DNA from: Alphaproteobacteria bacterium
GTDB taxonomy: Bacteria > Pseudomonadota > Alphaproteobacteria > Rhodobacterales > Rhodobacteraceae
Assembly (NCBI GenBank): GCA_030432315.1
Contig: JAUIHM010000016.1
Location: 1 to 46,466, forward strand
Reading direction: 5' to 3'
DNA: 46,466 nt
The notes beneath the pieces were generated by a model. That model was not told the DNA's origin. It ran no database searches and saw only the letters and a program-made list of their open reading frames with translations. The position numbers and the translations under genes were made by a program. Positions 1 through 46,466 of this stretch are shown in pieces (positions within the stretch are counted from its first letter, which is position 1; every line of letters begins with the position of its first letter).

Positions 1-14
1 GCATGGCTTTTCCT
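1..14 (-). other. Start codon and ribosome binding site of the next leftward gene, cut by the window edge
   Basis: Read on the minus strand, an ATG occupies positions 4 to 2. It is preceded at 7 nt by AGG within an A-rich tract (AAGGAAAAGCC), a good Shine-Dalgarno arrangement. It lies about 50 bases beyond the stop codon of the aldehyde dehydrogenase gene, so it is probably the next gene of the same leftward unit. In the R. pomeroyi ectoine cluster the gene after asnC-ssd is an aminotransferase (atf, comparable to doeD), which makes that the best guess. Only one codon is visible, so the identity is inference from gene order alone. Confidence 0.5.
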
Positions 15-54
15 TTCTTGCGGTCGTGCGGTGTATCGGTTGTCGTTTCAGGTG

Positions 55-1539
55 TCACGCCCAGTCGCGGCAGACGTATTTGACTTCGGTGAAGGCCTCG
101 AGGCCGAGCCGCGAGCCTTCACGGCCGAGGCCCGACTGCTTCATGCCGCCGAACGGGATCGGCGCGCCGGTGACCTTGGTGCGGTTGACCGCGACCATGC
201 CGAAGCTCAGCGCACGGCTGGCCCGGTAGATCCGGCGCGGGTCCTGGGTGTGCAGATAGGCGACCAGGCCGTATTCGGTGTCGTTGGCGCGGGCGACGGC
301 GTCTTCCTCGGTGTCGAAGGCGGCAATCGCCGCGACCGGGCCGAAGGTTTCCTCGTGCATGATCCTGGCATCGGCGGGCACGTCGGCCAGTACCGTCGGC
401 TGGAAGAACAGCGGACCGGCGGCGTGGCGTTTGCCGCCGCAGAGCAGCCGGGCGCCGCGGGCGAGGGCGTCTGCGACGTGTTCTTCCTGTTTGGCGACGG
501 CCTTTTCGTTCATCAGCGGGCCGATGTCGGGATCGTCCATGCCGGCGCCGACACTCAGGGCCGCGGTTGCTTCGGCGAAGCGGGTGCAGAAGCTGTCATA
601 GACGCCGCGGGCGACGAGGAATCGGTTGGCGCCAAGGCAGTCCTGGCCGGAGGTGGCGAATTTCGCCTTCACGGCCTCGGTCACCGCATTGTCCATGTCG
701 GCATCGTCGAACACCAGGAACGGCGCGTGGCCTCCCAGTTCGAGCACGAGCCGTTTGATGGTGTCGGCGCCCTGCCGGTAGAGAAGCCGGCCGATTTCGG
801 TCGAGCCGGTGAAGGATACGGCGCGGACGCGGGAATCCTCCATCCAGGCGCCGACCACTTCGGGCGCGTTGCCGGTGACGACGTTGAACACGCCGGCGGG
901 CAGTCCGGCGCGCTCGCCGAGTTCAGCCAGGGCGAGGGCGGAATAGGGGGTTTCGGCGGAGGGATGGGCGACCACGGTGCAGCCGGCGGCCAGCGCCGCG
1001 CCGGCCTTGCGGGTCAACATGGCGGAGGGGAAGTTCCACGGGGTGATCAGGGCCGCAACGCCGACCGGTTCGCGCCAGACCTCGACCTCGGCATCGGGCA
1101 GGTGCGAGGTGACGCCTTCGATGTTCGGGCGGCGGGCCTCCTCGGCATAGAATTCGAGAAACGAGGCGGCATAGTCGATCTCACCACGGGACTCGGAGAT
1201 CGGCTTGCCCTGTTCGGCGGTCATGATGCGGGCGAGGTCTTCGCGGTTCTCCAGCATCAGTTCGGACCAGCGGCGCAGGACCTTTGAGCGGTCCTGCGGC
1301 AGCATTCCGGCCCAGCCGGCAAAGGCGGCGTGGGCCGCGCCGACGGCCCGGCGGGCATCGGCGGCGTTGAGCCGCGCGACCTCGCCCAGCCGGTCGCCGG
1401 TCGCGGGGTCGGTGACCGCGAGGCCGGAATTGTCGGAGCCGGCGACCCAGGCGCCGCCCACATAGGCGAAGCTGCGCGAAAGTTCGGGGCGTTCCAGGGT
1501 CGGAAGGCCGTTGGCGGGCATTCTGTTCATGCGGGTCAT
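55..1539 (-). CDS. ssd: NAD(P)-dependent aldehyde dehydrogenase of the ectoine cluster (succinate/aspartate-semialdehyde dehydrogenase type)
   Basis: This 494-residue protein spans the whole ALDH fold, close to the usual 480-490 residues of GabD-type enzymes. The catalytic cysteine is Cys301 (SGQDCLGANRF) and the general base is Glu267 (LELGG). The PWNFP motif is near residue 168 and FTGS near 253. The ectoine clusters of R. pomeroyi (ssd) and Halomonas (doeC) carry such an enzyme. There it oxidises the semialdehyde formed after transamination of diaminobutyrate, giving aspartate in the Doe route. An oddity is that the usual cofactor-contacting lysine of the VVKP motif is replaced by VAHP at about residue 192, so NAD versus NADP use is uncertain. 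The gene lies downstream of asnC, which is transcribed the same way. Family is certain; substrate is inferred from context. Confidence 0.87.
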   Translation of the reverse strand: MTRMNRMPANGLPTLERPELSRSFAYVGGAWVAGSDNSGLAVTDPATGDRLGEVARLNAADARRAVGAAHAAFAGWAGMLPQDRSKVLRRWSELMLENREDLARIMTAEQGKPISESRGEIDYAASFLEFYAEEARRPNIEGVTSHLPDAEVEVWREPVGVAALITPWNFPSAMLTRKAGAALAAGCTVVAHPSAETPYSALALAELGERAGLPAGVFNVVTGNAPEVVGAWMEDSRVRAVSFTGSTEIGRLLYRQGADTIKRLVLELGGHAPFLVFDDADMDNAVTEAVKAKFATSGQDCLGANRFLVARGVYDSFCTRFAEATAALSVGAGMDDPDIGPLMNEKAVAKQEEHVADALARGARLLCGGKRHAAGPLFFQPTVLADVPADARIMHEETFGPVAAIAAFDTEEDAVARANDTEYGLVAYLHTQDPRRIYRASRALSFGMVAVNRTKVTGAPIPFGGMKQSGLGREGSRLGLEAFTEVKYVCRDWA

Positions 1540-1677
1540 AACCGGGGTGCCTCCTTGGGTCGGTGTTTCGGGTCAGGGGCAACATAGGCCGGGCGGTGGC
1601 GGAGGTTCTGCGGAATTCGCCGGAAATACCGGGAGGGTCTGCGGCGGGAGGCCAGCATGGCCGCGGGTTCTCCCGGC

Positions 1678-2169
1678 TCAGTCCGTCACGTCCTGCAGCA
1701 GGGCGGCGACCGGCAGGGGGGAGGATTTGACGGATTTTGTGACGATATAGGTGAAGTAGCGGGTCAGTCCGGCTTTCTGGGCGAGGATGGCGTCCATCAG
1801 CCGCTGGTAGCTGTCGATGTCGCGGGTGACGATCTGCAGCAGGTAGTCGTAGCCGCCGCCAAGCGCCCAGCAGCCGGTGACTTCATCGTGCAGACCGATT
1901 GCCGCCTCGAAGAGCTGAAACGCCTCCGCCCGGTGGAGGCCGATTTCCGCCAGCACGAACACGGTGACATGGGGGGCAAGCGGGCGCAGTTCGACCTCGG
2001 CCCGGTAGCCCGAGATCACCCCCGCAGATTCGAGCCGCATCACCCTCTCGCCGCAGGCGGTCGCGCTCAGGTTGATGCGCTCGGCGAGGGCCGACTTGGA
2101 CAGGCGGCCCTCCCGCGCGAGCACCTGGAGGATGGCGATATCGCGGCTGTCGAGTTTCAGAAAGCTCAT
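1678..2169 (-). CDS. asnC: Lrp/AsnC-family transcriptional regulator of ectoine catabolism
   Basis: This 163-residue protein has an N-terminal winged helix-turn-helix (residues about 5-65, with RLSKSALAERINLS and RVMRLESAGVI) and a C-terminal ligand-binding RAM domain. That is the normal Lrp/AsnC size. I chose ATG 2169 (MSFLKLDSRD), because the longer frame back to 2235 adds 22 residues that do not look like the family and overlaps the divergent gene. There is no Shine-Dalgarno before 2169, and a TTGACA on the minus strand at 2204-2199 would place transcription start near the ATG, so a leaderless message is possible. AsnC (R. pomeroyi) and DoeX (Halomonas) are Lrp-type regulators of ectoine degradation genes, and this copy is adjacent and divergent to enuR. 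The product probably regulates this cluster in response to a pathway intermediate. Confidence 0.85.
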   Translation of the reverse strand: MSFLKLDSRDIAILQVLAREGRLSKSALAERINLSATACGERVMRLESAGVISGYRAEVELRPLAPHVTVFVLAEIGLHRAEAFQLFEAAIGLHDEVTGCWALGGGYDYLLQIVTRDIDSYQRLMDAILAQKAGLTRYFTYIVTKSVKSSPLPVAALLQDVTD

Positions 2170-2233
2170 GGCACAGTGATGCGCGGGGTTGACGGGCTTG
2201 TCAATTGTCCTGATTGTTGGGAGTATAAATATC
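2170..2233. promoter_or_regulatory. Divergent promoter region between asnC and enuR
   Basis: These 64 bases separate the two divergent start codons. On the minus strand TTGACA (2204-2199) is a perfect -35 box. The hexamer 17 bases further (CATCAC, 2181-2176) is a poor -10. On the plus strand a TATAAA (2224-2229) and a GGGAG (2219-2223) precede the enuR ATG. The promoters must overlap, so a regulator bound here could affect both genes. Visual assignment only. Confidence 0.4.
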
Positions 2234-3610
2234 ATGACAAGTTGGCCGCCACATCCAGACAGCCTGACGCGCCCGGCGTACCGGTCGCTGGTGCAGGCCG
2301 TGGAGGCGGCGATCCAGAACGGGGCGCTGAAACCCGGCGAGCGGCTGCCGACCCAGCGGCAACTGGCCTTCGATCTGCATCTCAGCGTGCAGACGGTCAG
2401 CCGCGCCTATGACAAGCTGATCGAGGCCGGGAAGATTGTCGGCGAGGTCGGGCGGGGCACGTTTGTGCGGGCCGCGAGTGATGACGTGTCGCTGCCGTTC
2501 GTCAGCCGCAAGACCGCCGGGCATCTCCTGGACATGTCGATTCTCAAGCCGGTGCTGGATCATGCGCATGAGGAGGCGATGCAGCGGGTGCTGCGGGCGA
2601 TTGCCCGGGCGGTGCCGACCGCGGTGCTGGGGGCGTTCCGGCCGGTGGACCCGGGGGGGACCAGCAGCGCCGCGAGCCGGCGCTGGCTGTCGCTCTGCGG
2701 GCTGGACCTCGACGGGGCGGAGGTGATCCTGACCAACGGCAGCACCAGCGCGATGACGGTGGCGCTGATGACGGCGGCCCAGCCCGGAGATCTGATCGTC
2801 AGCGAGGATGTCGGGCACCATACGCTGCGGCCGCTGGCGCGGTATCTGGGGCTGCGGCTGCAGGGGGCGGTGACCAACGACGGCGGGATCTGTCCCGATG
2901 CGCTGGAGGAAATCTGCAGCCGGGAGCCGGTAAAGGCGCTGTATCTGATGCCCGGGGGGCTCAATCCGCTGGCCTTCACCATGTCGGAGCGGCGCCGGGC
3001 GAAGGTGGTGGACATCGCCCGCAGATATGACATCCTGATCGTGGAGAACCATGCATGGGGTCCGCTCCAGGATGCGCCGCCGCCGCCGCTCGCGGCGCTG
3101 GCCCCGGAAAGGGTGCTGTTTTTCACCGGTTTGACCAAGTGCCTGCTGCCTGGTCTCCGGGTCGGGTATCTGGTGGTTCCGGACCATCTGGGCTCGGCGG
3201 CGGCGAACCGGCATCTGGTGTCGAACTGGATCGCGACCAATCTGATGGCGGAGATCGCCACCCGCTGGATCAATGACGGGACGGCGGAGATGCTGCTGCA
3301 CCGGCAGCGGCTTGCCCTCGGGGATCGGGCGGATTTTGCGGCGAGCGTTCTCAAGGGGCTGGACTTTCACATCAGCCCGAACGGGCTGCAGGTCTGGATC
3401 CGCTGCCGTGACGTGCAGGAGGAGCGCAGACTGGTCGAGGAAACCCGCAGGAAGGGGGTCGCGGTGGCGCCGGGTGCGAGTTTCGCCATCGGGCCGCATG
3501 ATCGAAATCCGGGTATCCGTGTCGCCCTGGGAGGGCAGACCTTTCCCGATTTTGCCCGGGGGATTCGCAAGATCGGCGATGTCGCACGCACGGTTCCGGA
3601 GATGATCTGA
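2234..3610 (+). CDS. enuR: EnuR, MocR-type GntR/aminotransferase regulator of ectoine utilisation
   Basis: The 458-residue protein joins a GntR winged helix (residues about 10-75, containing LKPGERLPTQRQLA) to a class I aminotransferase-like domain (about 100-450). The PLP-binding lysine in FTGLTKCLLPG is codon 302 when ATG 2234 is the start. From memory, this is the position reported for the PLP-bound Lys302 of R. pomeroyi EnuR, and the agreement supports both the start and the identity. EnuR is a PLP-dependent repressor of the ueh/eut genes. Its PLP cofactor reacts with N-alpha-acetyl-diaminobutyrate or diaminobutyrate, which relieves repression. A longer frame begins at 2189 but has no family-like sequence. 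The gene lies immediately upstream of uehA in the same direction. Confidence 0.93.
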   Translation: MTSWPPHPDSLTRPAYRSLVQAVEAAIQNGALKPGERLPTQRQLAFDLHLSVQTVSRAYDKLIEAGKIVGEVGRGTFVRAASDDVSLPFVSRKTAGHLLDMSILKPVLDHAHEEAMQRVLRAIARAVPTAVLGAFRPVDPGGTSSAASRRWLSLCGLDLDGAEVILTNGSTSAMTVALMTAAQPGDLIVSEDVGHHTLRPLARYLGLRLQGAVTNDGGICPDALEEICSREPVKALYLMPGGLNPLAFTMSERRRAKVVDIARRYDILIVENHAWGPLQDAPPPPLAALAPERVLFFTGLTKCLLPGLRVGYLVVPDHLGSAAANRHLVSNWIATNLMAEIATRWINDGTAEMLLHRQRLALGDRADFAASVLKGLDFHISPNGLQVWIRCRDVQEERRLVEETRRKGVAVAPGASFAIGPHDRNPGIRVALGGQTFPDFARGIRKIGDVARTVPEMI

Positions 3611-3644
3611 CTGGTTTCGTGGGGTCAAATTGTTATGATCCAAT

Positions 3645-3679
3645 ATTCACATTGACATGAATGTGTGAGGCTCCATGAT
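3645..3679 (+). promoter_or_regulatory. Candidate uehA promoter with overlapping palindromic operator
   Basis: TTGACA (3652-3657), a 16-base spacer and CATGAT (3674-3679) form a plausible sigma-70 promoter. The -35 box lies inside a palindrome, CACATT-6-AATGTG (3648-3665). An overlapping ATTCA-8-TGAAT (3645-3662) adds a second symmetry. A repressor bound here would block the -35 box. EnuR is the obvious candidate because its gene ends 34 bases upstream. The sequence is AT-rich against its surroundings. The sites are visible; their use is inferred. Confidence 0.55.
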
Positions 3680-3748
3680 CCGTGCATCAGGACAATCGCT
3701 TTGGCGCGGCCCTTGGGCTGCTCACTGGAAACGATGAAAGGGAACATA

Positions 3749-4768
3749 ATGGCCAACATCAAAATGGTTCTGGCAGGCAGCATCCTCTGCTCCGCTGCCA
3801 CGATTGCCGGAATGACCGCCGCCCAGGCCGACACCTGGCGTTATGCCTTCGAGGAGGCCCTGGAAGAGGTTCAGGGCAAGTTCGCGCAGAAGTTCAAGGA
3901 AGAGGTTGAGGCCAATTCCGATCACGAAATTCAGCTGTTTCCGTTCGGAACCCTGGGCGAGTCCGACAACATCATGGAGCAGACCCAGGCCGGAATTCTG
4001 CAGTTCGTTGACCAGTCGCCGGGCTTTACCGGGTCGCTGATCCCCGAGGCGCAGGTGTTCTTCGTGCCTTACCTGCTGCCGCAGGACAACGAGCAGCTGT
4101 TCGAGTTCTTCCGCACCTCCAAAGCCATCAACGAGATGTTCCCCGAGCTCTATGCGCAGCAAGGGCTGGAACTGCTGACGATGTTCCCGGAAGGCGAGGT
4201 CTGCATGACCACGCAGGAACCGGTGCACAGCCCGGAAGACCTGAACGAGGTCAAGTTCCGGGTCATGACCAACCCGCTGCTGGTCGAATCCTATGAAGCC
4301 TTCGGTGCGGTGCCGACGCCGCTGCCTTGGGGCGAAGTGTACGGTGCGCTGCAGACAGGCATCATCCAGGGACAGGAAAACCCGGGCTTTTTCCTCGAGT
4401 CGACCAAGATGTATGAGGTCACGGACGTGATCACCTGCATCGGCCACAACAATTTCACCACTGCGGTGATGGCCAACAAGGACTTCTTCGACGGTCTGGG
4501 CGAAGAGGATCAGCAGATGATCCAGGCCGCCATCGACTCGGCGTTCGAATACATCCTCGAATACCAGGACGGGCTGCAGCAGGCTTCGCTCGACGCGATC
4601 AAGGAAGCCAAGCCGGAGATGGAGATCAACATCCTCTCCGACGACGAGCGGCAGCCGTTCATGGCGACCGCCGACCAGGTTGAGGCAGCCTACATCGAGA
4701 TGACGGGCGACAGCGGCAAAAAGATCCTCGACCAGTTCAAGGCGGATCTCGACGCGGTATCCCAGTAA
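3749..4768 (+). CDS. uehA: Ectoine/5-hydroxyectoine TRAP transporter, periplasmic binding protein
   Basis: This 339-residue DctP-type solute-binding protein begins with a Sec signal peptide ending near [10 protein letters not shown] (residue about 27). ATG 3749 was chosen because AAAGGGA lies five bases upstream. An in-frame ATG at 3734 lacks such a site. The typical TRAP ligand-anchoring arginine is in VKFRVM, followed by the [14 protein letters not shown] segment that shapes the pocket. YAFEEA just after the signal peptide carries acidic residues where UehA/TeaA use a glutamate to bind ectoine. The protein delivers ectoine to the UehBC membrane complex. It heads the operon, which fits high expression. 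Family is certain; substrate is strongly supported by the following genes. Confidence 0.93.
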
Positions 4769-4785
4769 CCGTTCCGCCGTTTCAG

Positions 4786-4808
4786 GCTCCCGGCCCGGTG
4801 CCGGGGGC
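4786..4808 (+). terminator. Intergenic hairpin between uehA and uehB (attenuator or mRNA stabiliser)
   Basis: GCTCCCGGC (4786-4794) pairs with GCCGGGGGC (4800-4808) around a five-base loop, with one G-T pair. It is followed by a pyrimidine stretch (TTTCCCCCCTTC) rather than a clean T run. Such hairpins often follow the binding-protein gene of a transporter operon and keep its transcript more abundant than that of the membrane subunits. Termination strength is uncertain. Confidence 0.5.
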
Positions 4809-4844
4809 TTTCCCCCCTTCAATCACGGTAACGGGACAACCCAG

Positions 4845-5474
4845 GTGACAGACGGGAAATCGACTTCACAGCTGCAGTCACAGACCGATACCACCGGTAC
4901 CGACGATGCGCCGGGCGAAGTTTACCGATCCAGTCTTCCCGGGGTGCTCGGCACCGTCGACACGGCGATCAGCCGTGTCGAATCGGTGATGCTGGCGGTG
5001 GGTGTGCTGCTGATGGCGGCCAACACGATTGCCAACGTCGTGGGCCGCTACGTCTTTCAGACCTCGCTCTACTTTTCCGAGGAACTCAACAGCATCCTGA
5101 TCATTCTGATCACCTTCGCCGGTATATCCTATGCGGCGCGCCAGGGGCGTCACATCCGCATGTCGGCGATTTTCGACATGCTGCCGCCGGGGCCGCGAAA
5201 GGTCCTGATGGTGTTCATTTCCGTGGTGACCGCCGTCTTCATGCTCGGGCTCGCGTGGTATTCGTTTGAGTACATCCTTACCCAGGCGGGACGGGGCCGG
5301 GTGCTTCCGGCGCTGCAGATTCCGGTCTGGCTCACCCTCGTCTGGGTGCCGGTCGGGTTCTTCATGACCGGGCTGCAGTATCTGCTGACCGCGATCAAGA
5401 ACATGATCGAAAAGGACATTTATCTCTCGACCAACGTGCTCGAGGGCTACGACGACAATGAAATGGAGATCTGA
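4845..5474 (+). CDS. uehB: Ectoine TRAP transporter, small membrane subunit (DctQ family)
   Basis: The 209-residue protein has a hydrophilic N-terminus of about 40 residues and four predicted membrane helices, the DctQ pattern. The second helix region contains the conserved [12 protein letters not shown] 4845 is the only reasonable start. It overlaps no other gene and lies 76 bases after uehA, beyond the hairpin. A stretch such as CACGGTAACGGGA upstream gives only a weak ribosome binding site. It forms the TRAP membrane complex with UehC, whose gene starts three bases after this stop. The length is slightly above the usual 160-200 residues because of the N-terminal tail. Confidence 0.9.
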
Positions 5475-5477
5475 GCC

Positions 5478-6764
5478 ATGGCCGTGACCATCTTCTCCAT
5501 CATGATCGTGCTGCTGCTGCTCGGCTTTCCGATGATGATCCCGCTGATCGCCGGGGCTTTCGTCGGTTTCTACACCATGTTCAACGGTTTCGATCAGCTC
5601 GAAACCATGGTGCAGCAGATCATGGCCGGAATCCGGCCCGCGTCGCTGATCGCGGTGCCGATGTTCATCTTTGCCGCCGACATCATGACCCGGGGCCAGT
5701 CCGCCGGTCGGCTGATCGACATGGTCATGGCCTTTGTCGGCCATCTCAAGGGGGGGCTCGCGGTTTCCACCGCCACCGCCTGTACCATGTTCGGCGCGGT
5801 TTCGGGGTCGACCCAGGCGACGGTGGTCGCCATCGGCTCGCCGATGCGGCCACGGATGCTCAAGGGCGGCTACAAGGACAGTTTCATCCTCGCGCTGATC
5901 GTCAACTCGTCGGACATCGCCTTTCTGATCCCGCCGTCCATCGGCATGATCATCTACGGGGTGGTCTCCAATACCTCGATCGCCGAGCTGTTCATCGCCG
6001 GCATTGGTCCGGGGCTGCTGATCCTGCTGCTGTTTTCGATCTATTCGGTGATCTATGCGATCCGCAACGACGTGCCGACGGAGGAGAAGACGACCTGGGC
6101 CGAGCGGGCGCGGGCCGTGCGTGGCGCGCTCTGGCCGCTCGGTTTTCCGGCGATCATCATTGGCGGCATCTATGGCGGGGTCTTTTCGCCCACCGAAGCG
6201 GCGGCGGCCTGCGTGCTCTATGCGCTGTTTCTCGAAACAATCATCTTTCGCGAACTCGATCTCAGCGGCATCTATGACACCGCCAAGTCGACCGGCCTGA
6301 TCACCGCGGTGGTGTTCATCCTCGTCGGCGCCGGCGCGGCCCTCTCCTGGGTGATCTCCTTCGCGCAGATTCCGCAGGCGATCCTCGGTTCGATCGGCAT
6401 CGACGAGATGGGGCCGATCGGCGTGCTGTTCGTGATTTCGATCGCGTTTTTCATCGGCTGCATGTTCGTTGACCCGATCGTGGTCATTCTGATCCTGGTG
6501 CCGATTTTCGCGCCGGTGGTGAAATCCGTCGGCCTCGATCCGGTGCTGGTGGGCACGGTCATCACGCTTCAGGTTGCCATCGGCTCGGCGACACCGCCAT
6601 TCGGCTGCGACATTTTCACGGCGATTGCCGTATTCAAGCGCCCCTATGCCGAGGTCATCCGCGGAACGCCGCCGTTCATCCTGATGCTGCTGGGGGTATC
6701 CGTCGCGCTGATCTTTTTCCCGCAGATTGCGCTCTTCCTGCGTGATCTGGCCTTTGCAGAATAA
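5478..6764 (+). CDS. uehC: Ectoine TRAP transporter, large permease (DctM family)
   Basis: This 428-residue integral membrane protein has the repeated hydrophobic segments of the DctM subunit. Family blocks are visible, including GAVSGSTQATVVAIGSPMRP near residue 112, IPPSIGMIIYGV near 155, FSPTEAAAACVLYA near 237, and GSATPPFGCDIFTA near 370. DctM carries the sodium-coupled translocation pathway. The start is three bases after uehB stops, so translation is coupled. With UehA and UehB it makes a secondary high-affinity importer for ectoine and hydroxyectoine. Length is normal for the family. Confidence 0.93.
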   Translation: MAVTIFSIMIVLLLLGFPMMIPLIAGAFVGFYTMFNGFDQLETMVQQIMAGIRPASLIAVPMFIFAADIMTRGQSAGRLIDMVMAFVGHLKGGLAVSTATACTMFGAVSGSTQATVVAIGSPMRPRMLKGGYKDSFILALIVNSSDIAFLIPPSIGMIIYGVVSNTSIAELFIAGIGPGLLILLLFSIYSVIYAIRNDVPTEEKTTWAERARAVRGALWPLGFPAIIIGGIYGGVFSPTEAAAACVLYALFLETIIFRELDLSGIYDTAKSTGLITAVVFILVGAGAALSWVISFAQIPQAILGSIGIDEMGPIGVLFVISIAFFIGCMFVDPIVVILILVPIFAPVVKSVGLDPVLVGTVITLQVAIGSATPPFGCDIFTAIAVFKRPYAEVIRGTPPFILMLLGVSVALIFFPQIALFLRDLAFAE

Positions 6765-6784
6765 CCGACTTTGAGGAAACCGGC

Positions 6785-7225
6785 ATGTTTGCCCACATAC
6801 TTGCGCCCTATGACGGTTCGGTAAATTCCGACCGGGCTCTGCAGAAGGCGGTTCAGCTTGCCAAACTGACGGATGCCAGGCTGACGCTGCTGACGGTCTA
6901 CCGGCATCATTCGATGCTGGAGGCGTCGCTGTCGATGGTGCGGGTCAGCGCGCCGGGCAACCTTGATGACGCGTTACAGGAACATGCGACCAATATTCTC
7001 AACTACGGCAAGGCGAAGGCGCTCGAGGCCGGCTTGCCGGAGGTGCGGGCCTTCGTGCAGTCGGGCGCCCCGGCGCGGGCGATCGCCGATTTCGCGGCCA
7101 GACAGAAGGTCGATCTGATCGTTCTCGGCAGCCGGGGGCTGGGCGCGTCCGGCGACAGCTACATGCTGGGGAGTGTCTCGCACAAGGTTACGGGGCTGGC
7201 GAAATGTCCCGTACTGGTCGTCTGA
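6785..7225 (+). CDS. usp: UspA-family universal stress protein of the ectoine transporter (TeaD-like)
   Basis: This 146-residue single-domain Usp has the ATP-binding signature Gly-Ser-Arg-Gly followed by nine residues and Gly-Ser (GSRGLGASGDSYMLGS, near residue 117) and the N-terminal PYDGS. TeaD, its counterpart beside the Halomonas TeaABC ectoine transporter, binds ATP and negatively regulates transport. The gene follows uehC by 20 bases with GAGGAAA as a ribosome binding site. Position in the operon suggests the same regulatory role here. The overlap with a longer upstream frame of the next gene is not real coding. Confidence 0.88.
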   Translation: MFAHILAPYDGSVNSDRALQKAVQLAKLTDARLTLLTVYRHHSMLEASLSMVRVSAPGNLDDALQEHATNILNYGKAKALEAGLPEVRAFVQSGAPARAIADFAARQKVDLIVLGSRGLGASGDSYMLGSVSHKVTGLAKCPVLVV

Positions 7226-7239
7226 CGGGGGAACCGGGC

Positions 7240-8037
7240 ATGGCCGCAACAGTGCAGGCCGACAGGGTGGCAAGCTCCCTTCGTCCGCCGGAGGAGGAGC
7301 CGGCGCGGCTTGGGGCGGTGCTGCTCTCGACCGACATGACGTTCGAGGGAGATGCGGTTCGGCTGATCGACCGCAGCCGGGCGGTGCTGCACGTTGCCCG
7401 GATCGGGTTCGAGAATCCGACGACGCGCGCACAGCTGCTGGCCATGGCGCCGGATCTGGGCCGGACCGCGGGGCTGCTGGTGCCGGGGGCGCGGCTCGCG
7501 GCGGTGGCCTTCGCCTGCACCGCCGCCTCGGTGGTGATCGGCAACCGGGCCGTGGCGGAAGCAGTCGGGACGGCTCTTCCCGGAGTGCCGGTCATTACGC
7601 CGTCCTCGGCGGCGATGGCCGGGCTGGCGGCGCTGGGCGTGCGCCGGGTGGCGCTGCTGACGCCGTATCTCGCGGAGACCGCCGAGCCGCTGGCGGAGTA
7701 TTTCGAAGGGCAGGGGCTGGAAATCGTGCGTAACGGGGCGTTTGGCTACGAGGACGACCGGGAGATGGCGCGGATCAGCGATGCCAGCATGATCGATGCC
7801 GCCTGCGCGCTGGACGGGCCGGAGGTGGAGGGATTTTTCCTGTCCTGCACGGCGATGCGCGGGGTCGATGTCATCGAGCGGATCGAGGCCAGGCTCGGCA
7901 AGCCGGTGGTGACGTCGAACCAGGCACTGTGCTGGGCTTTGCAGCGCATGGCAGGGATCGGTGGCGGGCCGGGCGGTTTCGGGCGGCTGTTTGGGCATGA
8001 GATGCCGGACCGGTTTGCCGGCGGTATCGGGTCATGA
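7240..8037 (+). CDS. eutA: EutA, Asp/Glu racemase or maleate isomerase-like enzyme of hydroxyectoine catabolism
   Basis: The 265-residue protein belongs to the two-cysteine Asp/Glu racemase and arylmalonate decarboxylase superfamily. The paired cysteines are Cys93 (FACTAAS) and Cys203 (LSCTAMRG), each followed by the small residues typical of the active site. ATG 7240 was chosen because it follows a G-rich ribosome binding site (GGGGGAA) after the usp stop; an earlier frame start at 7204 would overlap usp. EutA is grouped with EutB and EutC in clusters that use hydroxyectoine, and the three are proposed to convert 5-hydroxyectoine to ectoine. The reaction has not been shown, to my knowledge. 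It overlaps eutB by four bases. Confidence 0.85.
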   Translation: MAATVQADRVASSLRPPEEEPARLGAVLLSTDMTFEGDAVRLIDRSRAVLHVARIGFENPTTRAQLLAMAPDLGRTAGLLVPGARLAAVAFACTAASVVIGNRAVAEAVGTALPGVPVITPSSAAMAGLAALGVRRVALLTPYLAETAEPLAEYFEGQGLEIVRNGAFGYEDDREMARISDASMIDAACALDGPEVEGFFLSCTAMRGVDVIERIEARLGKPVVTSNQALCWALQRMAGIGGGPGGFGRLFGHEMPDRFAGGIGS

Positions 8038-9032
8038 GCGCGCCGGTCGGAATCGCGGAGATCGAAGCGGCGCGCGGCCGCATCGCCAGCCTGGTCCGGC
8101 GTACGGACATGGTGGTTTCCGACAGTCTGACGGAGCGGATCGGGCTGCCGGTGCATCTCAAGCTGGAGCATCAGCAGATCACCGGGAGCTTCAAGCTGCG
8201 CGGCGCGAGCAACGCGGTGGCGGTACTGAGCGGGGAGGAACGGGCGGCGGGGGTGGTGGCCGTGTCCACGGGCAATCACGGCCGCGCGCTGGCCCATGCG
8301 GCGAAGGTCGCGGGCAGCCGGGCGGTGATCTGCATGTCATCGCTGGTGCCGCAGGTGAAGATCGACGCGATCGAGGCGCTGGGCGCCGAGGCGCGGATCG
8401 GCGGGGCGTCCCAGGACGAGGCGCAGCGCGAGGTTGACCGGCTGGTGCGCGACGAAGGCATGACGCTGGTTCCGCCGTTCGACGATCCGAGGGTGGTGGC
8501 CGGGCAGGGAACGCTGGGTCTCGAGGTCGTCGAGGATCTGCCGGAGGTGGCGACGGTGCTGGTGCAGCTTTCGGGCGGCGGGCTGCTTGCGGGGGTTGCG
8601 GCGGCGGTGAAGGCCAGACGGCCGGAGGCGAAGGTCATCGGTGTGTCGATGCGGCGCGGGGCGGCAATGCACGCGTCGCTGGAGGCGGGAAAGCCGGTGG
8701 AGGTCGAGGAACTGCCGACGCTGGCGGATTCACTGGGCGGCGGCATCGGGCTCGACAACCGGGTTACGTTCGGGATGGTGCGGGATCTGGTGGACGGGGT
8801 TGTTCTGCTCAGCGAGGCGGAAATCGCCGAAGGCATGCGGCACTGCTACTGGCGGGAGCGGCAGATCGTCGAAGGGGCTGGCGCGGTCGGTGTTGCGGCG
8901 CTGCTCGCGGGGAAGGTGCAGAGCGACGGACCGGTGGTTGCCATTCTCAGCGGCTGCAACATCGACATGGCGCAGCATTTCGACGTTCTGTCCGGTCGTC
9001 TGCCGGAGGAACCGGGAGGGGCAGATGGCTGA
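8034..9032 (+). CDS. eutB: EutB, threonine dehydratase-like PLP enzyme of hydroxyectoine catabolism
   Basis: This 332-residue fold-type II PLP enzyme resembles threonine/serine dehydratase. The Schiff-base lysine is Lys54 in GSFKLRGASN. The phosphate-binding glycine-rich loop is QLSGGGLLAG near residue 180, and STGNHGRALA lies near 80. It has no C-terminal ACT regulatory domain, so it is a short catabolic type. Start ATG overlaps the eutA stop (ATGA) and its own end overlaps eutC by eight bases, so the three genes are translationally coupled. In hydroxyectoine pathways EutB is proposed to act on the hydroxylated ring or its derivative by dehydration. That role is inference from clusters, not proven biochemistry. 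Confidence 0.88.
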   Translation: MSAPVGIAEIEAARGRIASLVRRTDMVVSDSLTERIGLPVHLKLEHQQITGSFKLRGASNAVAVLSGEERAAGVVAVSTGNHGRALAHAAKVAGSRAVICMSSLVPQVKIDAIEALGAEARIGGASQDEAQREVDRLVRDEGMTLVPPFDDPRVVAGQGTLGLEVVEDLPEVATVLVQLSGGGLLAGVAAAVKARRPEAKVIGVSMRRGAAMHASLEAGKPVEVEELPTLADSLGGGIGLDNRVTFGMVRDLVDGVVLLSEAEIAEGMRHCYWRERQIVEGAGAVGVAALLAGKVQSDGPVVAILSGCNIDMAQHFDVLSGRLPEEPGGADG

Positions 9033-10020
9033 TGTGATCCTGCTGACCGAAGCCGACCTGCGGCGCGCCGTGCCGCTGGACCTCGATGCGATCGACTGTG
9101 TCGCGGAAGCCTTTCGACGGCTCGACGGTGGCGGCGTGGTGATGCCTCCGGTTCTGTCGATGCACATGCCGCAGGTGAATGGCGAGGTCGACGTGAAAAC
9201 CGCCTTCGTTCCCGGGCTGGACGGGTTTGCCATCAAGGTTTCGCCGGGATTCTTCGACAATCCGTCAAAGGGCCTGCCGTCGACTTCGGGAATGATGACG
9301 GTGTTTTCGACCCAAACCGGCCAGGTGCGGGCGGTTCTGCTCGACAACGGTTATCTGACCGATCTGCGGACTGCTTCCGCCGGCGCGGTGGCGGCACGGG
9401 CGCTGGCGCGCGAAGACGCGGAGTGCGCGGCGGTGCTCGGTGCGGGCATGCAGGCGCGGCTGCAGTTGCAGGCGCTGAGCCTGGTGCGGCCGATCCGGCG
9501 CGCGGCGGTCTGGGCGCGGGATGGGGCCAAAGCGGAGGCGGCGGCGCAGGATATGGCCGGGGTGCTCGGCATTGAGGTGGTCGCGGTCGGGAGTGCGGAA
9601 GACGCGGTGCGCGGCGCGGATGTGGTGATCACCACCACTCCGGCCCGAGAGCCGATCCTGATGGCGGACTGGCTGTCGCCGGGGCAGCACGTGACGGCGA
9701 TGGGATCGGATCAGGACGGCAAGCAGGAGTTGCAGGCGGAATGCCTCGCCCGGTGCGATCTTTATGTTCCGGACCGGCAGAGCCAGACCGAAAAGATTGG
9801 CGAGTTGCGGGCTGCGATTGCCGCCGGGCTGATCGCGTCGGACCGGGAGTTCGCCGAACTGGGCGCGGTGCTGTCGGGGGCTGCGCCAGGCCGGACCGGC
9901 CCGGACGACATCACCATTGCCGATCTTACCGGCACCGGTGTTCAGGATACCGCGATTGCCGCCTTTGCCATGGCGCGGGCGGCCGCGGCCGGGATCGGAA
10001 CCACGGTTTCCGGGTCATGA
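9025..10020 (+). CDS. eutC: EutC, ornithine cyclodeaminase/mu-crystallin-family dehydrogenase
   Basis: The 331-residue protein has the OCD/mu-crystallin pattern. A substrate-binding N-terminal half contains VDVKTAFVPG and the catalytic-region lysine in FAIKVSPGFFDN. A Rossmann half begins with AVLGAGMQARLQ near residue 137. The family motif AMGSDQDGKQEL is near 228, with its acidic residue. ATG 9025 (MADVILLTEADL) was chosen because the earlier frame runs back through eutB without family similarity. It overlaps the end of eutB. It probably provides an NAD(P)-linked reduction or deamination step with EutA and EutB in turning hydroxyectoine into ectoine. Confidence 0.88.
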   Translation: MADVILLTEADLRRAVPLDLDAIDCVAEAFRRLDGGGVVMPPVLSMHMPQVNGEVDVKTAFVPGLDGFAIKVSPGFFDNPSKGLPSTSGMMTVFSTQTGQVRAVLLDNGYLTDLRTASAGAVAARALAREDAECAAVLGAGMQARLQLQALSLVRPIRRAAVWARDGAKAEAAAQDMAGVLGIEVVAVGSAEDAVRGADVVITTTPAREPILMADWLSPGQHVTAMGSDQDGKQELQAECLARCDLYVPDRQSQTEKIGELRAAIAAGLIASDREFAELGAVLSGAAPGRTGPDDITIADLTGTGVQDTAIAAFAMARAAAAGIGTTVSGS

Positions 10021-10033
10021 GGGAGATGAAGCC

Positions 10034-11212
10034 ATGACGACCTTTGAAGCGAACTTCACCAATTCGGAATACATGCGCCGCATCAACAAGACCCGACGGG
10101 AAATGGCGGTGCGGGGGCTCGATGCGATCATCGCCTCCGATCCCTCGAACATTTCCTGGCTGTCCGGTTATGACGGCTGGTCGTTTTACACGTTTCAGGC
10201 GGTGATTCTGCGCCACGAGGGCGAGCCGGTCTGGTGGGGGCGTGGCATTGACGCGCTGGGGGCGCGGCGCACGGTGTTCATGGAGGACGAGTGCATCCGC
10301 GGATATGACGATACCTACGTGCAGAATCCCGAAAAGCATCCGATGGAGGACCTGTCGCGGCTTCTGGCCGAACTCGGTCTCGAAGAGGCCCGGATCGGTG
10401 TGGAGATGGACAATTACTATTATTCCGCCACCGCCCACGCGACGCTGCTGCGGGAAATGCCGAATGCGACATTCCTCGACTGTACCTCGCTGGTGAACTG
10501 GCAGCGGGCGGTAAAGTCCGAGCGCGAGATCGAATACATGCAGAGGGCGGCGCGGATCGTTGAGGGCATGCACAGTCACATCGTCGACGTGGCCGAGGTC
10601 GGAATGCGCAAGAACGATCTGGTGGCGGAGATCTATTCGGTCGGCATTCGCGGGTTTGACGGCTTCTGGGGAGATTATCCGGCAATCGTGCCGATGGCGC
10701 CTTCGGGGATGGATGCGACCGCGCCGCATCTGACCTGGGACGACCGGCCGATGCAGCCGGGCGAGGCAACGTTCTTCGAGATTGCCGGGGCACACCGGCG
10801 CTATCAGTGTCCGCAGTCACGCACGCTGTTTTTCGGCGAGGTGCCGCAGAAATACCGCGACGCGGAAAACGCGGTGCTCGATGCGATGGATGCGGGGCTG
10901 GAGCAGGCCAAACCCGGTAACCTTGCTGAGGACATCGCCAATGCCTTCAACGCCACGCTCAACAAAGCCGGTTTTGAGAAGGACAACCGGTGCGGCTATG
11001 CGATCGGCATCAGCTATCCGCCGGACTGGGGCGAGCGCACGATCTCATTCCGCCGTCACGACAAGACGGTGCTGGAGCCCGGGATGACGTTTCATTTCAT
11101 GCCGGCAATCTGGCTCGATGATGGCGGGCTGGAGATCACCGAGCCGATCCTGATAACCGAAACCGGGCATGAATGTTTCTGTTCGACGCCCCGCAAACTG
11201 TTCGTGAAATAA
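10034..11212 (+). CDS. eutD: Ectoine hydrolase (M24 peptidase/creatinase fold)
   Basis: This 392-residue creatinase/M24-fold protein is near the size of DoeA (about 399). Residues 60-160 form the creatinase N-domain and 165-390 the pita-bread catalytic domain. Glu249 in FFEIAGAHRRY corresponds to the glutamate described as catalytic in Halomonas DoeA. The metal ligands of true M24 peptidases are not all present, as in creatinase. EutD/DoeA opens the ectoine ring to alpha- and gamma-N-acetyl-diaminobutyrate in the cytoplasm. ATG 10034 has GGGAG twelve bases upstream. The stop overlaps the start of eutE (TAATG), and the two products are known to work as a hydrolase-deacetylase pair. Confidence 0.92.
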   Translation: MTTFEANFTNSEYMRRINKTRREMAVRGLDAIIASDPSNISWLSGYDGWSFYTFQAVILRHEGEPVWWGRGIDALGARRTVFMEDECIRGYDDTYVQNPEKHPMEDLSRLLAELGLEEARIGVEMDNYYYSATAHATLLREMPNATFLDCTSLVNWQRAVKSEREIEYMQRAARIVEGMHSHIVDVAEVGMRKNDLVAEIYSVGIRGFDGFWGDYPAIVPMAPSGMDATAPHLTWDDRPMQPGEATFFEIAGAHRRYQCPQSRTLFFGEVPQKYRDAENAVLDAMDAGLEQAKPGNLAEDIANAFNATLNKAGFEKDNRCGYAIGISYPPDWGERTISFRRHDKTVLEPGMTFHFMPAIWLDDGGLEITEPILITETGHECFCSTPRKLFVK

Positions 11213-12201
11213 TGGCAGAGAGTCCCGTAACCCCGACCATTCCGCTCGACGCCGACGGCGTTCACCACGGTTTTCTGCGCCTGCCGCACAGCCGCGATGA
11301 CAGCGCCTGGGGGTCGGTGATGATCCCGCTCACCGTCATTGCCAACGGAGAGGGGCCGACGGCCCTGCTCACCGGCGGCAACCACGGCGATGAATATGAA
11401 GGACCGATTGCGCTGCAGAATCTGGCGGCGACGCTCGATCCGTCGCAGGTCACCGGCCGGGTGATCATTCTGCCGATGATGAACCTGCCGGCCTTCGCAG
11501 CCGGCCGTCGCTGCTCGCCAATTGACGGCGGCAACATGAACCGCAGCTATCCAGGGCGGCCCGACGGCACGGTCACCCAGAAGATCGCCCATTTCATCGC
11601 CACACGTCTGGTGCCCATGGCCGATATCGTGCTCGACTACCATTCGGGGGGCCGGACGCTGGATTTTCTGCCCTTCGCCGCCGCCCACATTCTGCCTGAC
11701 AAGACCCAGGAGGCGGGCTGCATGGCGGCGATGGAGGCGTTCAACGCGCCCTGGTCGATGCGGATGCTGGAGATCGACAGTGTCGGCATGTTCGACACCG
11801 AGGTCGAGTCCCAGGGCAAGCTGTTCGTGACCACGGAACTTGGCGGGGCTGGCACCTCGACCGCCGCCAGTGTGGCGATCGCCAAGAAAGGCGTGCGCAA
11901 CCTGCTGATTCATGCGGGCATTTTGGATGGGGACCTGGAACGTGGTCCGACCGTGATGCTCGACATGCCGGATGAGCGCTGTTTCGTGTTTTCCGAACAT
12001 GCGGCGCTGCTTGAGCCGCTGGTGGATCTGGGGGACGCGGTCGAGGCCGGTCAGCCGATTGCCAAACTGTGGCCGAGGGACCGCACAGGGCAGCAGGGGA
12101 TCAGCGTTGATGCCCGGCTGAGCGGTATTCTGGCGGCCCGACACATTCCGGGGCTGGTGGCGATGGGCGACTGCGTCGGCGTCGTGGCGCAGGTGGTGTA
12201 A
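11212..12201 (+). CDS. eutE: N-acetyl-L-2,4-diaminobutyrate deacetylase (succinylglutamate desuccinylase/aspartoacylase family)
   Basis: This 329-residue zinc deacylase has the family ligands His58 and Glu61 in TGGNHGDEYEG and the third histidine in LDYHSGGRTLD. The arginine-binding NMNRSYPG is near residue 105. A C-terminal beta domain (about 240-329, with AVEAGQPIAKL) is typical. EutE/DoeB removes acetate from N-alpha-acetyl-diaminobutyrate to give diaminobutyrate, which a transaminase then uses. ATG 11212 shares its first base with the eutD stop. This is the last gene of the rightward operon. Deacetylation also consumes the EnuR inducer, so the enzyme helps set the regulatory signal. Confidence 0.92.
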   Translation: MAESPVTPTIPLDADGVHHGFLRLPHSRDDSAWGSVMIPLTVIANGEGPTALLTGGNHGDEYEGPIALQNLAATLDPSQVTGRVIILPMMNLPAFAAGRRCSPIDGGNMNRSYPGRPDGTVTQKIAHFIATRLVPMADIVLDYHSGGRTLDFLPFAAAHILPDKTQEAGCMAAMEAFNAPWSMRMLEIDSVGMFDTEVESQGKLFVTTELGGAGTSTAASVAIAKKGVRNLLIHAGILDGDLERGPTVMLDMPDERCFVFSEHAALLEPLVDLGDAVEAGQPIAKLWPRDRTGQQGISVDARLSGILAARHIPGLVAMGDCVGVVAQVV

Positions 12202-12221
12202 CCCGATGTCGCAGTGCAGCA

Positions 12222-12264
12222 AAAAAATCCGGATGCACACGATTTTTTGTAATTCATTTACAAA
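12222..12264. repeat. AT-rich overlapping inverted repeats after eutE
   Basis: Two dyads sit in a short AT-rich island. AAAAAATC (12222-12229) pairs with GATTTTTT (12241-12248). TTTGTAA (12246-12252) pairs with TTACAAA (12258-12264) around TTCAT. The two share bases 12246-12248, so only one can form at a time. The first could act with its T run as a weak terminator for the eut operon. The second looks more like a protein-binding palindrome. No gene starts rightward here. Confidence 0.45.
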
Positions 12265-12332
12265 TTCGCGCGTAACATGGGGTGCAGGCAAGCAAACGGG
12301 CAGCTGACAGTATCTGTCGGAGAGAACCGGAA

Positions 12333-12359
12333 GAAGAGGAGCGTTTCAGGCTCCTCTTC
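12333..12359. terminator. Perfect 10-bp hairpin between convergent eutE and the osmC-like gene
   Basis: GAAGAGGAGC (12333-12342) pairs perfectly with GCTCCTCTTC (12350-12359) around a seven-base loop. It lies between two converging genes, where a bidirectional terminator is expected. Neither side has a good T run, so efficient intrinsic termination is uncertain. Confidence 0.6.
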
Positions 12360-12381
12360 GACCTGTCTGCCCTGGCGCAGT

Positions 12382-12807
12382 TCAGTCGTTCAGCGCCGCA
12401 TCCATCGTAATTTCCGCATTCAGGACCTTGGAGACCGGGCAGCCGGCCTTGGCACCTTCGGCGATCTTCAGGAACGTTTCCGCGTCGGCGCCGGGCACGG
12501 TCGCGCGCACGGTCAGATGGACCGCGGTGATGGCGAAGCCGCCGTCGGCCGGAACCACGGTCACCTGGGCCGAGGTGGTGATTTCATCGGCCGTCAGGTC
12601 GCTGCCGCCGAGGGCGCCGGACAGGGCCATGGAGAAACATGCCGCATGGGCCGCGCCGATCAGTTCTTCAGGGTTGGTGCCTGCTTCATCGCCGAAGCGC
12701 TTGGAAAAGCTGTAGTTTACTTCCTCGAGGACGCCCGACTCGGTGGAAACCGTGCCCTGGCCGCCTTTGATGTCGCCTTTCCATACGGCTGATCCCGTTC
12801 GTTTCAT
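12382..12807 (-). CDS. osmC: OsmC-family peroxiredoxin
   Basis: The 141-residue protein has the OsmC/Ohr fold, with the redox cysteine pair Cys57 (AHAACFSMAL) and Cys123 (AGCPVSKVL). The N-terminal KRTGSAVWKGDIKGGQG and the PEELIGAAHA motif place it with OsmC rather than Ohr. OsmC reduces organic hydroperoxides in the cytoplasm using its cysteine pair. ATG 12807 has AGGAAG seven bases upstream; a longer frame to 12963 adds basic residues with no family match. It faces the end of the ectoine operon. Osmotic or oxidative stress induction is known for the family, but no control site was recognised here. Confidence 0.9.
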   Translation of the reverse strand: MKRTGSAVWKGDIKGGQGTVSTESGVLEEVNYSFSKRFGDEAGTNPEELIGAAHAACFSMALSGALGGSDLTADEITTSAQVTVVPADGGFAITAVHLTVRATVPGADAETFLKIAEGAKAGCPVSKVLNAEITMDAALND

Positions 12808-13021
12808 GGTCTTGCTTCCTTTTTCCTTCAGGTGAGTGGTCCGGTCGTTTCGGGCGGGGTGTTCCGGCAGTGTGGCGGTTGCCTTTCGCGGCTGTTGCCT
12901 GCGCATCTGTCCGGTTGCCGCCCGTCGTGGGGTCAGTTCTGCCAGACGGGCGCGGCGAGTCAAGGAGCAGGCGGCGACCGGCGGGTTGCTGCGCAGGCAC
13001 CACGGCCCGGGCGGTCAGGGC

Positions 13022-14035
13022 TCAGCCGCCGGTGTGGCTCATGTGCCGGGAGACCTGGCCGGTGACGGTCTGGCGCGAATAGTCGAAATCGTGGCCCTTG
13101 GGTTTGCGGTCGATGGCGCGGCGGATCGCGGTCACGAGGGCGGTATCGTCGTTTGGATGGGTGCGCAGCGGCGCGCGCAGGTCCGCTTCATCCTCCTGGC
13201 CGAGGCACATGTAAAGCTGGCCGGTGCAGGTCAGGCGGACGCGGTTGCAGCTTTCGCAGAAATTGTGCGTCAGCGGGGTAATGAAACCGATGCGCCCGCC
13301 GGTCTCGGCGACGCGGACGTAACGCGCCGGGCCGCCGGTGCGTTCGGCGGTGTCGGTGAGGGTCCAGCGGCGTTCGAGGTCGGCGCGCAGGTCCTTCAGC
13401 GACCAGTACTGGTCCAGCCGGTCTTCGCCGCCGAGATCGCCCATGGGCATTACCTCGATGAAGGTCAGGTCGTGGCCGCGGTCGCCGCACCAGGCAACCA
13501 TATCGTGCAGTTCGGTGTCGTTGACCCCGCGCAGGGCGACGGTGTTGATCTTGACCCGAAGGCCCGCTTCGGCGGCGGCGGTGATGCCGTCCATGACCTG
13601 TTCGAAACGGCCCCAGCGGGTGATGTCGCGGAACTTCGCCGGGTCGAGGGTGTCGAGCGAGACGTTGACCCGTCTGACGCCGCAGTCGGCGAGTTCCCGG
13701 GCGAAGCGCGCAATCTGGCTGCCGTTGGTTGTCAGGGTCAGTTCCTCGAGCGCGCCCGACCGGAGGTGGCGGGACATGGCTCGGAAGAAGGTCATGATGT
13801 TGCGCCGGACCAGCGGCTCGCCGCCGGTGATGCGCAGTTTCCGGACGCCAAGTTCGACGAAGACCGAACAGAGGCGGTCGAGTTCCTCGAGGGTCAGTAG
13901 TTCCTTTTTGGGAAGGAATTCCATATGTTCCGACATGCAGTAGACACAGCGGAAATCGCACCGGTCGGTGACCGAAACGCGAAGGTAGTCAATCGTCCGG
14001 GCAAACGGATCGATAAGGCGCGGTGTGTCGAGCAA
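13022..14035 (-). CDS. moaA: GTP 3',8-cyclase (molybdenum cofactor biosynthesis)
   Basis: This 337-residue radical SAM enzyme has the N-terminal 4Fe-4S motif at Cys26, Cys30 and Cys33 (CDFRCVYC) and the MoaA-specific C-terminal cluster at Cys260, Cys263 and Cys277. The protein ends in Gly-Gly (SHTGG), the tail that reaches into the active site. It converts GTP to (8S)-3',8-cyclo-GTP, the first step of molybdopterin synthesis. The start appears to be TTG at 14035, giving the N-terminus [20 protein letters not shown], which has the length normal for the family. An AGG lies just upstream. No other moa gene is adjacent. Confidence 0.95.
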
Positions 14036-14101
14036 GAGCCTGGCTTCCCGTAAGACTTCGGCGGGAGGATACGCCCTGGCGGCGGCGGGTGCAAGCGGAC
14101 G

Positions 14102-14121
14102 GCGGGCGGGGTGCCGCCCGC
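14102..14121. repeat. Perfect GC hairpin in the moaA / acyl-CoA synthetase intergenic region
   Basis: GCGGGCGG (14102-14109) pairs perfectly with CCGCCCGC (14114-14121) around GGTG. It lies about 66 bases upstream of the moaA start in the 246-base divergent intergenic region. No T run follows on either strand, so it is not an obvious terminator. It could be a leader structure of moaA. No molybdenum-cofactor riboswitch layout was recognised. Confidence 0.4.
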
Positions 14122-14281
14122 GTGACCGGCGCCACCCGCTCCGCAGCGACGGAATGCGGTTGGTGGTTGACCTCGGTGGAAACCGGCAGATAACCCGTTC
14201 AGGCGTTTGGGTTTCAGATGGTATGGCCGGCCGGATCGGGCGGCAGGGAGTTCGGCGATGGTTTCTCGGGGAACGGCGTTG

Positions 14282-15889
14282 ATGCGTCCGGGGCAGTCCT
14301 GGGACCGGATGCGTGCCTCATTCGTCTGGCCGGATCCGAAGCAGTTCAACATTGCCGAAGTCTGCTGCGACCGCTGGGCCCGCGAGGAGCCGGAGCGGTT
14401 GGCGTTGCGGCACGTCAGGGGCGATGACAGCCGGCGTGACTACAGCTTTGGCCGGCTGGCAGGACTGTCACGGCAGTTTGCAAACGTTCTGGCGGCACGC
14501 GGGGTCGGGCAGGGCGACCGGGTGGCGGTACTGTTGCCGCAGACGCCGGAGGCGCTGCTGACCCATTTCGCGGCGTACCGGCTGGGAGCGGTTGCGGTTC
14601 CACTTTTCACCCTGTTCGGTGAGGACGGGCTGCGTTTCCGCCTGGGCGACAGCGGCGCGAAGGCGCTGGTGACCGATGCGGCGAACCTGCCGAAGGTCGA
14701 TGCGGTGCAGCAGGATCTGCCGGACCTGGAAGCGGTGTTTTCCATCGATGGCGCCGGAGCAGGCTGCGACGGTTTTTGGCAGGCGCTGAAACAGGCGCGG
14801 GACGTGTGCCCCATGGCGCGGACCGGCCCCGATACACCGGCGTTTCTGAGCTATACGTCCGGGACGACGGGGGCGCCGAAGGGGGCGCTGCACGGGCATC
14901 GGGTGCTGCTCGGGCACATGCCTGGTGTTGAGCTTGCCCACGGGTTTCTCGGGCAGCCGGGCGACTGCCTCTGGACGCCGTCGGACTGGGCCTGGATGGG
15001 AGGTCTGACCAACGTGCTGCTGCCGGGGCTGTTCCTCGGCGTGCCGGTGGTCGTTCACCGGATGGCGCGGTTCGATCCGGAGCGGGCGGTTGCGCTGATC
15101 CGTTCCACGGGTGTGCGCAACACGTTTTTCCCGCCGACCGCACTGCAGCTGATGCGCCAGGCAGACATCGGGCGGATCGACGGGTTGCGCAGCGTCACCT
15201 CTGCCGGGGAGGCTCTGGGCGCCGGGCTGCTGGAATGGGGCGAGCGTGTGTTCGGGCTGACGGTCAACGAATTCTACGGCCAGACGGAGTGCAACGTGGT
15301 TCTCGGCAACTGTTCGCAGGTGATGCCGGTGCGGCCGGGATCGGCCGGGCGCGCGGTTCCCGGACATGAGGTGGCGATCCTGTCGCCGGAGGGGGAGGTT
15401 CTGCCGCCGGGTGAAACGGGAGAGATCGCGGTGAGGCGACCCGATCCGACAATGTTTCTCGGATACTGGCGGCAGCCGGACAGGACCGCGGAAAAATTCA
15501 GCGGCGAGTGGCTGCGTACCGGTGACGAGGGGCTGGTGGACCCGGATGGATATTTTCACTTTCAGGCGCGCATTGACGACGTGATCACGTCATCCGGTTA
15601 CCGCATCGGCCCGGGAGAGATCGAGGACTGCCTGACCGGCCACCCGGAGGTGGCGATGGCGGCGGTGGTCGGCGTGGCCGATCCAATACGGACCGAGGTG
15701 GTAAAGGCATTTGTGGTAACGCGCTCCGGGACAGGGTCCGACGCGTTGAGGGACGAACTGATCCTGCGGGTGCGAACCCGCATTTCGCCGCATGTCGCCC
15801 CACGTTTTCTTGATTTTGTCGCAGAATTGCCGGTTACTGCGACTGGAAAGATACAGAGAAAGGTTCTGCGCGAAACAGGTCGGACCTGA
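14282..15889 (+). CDS. AMP-forming acyl-CoA synthetase (medium-chain/acetyl-CoA synthetase-like)
   Basis: This 535-residue ANL-superfamily enzyme has all core motifs: the P-loop [16 protein letters not shown] near residue 192, EFYGQTECN near 331, [20 protein letters not shown] near 415, and the C-terminal catalytic lysine in [11 protein letters not shown]. It activates a carboxylic acid with ATP to an acyl-adenylate and then the CoA thioester. The motifs most resemble the medium-chain (ACSM) and short-chain group; the exact acid cannot be read from sequence. ATG 14282 was chosen, as the frame back to 14207 lacks similarity. A weak CGGGGAACG precedes it. It is divergent from moaA and followed by two LuxR genes in the same direction. 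Confidence 0.88.
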
Positions 15890-15980
15890 CAGCAGGGAAA
15901 CCGACCGTAGCCCGGCCTGGGCTGCATCATCCGGGCCGCGGATCTGGTGGCGGAAATGCGGAATCCGGAGGAAGCGTGCA

Positions 15981-16709
15981 TTGAAGATACAGGATTATGC
16001 AGCGGAGGTCGAACGGACGGTAAAGCCCGGTGACATCTGGGCGTGTCTGCGTGCCGCCTTCGCTGAGCACGGGATCAGCAAGATCGGCTACCGGCACCTG
16101 CCGCCGATCGGGGCGCCGGACGCAGACGTCCTGCGGTTCCAGCTTGACGGTTATCGCGAAGATCTGGTCGACCGTTTTGTCAAAGAGCGGCTTTATGAGG
16201 AAGAATACATCATGAAGCATGCCCGGACCAATTCCGAACCCTATTACTGGAGCGAAGTGCAGAGGGATTCTGCGCCAACCGAACGGGAGAAGACCTTCGA
16301 GGCTTTGCTGGCGGAAGCGGGGGTTGAACAGGGCCTTGGGCTGCCGGTTTTTGGACCCAACGGGCGCAACGGCTTTTTCGCCATCGGTTTTCCGCCCGGT
16401 ATCGAGCGCGTCGAACAGGAGACGGTCAAGGAGTTCCAGTGGATCTGTCAGTTGGCGCACATACGGTACTGCACGATGGTGATGGAGGATCTTGGCCCGT
16501 GCCCCGAACTTTCGAAAAGGGAGCGTGAGATTCTCGCATGGGTTGCGCGTGGCAAGAGCAATGCTACAATCGGCGACATTCTTGGGATTTCAAGCCATAC
16601 GGTTGATACGCATCTGCGCCGCATCTATCTCAAGCTCGACGTGTTTGACCGGATTACCGCGACGGTCCGCGGCATGGGGATCGGGCTGATTTCGTCACAG
16701 CGGGCATGA
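15981..16709 (+). CDS. LuxR-family regulator with autoinducer-type N-terminal domain (first of a tandem pair)
   Basis: The start is TTG 15981, preceded at eight bases by GGAGGA (15967-15972), which gives a 242-residue protein. Residues about 15-165 match the autoinducer-binding layout. About 175-235 is the GerE helix-turn-helix (LSKREREILAWVARGKSN, HTVDTHLRRIYLKL). In the ligand pocket region (LVDRFVKERLYEEEYI) the aromatic residues and Asp expected of acyl-homoserine-lactone receptors are not in their usual pattern, though the later Trp (YYWSEV) is kept. No luxI-like gene is nearby, so it is probably a solo regulator. It is a close paralogue of the next gene. Ligand and targets are unknown. 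Confidence 0.82.
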   Translation: MKIQDYAAEVERTVKPGDIWACLRAAFAEHGISKIGYRHLPPIGAPDADVLRFQLDGYREDLVDRFVKERLYEEEYIMKHARTNSEPYYWSEVQRDSAPTEREKTFEALLAEAGVEQGLGLPVFGPNGRNGFFAIGFPPGIERVEQETVKEFQWICQLAHIRYCTMVMEDLGPCPELSKREREILAWVARGKSNATIGDILGISSHTVDTHLRRIYLKLDVFDRITATVRGMGIGLISSQRA

Positions 16710-16831
16710 TTCGCACAGTTTGCGTGTTTGGGTTGAAGCTGCGCGTAATATATCCCGGCCTGATTGTGTAACGTGTTGTATGCCGGATCAGACTGCTGTT
16801 TACTCGCGAAAGGTAGCGGGGAGTATTCGGA

Positions 16832-17572
16832 ATGGATGTTCCTGGATATGAGTTGGAAGTGGAGGCAGCAACCGATCTGCAGTCGCTCTGGGCCATCTGT
16901 ACGCGGTTCTGCGTATCCCGGGGGATCAGGCGGGTTTTTTATGCGCATCTTCCACCCGTAGGCGCAGCCGACGGAAACAGGCTCCGATACGCGACCGAAG
17001 GCTACAGCGAGACGCTCGTGGACCGGTACTTCGCGACAGGCATCTACCGGACCAGCCGCAACCTGAAATATGCGAACGACCATCCGCAGCCGTTCTACTG
17101 GGATGAGGTTCCGGTACTGCAAGACGGGCAGCGACATGACAGTGAGCTCGACAGGATTTTGCTGGAAAGCCAGATGGCGTCGGGGCTCTGTATTCCGGTG
17201 TTCGGGCCGAATTCGCGCAACGGTCTCGGCAGTCTGGAATTTCCCGAAGGCGTGACACGGCTGAGCCGGGAAGCGGTGCGTGAATTCCAGTGGGCCTGCC
17301 AGCTTGCGCATCTGCGTTACTGCGAACTCTGGGAGCCGGAGCTTGGCCCGAAACCCGAGCTGTCGAAGCGGGAGCAGGAGGTCCTGTTCTGGGTCGCGCG
17401 CGGCAAGAGCAATGCCTCCATAGCGGGAATACTTGGCATTTCCGCGCATACGGTTGATACCCATTTGCGCCGTATCTATCTGAAACTCGGCGTTTTTGAC
17501 CGACTGACCGCAGCAGTGCGCGGAATTGGCGCCGGTCTGATCGCCGATTCCCACACCGCCCGTGTCACGTGA
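16832..17572 (+). CDS. LuxR-family regulator with autoinducer-type N-terminal domain (second of a tandem pair)
   Basis: The 246-residue protein matches its upstream neighbour along its whole length. Shared blocks include the PVFGPN-RNG loop, EFQW-CQLAH-RYC, and an almost identical helix-turn-helix (RGKSNASIAGILGIS, HTVDTHLRRIYLKL). The pair therefore arose by tandem duplication. The pocket segment LVDRYFATGIYRTSRN lacks the acidic residue that binds the acyl-homoserine lactone amide in TraR/LuxR, while PFYWDEV is kept. ATG 16832 has GGGGAG about ten bases upstream. The 122-base gap to the first gene allows separate transcription. Function is unknown beyond DNA binding. Confidence 0.83.
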   Translation: MDVPGYELEVEAATDLQSLWAICTRFCVSRGIRRVFYAHLPPVGAADGNRLRYATEGYSETLVDRYFATGIYRTSRNLKYANDHPQPFYWDEVPVLQDGQRHDSELDRILLESQMASGLCIPVFGPNSRNGLGSLEFPEGVTRLSREAVREFQWACQLAHLRYCELWEPELGPKPELSKREQEVLFWVARGKSNASIAGILGISAHTVDTHLRRIYLKLGVFDRLTAAVRGIGAGLIADSHTARVT

Positions 17573-17659
17573 TCACGCTACCCTGACCACATGATTGTTC
17601 CACAACCTGGTTAACCCTAAGGAAGCGCATTCTTCTGTGTGGTTTGGGTTGGGGAGATA

Positions 17660-18064
17660 ATGTTAGATACAATGGTGGACGATGGATTGATGCGCGTGCT
17701 TCGGGGTGGTCTGCAAGAGATGCCCGATGACCTGGCGAAGCTGCATGCATACCTGAAGTTGGCTGCGGGGCTTCTGGCGGAAAAGGCCGTGGAGCACGAG
17801 CCGACCTGGGAAATGGTGGCGCAGTCGGCGGCGGAGATCGAGACGCTGCACACGCTCCAGATTCAGGTTGCAGAGAAGACCGCGAGCATTCAGGCCACCA
17901 CCCTCTACGGCGTTCTGACCAAGCTGATGATCTGGGAAGCGCTGACGGGAGCGTCGGTGGACTGTGACGAGCCGTCGGTGCGTGACGCGCTGGTGTCTTC
18001 GGTCCGCATGGATCTCGAGGCGATCGTCCGTGGCGATTCCGCGCTGAAGCGGCGCACATTCTGA
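17660..18064 (+). CDS. Small predicted helical protein of unknown function
   Basis: I do not recognise this 134-residue protein. ATG 17660 is chosen because GGGGAG (17651-17656) lies three to four bases upstream; a further in-frame start at 17639 has no such site. The protein is soluble, rich in alanine, leucine and glutamate, and looks almost wholly helical, with no signal peptide or membrane segment. It contains a motif-like stretch QIQVAEKTASIQATTLYGVL near residue 80. It follows the tandem LuxR genes by 87 bases in the same direction, so it may be their target or partner. Codon use is like its neighbours, which supports real coding. Confidence 0.65.
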   Translation: MLDTMVDDGLMRVLRGGLQEMPDDLAKLHAYLKLAAGLLAEKAVEHEPTWEMVAQSAAEIETLHTLQIQVAEKTASIQATTLYGVLTKLMIWEALTGASVDCDEPSVRDALVSSVRMDLEAIVRGDSALKRRTF

Positions 18065-18247
18065 AAGCATGGCGCGGCGGCGTTTCGCCGACCGGCGCCC
18101 CTGCGGGTATGGCCGGGGAACGCAGACCGTAACCGCTTCCCACCTGAACTCCGCCAAAGCAACAGGACCGTAGAGACATGGTGCCGTTCCGCACCGCGAT
18201 GTGCATCTGCGGCATGCGCATGCCCTTCGAAAAAAATCTGATCCCTG

Positions 18248-19309
18248 ATGCAGTTCGAATCGGGTGGATCCGCGCGCTTCCACGGAGGCCCTGACACGCT
18301 TATGGTGGTCGCGGACCTGTCCCCGGCGGTTGTCCGCTACGGGGCGCGCGGCAGGTTTGTGGGGGACTTGCGAAGCATGGCGGAGGCGGCAGGGATCGAA
18401 CGGCGTGAGTTTGGCACGGGCCTTGGGGCGGTTTCGCCGGACCTGATCGCGGGAACGCGCGGCTTTCGGTTCCTGTCTGCACGGGGGCGGTTGGCGCATG
18501 CGATCCTGCCGGCCGGACCCCGGGGACTGACGGTGGCGCGGGTGTCGTCCACAGGCCATGCCGCAGCTTTCAGTGAGGCAGGCCGGACCGCGCTGACCAT
18601 CCCGCTGGCCGGCGGCTCAGAGGTTCGAATGGGCCGGATGACGCGTGCTGTCCGGCCCGGCGAGATTTTCGCCATCAGCCCCTCCGAGCGCGCCAGCCGA
18701 CTGATGCCCGGCGCGGCGGGGCGCTATGCCAGCTATACGGTGCTGTCCGGTGCGTGGCGCGGGACGGCCGCAGAGGAGGGGCGCTGCTGGCACCTGGCGG
18801 ATGCCGCACGGGCCGGAAGGCTCCGGCAGCTTCTCGACCTCGCCTTTGCCGCCCATGCCGGACCGAAGCCGGTTCCCGCGCGGCTGACGGCGCTGTTCGA
18901 GGCGCAGATCGCGGAGATGTTTGCCGGTCTGCTGGCCCGATTCCAACCCGGAGACATCCAGGGCCGGTCGCAGGCGGGCGCCGTCGATCGCGCAAGACAG
19001 TTCCTCATCGGGCGATTTGCCGATCCGCTGACCACTGCGGAGATCGCAGCCGCGGCCGGAACGAGCCCGCGACACCTGCAGCGCGCCTTCGCGACGGGAC
19101 TCGGGATGAGCCCGCACCGGATGCTGGCCGGAATCCGGCTCGATCAGATGCGGGCCAGACTCGAAACACCCTCCGAAGCGACCACCGTTACCGGTGTGGC
19201 GCTGGATTGTGGATTGAGCCATCTGGGCCGCTGCAGCGAGGCGTACCGGGTGCGGTTCGGCGAACTCCCCTCTGCAACTTTGGAGCGGAGCCGCAGGTCT
19301 CGGGCCTAG
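18248..19309 (+). CDS. AraC-family transcriptional regulator
   Basis: The 353-residue protein has a variable N-terminal half and a C-terminal AraC double helix-turn-helix at about 245-345. The first helix-turn-helix is in PLTTAEIAAAAGTSPRHLQRAF. The second lies in the region with VALDCGLSHLGRCSEAYRVRFGELP, which is the family signature. The N-terminal half resembles the AraC_binding_2 type found in cytoplasmic sensors. The start is uncertain: ATG 18248 has no clear ribosome binding site, and ATG 18302 follows a GGAGG at 13 bases. Its stop overlaps that of the opposite membrane-protein gene in a CTAG. Regulon and ligand are unknown. Confidence 0.85.
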   Translation: MQFESGGSARFHGGPDTLMVVADLSPAVVRYGARGRFVGDLRSMAEAAGIERREFGTGLGAVSPDLIAGTRGFRFLSARGRLAHAILPAGPRGLTVARVSSTGHAAAFSEAGRTALTIPLAGGSEVRMGRMTRAVRPGEIFAISPSERASRLMPGAAGRYASYTVLSGAWRGTAAEEGRCWHLADAARAGRLRQLLDLAFAAHAGPKPVPARLTALFEAQIAEMFAGLLARFQPGDIQGRSQAGAVDRARQFLIGRFADPLTTAEIAAAAGTSPRHLQRAFATGLGMSPHRMLAGIRLDQMRARLETPSEATTVTGVALDCGLSHLGRCSEAYRVRFGELPSATLERSRRSRA

Positions 19310-19632
19310 CCAAAGTCAGGTAGGCCGTCGCTCCAGACGCGATGGCTGGCCGTGGCGTGGAATGACAGGCCGAACGTCAGGACAACCGCCATGCAGACGG
19401 TCCCGGTCAGGGCCAGACGCCGGACGGCCGGGCAGGCCGGATTGCGCGCGCGGACGGCATTGATTGCAATTCGGCGCCAGACCAGCAGCGATCCAATGGC
19501 TGCGAAGGTGCCGGTCGTGGCGAAATTCACGCCCGTCAGTGGGGTGGCACCAAATCTGCCGATTGGGGTGACTGCGGCAAGGGCAAGCCAGGACAGGGCC
19601 GGAAGCTGGCCGAACAGCATGGACGGCTTCAT
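19306..19632 (-). CDS. Small membrane protein of unknown function
   Basis: This 108-residue protein starts at ATG 19632 (MKPSMLFGQLP). It has about three hydrophobic stretches, around residues 10-25, 30-50 and 72-90, so it is probably an inner-membrane protein. I recognise no family. A longer frame to 19689 adds a charged segment unlike a membrane protein start. It converges on the AraC gene with its stop overlapping by four bases. A short gene with no homologue in mind could be spurious, but hydrophobic periodicity and a clean minus-strand frame favour coding. Confidence 0.5.
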   Translation of the reverse strand: MKPSMLFGQLPALSWLALAAVTPIGRFGATPLTGVNFATTGTFAAIGSLLVWRRIAINAVRARNPACPAVRRLALTGTVCMAVVLTFGLSFHATASHRVWSDGLPDFG

Positions 19633-19848
19633 TTGCGGTGATACCCCCTTTCCGGCGTGCCCCGGAGACGGCTCCCGGGCGCTCCGCATGGGGCATACTG
19701 CCGCGGACCGGCTACATTCCGCAAGGCACCGGCAAATGCCAGGAGCCGATCCAAGATGGCGCGATTCGGATAGACAGGACCGGCTCGAACGCGGGACTGT
19801 CCATGAGGGCCGCCGCGGCTGCGGGCGGGACGTCTTGGAGAGAGTGAC

Positions 19849-20745
19849 ATGCTTCGAACCTTCATCGCTATCACCGGTTGTACCACGATGCTTGCCGCTG
19901 CGGGGGCCATGGCCGACATCCGTACGGAGCGCATCGCCTTTGCGCCGGGAACAGGCGGCGCGACGATCCGGGGCGAAATCCGGGGAGAGGCCATCGTCGA
20001 CTACGTGCTCGGCGCATCGGCCGGCCAGACCATGACCGCCACGTTCGCGCCGACCAACGCGAACGCCTATTTCAACGTGATGGCGCCAGGCGAAGACAGC
20101 GCGATCTTCATCGGATCGAGCGGCGGCAACAGCTTCGAGGGCATCCTTCCGTCATCCGGCGACTACGTGCTGCGGGTCTACCTGATGCGCAACGCCGCCC
20201 GCCGCGACGAGACCGCAAGCTACAGCCTTTCGGTCGGCATCGCCGGGCCGTCCGGCGATTTTGCCGACGGCAATGCCGGTGGACCGGACTGGTGGCAGGT
20301 GACCGGCGTTGCCGCCGATGACGGTCTTAACATCCGCTCCGGACCGGGGACGGACCACGGCGTTTTGGCGTCGGCTCCCGGCGGCGCGGCGCTGCGCAAT
20401 CTCGGCTGTCAGGGCAGCGGCACGTCGCGCTGGTGTCAGGTCGAGGATGTCGACGGAACGCAGGGCTGGGTTGCAGGGCGCTATCTGCGCGAAGGTGCGG
20501 CCCCGGCGCCGCAGCCTGACGCAGGGGCGACCGGCGGCGTCGCTACGGCGCGCGCCGAGGCCGCCTGCCGGAGTGCGCTTGCCGCATCCCTGGGCGTTTC
20601 CGCCGCCGATGTGGCAATCTTCGACGTGCTCTGGGGGGAGGCCGGGATCGGCGTGATGATGACGGGCGCCGGGTCCGATGCCCGCTGGAGCTGCCTGTCC
20701 GACGAAGCAGGCAACGTACAGGGTCTCGGGAGGATGGGCAATTGA
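19849..20745 (+). CDS. Secreted protein with lysozyme-inhibitor-like and SH3 domains
   Basis: The 298-residue protein has a signal peptide ending near AMA-DIR (residue about 22). Residues 25-130 form a beta-rich domain with GNSFEGILPSSGDYVLRVYL and MRNAARRDETASYSL, a pattern I associate with the PliG-type inhibitor of g-type lysozyme; that match is from memory. Residues about 145-215 are a bacterial SH3 domain (DDGLNIRSGPGTDHGVL, GWVAGRYL), with two cysteines likely to form a disulfide. A C-terminal region (about 235-298) contains two further cysteines. ATG 19849 follows GGAGAGAG. It overlaps the next gene, suggesting joint action in the envelope. Confidence 0.75.
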   Translation: MLRTFIAITGCTTMLAAAGAMADIRTERIAFAPGTGGATIRGEIRGEAIVDYVLGASAGQTMTATFAPTNANAYFNVMAPGEDSAIFIGSSGGNSFEGILPSSGDYVLRVYLMRNAARRDETASYSLSVGIAGPSGDFADGNAGGPDWWQVTGVAADDGLNIRSGPGTDHGVLASAPGGAALRNLGCQGSGTSRWCQVEDVDGTQGWVAGRYLREGAAPAPQPDAGATGGVATARAEAACRSALAASLGVSAADVAIFDVLWGEAGIGVMMTGAGSDARWSCLSDEAGNVQGLGRMGN

Positions 20746-22823
20746 GGTGGACCGGTGCCATGCAGGCCGGCCCGCTGATCTTTCTCCTTGGCGGCACACT
20801 GGCCGTGGCCGCGCCGCTGGCGGCGCAGGACTTGCCGCAGCTGACCGCTGACGATCTGATGTTCTCGGTGGAGAACATGGACCGCTCGGCCGACCCGGGC
20901 GCGGACTTCTACCGTTTTGCCTCCGGGGCGTGGACCGACCGGGTCGCACGCCCGGTGGACATGGCAGACTGGACCATCCTGACCATCATGGGGGAGCGGG
21001 TGACCAAGCAGGTCGCGCTTCTCGCCGCCCAGGCAGGGGAGGTCGCTTCCGGGGCGCCGGAGGGAAGCCCCGTCCAGCAGGTCGGGAATTTCCGCAACGC
21101 TTTCATGGATGTCGCGGCGATCGAGGCACGGGGCATGGCGCCCCTCACGGAGGTGTTTGCGGCGCTCGACGCAGTCGCCGATCTCGACGGCCTGACCCGC
21201 TTCATGGCCGGGCAGGCCAGAACCGGCGGACCTGGTCTGTTCATGCTGATCGGTCCCGGCCCTGACCCGGCCGATGCCAGCCGCTACGCGCTCTACGTGG
21301 CGGCGCCGGAGTTCGGCGTCGCACCGATCCTGCTGCCGCTTCTCGACGCGCCGCAGGACGATCCGCGCAAGCAGGCGTATCGGCGCTACGTGGCTTCGGT
21401 CATGGAACTGGCCGGGCATGATGCGGCAGATGCTGCGCGCATCGCCGGGATCGTGCTCGCGGTCGAGAGTGCGCTTCATGCCGGAATGCTCTCCCCGGCG
21501 GAGGGCAACGATCCCAGGGTGCGCTATGGCAAGCTCGGTTTCGCCGAGGTCCAGGCGATGGTGCCGCAGATGGATATCGGTCTCTATCTCGGTACGATCG
21601 GGATGGAGGTGCCGGAGAGCTTCGTCATGTACGAGCCCTGCGCGCTTTCGGCGCTGTCGCAGCTTTGGCAAACCACGCCGCTGGAAGACCTTAAGGACTA
21701 TGCGCGATTCCGCGTCGTCGCCAGCTTTGCCGGGTTCCTCGACCCGGGCTTTCGTGAGCCGGCGCTGGAACTGACCCGCGCGCTGCTGGGTTCGGCAGTC
21801 GACCGGCCGCGGGCCGAAGAGGTGCCGGGACTGTTGGCGCAGTATCTCGGCCATCCGTCGAGCCGGCTTTACGTCGACGCATGGTTTCCGGAAGCGGCGC
21901 GGGCGGAAATGGCCGACATTGTCCAAAGGGTTCATGCAGAATTCGGCGCGCGGATCGCGACGCGGGACTGGCTGAGCGGGGCCACACGGGTCGAGGCGCT
22001 GGAAAAGCACGCGGCGATGGCCTTTGCAGTCGGCCATCCCGACACCTGGGTTGACTTTTCCGCGGTGGAGATCGGCGGGGATCCGGTCGCAAACATCCGC
22101 CACCTCGCGGCCTTCGACCTGGAGCGGGTGCTGGAGAAGCTCAGTCACCCGGTCGTGACGGACGAATTCTCGGGCGCAGCGAGCCTGCCGACCGCCGTCA
22201 ATGCCGCCTACCAGCCTGCCGCCAACCGCTTTGAGGTCACCGCGGCAATCGCCCAGCCGCCGGTCTTTTCGACGGACATGGACCCGGCCCTGAAATTCTG
22301 CCGCCTCGGTGCGGTGGCCGGGCATGAGATGACTCACGGTTTCGACAGTGGCGGGCGGCGCTACGATGCGGCAGGGAATTTCCGCGACTGGTGGGCGCCG
22401 GAGGATGAGGCCGCTTTCGAGGCGGAGGCGCAGAAGCTTATTGATCAGGCGGAGAGCTACGAGGCGCTGCCGGGGGTGCCGCTGAACGGGACGCAGACGG
22501 TGCGGGAGAACATGGCGGATGTCGGCGGCATCACGCTGGCGCATCTGGCGCTGAGGACCTGGCTTGCGGAGCATCCTGAACAGGATGTGGAGATCGACGG
22601 GCTGAGCCAGGATCAGCGATGCTTTGTCGCCTGGGCGCAGTTCTGGAGCGGCAAGTCGTCGGATGACTACATCCGGACAAAGGTGGCCGCGGATTTCCAT
22701 CCGCCAGGGCCCTATCGGGCGGTTGCACCGTTGCGCCATGTCGACGCCTTCCACGCGGCTTTCGGCATCGCGGAAGGCGACCCGATGTGGCTGGCGCCGG
22801 AGAAGCGTGTGAACGCCTGGTAG
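20742..22823 (+). CDS. M13-family (neprilysin-like) zinc metallopeptidase, exported
   Basis: The 693-residue protein has a signal peptide (to about residue 27, AAPLAAQ) and both M13 regions. The zinc motif HEMTH has His528, Glu529 and His532. The third ligand lies in ENMAD (Glu589, Asp593). The substrate-binding NAAYQPAANRF is near residue 487. The family cleaves peptides in the periplasm or outside. The start is probably TTG 20742, because GGGAGG lies six bases upstream and TTGA overlaps the previous stop; ATG 20760 is the alternative. Codon use is uniform. Coupling to the SH3 protein suggests a paired envelope function, which is not established. Confidence 0.88.
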   Translation: MRWTGAMQAGPLIFLLGGTLAVAAPLAAQDLPQLTADDLMFSVENMDRSADPGADFYRFASGAWTDRVARPVDMADWTILTIMGERVTKQVALLAAQAGEVASGAPEGSPVQQVGNFRNAFMDVAAIEARGMAPLTEVFAALDAVADLDGLTRFMAGQARTGGPGLFMLIGPGPDPADASRYALYVAAPEFGVAPILLPLLDAPQDDPRKQAYRRYVASVMELAGHDAADAARIAGIVLAVESALHAGMLSPAEGNDPRVRYGKLGFAEVQAMVPQMDIGLYLGTIGMEVPESFVMYEPCALSALSQLWQTTPLEDLKDYARFRVVASFAGFLDPGFREPALELTRALLGSAVDRPRAEEVPGLLAQYLGHPSSRLYVDAWFPEAARAEMADIVQRVHAEFGARIATRDWLSGATRVEALEKHAAMAFAVGHPDTWVDFSAVEIGGDPVANIRHLAAFDLERVLEKLSHPVVTDEFSGAASLPTAVNAAYQPAANRFEVTAAIAQPPVFSTDMDPALKFCRLGAVAGHEMTHGFDSGGRRYDAAGNFRDWWAPEDEAAFEAEAQKLIDQAESYEALPGVPLNGTQTVRENMADVGGITLAHLALRTWLAEHPEQDVEIDGLSQDQRCFVAWAQFWSGKSSDDYIRTKVAADFHPPGPYRAVAPLRHVDAFHAAFGIAEGDPMWLAPEKRVNAW

Positions 22824-22979
22824 AGGCCTTGCGTGCTGCAGCCGCATGGCTCTTCCGGCGCCCGGACGGAAATCCTTCCGGCGTGACCGCGGCCATGCCG
22901 GACGCGGCAATGCAGCCACTCCGGGTGCGGGACGGCTCCTGGCCTCTCCCACATCGGGATCTGCCGGAAGCCGGTGCGG

Positions 22980-24800
22980 TTATTCGACGGTTACCGATTT
23001 CGCGAGGTTGCGAGGCTGGTCGACGTCGGTGCCCTTCTGAATTGCGCAGTGGTAGGCCAGGAGCTGTACCGGCAGGGCGTAGATCAGGGGCGTGAGAAAG
23101 GGGCTGCAGGCGGGCAGTTCGAGGGTTTTCCAGACGTCCCGGCCGCCCTCGGCCAGACCGGCCGCATCGCTGATCAGCAACACCCTGCCGTCCCGGGCGA
23201 GCACCTCGTGCATGTTTGAGAGCGATTTGTCGAGCAGCGGGCCGCTGGGGCAGAGGATGACCACCGGGACCGCTTCGTCGATCAGGGCAATGGGGCCGTG
23301 CTTCAGTTCGCCCGAAGCGTAACCTTCGGCGTGAATGTAGCTGATTTCCTTGAGTTTAAGTGCGCCTTCCAGGGCGATCGGATACATGGAGCCGCGGCCG
23401 AGAAACAGCACGTCCCGGGCTTTCGACACCTCCTTGGCGATTTCGGTTATGCGGGGTTCGAGGGCGATGGTCTGTGACATCAGCCCCGGGACGCTGCCGA
23501 GATCGGCGCAGAGGGCGGCCTCGCCGGCGGCGGAGAGCCGGCCTCTCTGTCGCGCGGCGAGGATGGCGAGTGCCGCGAGAACCGTGAGTTGGCAGGTGAA
23601 CGCCTTGGTTGAGGCGACGCCGATTTCCGGCCCGGCGAGGATCGGCAGGGAGACGTCGCTTTCGCGGGCGATGGTCGAGGTTTCAACGTTGATGACCGAG
23701 CAGGTCCGGCACCCTCGTGCGCAGACATAGCGCAGCGCCGCGAGCGTGTCGGCGGTTTCCCCGGACTGGCTGACAAATATACCGGCGGTGTCGGGTGTCA
23801 GGGGTGGTTCGCGGTAGCGGAACTCCGATGCCACCTCAATCTCGACGGGAAGTCCGGCGAGTTGTTCGAACCAGTACTTGGCGACGTGGCAGGCGTAATG
23901 GGCGGTGCCGCAGGCGACGAGAACGATGCGGGTGCAGCCGGAAAAATCCACACCGTCGAAACCGGCGACGCAGGAGCGGTCGGCGGAGAGGTAGCGGTTC
24001 AGCGCATTGGCGACAACGGTCGGCTGATCGTGGATCTCGCGGGCCATGAAATGCCGGTGCAGGCCCTTGTCGATCTGCAGGTTTTCCGGCGGGATTTCGA
24101 CCGTTTCACGCAGGACCGGAGCATTGGCTTCGCTGAAGATCTCGACGCTGTCACGGGTCAGAACCGCGTGATCGCCTTCGTGGAGATAGGCAATCTGGTG
24201 GGTCAGGGGGCCGAGCGCCAGCGCGTCCGAGCCGACGAAGTTCTCCCCGTCTCCAAAGCCGACGGCAAGCGGCGAGCCGCGGCGGGCGGCAATCAGCAGA
24301 TTGTCTTCGCCCTCAAACAGAAAACAGACGGCAAATGCGCCCCTGAGCCTGGCGAGTGTGGCGCGGGTGGCTTCAAGTGGTGTGAGGCCGGAGTCGAGAA
24401 AGTGGCTGCAGCAGTGGGCGATGGTTTCGGTGTCGGTCTCGGAGACAAACGGGCGGTCGGGGGTCTCAAACTCCGCACGCAGTTCCCGGTAGTTTTCGAT
24501 GATGCCGTTGTGGACCACGGCCACCCGCCCGGTCTGGTGGGGATGCGCGTTGTTGTGGGTCGGCTGGCCGTGGGTTGCCCAGCGGGTATGGCCGATGCCG
24601 ATTGCGCCGCGGACCGGATCCCGCACAAGCAGGTCCGACAGTTGGATCAGCTTTCCCACCGAGCGCCGTCTGGCGAGCCGTCCGTCGTGCACCGTGGCGA
24701 TTCCGGCGCTGTCATAGCCCCGGTATTCGAGGCGCTTGAGAGCCTCGACCAGGATCGGAGCGACTTCGTGGTAGCCGATGATGCCGACAATGCCGCACAT
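22980..24800 (-). CDS. glmS: Glutamine-fructose-6-phosphate aminotransferase (isomerising)
   Basis: This full-length 606-residue protein has Cys2 (MCGIVGIIGY) as the glutaminase nucleophile in an N-terminal class II amidotransferase domain (1-240). Two SIS sugar-isomerase domains follow, about 285-600, with SQSGETADT near residue 346. The C-terminus is NLAKSVTVE, the conserved tail that closes the active site. GlmS makes glucosamine-6-phosphate for peptidoglycan and lipopolysaccharide. It starts at the last base of glmU's stop (TGATG), so the two are translationally coupled in a glmU-glmS operon. No glmS ribozyme is expected or seen. Confidence 0.97.
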   Translation of the reverse strand: MCGIVGIIGYHEVAPILVEALKRLEYRGYDSAGIATVHDGRLARRRSVGKLIQLSDLLVRDPVRGAIGIGHTRWATHGQPTHNNAHPHQTGRVAVVHNGIIENYRELRAEFETPDRPFVSETDTETIAHCCSHFLDSGLTPLEATRATLARLRGAFAVCFLFEGEDNLLIAARRGSPLAVGFGDGENFVGSDALALGPLTHQIAYLHEGDHAVLTRDSVEIFSEANAPVLRETVEIPPENLQIDKGLHRHFMAREIHDQPTVVANALNRYLSADRSCVAGFDGVDFSGCTRIVLVACGTAHYACHVAKYWFEQLAGLPVEIEVASEFRYREPPLTPDTAGIFVSQSGETADTLAALRYVCARGCRTCSVINVETSTIARESDVSLPILAGPEIGVASTKAFTCQLTVLAALAILAARQRGRLSAAGEAALCADLGSVPGLMSQTIALEPRITEIAKEVSKARDVLFLGRGSMYPIALEGALKLKEISYIHAEGYASGELKHGPIALIDEAVPVVILCPSGPLLDKSLSNMHEVLARDGRVLLISDAAGLAEGGRDVWKTLELPACSPFLTPLIYALPVQLLAYHCAIQKGTDVDQPRNLAKSVTVE

Positions 24801-26155
24801 CAGTGTTTGACCAGGCCGGGTTTCTTGGCCCGGAGCGCATCCATCAGCCGTTTGCCAAGTCCGCGTTTCGTGACCTGGCGGGAGCGGGCAATGGCCAGCG
24901 AGGCGGGGTCAACGTCCTCGGTGATGGTGGAACCGGCGGCGATCATCGCGTTGCTGCCGATGGTGACCGGAGCAACAAGCGCGGAGTTGGAGCCGACGAA
25001 CACCTGCGAGCCGATGACGGTCCGGTGTTTGAACACGCCGTCATAGTTGCAGGTGATGGTTCCGGCACCGATGTTGGTACCGTGACCGATATCCGCATCG
25101 CCGATGTAGCTGAGGTGATTGATCTTGGTTCCGGCATCGACAATCGAGTTCTTGATTTCGACGAAGTTGCCGACATGGGTGTCTTCGGCCAGTTCCGCGC
25201 CGGGACGGAGCCGGGCAAAGGGACCGACGGTCGAACCGCGGCTGACGTGGCATCCTTCGAGATGGCAGAAGGCGAGAATCTTCGCGCCGGATTCGATCGT
25301 GACGCCCGGCCCGAAAAACACGTTGGGCGCAACGGTCACGTCGCGGCCGATCATGGTGTCAAATCCGAACCACACGGTGGCGGGATCGGTCATGGTAACG
25401 CCGTTCTCAAGTGCTTCGAGACGGGCGCGGCTCTGAAAAACCGCTTCGGCCTCGGCGAGTTCCTGTCGGGAATTGATGCCGAGGGTTTCCTGCATCGGGC
25501 AGGTGATGACTTCGGCCGTCAGATTTGTCTCGCGGGCACGGGCAACGATGTCGGTCAGGTAGTATTCGCCCTTGGAGTTGTTGTTTTCGACGGCATCCAG
25601 CAGGGAGAAGAGCGTTTGGCTGTCGGCGGCGAGGACGCCCGAATTGCAGAGCCTGATTTCCTTCTGCTCCGGCGTGGCTTCGTGTTCTTCGATGATGGCC
25701 TCGAGATTGTTGTCCGGGCCGGTGACCAGTCGGCCGTAGCCGAAGGGCGAGACGGTTTCGAACCCCAGAACGACGACGGCGGCGCCGTTCCGGCGCGCGT
25801 CGGTCATCCGGGCGAGCGTTTCGGACCGGACCAGCGGCGTATCCGCGTAGAGGACGATGATGTCGCCCTCAAACCCCGCCAGTGCCTCCCTGGCCTGCAG
25901 GACCGCATGGGCGGTACCAAGCTGCTCGGTCTGGGTGACGGTCACCGCGTCGGCGTCCCATTCCGCGACCGCCTGTTCGACCCGGAGGCTTTCATGGCCG
26001 GTGACCACGACGATGCGTTCGGGTTCCAGTGCCTGGGCGGTGCGCAAGGCATGGGCAACCAGTGGCGCCCCGGCGAGCGTGTGCAGCACCTTCGGCAGGT
26101 CGGAGTTCATTCGGCTGCCCCGACCGGCGGCAAGGATTACGACTGCAGTTGACAT
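24800..26155 (-). CDS. glmU: Bifunctional UDP-GlcNAc pyrophosphorylase / GlcN-1-P acetyltransferase
   Basis: The 451-residue protein has the nucleotidyltransferase signature LAAGRGSRM followed by the LPKVLH segment near residue 20. Residues 1-225 form the uridyltransferase domain. A left-handed beta-helix follows (about 250-451), with the hexapeptide repeat FVEIKNSIVDAGTKINHLSY and YIGDADIGHGTNIGAG. It makes UDP-GlcNAc from glucosamine-1-phosphate, acetyl-CoA and UTP. It is the first gene of a unit with glmS. The 131-base divergent region to gph holds its promoter. Length and motif set are normal. Confidence 0.96.
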   Translation of the reverse strand: MSTAVVILAAGRGSRMNSDLPKVLHTLAGAPLVAHALRTAQALEPERIVVVTGHESLRVEQAVAEWDADAVTVTQTEQLGTAHAVLQAREALAGFEGDIIVLYADTPLVRSETLARMTDARRNGAAVVVLGFETVSPFGYGRLVTGPDNNLEAIIEEHEATPEQKEIRLCNSGVLAADSQTLFSLLDAVENNNSKGEYYLTDIVARARETNLTAEVITCPMQETLGINSRQELAEAEAVFQSRARLEALENGVTMTDPATVWFGFDTMIGRDVTVAPNVFFGPGVTIESGAKILAFCHLEGCHVSRGSTVGPFARLRPGAELAEDTHVGNFVEIKNSIVDAGTKINHLSYIGDADIGHGTNIGAGTITCNYDGVFKHRTVIGSQVFVGSNSALVAPVTIGSNAMIAAGSTITEDVDPASLAIARSRQVTKRGLGKRLMDALRAKKPGLVKH

Positions 26156-26286
26156 GGGTACTCTCCGGTTGTGTCACTACGGCTCATAGCAGCGCGGGAA
26201 GTCACACAAAAGGGCATGTGGCATCAGTTTGTGTTTCAAGAAACTGCCATCTTCGGCGGGTATGCGTGATTGATGAAGGGTGACCG

Positions 26287-26958
26287 ATGCGAACAGCGGT
26301 ATTTGATCTGGACGGAACGCTGGCGGATACCTCCGGCGATCTGATCGCGGCGGCGAACGGGGCGTTTGTCGCGGCGGGATTTGCCGCGCCGCTCGATCCC
26401 GTGACCCATGCCCCGGTTGCCTTCGCCGGAGGGCGTGCGATGCTGCGGACCGGGTTCGGTCTGCTCGGAATGGGGGAGCCTGCGGAGCAGATCTCCGAGC
26501 TTTATCCCAGCCTGCTCGACATCTACCGTCGAGACATCGACCGGAATACCCGGCTCTATCCGGGTGTGGTCGAGTGCCTGGACATTCTGACAGATCGCGG
26601 CTGGCTGATGGCGGTCTGCACCAACAAACCCGTGGGGTTGGCGGATCTGCTGCTGCAGCGCCTGGGTGTTTCGCGGTATTTTCCGGTGGTTCTGGGGGCC
26701 GACAGTCTGGCGGTGCGCAAACCCGATCCGGAGCACCTGATACAGGCGGTGGTCCGCTCGGGCGGCGACAGGATGCGGTCGGTGCTGATCGGCGATACGG
26801 TGACCGACCGGGAAACCGCGACGCGGAGCGGGATTCCCTGCGTGTTGGTCGGGTTCGGTCCCGAAGGGTCGGGGGTCGCGGCGCTCCAACCCGAAGCAAT
26901 TCTGGAGAAATATTCCGACCTGCCGGATCTTCTGGAACAGATGGTCCCGCAGCCATGA
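26287..26958 (+). CDS. gph: Phosphoglycolate phosphatase-like HAD hydrolase
   Basis: The 223-residue HAD-IA phosphatase has motif I FDLDGTLADT near residue 6, motif II CTNKP near 116, motif III lysine in RKPDPEHL near 145, and motif IV GDTVTDRETA near 174. In alphaproteobacteria genes of this type beside glmU are usually assigned as phosphoglycolate phosphatase. It removes 2-phosphoglycolate formed by DNA repair or Rubisco. ATG 26287 has AAGGGTGA upstream. The substrate is not proven by sequence. It is followed after 34 bases by the phosphoesterase gene in the same direction. Confidence 0.85.
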   Translation: MRTAVFDLDGTLADTSGDLIAAANGAFVAAGFAAPLDPVTHAPVAFAGGRAMLRTGFGLLGMGEPAEQISELYPSLLDIYRRDIDRNTRLYPGVVECLDILTDRGWLMAVCTNKPVGLADLLLQRLGVSRYFPVVLGADSLAVRKPDPEHLIQAVVRSGGDRMRSVLIGDTVTDRETATRSGIPCVLVGFGPEGSGVAALQPEAILEKYSDLPDLLEQMVPQP

Positions 26959-26992
26959 TACGGTGGCAGAGGACGCAGAGTGGAGAGTCGTC

Positions 26993-27805
26993 ATGCAGAA
27001 GTTCATCGTAATATCCGATCTGCATCTGGTGCCGGGCAGCCACCTGCAGGGGGTGGATACCGAAGACCGGCTGCGCAAGGTGGTCTCGCACGTCAACGGG
27101 GCGCATCCGGATGCGGAATTCTGCATCTTCAACGGAGATCTGGCGGATCACGGCGCGCCGGAAGCCTACAGGTTTCTGGCGGAGGAAACGCGGAAGCTCG
27201 CGGTGCCGGTTTATTTCACCATGGGCAATCATGACGACCGGGGTGCATTTGCGGCGCTGGGTCTTGAGACGCCGAATCCGGACACCGGGTGTTATGACCG
27301 CACCATCGCACTCGGAGATCATTCGGTTGTGCTGCTCGACAGTCTGGAACCGGGCGAAACCGAAGGACGGCTGTCCGACGTGCAGTTCGACTGGCTGCGA
27401 CGGGCGCTCGGAGACGCGGCCGGCAGGCCGGTGATCGTCGTGCTGCATCATTCGATCGCCGATCTGGGGGTGCCGACGGATTTCATCAATCTGCGCGACA
27501 AGGAGCGACTGGCCGCCGTGCTCGGCGCCCATGGCGGCGTTCGGCAGGTCATTTCCGGACATGTGCACATGTCCACCGCCGGGATCTACCGCGGGATCCC
27601 GTTCACGACCGTTTCCGGGAGCCATTACAAGATCTATCCGCGGATGTCCGGCCCGCTCGATACCGTCCCGCGCATCTGGGGGCCGGCGCAGATCGGCGTG
27701 GTGCTTGCCGGGGAGGACGGGGTTGTCGTCCATCACGAAAACTTCGAGGACGCAAACCCGGTTCTTTCGCCAGAGCTGTTCTACTGGGACCGCGACGGCG
27801 CATGA
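26993..27805 (+). CDS. cpdA: CpdA/GpdQ-like metallophosphoesterase
   Basis: The 270-residue calcineurin-like phosphoesterase has the dimetal motifs in order: DLH (SDLHLVPG, residue about 9), GD (NGDLADHG), GNHD, HH (VLHHSIAD) and GHVH. This class includes cAMP phosphodiesterase CpdA and glycerophosphodiesterase GpdQ. No motif visible here separates them. ATG 26993 follows GGAGAG. Codon use is uniform with gph, and the two are probably cotranscribed. Its position just before tRNA-Gly and the phosphonate-ester region is suggestive only. The cpdA symbol is a family label. Confidence 0.72.
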   Translation: MQKFIVISDLHLVPGSHLQGVDTEDRLRKVVSHVNGAHPDAEFCIFNGDLADHGAPEAYRFLAEETRKLAVPVYFTMGNHDDRGAFAALGLETPNPDTGCYDRTIALGDHSVVLLDSLEPGETEGRLSDVQFDWLRRALGDAAGRPVIVVLHHSIADLGVPTDFINLRDKERLAAVLGAHGGVRQVISGHVHMSTAGIYRGIPFTTVSGSHYKIYPRMSGPLDTVPRIWGPAQIGVVLAGEDGVVVHHENFEDANPVLSPELFYWDRDGA

Positions 27806-27938
27806 GGGTAAACTGACGGATTGAAGCCTGTCGCGGATTCATGCCGTTTTTCGGACATTTGTGATGCGGAGTTGACTTGGACCCGAGGCGGATGCCTTGA
27901 CGGGCAGGGGCAGTTGAATTACCACCTGATTCCTCCGG

Positions 27939-28012
27939 GCGGGTATGGTGAAATGGTATCATAAGAGCCTTCCAAGCTTAAGGTGCGGGTTCGATTCCCG
28001 CTACCCGCTCCA
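27939..28012 (+). tRNA. tRNA-Gly (anticodon TCC)
   Basis: A full 74-base cloverleaf can be read. The 7-bp acceptor stem GCGGGTA/TACCCGC is perfect. The anticodon loop CTTCCAA has TCC at 27971-27973. The T arm is GCGGG-TTCGATT-CCCGC, and CCA is encoded at the end (28010-28012). It closely resembles the E. coli tRNA-Gly(TCC), and reads GGA and GGG glycine codons. The 3' end borders the region with the ABC transporter, and such tRNA ends often serve as integration sites, but no integrase is seen. Confidence 0.97.
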
Positions 28013-28454
28013 GAACAATCCCCTCTGCGCGACGCGGCCCTGTGACCGGGCTTTGGCCTGGTGCGACCTGATGTGGGCGCGCCAGACGGTGCACGCGCAT
28101 CCGCTCTCGCGTCCGTCGATGGCCCGCCGGGCGTTGCAGCATGACCGGATCCGGGGCCGAGGCCGTTGCCGGGTGACTAATTGTCTGGCAGAAGCCGGCA
28201 TTTTGCGGCGAAACCGGGCGCGCTGATCAAAAATGCGGCGACACGGGCAGTTGCCGATTGATCGAACCCCAAACAAAGCTACACTCACGCGCAAACGGTG
28301 CCTTGCGTCCAGGTTACATGGGCGGAAAATCCGGTGCCGGTGAGTGTTGTTTTGACGAACGGGGGTGCTCGGCAAACGATAGGCGTAAGCAATACAAATG
28401 TCACAAGAACCGGGCAATACCGGCGTGGCTCAATACAGCACGGAGGTCACAACA
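28013..28454 (+). promoter_or_regulatory. Gene-free stretch between tRNA-Gly and the ABC operon, with a candidate promoter
   Basis: No convincing gene lies in these 442 bases. TTGATC (28258-28263), a 16-base spacer and TACACT (28280-28285) make a moderate sigma-70-type promoter, leaving a leader of about 165 bases before the binding-protein gene. I looked for a riboswitch and found no class I could match. GGAGG (28442-28446) is the ribosome binding site of the next gene. Confidence 0.45.
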
Positions 28455-30503
28455 GTGAAACGATCAAGTACCATACTTCTTTCGGGGACGGCGCTTTGCC
28501 TGCTTTCAACCGGAGCGTTTGCCGCCTGTCCCGCAGTAACGGCTCAGGACATGATGGGTGTGTCCGAAGGGAAATATCCGCTCCAGTATGAGCGGGCGGA
28601 GTTCGAGGAACTGGCCGGATGCACCATGGAGTTCAGCGAGAACCCGGCGATTGCCGAGCTGAACGGGATGATCCGAAACAATCCCGATCTGCCGCCGCTT
28701 GCCGAGCGTCTGCCGGAAGAGCCGCTGGTGGTGGCGCCCTATGTGTCGATCGGCACCTACGGCGGAACGTTTGACGCGCTGTCGAATGCCACCGAGGCGG
28801 GGACATCGGATTTTCTGTCCACGCGGCACGTCAATCTGGTCCGGTATTCCGATGATCTGGAAACCATCGTACCGAACGTCGCCAGGGACTGGTCGTGGAA
28901 TGACGACTTCACCGAACTGACGTTCTATCTGCGCAAGGGGCACAAGTGGTCGGATGGTGAGCCGTTCACCGCCGAGGACGTCAAGTTCTGGTACGACAAT
29001 CTCGCGCTCGACCCGAACATCAACGAAAAGCCGAAGGATTACGTGCTGGTCGGCGGCGAGCGGATGACGGTTGAAGTGATCGATCCGGAAACCGTGGTTT
29101 TCAAGCTTCCGGCGCCGAAACCCGGGCTGCTGGCGCATTTCGCGACCTCCTTCGCCCAGGGATTTCAGCCGAAGCATTTCCTCGGCCAGTTCCATCCGGA
29201 CATCAACCCCGAAGCGGATGCGCTCGCGCAAAGCCTCGGGTTTGAGAACGGATATGCAGTCATTATGGCCTATTACGGCAATTCGGACTGGACCGATACG
29301 CCGTCGCCGATGCTGAATTCGCCGGACAAGGTCGCCAACATGCCGGCGGATGCGGTGCCGACGCTGGAAAGTTTCTTCGTGGTTCGTGATACCACGGAGG
29401 GACGGCATTACGTTGCCAATCCGTATTTCTTCATGGTGGATACGGCCGGCAACCAGCTGCCCTACATCAATGAGCAGGACGAGCTTTATGCCAATGACCA
29501 GGAAGTGCGGCTTCTGAAGCTGGTGAACGGCGAAGCGGACTACAAGGCCCAGTCGCTGCAGCTTTCCGATGTTCCGCTGCTGCTCGAGAACCAGGAGAAA
29601 GGCGACTACACGATCCAGTTGAAACCGAAAATCGCGATGCATGCGATTTCTTTCAACATCACCTCGGAGGACGAGGCGAAGCGGGAAGTGTTCGGTGATC
29701 TGCGGTTCCGAGAGGCGATGTCCCTCGCCATGAACCGGGAGGAGATCAACCAGGTTGCCTATTTCGGACAGGGGACGGTGCAACAGTACATCGGCTTCTC
29801 GCCGGCGCCGGAATTCGTCGATGAAAAGTGGCTGACCTACGCCACCGAATTCGATCCCGAGCGGGCAAATGCGCTGCTTGACGAGATCGGTCTGGTCGAT
29901 GCGGACGGCGACGGGTTCAGGGACCTTCCCAACGGCGAGCCGCTGGTGCTGAACCTTCAGTTCGCCACCCAGGGAATCGCCGGTCAGGTGGTCGAACTGC
30001 TCGGTCAGAACTGGCGTGATGTCGGGATCAATTCAACCGTCAAGGAGGTCACGCCGGACGAGTACCGTTCGGCGCAGTCGTCAAACCAGCTCGACGTCGG
30101 GCTCTGGGAAAAGAGCCAGCCGCTCGGCATCATCCTTGGCAACAACGAGCTCTGGGTTCCGCCGTTCGAGAACTACTTCGGCCATCGGACGGGCATGCTC
30201 TGGGCGGAGTGGGTCGATTCGGAGGGGGCAAGCGGCGTTGAGCCGCCGGATTACGTGAAGCAGCTTATCGCCGACATCAATGCGTTCCAGTCGACACCGT
30301 CCGGGACGGCGGAATTCGCGGAAATCGGTGCGCGGCTGGTCGAGAACATGACATCGAACCTGCTTTTCCTTGGCACGGCACTGACGCCGGATCCGATCTA
30401 CAGCCGCAACGTGCTGAAGAACGTTCCGGAGTTCAAGACGGCATCGTACGAATACTACCGTACATTCCCGTACCGGCCGCAGCAGTGGTTCCTCGACGAA
30501 TAG
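28455..30503 (+). CDS. ABC transporter solute-binding protein, peptide/oligosaccharide (SBP_bac_5) family
   Basis: The start is GTG 28455, eight bases after GGAGG. It gives a 682-residue protein with a signal peptide (VKRSSTILLSGTALCLLSTG, cleaved near AFA-ACP). The SBP_bac_5 core is clear: WSWNDDFTELTFYLRKGHKW near residue 145 and EPFTAEDVKFWYDNL near 175. At about 680 residues it is longer than DppA-type proteins (about 535) and like the large AgpA alpha-galactoside group, so a sugar-containing ligand is possible. It heads a five-gene importer that ends in a phosphonate monoester hydrolase. I infer an esterified or glycosylated phosphonate as ligand; a peptide or galactoside is the alternative. 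Confidence 0.85.
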   Translation: MKRSSTILLSGTALCLLSTGAFAACPAVTAQDMMGVSEGKYPLQYERAEFEELAGCTMEFSENPAIAELNGMIRNNPDLPPLAERLPEEPLVVAPYVSIGTYGGTFDALSNATEAGTSDFLSTRHVNLVRYSDDLETIVPNVARDWSWNDDFTELTFYLRKGHKWSDGEPFTAEDVKFWYDNLALDPNINEKPKDYVLVGGERMTVEVIDPETVVFKLPAPKPGLLAHFATSFAQGFQPKHFLGQFHPDINPEADALAQSLGFENGYAVIMAYYGNSDWTDTPSPMLNSPDKVANMPADAVPTLESFFVVRDTTEGRHYVANPYFFMVDTAGNQLPYINEQDELYANDQEVRLLKLVNGEADYKAQSLQLSDVPLLLENQEKGDYTIQLKPKIAMHAISFNITSEDEAKREVFGDLRFREAMSLAMNREEINQVAYFGQGTVQQYIGFSPAPEFVDEKWLTYATEFDPERANALLDEIGLVDADGDGFRDLPNGEPLVLNLQFATQGIAGQVVELLGQNWRDVGINSTVKEVTPDEYRSAQSSNQLDVGLWEKSQPLGIILGNNELWVPPFENYFGHRTGMLWAEWVDSEGASGVEPPDYVKQLIADINAFQSTPSGTAEFAEIGARLVENMTSNLLFLGTALTPDPIYSRNVLKNVPEFKTASYEYYRTFPYRPQQWFLDE

Positions 30504-30596
30504 CCCGGAGTCCAGCCATGACTTACAGGGCCGGCGCCGGACGCCGGCCCTGGATTGCCAGACAGTCGCCCGAACCGGGCAGGAGGTACCTCCGGA

Positions 30597-31604
30597 ATGG
30601 GTCAGTTCATACAGTTCGCGTTGACGCGTGCATTCCTGGCACTTGTGACGCTGCTGACGGTTTCACTGATCGTCTTCACGCTGATGGAACTGGTGCCTGG
30701 CAGCTGCGCTGAGAGGTATCTGGCATTCAAGAATACCCAAGGTGCGCAGATTTCGATTGCCGACATTCAGGCCGAAGAAAGAAGGCTCGGCCTCGACCGG
30801 CCGTTCGTCGAACGGTGGGGCAAATGGGTCGGCAACGTTTTTTTCCACGGTGAGTTCGGCGACAGCTGCATCCTGCGGCTGAACATCAACCAGCTTCTCG
30901 CCGACAAGTTCTGGATTTCGCTGGGCATATGTCTTTCGGCGCTGTTTCTGTCGTACATGATCGCGGTGCCGATCGGGATCCTTTCGGCGAGTTCGAGCAA
31001 TGCGCTGACCAACAATTCGCTGCGGCTGGTCAGCTATCTCGGTCTGGCCCTGCCGAACTTTCTGCTCGCGCTGATGATCATGCTGGTGTCGACGGTGCTG
31101 TTTGGGGATTCGCTTACTGGCCTGTTCTCAAAAGAGTACCGCGACGCGGCCTGGAGCTGGGCCAAATTCATGGATTTTCTGTCGCGCGCCTGGTTGCCGA
31201 TCTTCATCCTCGGCTGGTCGGCGACGGCGTTTGCGCTGCAGACGGTGCGGGCGCTGATGCTGGACGAGATCGGCAAGCTCTACGTGACGGCAGCGGCTGC
31301 GCGCGGCGTGACCGGGTCGCGTCTGCTGTGGCGTTACCCGGCGCGTCATGCGCTGGGGCCGGTGATCAATTCGCTCGGGTTTGATCTCAACCGGATCTTC
31401 AATGAACTGCCGATCGTGGCGTTGATCCTGACGCTGACCGAGGCCGGAGCGCTGCTGTTTGAATCGCTTGCGCGGTCGAACGACCAGCAGCTGGCGGGTG
31501 CCATTATCTTCCTGCTGACCGCCAGTATCGTGTTCCTGAATTTCATTACTGACATAATGCTGGCGTTGATTGACCCGAGGGTCCGGCGCGGACTGATCGG
31601 GTAG
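30597..31604 (+). CDS. ABC transporter permease (DppB/OppB type)
   Basis: The 335-residue protein has six membrane helices, with an N-terminal helix followed by a periplasmic loop of about 90 residues. The inner-membrane coupling loop is YVTAAAARGVTGSRLLWRYP near residue 235, the usual EAA site. ATG 30597 was chosen; AGGAGG (30581-30586) lies ten bases upstream. The AGGAGG belongs to a GGAGGTACCTCC palindrome that could fold back on itself. The binding-protein gene ends 93 bases earlier, and the second permease gene follows at once. Family is clear; substrate is not. Confidence 0.87.
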   Translation: MGQFIQFALTRAFLALVTLLTVSLIVFTLMELVPGSCAERYLAFKNTQGAQISIADIQAEERRLGLDRPFVERWGKWVGNVFFHGEFGDSCILRLNINQLLADKFWISLGICLSALFLSYMIAVPIGILSASSSNALTNNSLRLVSYLGLALPNFLLALMIMLVSTVLFGDSLTGLFSKEYRDAAWSWAKFMDFLSRAWLPIFILGWSATAFALQTVRALMLDEIGKLYVTAAAARGVTGSRLLWRYPARHALGPVINSLGFDLNRIFNELPIVALILTLTEAGALLFESLARSNDQQLAGAIIFLLTASIVFLNFITDIMLALIDPRVRRGLIG

Positions 31605-31611
31605 GGTGACG

Positions 31612-32805
31612 ATGTTCTGGAGACGAAAGAAGGCGGGCGCAGGCGTGGATCAGGAGGCCAAGGAGGCCTATTTCACCGCGTCCCAGGGGCAGTTGATCTG
31701 GTCGCGGTTCAAATCAAACCGGACCTCGATGATCGCGGGTTACGCGCTGCTGATCATCATCCTTATGGGGGTGTTCGCGCCGTTTCTCTCGCCCTACGAC
31801 CCGACAATTGCCGGTCGCGACCCGAACTATGAGAATGGAGCGCCGCAGATCCCGAAATTCTGGGATGAGAACGGGTTTTCCTTCCGACCGTTCATTTACG
31901 CCACGGAGCGTGAACGGTCCATGGCGACCAATTTCAGATGGGTCGTGACCCAGAACCGCGACGAGCGGCTCTACATGGATTTCTTCGTTCGCGGCTGGAA
32001 CTATTCCCTGTTCCATATCGACTGGGATTTGCCCGGGACCGCCTTTGATGTCGATGTGGCGCTGATCCGCTCCGACATACACCTCTTCGGGGTGGAAGGG
32101 GGCATGATCCATCTGTTTGGCACGGATGCCAGCGGCAAGGACATATTCGGCCGTACCCTGCACGCGATCTGGACCTCGCTGGCGGTCGGCACGCTTGGCG
32201 TGCTGATATCGTTTTTCCTGGCGCTGGTAATCGGCGGAATATCCGGTTACTTCGGCGGCTGGATCGACAGCGTGCTGCAGATGATTACCGATGCCATCCG
32301 AACCGTGCCGCCGATTCCGCTGTTCATGGCCTTCGCGGCCTTCATGCCCGATCACTGGAGTTCCGAGACGCGGTTCTTCTTCATATCGATCATTCTCGGG
32401 GTGATCGGCTGGCCCACCCTGGCCCGGCGCATCCGCACGCATCTTCTGACCGAGCGGACCCAGGAATACGTCCTGGCCGCAGAGCTCTGCGGTGCATCAT
32501 CGTCGCATGTGATCCGGCGTCATCTGCTGCCAAGTTTCACCAGCTACATCATCGTCGATCTGATGATTTCGTTTCCCTACATGGTGCGTTCTGAAACCGC
32601 GCTGTCGTTCATCGGTCTGGGGCTGAAGGATCCGGTCAATTCGCTCGGCGCGCTGATGCAGAACGTCAGCAAGGCGGATGTTCTGCTGAACTACCAGTGG
32701 TATTTCATTCCCGTGCTGTTCTTCATTGCCCTGGTGCTGGCGTTCGTCTTCGTCGGTGACGGGTTGCGCGATGCAGCGGATCCCTATTCGGGGACCAAGA
32801 AATGA
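31612..32805 (+). CDS. ABC transporter permease (DppC/OppC type) with a large extracytoplasmic insertion
   Basis: This 397-residue protein is long for the family (about 300). The first membrane helix (about 38-60) is followed by some 120 extra residues before GTDASGKDIFGRTLHAIW near residue 166, where normal OppC-type permeases resume. The EAA loop is EYVLAAELCGASSSHVIRRH near 283. The insertion is probably periplasmic and could contact the large binding protein. ATG 31612 (AGGGTG upstream) is preferred; GTG 31606 overlapping the previous stop is the alternative. It overlaps the following ATPase gene by four bases. Confidence 0.86.
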   Translation: MFWRRKKAGAGVDQEAKEAYFTASQGQLIWSRFKSNRTSMIAGYALLIIILMGVFAPFLSPYDPTIAGRDPNYENGAPQIPKFWDENGFSFRPFIYATERERSMATNFRWVVTQNRDERLYMDFFVRGWNYSLFHIDWDLPGTAFDVDVALIRSDIHLFGVEGGMIHLFGTDASGKDIFGRTLHAIWTSLAVGTLGVLISFFLALVIGGISGYFGGWIDSVLQMITDAIRTVPPIPLFMAFAAFMPDHWSSETRFFFISIILGVIGWPTLARRIRTHLLTERTQEYVLAAELCGASSSHVIRRHLLPSFTSYIIVDLMISFPYMVRSETALSFIGLGLKDPVNSLGALMQNVSKADVLLNYQWYFIPVLFFIALVLAFVFVGDGLRDAADPYSGTKK

Positions 32806-33815
32806 CGCAGCCGCTGCTTTCGGTCGAAGACCTGACAATCCGGTTCAATACCGACGAGGGGCTTGTCACGGCAGTGGACGACGTGTCGTTCGACATTGCC
32901 CAGGGCGAGGTCATGGGCCTGGTGGGGGAGAGCGGCTCGGGCAAGTCAGTGACCGCGAAGTCGATCATGCGGCTCAATGCCGGCAACACGCGGTATGATC
33001 CGGTGTCGCGGATCATGATCAACCTGCCCGACCGGAACGTGGACGTGCTCGCACTGCGGCGGGACAGGGATCTGCGGGTGGTGCGCGGCGGCGCGGTGTC
33101 TATGATCTTTCAGGAACCAATGGCCTCGTTCGCGCCGGCGATTACCGTCGGTCAGCAGATGGTCGAACAACTGCTGATTCACACGTCGATGAGCAAGGCG
33201 GAGGCGCGGAATCTTTCGATCGAGATGCTCGACCGGGTGGGGATACCGGATGCGTCAAAGCGGTTCGGCCAGTATGCGTTCGAATTCTCCGGCGGCATGC
33301 GGCAGCGGGCGATGATCGCCATGGCCCTGTCGACGCGGCCGAGACTGCTGATCGCCGATGAGCCGACAACCGCGCTGGATGTTACAATTCAGGCCCAGGT
33401 CGTGGATCTGATGAAGGACCTCGTGCGGGAGTTCGGCATGGCGATCCTGTTCATCACCCACGATCTCGGCGTGATTGCCCAGACCGCCGACAAGGTTGCG
33501 GTGATGTATCTGGGGCGCATTGTCGAGAAGGGGACTGTCCGGCAGGTGATCAAGACCCCGGCCCATCCCTACACGCTCGGTCTGATAAATGCGCTGCCGA
33601 AGCTCAATGATCTGGAGGCGGAACTGACTCCGGTTCCGGGCGACATTCCGTCGCCGCTGGACCGCCCTGCCGGCTGCGTGTTTCACACCCGCTGTCCGGT
33701 GGCGATCAAGGGGCGCTGCAGCAGCGAGGTGCCGAATTATACCGCTCTCAGCGGCGGCAGGGAGGTCGCGTGCCACCTCGTCGAAGAACAGGTGAAAGAG
33801 GGGGTCAGCCTGTGA
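32802..33815 (+). CDS. ABC transporter ATPase (DppD/OppD type)
   Basis: The 337-residue ATPase has Walker A GLVGESGSGKSVTAKS near residue 40, the signature FSGGMRQRAMIAMAL near 165, and Walker B LLIADEPTTALDVT with the catalytic Glu near 185. A C-terminal oligopeptide/dipeptide-type domain ends with a cysteine group (GCVFHTRCPV, GRCSS, ACHL), which in related proteins binds an Fe-S cluster. ATG overlaps the preceding stop (ATGA), and its own stop overlaps the GTG of the next ATPase. It forms a heterodimer with that protein to drive import. Confidence 0.9.
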   Translation: MTQPLLSVEDLTIRFNTDEGLVTAVDDVSFDIAQGEVMGLVGESGSGKSVTAKSIMRLNAGNTRYDPVSRIMINLPDRNVDVLALRRDRDLRVVRGGAVSMIFQEPMASFAPAITVGQQMVEQLLIHTSMSKAEARNLSIEMLDRVGIPDASKRFGQYAFEFSGGMRQRAMIAMALSTRPRLLIADEPTTALDVTIQAQVVDLMKDLVREFGMAILFITHDLGVIAQTADKVAVMYLGRIVEKGTVRQVIKTPAHPYTLGLINALPKLNDLEAELTPVPGDIPSPLDRPAGCVFHTRCPVAIKGRCSSEVPNYTALSGGREVACHLVEEQVKEGVSL

Positions 33816-34849
33816 GCAGGCCGGTTATCGAAGCGGTGGATCTGTCTGTGCGCTACCGGATCGGCAGCGGCCTGTTGGGCGGCCGATCGTACCTCAATGC
33901 GGTGGACCGGGTGTCGGTGTCGATCGGCCGGGGCAGCTTTTACGGCCTTGTCGGGGAAAGCGGCTCCGGAAAGACCACGCTCGGGCGGGCACTGCTGCGG
34001 GCGGCGCCAATTACCGAGGGCAGTGTCATCTATCAGGATGACGAGGTCAGGTACGATTTGCGCAACCTTTCGGCGCAGGATCTGAAGGACTACCGCAAGC
34101 GGGCGCAGCTGATCTTTCAGGACCCTTATGCGGCATTGTCGCCGCGCATGACGGTCAGGGACATCATTGCCGAACCGCTTGAGGTGATGGGCCTGACACG
34201 GAGCCGGGAGGAAACCGACGCGAGGGTCCGCGAGATCGCCGCCAAGTGCCGGCTGAACCTCGAACATCTGCGACGTTTTCCCCACGCATTTTCCGGCGGA
34301 CAGCGTCAGAGGATATCAATTGCCCGGGCGCTGGTTTCAAGGCCGAGATTCGTCGTCGCGGACGAGAGTGTCGCGGCGCTGGACGTGTCGATCCAGGCAG
34401 ATGTGCTGAACCTGCTGCAGGCGATCCAGCAGGAGATGGGCATTTCGTTTCTGTTCATAAGCCACGATCTGTCGGTTGTTGCCCATGTCTGTGATCATGT
34501 GGCGGTGATGTATCTTGGACAGCTGGTGGAAACCGCACCGACGGCGGAACTGTTTTCGCGGCCGCGGCATCCCTATACCAGTGCGCTGCTCTCGGCCATA
34601 CCGTCGCTTGACCCGGACGATCAGGGGAACGCGGAAAAGCTCGAAGGCGAGATACCGTCGCCGACAAATCCGCCACCGGGATGCAAGTTCCATACCCGCT
34701 GCCGCTTTGCGCGTGACGCCTGCCGGCTGGAAACGCCTGCCCTGCGGGAACTGTCGGCGGGGCATTTTGCCGCCTGTCACTTTGCCGAGGAGTTTGATTT
34801 TCGGCGCGAGCATGGCCATCAGACATCCCCGGTAAACGCCGGAGTGTGA
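33812..34849 (+). CDS. ABC transporter ATPase (DppF/OppF type)
   Basis: GTG 33812 overlaps the preceding TGA and follows GAGGGGG. The 345-residue protein has Walker A GLVGESGSGKTTLGRA near residue 44, signature FSGGQRQRISIARAL near 160, Walker B FVVADESVAALDVS with Ser after the catalytic Glu (DESVAALD rather than DEPTSALD), and the H-loop ISHDLSVV. The C-terminal domain holds a cysteine group (GCKFHTRCRFARDAC). A longer frame from 33770 is not used. The gene lies six bases before the phosphonate esterase gene, so the two are almost surely cotranscribed. Confidence 0.9.
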   Translation: MSRPVIEAVDLSVRYRIGSGLLGGRSYLNAVDRVSVSIGRGSFYGLVGESGSGKTTLGRALLRAAPITEGSVIYQDDEVRYDLRNLSAQDLKDYRKRAQLIFQDPYAALSPRMTVRDIIAEPLEVMGLTRSREETDARVREIAAKCRLNLEHLRRFPHAFSGGQRQRISIARALVSRPRFVVADESVAALDVSIQADVLNLLQAIQQEMGISFLFISHDLSVVAHVCDHVAVMYLGQLVETAPTAELFSRPRHPYTSALLSAIPSLDPDDQGNAEKLEGEIPSPTNPPPGCKFHTRCRFARDACRLETPALRELSAGHFAACHFAEEFDFRREHGHQTSPVNAGV

Positions 34850-34855
34850 CGCATC

Positions 34856-36364
34856 ATGACAGCGGGGCAGGGAAACGTCCTTTTCATCACCCTTGACCAG
34901 CTGTCCGCCGAGGTCCTGACCGGCAGTCTTTCGGCGTTTATCGAGACTCCGGCTCTGGACAGGCTGGCGGAATCGGGCTGCGTGTTCGAGCGGCATTACA
35001 CGGTCACGGTGCCCTGCGGTCCGGCGCGGGCCAGTCTTTTGACCGGGCTTTATGCGATGAACCACAGGGCGATCCGCAACGGCACTCCGCTTGCAGCGCA
35101 CCATGCGACGGTCGCAACCGAGGCGCGCCGTTCGGGTTATGAGCCGCTGCTGTTCGGTTATACAGATATCAGCCCCGATCCGGGGGGACTGAGCCCGGAA
35201 GATCCTGACCTGCAGACCTATGAGGGGGTTGCGCCTGGTTTTCGCGAACTGGTGGAAATGCGACTGGACGACGGATTTGAATGGCCGGGATGGCTGAGGT
35301 CGAAAAGCTACAGGTTTGACCCTGATGCACCTGGCCCGGTCGCCGACGTCTTTCGTCCGGTCACACCCGAGGGCGCGGTGCCGCGCCCAAACGATCCGGC
35401 ACTCTATGCGGCGGAGCACAGCGATACCGCGTATCTGACCGACCGTGCCCTTGCCGCGCTCGACATCAGGCGGGCGCGTCCCTGGTTTGCGCATGTCAGT
35501 TACATCCGGCCGCATCCGCCGTTTGTAGCACCTGCGCCCTACAACCGGCTTGTCGACCCGGCGGCTCTTCCGGAAGCCGAACGGCGGGCACCGCAGCATC
35601 CGTTCATGGACGCCTGGTTTTCGGCGGCTTCCAACCGCGGTCTGTACTACGGTTTTGACGGCGATTGCCGGGCCATGTCGCGGGAGACTGCTGGAGAGCT
35701 TCGGGCGGTTTATCTGGGGCTGATTGCCGAGGTCGATCATCACCTTGGCCGGATCCTCGACTGGCTGCGGGACACGGGGCAGGAGGACCGGACGCTGGTG
35801 GTGCTCACAGCTGATCACGGCGACATGCTCGGGGTCAAGGCGATGTGGGGCAAGGAGAGCGTCTTTGAGCCTGCGTTCCACGTCCCGCTTTTCATGCGCG
35901 ATCCGCATTCCGGTGTGGTCGGTCGGGTGGGCGCGCTGACCGAATCCGTCGATGTAGCGCCAACCATCCTGACCTGGATCGGCCGGTCGCCGCCTGCGGC
36001 GATGGACGGACGGTCGCTGTTGCCGCTGCTGTCGGGGGACACCCCTGATGGCTGGCGGGATGCCGTGTTCATGGAGGCGGATTTCGGGCATCCGGTGACG
36101 CCGACCCGGTTCCAGTCCGCGCTCGGCGTGGGGGAACGGGAGGCGACTGCGGCAGTTCTGCGCGAGGAGCGGTGGAAGTACGTGCATTTCGGTGGCGGCG
36201 TGGCACCGATGCTGTTCGATCTTCTGGCCGATCCCGGCGAGGCGGAAAACCTGGCCGGTCTGCCGGAACATGCCGGGGAGGTTTCAAGGATGGCGCGCAA
36301 ACTGATTGACCGGATGACGGAGCGAAGGGACCGGCGGCTGACCGGCATCACCGTCGGCACGTGA
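34856..36364 (+). CDS. Phosphonate monoester hydrolase/phosphodiesterase (sulfatase superfamily)
   Basis: This 502-residue protein of the alkaline phosphatase superfamily matches, as I remember it, Rhizobium leguminosarum PMH in many blocks: VPCGPARASLLTGLYAMNHR, SPDPGG near residue 105, YIRPHPPFVAPAPYN near 217, and ESIDVAPTILTWIG near 362. Cys54 (CGPAR) is the residue expected to become formylglycine. Metal ligands include Asp14 and Asp320-His321. The family splits phosphonate monoesters and phosphate diesters, and can also cleave sulfate esters at lower rate. There is no signal peptide, so it acts in the cytoplasm, downstream of import. Its gene is the last of the ABC operon and converges on pbfA. 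I infer release of 2-aminoethylphosphonate or similar. Confidence 0.82.
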   Translation: MTAGQGNVLFITLDQLSAEVLTGSLSAFIETPALDRLAESGCVFERHYTVTVPCGPARASLLTGLYAMNHRAIRNGTPLAAHHATVATEARRSGYEPLLFGYTDISPDPGGLSPEDPDLQTYEGVAPGFRELVEMRLDDGFEWPGWLRSKSYRFDPDAPGPVADVFRPVTPEGAVPRPNDPALYAAEHSDTAYLTDRALAALDIRRARPWFAHVSYIRPHPPFVAPAPYNRLVDPAALPEAERRAPQHPFMDAWFSAASNRGLYYGFDGDCRAMSRETAGELRAVYLGLIAEVDHHLGRILDWLRDTGQEDRTLVVLTADHGDMLGVKAMWGKESVFEPAFHVPLFMRDPHSGVVGRVGALTESVDVAPTILTWIGRSPPAAMDGRSLLPLLSGDTPDGWRDAVFMEADFGHPVTPTRFQSALGVGEREATAAVLREERWKYVHFGGGVAPMLFDLLADPGEAENLAGLPEHAGEVSRMARKLIDRMTERRDRRLTGITVGT

Positions 36365-36366
36365 GG

Positions 36367-36390
36367 CGGGCGCCGTCTGTTCTACGCCCG
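36367..36390. terminator. Possible weak hairpin between the convergent esterase and pbfA genes
   Basis: CGGGCG (36367-36372) can pair with CGCCCG (36385-36390) around twelve bases. The two genes stop only 17 bases apart, so there is no room for a separate terminator, and the right arm is inside pbfA. No T run follows. It is the only candidate seen. Confidence 0.25.
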
Positions 36391-37749
36391 TGCTGTTTCA
36401 GCGCGTATTGCCTCGACGACGATGTCCAGCGCAGCGCTCAGCTGTTCGCGGGTTATTGTCAGCGGCGGGGAAAGGGTGAGAACGTTTCCGGCGCTGATCT
36501 TGAAGCTCAGGCCGCCTTCGAGGCAGCGGTAGTAGATCCGTTCGGCGGTTCCGGCATCGGGCGTGCGCAGCTCGCGGCTGGAGATGATTTCGACGCCGAA
36601 CAGCAGGCCGCGACCGCGGATGTCGCCGACGATGGGGCAGCCGTCGAGACGGTCGGACAGCCGGTCGAGGGCGAACCGTCCGAGAATGGAGGCGTTTTCG
36701 ATCAGGCCTTCGTCCTCGATGATCTTCAGCGTTGTCAAAGCTGCGCGGGTGGTGATCGGATTTTTCTCGTGGGTATAATGGCCGATGGCGAAATCGCTGC
36801 AGATGTCGAGGCTGCGGTCTGCGATCACCGCGGCGATGGGCAGCATGGCGCCGCCGAGCGATTTTCCGAGAACGGCAATGTCCGGGATGATGTCGTCGTG
36901 CTCAAAGGCGAACATCCGGCCGGTTTTTCCGAGGCCGGTCGGTATCTCGTCCATGATCAGCAGCGCGCCGTGGCGGGTGCAGGCGTCGCGGACGGATTTC
37001 CAGAAACCGGGCGGCGGCACGACCGGAACCGCCCGCATCGGTTCCGCGACGACGGCGGCGACGTCGCCCTCGCGGGCAAGGACGTATTCGACCATGTTGG
37101 CGCAGGCGAGGCCGCAGGCTGACGGGCCGGGGTGGCCATAGGCGCAGTGGTAACAGTGGAACGGGGCGACGTGTTCGGTCCCCGGCAGCAGCGGGCCGGC
37201 GATGTGCGACCGAAAGGTCGCTTCGCCGCCCACGGACGCGGCACCAAACCCGGCGCCGTGGAAAGCGTCCCAGAAGCTGAGTGTCTTGAACCGCCCGGTC
37301 GCGGCCCGGGCGAGCCGCAGGGCAACCTCGATCGCATCGGACCCGCCGGTGGTGAACAGCACCTTTCCCAGATCGCCGGGGGCGAGCCGGCCGAGTTCTT
37401 CGGCCAGTTCCATTGCCGGGCTGCAGGCGAAGCGCCGTGGCGCGAAGGGCAGGTCGTCCATCTGCCGGCGGATCGCCTCCTTCAGGCGAGGGTGACCGTA
37501 GCTGATGTGATGGACGCTGTTGCCGTGAAAGTCCATGAAGCGGCGCCCGGCTGTATCTTCGATCCAGATGCCCTCGGCGCGGGCGATGGTGCTGACGCAG
37601 GGACTGGACAGGCTCTGGTGCAGGAACGCATCGGCGTCGCGTCTCAGCAGATCGCGCGTGGCCGGATCGGAGTTCCTCGCGTCCCAGTCGGCCCGCGCCT
37701 TTGAGGTGTTGGATTCTCCTTCGGTGTGAACGACCCTGGACGCGCGCAT
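36382..37749 (-). CDS. pbfA: PbfA-like (R)-1-hydroxy-2-aminoethylphosphonate ammonia-lyase (class III aminotransferase fold)
   Basis: The 455-residue class III PLP protein has Lys296 (VLGKSLGGAM) as Schiff-base residue and Asp267 (IMDEIPTG) for the pyridine nitrogen. The start FLHQSLSSPC, the block RRFMDFHGNSVHHI near residue 70, and a cysteine group at 199, 202, 212 and 216 match the subfamily whose member PbfA was shown to eliminate ammonia from (R)-1-hydroxy-2-aminoethylphosphonate, giving phosphonoacetaldehyde. That subfamily usually travels with phnW-based operons, as here: the gene lies four bases after phnY. A true transaminase role is the alternative. The product feeds PhnY. Confidence 0.75.
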   Translation of the reverse strand: MRASRVVHTEGESNTSKARADWDARNSDPATRDLLRRDADAFLHQSLSSPCVSTIARAEGIWIEDTAGRRFMDFHGNSVHHISYGHPRLKEAIRRQMDDLPFAPRRFACSPAMELAEELGRLAPGDLGKVLFTTGGSDAIEVALRLARAATGRFKTLSFWDAFHGAGFGAASVGGEATFRSHIAGPLLPGTEHVAPFHCYHCAYGHPGPSACGLACANMVEYVLAREGDVAAVVAEPMRAVPVVPPPGFWKSVRDACTRHGALLIMDEIPTGLGKTGRMFAFEHDDIIPDIAVLGKSLGGAMLPIAAVIADRSLDICSDFAIGHYTHEKNPITTRAALTTLKIIEDEGLIENASILGRFALDRLSDRLDGCPIVGDIRGRGLLFGVEIISSRELRTPDAGTAERIYYRCLEGGLSFKISAGNVLTLSPPLTITREQLSAALDIVVEAIRAETARA

Positions 37750-37753
37750 CCGC

Positions 37754-39196
37754 TCAGGTCCAGGGAAGGGAGAAGGTCTTGACGTTGGTGAAGCTCTTCA
37801 TCGCCTCCTTGACGCCTTCCTTGTAGCCGTTGCCACTGTCCTTGATGCCACCGAATGGCGACATTTCGATCCGGTAACCGGGCACCTCCCAGATGTTGAC
37901 GGTTCCGACCTTCAGGCCGGAGATGTATTTCTGCATACGGCGGAAATCGTTGGTGCAGACGCCGGATGAAAGGCCGAAGGCGGTCGAATTGGAGATGTCG
38001 ACGACCTTGTCGTCGTCGTCCGGAACGCGGATCACCGGAATGACCGGGCCGAAGGTTTCCTCCAACACCAGTTCGGAGCCGTGCGGAACCCGGTCGAGGA
38101 CGATCGGTGGCAGGAGTGCACCTTGGCGTCCGGGATTGTAGAGGATTTCCGCGCCCTGCCCAGCGGCGAGATGAACCCTCGATTCGAACAGCGCGGCGGC
38201 CTGTTCGCTGACGACGGTGCCAAGCTCCGTGCCTGCGGCCATGGGATCGCCAAAGGTGATCTGTCTGGCGCGCTCAAGCACCATCGGCACGAAACGGTCG
38301 GCGACACTCTCCTGACAGAGGATCCGCTTGACGGCGGTGCAGCGCTGTCCGGAGTTTTTCGTTGCCCCGAGAACGGCGAGTTCCGCGGCCTTTTTCAGAT
38401 CATCGTCGGAAAGATCATTCAGCACAATCAGCGGGTCGTTGCCGCCGAGTTCCAGAACCTGGCGCCGGTAGCCGGCTTTGGATGCGATCAGCTTGCCGAC
38501 CGGAACTCCGCCGGTGAAGGTAATGAGGTCGATGTCGGGATTGGTGATCATTTCATCGCCGATGGCATCGGGCAGGCCCGTGACCACCGACAGCATTTCC
38601 GGTGGCAGGCCGGCATCGTAGAGCACATCCGCAAGCAGCAGCGCCGTCATCGGCGTCAACTCGGTTGGCTTAACGACGATGCAGTTGTTGGTGGCGATGG
38701 CCGGAGCGATCTTGTGCGACACCATGTTGAGCGGATGGTTGAACGGGGTTATCGCCGAAAGTGCGCGGAGTGGCTCGCGGAGGGTGAAGATCTTCCGGGC
38801 CTTGCCGTTTGGCGTCAGGTCGCAGGAGAAGATCTCGCCGTCGTCCTGAATGCAGAGCTGGCCCGCGAGGGTGTAGACGTCGCAGGCGCGACCGACTTCG
38901 TAATAGCTGTCTGCTTTGGAAATCCCGAGCTCGAGGGTGATCAGTTCGGCAAACTCTTCGGTGCGCGCGACGAGAAGTTCCGCGGTTCTGAGCAGGATTG
39001 CCTGGCGTTCGTACCGGGTCAGCTTCGGTGTATAGGCCGCGGCGATGCTGAAGGCTTCGCGCGCGTGCCGCGCCGTACCCGCCGGCACGGTTCCGATCAC
39101 CGAATTGTCCCAGGGGTAATGCACCTCGATCAGGCCGTCGGCATCGACCTTGCTGCCGGCGATGCGCATCGGTTCGTGGCGGACGGTACGTGTCAT
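37754..39196 (-). CDS. phnY: Phosphonoacetaldehyde dehydrogenase
   Basis: This 480-residue ALDH has the catalytic cysteine Cys286 ([11 protein letters not shown]) and Glu249 (VLELGGNDP). The start is ATG 39196 ([12 protein letters not shown]), four bases after the phnA stop, because the frame extension to 39280 lacks similarity. Cys286, Arg285 and the NSGQRC motif resemble the Sinorhizobium meliloti PhnY pattern. It oxidises phosphonoacetaldehyde to phosphonoacetate with NAD+. Neighbours phnA and phnW give the flanking steps, so the substrate is well supported. A general ALDH identity alone would leave the substrate open; context decides. Confidence 0.9.
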
Positions 39197-39200
39197 TGGC

Positions 39201-40457
39201 TCATTTCCCCGCTGCGGCGTCGGTCGCGACCGCAAAAGCATCGAAGTTGCGCAGGGTCGGCGCGTTTGCCAGCCCGTCAAGATGCCGGTTCACGATAAAC
39301 GGGACTTCCTGTTCGGTCAGCCCGCCGTGGCTGCGCAGTGGTTCATTGAGGGCTGCAAGGTCGTGGCGGTGCGCCGACGTGCCGATGGTCATGTTCTCGC
39401 CGGAAATGAGGACGATGTCGCCGATCCGGTCGGCCGGCAGTTCAAACGCCTCGACCGCTTCTGCCCGGGTCATCACTGAAATCAGTTCGTCCCGTTCGCG
39501 AAGCCGTGCAACGATGGCGTCGACGTTGGCACCGTCCGGGAGATAGGCGGTGGCGAAGGCACCGAGGGCGCCGTGGTGGACGACATAGGGATCGGTGATC
39601 GGCAGGATCACCCGTGCCGCGGCTTCGCCGAGCCATTCGTCGAGCAGGTCCTGGACGTAGAGCACGTTTGGCTGGCCCGCAGCATTGTGTTTGGGTTTCA
39701 TTCCGTGGTCGGCGGTGACGACGATCGCGGCGCCAAGAGCGTCGAGTTCCGCGAGGTAGCGGTCGAACATCGCGTAGAACGCGTTTGCCTCCGGGTCACC
39801 CGGGGCATATTTGTGCTGCACGTAGTCAGTTGTCGTGAGGTACATGATGTCGGGCCGTTCCTCGCGCAGGAGTTTGACTCCGGCCGCGAAAACGAACTCC
39901 GACAGTTCACTCGAATAGATTTCGGGCACAGGCCGGTTCAGCCATTTCGAGGCGTTGTCCAGTCCGTTTTCCGCGACGCCCGTCCCGTCGGATTTCTCCG
40001 AGGAGAAGCAGAAAGCCTGGCCGTTTGCGCAGTCGAGTCCGGCGCCGAGCAGTGCGCGGAGCTTGTCCTTGGCCGTGACGATTGCCACTTTGGCGCCCGC
40101 CTGCTGGAATGCGGCGAAAATCGTCGGCGCCCGCAGAAAGCGCACGTCATTCATCATCACCTCTTCACCGGTTTCAGGCTCGAAGAGAAAGTTGCCACAG
40201 ATGCCGTGGATGATCGGCGGGCGACCCGTGGCGATGGAAAGATTGTTGGGATTGGTGAACGAAGGAATGACGCTGTGGGCGCGGCGCACGGTCCCCTTCG
40301 CCATGACCGCCTCAAGGGCCGGCATGAGCCCCTCTTCGATTGCCGCATCGAGATAGGCCGGTTCGCAGCCGTCGAGACATATGACGATGGCCGGAACCTG
40401 CGGCCACTGGTAGGTTCGGTCGTTCACGTCAACCGGGTGCTGTGTCGAATTGTTCAT
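39201..40457 (-). CDS. phnA: Phosphonoacetate hydrolase
   Basis: This 418-residue alkaline phosphatase-superfamily enzyme carries the full two-metal active-site set: Asp29 (ICLDGCEP), Thr68 (PSFTNPNN, the nucleophile), Asp211 and His215 (DYVQH), Asp250 and His251 (TADHGMKP), and His377 (RSHGGL). These positions equal the residue numbers I recall for S. meliloti PhnA. It cleaves the C-P bond of phosphonoacetate to acetate and phosphate. It should not be confused with PhnA of other organisms, an unrelated zinc-ribbon protein. It lies in the middle of phnW-phnA-phnY. The reaction step is firmly supported. Confidence 0.96.
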
Positions 40458-40514
40458 GTCGGGAGTCCACTCGGCTTTTCGGGTGACGTATGCCCGCGGT
40501 CGCGGCGGGCGGCT

Positions 40515-41753
40515 TCAGTTTACGGCAGCATGCTGATCCAGGGCAGTGAGACGCGCGCGTTCCGCAAGCGCCTCGGGGGGCGGGCTCGCCGAGACTACCC
40601 CCATTTCGTCGAGAGAGTCTCGGGTTGCGGCGACGACGCGTTCCATTATCCGGTGATCGATACGGCCGATGCAACCGATACGGAAACTGTCGACAACCGT
40701 CAGTTTGCCCGGATAGATGACAAACCCGCGGTCCTTCATCCGATCGTAGAAGGTCCCGAACCGGAAGGCCGGATCGGCGGGGTTGAAGAACGTGACGATG
40801 ATCGGAGACTGCCAGCGGTCCGGAAGCAGCGTTTCAAGGCCGATGCGCTTCATTCCGACAACGAGGGTATCGCGGTTTCTCGTATAGCGGGCGAGCCGCC
40901 CGGGCTGGCCGCCTTCCTCGGCGTGCATTTCCAGAGCGCGTATGAACCCGGCAACCACGTGCGTCGGAGGCGTAAAGCGCCAGAGTCCGGTGCGATTCAT
41001 GTAGGTCCATTGTGCGTGCACGTCGAGACTGAGCGAGTGACTTTGACCGGCGGCGGCTTCAAGCTCCTGCTTTTGGGCGATCAGAAACCCGAAGCCGGGA
41101 ACGCCCTCGATGCACTTGTTTGCAGATGAGACCATCGCCGTGAAGGGGAGGGTGCCGACATTGAGCGGCAGGGCGCCAAATCCCGACATGGAGTCGATCA
41201 GGAGCTTTTTGCCTGCTGCGTGCACGGCCTCGGCGATTTCCGCGATCGGGTTGAGAATGCCGGAACTGGTCTCGCAGTGGATAACGACGACGTGGCTGAT
41301 CGCCGGATCGGCCCGCAGCGCTGCGGCGACCTCGTCTCCGCGCGGCGGCAGGTAGTCGCCTTTGTCGATCAGCGCTGCCGCGCGCCCGAGATAGCGCAGG
41401 ATTTCGGCCGCGCGCAGTCCGTAGGCTCCGTTTGCGAGAACCAGCGCCTTTCCCTTCCTCGGGACAAACGACGCCAGCATCGCCTCGACACAGTAGGTCC
41501 CGCTGCCCTGAAGCGGCACGCAGTCGTAGTCGCCTGCGCCATCGCCCGCCATGGCCAGCAGACTGCGCCGCATCCCGGCAGTCATTTCCGAGAAATCGCT
41601 GTCCCAGGACCCCCAGTCGCGCAGCATCGCCGCCTTTACGGAAGGGTCCGTGGTCAGCGGGCCGGGGGTAAGCAGGTACGGATCCCGCAACGGTTCGATT
41701 GGGGCGGTGTCCGGATCCTGTGCACTCATGGCGGAACTCATTTGACTGTTCAT
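40515..41753 (-). CDS. phnW: 2-aminoethylphosphonate-pyruvate transaminase
   Basis: The 412-residue class V aminotransferase has PLP lysine Lys213 (SSANKCIEGVPGFGF) and Asp187 (LLIDSMSGFGA). LLTPGPLTTDPSVKAAML near residue 27 and DWGSWDSDF near 46 are PhnW signatures. ATG 41753 has GAGGAAA upstream, giving an extension of about 20 residues over the Salmonella enzyme. PhnW converts 2-aminoethylphosphonate and pyruvate to phosphonoacetaldehyde and alanine. It is the first gene of the leftward operon phnW-phnA-phnY-pbfA, 57 bases before phnA, and divergent from the lysR gene. Product flow to PhnY and PhnA is clear. Confidence 0.95.
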   Translation of the reverse strand: MNSQMSSAMSAQDPDTAPIEPLRDPYLLTPGPLTTDPSVKAAMLRDWGSWDSDFSEMTAGMRRSLLAMAGDGAGDYDCVPLQGSGTYCVEAMLASFVPRKGKALVLANGAYGLRAAEILRYLGRAAALIDKGDYLPPRGDEVAAALRADPAISHVVVIHCETSSGILNPIAEIAEAVHAAGKKLLIDSMSGFGALPLNVGTLPFTAMVSSANKCIEGVPGFGFLIAQKQELEAAAGQSHSLSLDVHAQWTYMNRTGLWRFTPPTHVVAGFIRALEMHAEEGGQPGRLARYTRNRDTLVVGMKRIGLETLLPDRWQSPIIVTFFNPADPAFRFGTFYDRMKDRGFVIYPGKLTVVDSFRIGCIGRIDHRIMERVVAATRDSLDEMGVVSASPPPEALAERARLTALDQHAAVN

Positions 41754-41870
41754 GTGCCGGGTTTCCTCTATTTCAATATATATGTAAAATCGTTATTTTG
41801 AATGATACTATAAATTCTGATGGCAGTTTGGCTGTGCGGGCCGAAGTCGCGCAGATTGTGGGAGGGACAC
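41754..41870. promoter_or_regulatory. Divergent phnW / lysR promoter region with AT-rich dyads
   Basis: A very AT-rich stretch (about 41765-41820) separates the two genes in otherwise GC-rich DNA. AAAAT (41786-41790) pairs with ATTTT (41795-41799) around CGTT. TTCAA (41772-41776) and TTGAA (41798-41802) form a wider pair. A TATAAA at 41809-41814 could be the lysR -10. LysR regulators typically bind such AT-rich dyads between divergent genes. GGAGGG (41861-41866) is the lysR ribosome binding site. Confidence 0.5.
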
Positions 41871-42752
41871 ATGCGCTATGTGCAGTTGAGGGCGTTTCAT
41901 CATGTTGCCGAACACGGCGGGTTTTCCCGGGCGGCCGAGGCTCTCGGGCTGACCCAGCCTGCAATATCCGATCAGGTGCGACGCCTCGAAAATGACTACG
42001 GCGTGCATCTGTTTGATCGTCGCAAGAAGCAGGTGCGGCTGACCCCGGCCGGTGAGAGCCTTGCGGCAATTACCCGGCGGATGTTCGAAAGCGAGCATCA
42101 GGCGCTGGAACTTCTGTCCGAATCGCGGGCGTTGCGGGACGGGCAACTGCGTATCGTCGCTGATTCCGCCCATCACCTGCTGAGGGTGCTTGCGCGGTTT
42201 CGCGAGAGGTTTCCAAAGGTTCGCATTTTCATAAGCGCAGGGAACAGCGTGACTGTTCTGGAGAAGCTTCAGTCCTACGATGCCGATATCGGAGTGATGG
42301 GCGAAGCGCCCAGTGGCCGCAGTTTTGACACCGTGGCGCTGAATTCGACGCCGGTCGTGGCGTTTGTTGCCGCCGGTTCGGAACTGTCGGGCCGTTCGAG
42401 CCTGGGATTTTCCGATCTGCAGACGGTGACGCTGGTCGTGCGCGAGGAGGGGTCGAAAACCCGGGTCAAGGTTCTGACCGCCGCTGAGCGGGCGGGTGTC
42501 ACTCTGGTACCCGGCATTGAGGCAGAGGGTCGTGAAGCGGTTCGCGAAATCGTCGCGTCCGGGGTCGGGGTGGGATTTGTCTCACGGGCGGAACTTGGCG
42601 ACGACGCTCGGATTGTTGCAATTCCCATTGAACCGGATGACGGCCTGCAGATGCATGAAGCTCTCGTCTGTCTCAAGGAACGCAGACAGGGGCGGCTGGT
42701 CAGCGCATTTTTCGACCTCGTTGCCGAGGAGGGTCAAAGGGCGGGGGCCTGA
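41871..42752 (+). CDS. LysR-family regulator of the phn operon
   Basis: The 293-residue protein has an N-terminal helix-turn-helix (residues about 1-62, FSRAAEALGLTQPAISDQV) and a C-terminal substrate-binding domain. ATG 41871 has GGAGGG four bases upstream; the frame back to 41820 lacks similarity. It lies divergent to phnW, so it probably activates or represses phnW-phnA-phnY-pbfA in response to an aminoethylphosphonate-type inducer. LysR regulators of this kind accompany many phosphonate operons, giving phosphate-insensitive control, but nothing in the sequence proves this. Its 3' end overlaps the end of ackA by 19 bases. Confidence 0.87.
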   Translation: MRYVQLRAFHHVAEHGGFSRAAEALGLTQPAISDQVRRLENDYGVHLFDRRKKQVRLTPAGESLAAITRRMFESEHQALELLSESRALRDGQLRIVADSAHHLLRVLARFRERFPKVRIFISAGNSVTVLEKLQSYDADIGVMGEAPSGRSFDTVALNSTPVVAFVAAGSELSGRSSLGFSDLQTVTLVVREEGSKTRVKVLTAAERAGVTLVPGIEAEGREAVREIVASGVGVGFVSRAELGDDARIVAIPIEPDDGLQMHEALVCLKERRQGRLVSAFFDLVAEEGQRAGA

Positions 42753-43903
42753 GCCTGTGCCGTTCGGTTTGCATCGAGCAGGCTCAGCGCCTCTTCGGCA
42801 ATGCTTCGTTCCTCGTTTGCCGGAAGAATCCACGCCGATACCGCGGAGCGCGGATCGGAGATGCAGGCGGCATTTGCAGCGTTGGCGGTGGCATCCGCCA
42901 CAAGGCCGGTCCATGCAAGTCCGCGCATGATCCTTTCGCGGATCTTCGGGGCGTTCTCGCCGATGCCGGCGGTAAAGACGACTGCATCGAGGCCGCCCAT
43001 TGCTGCGATCATTGACCCGGCGTGCCGTACTGCCCAGTAGCAGTAGTAGTCGACCGTAAATCGGGCCTCCGCATCGTCGCGGTCCAGAAGCTGCTGCATG
43101 TCCGGAGTGCCGCCCAGTGCCGTCAGCCCGCTTTCCCGGTTCAGCATGGCCGCAGTCCGGTCGATGCCCCAGCGTTCAGCAAGTGCAAGGACCGCGTTGC
43201 CGTCGATGTCTCCAACGCGGGTTCCCATCGCCATTCCGCTGAGGGGAGAATATCCCATGGTGGTGGCAACCGACATGCCGTTATGGAGGGCACACAGACT
43301 CGAGCCGTTGCCGAGGTGTAGCGCGAGAACGCGCGGCGGGAGCGGCGCCCCCGAGACCTGCGGAAGCCGTCCGGGGATCGCTGAATAGGAAATGCCGTGA
43401 AAGCCGAACCGGCGCAGGCCATCGCCGGTTTCGCCGAGCGGAAGCGCATAGCGCGTCGCGACGTCCGGATTGGACGCGTGAAACGCCGTGTCGAAGCTGG
43501 CGGTTTGCACCAGATGCGGCGCGTGGGCGGTGACCGCGTCGATTGCCGCGAGACCGTGTGGATTGTGAAGCGGCGCGAGATGTGCGCAGCGTTCGATGAC
43601 ATGGCGCACCTCAGGGGTGATCACGGCGGGGGCGGTCAGAACCGTGCCGCCGTGCACAATCCGATGCGCCGCCGCATTCAGGCTGCCGATGTCGATTTTT
43701 TCTTCAGCGAGGCCGTCAAAAATGGCACGGAGCGCAGCCCGGTGATCGGGCAGGGTCAGGTTCAGTGACCGGCCCCGGAGAGAGATCCGGGACCGGCCGC
43801 CAATTCCGCTCACATTGCCGGTGAGTTCCGGGTTCAGGTCTGCGTCGAAAACCGTGAACTTGATCGAGGACGACCCGGTATTGACGATCAGCAGTCCGTT
43901 CAT
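42734..43903 (-). CDS. ackA: Acetate kinase
   Basis: The 389-residue ASKHA-family kinase has NTGSSSIKF at residue 6, AHRIVHGG near 82, SFDTAFHA near 143 and the ATP-side VFTAGIGENAPKIRE near 315. ATG 43903 (MNGLLIVNTGSS) fits the family start; the frame back to 43969 is a shadow. AckA interconverts acetate + ATP and acetyl phosphate + ADP. Its neighbours give two uses: acetate from PhnA, or acetyl phosphate from sulfoacetaldehyde if Xsc is present elsewhere. No pta is in the window. It is transcribed with or after tpa, 132 bases upstream. Confidence 0.93.
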   Translation of the reverse strand: MNGLLIVNTGSSSIKFTVFDADLNPELTGNVSGIGGRSRISLRGRSLNLTLPDHRAALRAIFDGLAEEKIDIGSLNAAAHRIVHGGTVLTAPAVITPEVRHVIERCAHLAPLHNPHGLAAIDAVTAHAPHLVQTASFDTAFHASNPDVATRYALPLGETGDGLRRFGFHGISYSAIPGRLPQVSGAPLPPRVLALHLGNGSSLCALHNGMSVATTMGYSPLSGMAMGTRVGDIDGNAVLALAERWGIDRTAAMLNRESGLTALGGTPDMQQLLDRDDAEARFTVDYYCYWAVRHAGSMIAAMGGLDAVVFTAGIGENAPKIRERIMRGLAWTGLVADATANAANAACISDPRSAVSAWILPANEERSIAEEALSLLDANRTAQAQAPAL

Positions 43904-43970
43904 CCGCCAACCGCAGCGCAGTCCACATGGAGATTGGCGACCCCGACGCGCATGAGGGGACAATGCCATT

Positions 43971-43987
43971 GACCCGGGGTCCGGGTC
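43971..43987. repeat. Short GC hairpin between tpa and ackA
   Basis: GACCCG (43971-43976) pairs with CGGGTC (43982-43987) around GGGTC. It lies in the 132-base gap between the two leftward genes. It may be an attenuator, but there is no T run. No other signal was seen in the gap. Confidence 0.3.
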
Positions 43988-44035
43988 AGTCGACCCGGCC
44001 TGCCAGATACGGAGTGCCGCCGTCTGCGCAAGCCG

Positions 44036-45424
44036 TCATGCCTGTCCGAATACCCTGGTTAGGGCGCCGTCGACGGACTCGAGGATCTGGTCGATGTCCG
44101 CCGCGGTGGAAATGAGCGCCGGACTGAAACAGAGCGTGTTGTTGAAGCCGGGAACCGAGCGGTTGGTCGCGCCGATGATCACCCCCTGTTTCATGCAGTC
44201 AGCGACAACGGCCTGAACCTTTGGCTCCGGCGCCGGTTCCTTCGTTTGCCTGTCCATCACCAGTTCCGCACCGGCGAAGAGCCCTTTGCCGCGCACGTCG
44301 CCGACCACACGGTGCCGTTCCTTGAGCCCCTCCAGACCCTCCATGAGACGCGCGCCCATCCTGACGGTATTTTCGAGCAGCCCCTCATCTTCGATGATCC
44401 GCATGTTTTCGAGCGCGGCGGCAGGTCCGGCTGTGCATCCGCCAAACGTGGAAATGTCGCGGAAATAGTCGAGCGGATCATCAGGGTTCGCCTTGAACAG
44501 CTCAAAAACCTCTTCGGTGGTCACGAGGCAGGAGATCGCCGCGTACCCGGAAGCGACGCCCTTGGCCATGGTCACCATGTCCGGCTGGATTCCGAAATTC
44601 TGGTAGCCGAACCAGGTTCCCGTCCGACCGACGCCGCAGACCACTTCGTCGATGTGGAGCAGAACCGAATACTTTCGGCAGATTTCCTGGACAGTCTCCC
44701 AGTAGCCGGCAGGCGGGGTGATCACGCCGCCGCCTGCCGTGACCGGCTCAAGGCAGATTGCGCCTACGGTGTCGGGACCTTCGCGAAGGATGACTTCCTC
44801 GATCGCTTTTGCCGCGCGCACGCCGTAATCTGCAACCTCTCCCCACTGGCTGCGGTATTCGAGGCAGTGGGGCACTTCGACGAATCCGGGAGCAAACGGG
44901 CCGTACTGAGCGTTGCGCTGCTGCTGTCCGCCGGCGGAAAGCGTGCCGATGGTGGTCCCATGATAGTCGCGGTCACGGAACAGGATCTTGTTCTTGCGGC
45001 CGCCGTATTTCTTGTGGGCAATCTGGCGCACCATCTTGAAGGCCTTTTCGTTGGCCTCAGAGCCGCTGTTTGCGTAATAGACCCGGCTCATCCCGGGCAT
45101 CTTGCCGATGAGCTTTTCGGCGAAACGCGCGCCTGGAATGGAACCTGCGGATCCCGCAAAATAGTTGAGGCGGATCAGCTGATCGCGCACGGCGTTGGCG
45201 ATGCTCTCTCGTCCGTATCCGACATTCACGGTCCAGACCCCGCCGGAAACCGCATCCAGGTGCTCCCTGCCGTGCTGGTCCCAGACGCGCATGCCCTTGC
45301 CTTCGATCATGATCCGCGGATCGACGCTCTCAAAGGGTTTGTGCTGAATGAGGTGATGCCAAACGTGCGCCCTGTCCGCTGCAACGATGTCGCCCAGATC
45401 GTTTTCAGCCAAAATTCCGTCCAT
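44036..45424 (-). CDS. tpa: Taurine-pyruvate aminotransferase
   Basis: The 462-residue class III aminotransferase has Lys in TMAKGVASGYAAI as PLP site and Asp in LLHIDEVVCGVGRTG. The N-terminus (ADRAHVWHHLIQHKPFE) and HLDAVSGGVWTVNVGYGRE match taurine-pyruvate aminotransferase as I recall it from roseobacters and Bilophila. It converts taurine and pyruvate to sulfoacetaldehyde and alanine. ATG 45424 has GGTGAG a few bases upstream; the frame back to 45496 adds unrelated residues. Xsc and tauABC are not in this window. Use of other omega-amines cannot be excluded. Confidence 0.87.
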   Translation of the reverse strand: MDGILAENDLGDIVAADRAHVWHHLIQHKPFESVDPRIMIEGKGMRVWDQHGREHLDAVSGGVWTVNVGYGRESIANAVRDQLIRLNYFAGSAGSIPGARFAEKLIGKMPGMSRVYYANSGSEANEKAFKMVRQIAHKKYGGRKNKILFRDRDYHGTTIGTLSAGGQQQRNAQYGPFAPGFVEVPHCLEYRSQWGEVADYGVRAAKAIEEVILREGPDTVGAICLEPVTAGGGVITPPAGYWETVQEICRKYSVLLHIDEVVCGVGRTGTWFGYQNFGIQPDMVTMAKGVASGYAAISCLVTTEEVFELFKANPDDPLDYFRDISTFGGCTAGPAAALENMRIIEDEGLLENTVRMGARLMEGLEGLKERHRVVGDVRGKGLFAGAELVMDRQTKEPAPEPKVQAVVADCMKQGVIIGATNRSVPGFNNTLCFSPALISTAADIDQILESVDGALTRVFGQA

Positions 45425-45538
45425 TGTGCTCACCCCGAATATGCCCTGACTGGTCAGGGAGGATTGGAATCGAATGCCTGCGGAAGTATGCGACAATTGA
45501 CCGTCGCATCAAGAGGGCCGCCGGATGTCTCCGTCGGA

Positions 45539-46306
45539 TTACCTTCCGAGCCAGTTGTTCCACTGTGTCCTTGTGCCGGCAAACACGTTGATGTCCGTGT
45601 TCCCCACGATGCCCGGAACCCGTCCGGTTCCCGTGTACTGCCAAAACAGCCAACGCTGCCCCGGATACGTTTCCGACGGGTGATCCGCAACCGAGCGAAG
45701 CCAGAAGGCGTGTCCCCTCACGCGGTTGAGTTCGTTCTGTTCGAAGAAATCCACCGTTGAATATATGATCGGTTTCTTGCCGTACCATCGGGTCAGAATG
45801 TCGCTGAATACCTGCATCTCCCGGCGGACGGTGGCCGCGTCAGGCCGGTGTCGGCAGGTGCGTGACGCGTGATTCCATTCGACGTCGAGGACGGGCGGCA
45901 GTGCCGTGGCGTCCCTTGGCACATTGGCGATGAACCAGGCGGCCTGAAGTCGGGCAGATGTGCAGAAGTAATAGAAATGATACGCGCCACGAGGTACTCC
46001 TGCCCGCCGGGCGCCGGTCCAGTTCACGTGAAATTCTGGGTCGACAAAATCGCCGCCTTCAGTTGCCTTGATGAAGGCGAACGAAACACCGGCCGCCCGT
46101 GCCTCCGACCAGTCGATCAAGCCCTGGTACCGCGAAACGTCGATGCCATGTACCGGGTAATGGGCGGGAGACCGCCCGGTCCATGGGTGAGGTTTTGCAT
46201 CCGAAAATCCGGTTCCCGGAATGTGCTGAAACCGCGGGGCTTCGGCATCGTGCCGACCGCAGGACAGCAGAGACAAGAGTATAAGGAGAACTGAAACCGC
46301 ACGCAT
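45539..46306 (-). CDS. GH25 (lysozyme-like) lipoprotein
   Basis: The 255-residue protein begins with a lipoprotein signal (MRAVSVLLILLSLLSCG) with Cys16 as the lipidation site. The GH25 domain runs about 55-255, with GIDVSRYQGLIDW and the acidic pair LDVEW near residue 145. The domain cuts the MurNAc-GlcNAc link of peptidoglycan, so it probably remodels the cell wall from a membrane anchor. ATG 46306 was chosen; the longer frame to 46459 has no signal-like start. It is 114 bases after (upstream of) tpa in the same direction, with no obvious functional tie. Confidence 0.87.
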   Translation of the reverse strand: MRAVSVLLILLSLLSCGRHDAEAPRFQHIPGTGFSDAKPHPWTGRSPAHYPVHGIDVSRYQGLIDWSEARAAGVSFAFIKATEGGDFVDPEFHVNWTGARRAGVPRGAYHFYYFCTSARLQAAWFIANVPRDATALPPVLDVEWNHASRTCRHRPDAATVRREMQVFSDILTRWYGKKPIIYSTVDFFEQNELNRVRGHAFWLRSVADHPSETYPGQRWLFWQYTGTGRVPGIVGNTDINVFAGTRTQWNNWLGR

Positions 46307-46466
46307 GCCTGTTTTCCGGAACGCCGAAACTTCGATCCGGCAGACATCTGCATAATTCAGCGGATTTCCTTTGTCGCGTCCAATTCCTGGCCTCTCGTGT
46401 CGCACTGCTGTCGGGGGCCGGTTCGGCGGCGGCTTTGTAACGTTCGTCCTGTTTTCCAAATCTTTA
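46307..46466. other. Upstream region of the GH25 gene to the window edge, no gene seen
   Basis: The last 160 bases hold no convincing gene or RNA. A minus-strand frame continuing from the GH25 gene to 46459 is judged a non-coding extension. The promoter of the GH25 gene probably lies here but no clear boxes were found. Confidence 0.5.

Follow-up and report, generated by a model that had tools for sequence, protein, structure and literature searches.

The neighbourhood, profile and residue analyses reported here suggest that a five-gene ABC importer operon, closed by a gene for a phosphonate monoester hydrolase (PMH)-like enzyme, and the adjoining phn genes for 2-aminoethylphosphonate (AEP) breakdown probably act together in a single pathway. 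Its starting substrate would be an ester from which the PMH frees AEP, which is then mineralised. This ABC type, the PMH and PhnW are found together repeatedly, in different genera and also at loci from other classes, which is best explained if the ABC-PMH pair serves as a movable entry module that at phnW takes the place held elsewhere by the free-AEP importer AepXVW. The genes lie in a 46,466-nucleotide stretch of DNA from a Rhodobacteraceae bacterium, the whole of which we call the window, and are arranged as follows.

28455..30503, plus strand: family 5 solute-binding protein (SBP), signal-like N-terminus; PF00496 (SBP_bac_5), E 2.4e-57
30555..31604, plus strand: Opp/DppB-type permease; PF00528 (BPD_transp_1), PF19300
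31606..32805, plus strand: Opp/DppC-type permease; PF00528 (BPD_transp_1), PF12911 (OppC_N)
32802..33815, plus strand: Opp/DppD-type ATPase; PF00005 (ABC_tran), PF08352 (oligo_HPY)
33812..34849, plus strand: Opp/DppF-type ATPase; PF00005 (ABC_tran), PF08352 (oligo_HPY), start codon
34856..36364, plus strand: PMH-like enzyme, formylglycine-type, no signal peptide, with C54, Y102 and D104; PF00884 (Sulfatase), PehA model, PDB 4upk closest
36382..37749, minus strand: pbfA; NF049939, 650.7 bits (cut-off 525)
37754..39196, minus strand: phnY, phosphonoacetaldehyde dehydrogenase; TIGR03250, 791 bits (cut-off 636)
39201..40457, minus strand: phnA, phosphonoacetate hydrolase; TIGR02335, 517.6 bits (cut-off 408)
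40515..41753, minus strand: phnW, 2-aminoethylphosphonate-pyruvate transaminase; NF010006, 538 (cut-off 296), and TIGR02326, 457 (cut-off 401)
41780..41791, minus strand: GATTTTACATAT element, candidate operator/promoter between lysR and phnW; 12/18 regions
41820..42752, plus strand: lysR, closest to the AEP-catabolism type (AepR-like); TIGR03339, 318 bits (cut-off 341)

The ORF list and Pfam/NCBIfam profile searches over 28455-42752 place the ORFs where the first-pass annotation had put them, and the layout that it described, an Opp-type importer of five genes plus a PMH-like gene facing pbfA-phnY-phnA-phnW with a divergent lysR, is confirmed, as is the 17-base gap between the end of the PMH frame at 36364 and that of pbfA (minus strand) at 36382. 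Its GTG start for the SBP at 28455, in an ORF that opens at 28398, is plausible from the start codons and from an N-terminal comparison with 20 orthologues. By eye, an ATG at about 30597 is the likelier start of the Opp/DppB-type permease; the ORF of the Opp/DppF-type ATPase opens at 33770, its likely start being the GTG at 33812, and for phnY, whose ORF opens at 39280, we took the internal ATG at 39196. Four-base overlaps join the second permease to the first ATPase and the two ATPases to each other, and the PMH starts 6 bases past the last ATPase, so that the PMH appears to close the importer operon. PhnW, PhnY, PhnA and PbfA all score above their curated family cut-offs; for LysR the best model is TIGR03339 (phn_lysR), yet below its cut-off. 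A metallophosphoesterase gene at 26963-27805 is separated from the SBP gene by a tRNA-Gly and was not counted in the unit, to which it may still belong, and the acetate kinase and class III aminotransferase genes beyond lysR were both excluded, AckA being found at none of the 80 loci listed from public genomes. Homologues of the metallophosphoesterase occur elsewhere, one (33% identical) between phnY and pbfA at L062 and another (34%) adjoining phnY at L069.

By its domains (SBP_bac_5, OppC_N and two ATPases with oligo_HPY) the importer is of the Opp/Dpp type, although none of its five proteins exceeded the cut-off of a named Opp, Dpp, Nik or Gsi equivalog (for the ATPases, among the best 25 of 187 models). 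As the first-pass annotation had proposed, its family differs from those of known AEP importers, the SBP belonging to PF00496 and to neither the PhnD nor the AepX type; in its own genome (86.6% complete) no binding protein matched PF12974 (PhnD) or TIGR03261 (AepX) above cut-off. The nearest solved SBPs, which include the pectin-binding SPH1118 and the periplasmic alpha-galactoside-binding 6EPY, are oligosaccharide binders, and these two share its large family 5 (cluster C) architecture. However, the arginines with which SPH1118 binds acidic sugars align with L140, Q385, Q525, P553 and N583 of the window's SBP, which disfavours an acidic-polysaccharide binder like SPH1118, with the moderate trust that a distant alignment of 236 bits allows. 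Read from the N-termini, the SBP has a signal-like start and the PMH no room for a signal peptide ahead of its catalytic domain; the N-terminal hydrophobicity score overlaps between the two groups (0.04-2.13 for PMHs, 0.88-2.61 for SBPs).

In the PMH-like protein the formylglycine motif C-x-P-x-R is present as CGPAR with C54, and Y102 and D104 stand where related arylsulfatases have Lys and His. Tyr and Asp/Thr against Lys and His is the distinction drawn for PMHs in passages of PMC5488252. Among relatives at 29 loci, 18 had Y/D and 1 Y/T (37-66% identical) vs 10 with K/H (32-34%), and over all loci compared, a redundant set, 104 of 104 matches at 37% identity or more were Y/D or Y/T, the remainder below 37% comprising K/H 15, Y/D 3, H/H 1 and F/D 1. 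Across 44 hand-picked loci the Cys/Tyr/Asp signature was present in 43 of 44 PMH matches, the exception being a second paralogue (L075); a partial match at L084, under the length limit, carries it too. These residues back the first-pass assignment as PMH-like and disfavour an arylsulfatase. The protein scores 450 bits with the NCBIfam PehA equivalog, whose cut-off is 900, and we therefore speak of a PMH-like protein and not of PehA in the narrow sense. A homologue of the maturation enzyme (FGE) was found in the same genome. RlPMH (2VQR) and the proteins of PDB 4UPK and 2W8S are homologous to the window's PMH over nearly its full length and share the formylglycine-type Cys, the Tyr and the Asp, but the window's enzyme differs from known PMHs in being encoded in a dedicated importer operon next to genes for AEP breakdown. 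In the 9-kb flanks of the homologue from R. pomeroyi (46%, on a megaplasmid), both this ABC type and phn genes are missing.

A genome-neighbourhood search, which the first-pass annotation had proposed, showed that the SBP, the PMH clade and PhnW co-occur and cluster far above chance in 198 genomes of the family. The SBP was found in 36, the PMH clade in 39 and PhnW in 42 of these; SBP and PMH occurred together in 30 genomes against 7.1 expected, SBP and PhnW in 29 against 7.6, and PMH and PhnW in 30 against 8.3 (the Fisher tests ignore kinship). Within 15 kb of each other were SBP and PMH in 23 genomes, SBP and PhnW in 16 and PMH and PhnW in 18, where 0.25-0.44 would be expected. As the lower limit of the PMH clade we took 330 bits, which lies in a gap between 332 and 262 bits, and weaker matches among 95 matching genomes are uncounted, including two possible PMHs at 262 bits (G191, 40%) and 252 bits (G198, 38%). 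One genome split over contigs (G119) scored as unlinked, its PMH adjoining ABC genes on another contig (L104). Public genomes yielded at least 80 loci, of which, among those listed, 34 have a PMH, 26 a phn gene and 42 either; for the 47 of at least 20 kb the numbers are 24, 23 and 30, with neither in 17 of the 47 among the matches listed. These counts are not independent of the 198-genome set because the two overlap (L130 and L062, L138 and L067, and L172 and L074, for example).

That the importer is an ordinary oligopeptide or oligosaccharide transporter whose position next to the phn genes reflects chance or hitchhiking is highly improbable: the ligands of its closest solved SBPs would fit such a role, as would its plasmid-borne relatives, mostly rhizobial SBPs about 31% identical, but linkage in differing gene orders, some 38 to 88 times as frequent as expected by chance, rules out chance adjacency of the importer-PMH and phn genes. 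Moreover, the phn-linked label changes 14 times on the SBP tree, a quick tree made without bootstrap on which we assigned the labels ourselves and where the number of changes is inflated since 'none' covers short contigs. Gene order is variable and includes single-strand ABC-phnW-phnX-PMH operons, as on plasmid pSC52_2, where gaps of 22, 22 and 19 bases run from the last ATPase to the PMH, and at the similar loci L040, L048 and L073; the operons that enclose phnW and phnX fall in one clade of the SBP tree. Twelve of the 36 family neighbourhoods, several on short contigs, have neither PMH, phn nor ethanolamine-type genes, and four genomes (G113, G163, G177 and G244) have the SBP with no PMH-clade or PhnW match at the thresholds used, phnY adjoining the SBP in G244.

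All catabolic genes of the known hydrolytic AEP clusters (phnW-phnY-phnA or phnW-phnX, pbfA, lysR) are found in the window too, and the difference lies in the entry, here an Opp-type ABC importer with a PMH. Within 15 kb of phnW in the 42 genomes we counted the Opp-type importer in 16, AepX in 11, both in 0 and neither in 15; AepXVW (TIGR03261/TIGR03262), with an SBP_bac_6-like SBP and a fused permease, thus holds the corresponding position in other genomes with families unlike those of the window's importer. This mutual exclusion would also suit an importer of free AEP or 1-hydroxy-AEP that stands in for AepXVW while the PMH acts on something unrelated, as would loci with the ABC and phn genes and no PMH (L122, L133 and L174, the last two with an AepX-type SBP as well). 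We consider this quite unlikely: the ABC is accompanied by the PMH more often than by any other partner (within 15 kb in 23 of the 36 SBP genomes), the two also keep together in distant operons that lack phn genes, and the ligands of family 5 (cluster C) SBPs are oligopeptides, oligosaccharides and the like. Passages of papers on AEP clusters and importers (PMC8154272, PMC10590968, PMC12366243, PMC8316502) name neither a PMH nor a peptide-type importer, a family 5 importer is absent from those given in sections 5 and 6 of the review PMC10574752, and we found no description of the importer-PMH-phn link in the open-access papers searched. The C-P lyase PhnJ was not found in the window's own genome at 86.6% completeness.

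PMHs cleave phosphodiesters as well as phosphonate monoesters, according to passages in PMC5649143 and PMC5488252, and the pair could accordingly scavenge phosphate diesters such as glycerophosphoethanolamine, its closeness to phn genes reflecting a general organophosphorus island; the PMH would then act as a phosphodiesterase, an inositol-monophosphatase-type enzyme (IMPase) would free phosphate, and a glutamine synthetase (GS), aldehyde dehydrogenase (ALDH) and iron-dependent alcohol dehydrogenase (FeADH) set would burn the ethanolamine. Such an arrangement is seen on a Ruegeria conchae plasmid in the order PMH, DeoR-IMPase-amidohydrolase-GS-ALDH-FeADH-EamA-DeoR-ABC, a 28-kb stretch with no PhnW, PhnA, PhnX or PbfA match. 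GS, ALDH and the amidohydrolase fit steps in the pathway by which Streptomyces has been proposed to use ethanolamine, in which another predicted type of dehydrogenase takes the alcohol step; a formylglutamate-amidohydrolase accompanies the GS/ALDH/iron-ADH set in one case. An IMPase gene is present in 6 and GS in 4 of the 36 neighbourhoods, the amidohydrolase in 0 of 36; glycerol-3-phosphate-oxidase-like genes accompany 6 of 7 distant ABC-PMH operons, with no phn gene adjoining, and GS-ALDH-FeADH is found on a different contig of the window's own genome. We nevertheless regard a diester scavenger as unlikely, considering that the ABC-PMH operon encloses phnW and phnX in one SBP-tree clade, that AepX is excluded where the Opp-type importer adjoins phnW, and that neither IMPase nor GS adjoins the window's own cluster.

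In the pathway that we prefer, with an AEP ester at its entry, the family 5 binding protein would capture a small ester of AEP or 1-hydroxy-AEP in the periplasm and the Opp-type complex would import it intact, as suggested by the importer type and a PMH without signal peptide. The PMH, a family member by sequence, would then cleave the P-O-C ester to AEP and an alcohol. PhnW would convert AEP into phosphonoacetaldehyde, PhnY and PhnA would yield acetate and phosphate (PhnX in relatives, acetaldehyde and phosphate), and PbfA would feed the 1-hydroxy compound into phosphonoacetaldehyde; the reactions of PhnW, PhnY, PhnA, PhnX and PbfA are established chemistry of their families. Our favoured guess for the alcohol is glycerol, as in deacylated phosphonolipids, since distant ABC-PMH operons adjoin glycerol-3-phosphate-type genes. 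The first-pass interpretation is thus supported in part, as regards the recurrent ABC/PMH/PhnW link, the PMH signature and an importer family other than PhnD or AepX, but not for its 'glycan-linked' substrate: the SPH1118 arginines are not kept, and the gene neighbours are of glycerol-3-phosphate type at distant operons and at some close ones a phosphatase and an ethanolamine-type module. Given some loci with an IMPase-type gene and such a module, the role may extend beyond phosphonates, and at L074/L172, L071, L065 and L162 phn genes and parts of the phosphatase/ethanolamine-type branch stand beside the importer. Tentatively, the pair may scavenge both glyceryl-AEP (deacylated phosphonolipid) and glycerophosphoethanolamine (deacylated phospholipid), the double PMH activity being a selected function and not promiscuity, with parallel branches from PhnW onward and through a phosphatase and a glutamyl-ethanolamide-like route; we lean against this version.

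There was also no support for a single regulatory block. The GATTTTACATAT element occurs with at most one mismatch in 12 of 18 lysR-phnW regions, a count to be read in the light of the GATTTYACATAT element having been picked by eye from the very sequences then used for counting. Sought upstream of 14 SBP genes, the lysR-phnW element had no match at up to two mismatches, which argues against its joint control of the importer operon.

According to passages in PMC5649143, the phosphonates of high-molecular-weight marine dissolved organic matter are polysaccharide esters (of methyl- and hydroxyethylphosphonate), for whose release alkaline-phosphatase-like enzymes were postulated and a PMH homologue was pointed to. 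Carriers of the gene set include a sea cucumber gut isolate and, as labelled in the database, Ruegeria spongiae and an Osedax symbiont. They would fit hosts rich in phosphonolipids, as invertebrates are described in passages of PMC6429109. In this marine-type bacterium the gene set looks able to supply phosphorus, nitrogen and carbon from bound phosphonates, and its recurrence in many other bacteria suggests a natural job for PMH, the physiological role of which has so far been unclear. If the recurrent importer-PMH-PhnW unit is what we propose, it would give PMH a testable job, phosphonate uptake would gain a binding-protein family outside the PhnD and PhnS/AepX families, and AEP esters, not only free AEP, would be predicted to feed the marine phosphorus redox cycle.

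The open reading frames of the window and their family models bear out the proposed arrangement, in which a five-gene ABC importer and a PMH-like gene (phosphonate monoester hydrolase) converge, 17 bases apart, on phn genes with a divergent lysR. The window is the entire contig C135 (46,466 bases) of a draft genome of 189 contigs that is 86.6% complete, and carries the following features:

28,455-36,364, plus strand: Opp-type ABC importer (binding protein or SBP, two permeases, two ATPases) and a sulfatase-fold hydrolase, 6 bases after the last ATPase
Minus strand, starting 17 bases past the hydrolase stop: pbfA-phnY-phnA-phnW, convergent with the hydrolase
Divergent from phnW: lysR

PbfA, PhnY, PhnA and PhnW pass their curated cut-offs, and LysR, at 318 bits, does not reach the cut-off of 341 for the model associated with 2-aminoethylphosphonate (AEP). 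An acetate kinase-like gene (42734-43969, minus strand) overlaps the end of lysR and could use the acetate made by PhnA; AckA was not found in the 80 related loci listed from public genomes. A second class III aminotransferase (44036-45496, minus strand) is not PbfA-like (NF049939, 231 bits, cut-off 525). An SpdA-like metallophosphoesterase lies between phnY and pbfA in locus L062 (17219-18001) and adjoins phnY in L069 (1-591), and its window homologue (33-34%) is at 26963-27805, with a tRNA-Gly between it and the importer.

Among solved structures the window hydrolase matches 4UPK best (463 bits), followed by 4UPH (365), 2VQR (345) and 2W8S (332). 4UPK and 2W8S are named as PMHs and 4UPH as a sulfatase protein; we take 4UPK to come from R. 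pomeroyi and 2W8S to be the Burkholderia PMH, which was reportedly discovered through its action on glyceryl glyphosate. According to one study, 2VQR is RlPMH, and two active-site positions tell PMHs (Tyr with Asp/Thr) from related new arylsulfatases (Lys with His) (PMC5488252). The window hydrolase has Y102 and D104, with C54 in CGPAR. Among 29 relatives with loci, from the 40 matches listed, we found PMH residues in 19 (18 Y/D, 1 Y/T; 37-66% identical) and arylsulfatase residues in 10 (32-34% identical). Across all loci examined, in redundant counts, every one of 104 matches of at least 37% identity was Y/D or Y/T, and those below 37% comprised 15 K/H, 3 Y/D, 1 H/H and 1 F/D. We also picked by hand 44 loci in which importer or phn genes are neighbours: 43 of their 44 matches have the Cys/Tyr/Asp set, the exception being a second paralogue in L075. 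The signature residues support a PMH identity, and we keep the name 'PMH-like' because the protein scores 450 bits against NCBIfam PehA, where the cut-off is 900. A formylglycine-generating-enzyme homologue is present in the same genome. In the window protein and most relatives the catalytic domain begins at most about 10 residues after the likely start, as read by eye; since this leaves no space for a signal peptide and the SBPs have a signal-like start, ester cleavage should follow import. A simple hydrophobicity score overlaps between PMHs and SBPs, and the signal-peptide call rests on reading the N-termini.

The association anticipated in other genomes holds well. We sampled 198 genomes from the family at roughly one per genus: 36 carry SBP orthologues (E <=1e-90), 39 the PMH clade (330 bits or more) and 42 PhnW. 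With kinship ignored, SBP and PMH share 30 genomes (7.1 expected, p 1e-21), SBP and PhnW 29 (7.6, p 2e-18), and PMH and PhnW 30 (8.3, p 4e-18). Pairs lie within 15 kb in 23, 16 and 18 genomes, respectively, where random placement expects 0.25-0.44. In a second set of 80 loci listed from public genomes, which overlaps the first (PMH threshold at least 40%), 34 have a PMH near the SBP, 26 a phn gene and 42 one or the other; for the 47 loci of at least 20 kb these counts are 24, 23 and 30. MAGs labelled Gammaproteobacteria, SAR324 and Pelagibacteraceae are among the carriers. The gene order itself varies:

Window-like with an added EamA gene: L067
ABC-phnW-phnX-PMH, one strand: L040, L048, L073 and plasmid pSC52_2 (where the successive gaps between the last ATPase and PMH are 22, 22 and 19 bases)
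phnW-phnX-PMH-ABC: L072
phnYAW with lysR, then PMH-ABC: L059, L069, L070, L062
lysR, phnW-phnX-ABC, PMH convergent: L042, L061, L068
ABC-NptA-phnWAY: L065

A quick tree of the SBP (63 rows) requires 14 changes of the phn-linked label, of which well-supported branches force 13 (mean after shuffling 19.9), a count that is too high because some 'unlinked' rows are short contigs. The SBP closest in this tree to that of the window (77% identical) is in L119, from a MAG labelled Granulosicoccaceae (Gammaproteobacteria), together with lysR, phnWAY, pbfA, ABC and PMH; either the genes moved between classes or the MAG is misbinned.

The importer is distinct from the known AEP importer AepXVW. Of a second ABC type in the loci examined, all 10 proteins scored exceed the cut-off for the AepXVW type (nine binding proteins, TIGR03261; one permease, TIGR03262). 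Within 15 kb of phnW, the 42 PhnW genomes have the Opp-type SBP in 16, AepX in 11, both in none and neither in 15, and AepX occurs anywhere in 1/16 SBP-linked genomes versus 15/26 of the others (Fisher p 0.0008). In five genomes with phnW beside AepX the Opp-type SBP is located elsewhere, and in three of these five (G046, G139 and G190) a PMH lies within 15 kb of that SBP. The window's own genome, at 86.6% completeness, gave no AepX or PhnD match over cut-off and no PhnJ match.

Against an ester-fed pathway of importer, PMH and PhnW stand the 12/36 family neighbourhoods and 17/47 public loci of at least 20 kb that have none of the partners. Four genomes (G113, G163, G177, G244) have the SBP and neither PMH clade nor PhnW at these thresholds, with phnY adjoining the SBP in G244, and L122, L133 and L174 have no PMH beside their ABC and phn genes. 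On plasmids, most relatives of the SBP are from rhizobia, at about 31% identity. Related importers in L126, L163, L187, L189, L190, L191 and L195 have no PMH or phn genes near, and we noticed no partner common to these seven.

As to which ester, seven distant ABC-PMH operons (L047, L084-L089; SBP 35-42% identical; L088 short upstream) have no phn gene within the stretches examined. A DeoR/GlpR-type regulator, a G3P-oxidase-like FAD enzyme and a second oxidoreductase each occur in six, a choline/ethanolamine-kinase-like gene in five and a glycerol-kinase homologue in L047, with the G3P-oxidase-like and glycerol-kinase scores below curated NCBIfam cut-offs. On a Ruegeria conchae plasmid the PMH adjoins DeoR, inositol-monophosphatase-type, formylglutamate-amidohydrolase and glutamine synthetase family genes, then aldehyde dehydrogenase, iron-ADH and EamA genes, then ABC, and this stretch has no PhnW, PhnA, PhnX or PbfA match. 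Three of these products, the synthetase, the aldehyde dehydrogenase and the amidohydrolase, correspond to steps in a glutamyl-ethanolamide route proposed in Streptomyces, where another dehydrogenase type performs the alcohol step (PMC6529630). In 9/36 neighbourhoods there is a homologue of the phosphatase, the synthetase or the iron-ADH, in five of them alongside phn genes; the formylglutamate-amidohydrolase occurs in 0/36. Another contig of the window's genome (C105; L202, 8257-12195) has three consecutive genes, for a glutamine synthetase family protein, an aldehyde dehydrogenase and an iron-ADH, 59-67% identical to modules adjoining the importer elsewhere. The nearest solved SBPs include one named alpha-galactoside-binding and SPH1118, which binds pectin; however, the ligand arginines of SPH1118 are replaced in the window SBP, and T136, D300, Q385 and Q525, at matching sites, are invariant across 20 orthologues. 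On the distant operons, the plasmid and these residues, we prefer a small aminoethyl-phosphorus ester, with glycerol as the best candidate for its alcohol, to the 'glycan-linked' substrate that the first-pass annotation had included.

Between lysR and phnW, 12/18 loci, including the window, have the element GATTTYACATAT with no more than one mismatch, and none of 14 SBP genes has it upstream at up to two mismatches; the importer operon is probably under separate control. A DeoR-type gene is near the importer in 7/36 neighbourhoods. A Na/Pi-cotransporter with a PhoU domain, also near it in 7/36 (L043, 5919-7598; L045, L065, L068, L071, L074, L075), perhaps exports surplus phosphate.

Among the papers listed, we did not find one that ties a PMH or family 5 importer to PhnW, which is weak evidence of absence because the search was confined to open-access papers, some available in part. 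In the parts available, one section of PMC5649143 deals with phnW in certain isolates and another, without a link to it, with a Sulfitobacter PMH homologue, and PMC4744853 mentions PMH solely within a reference title. Taken together, the genomic comparisons suggest that the window cluster probably joins known AEP catabolism to a new, ester-specific front end.
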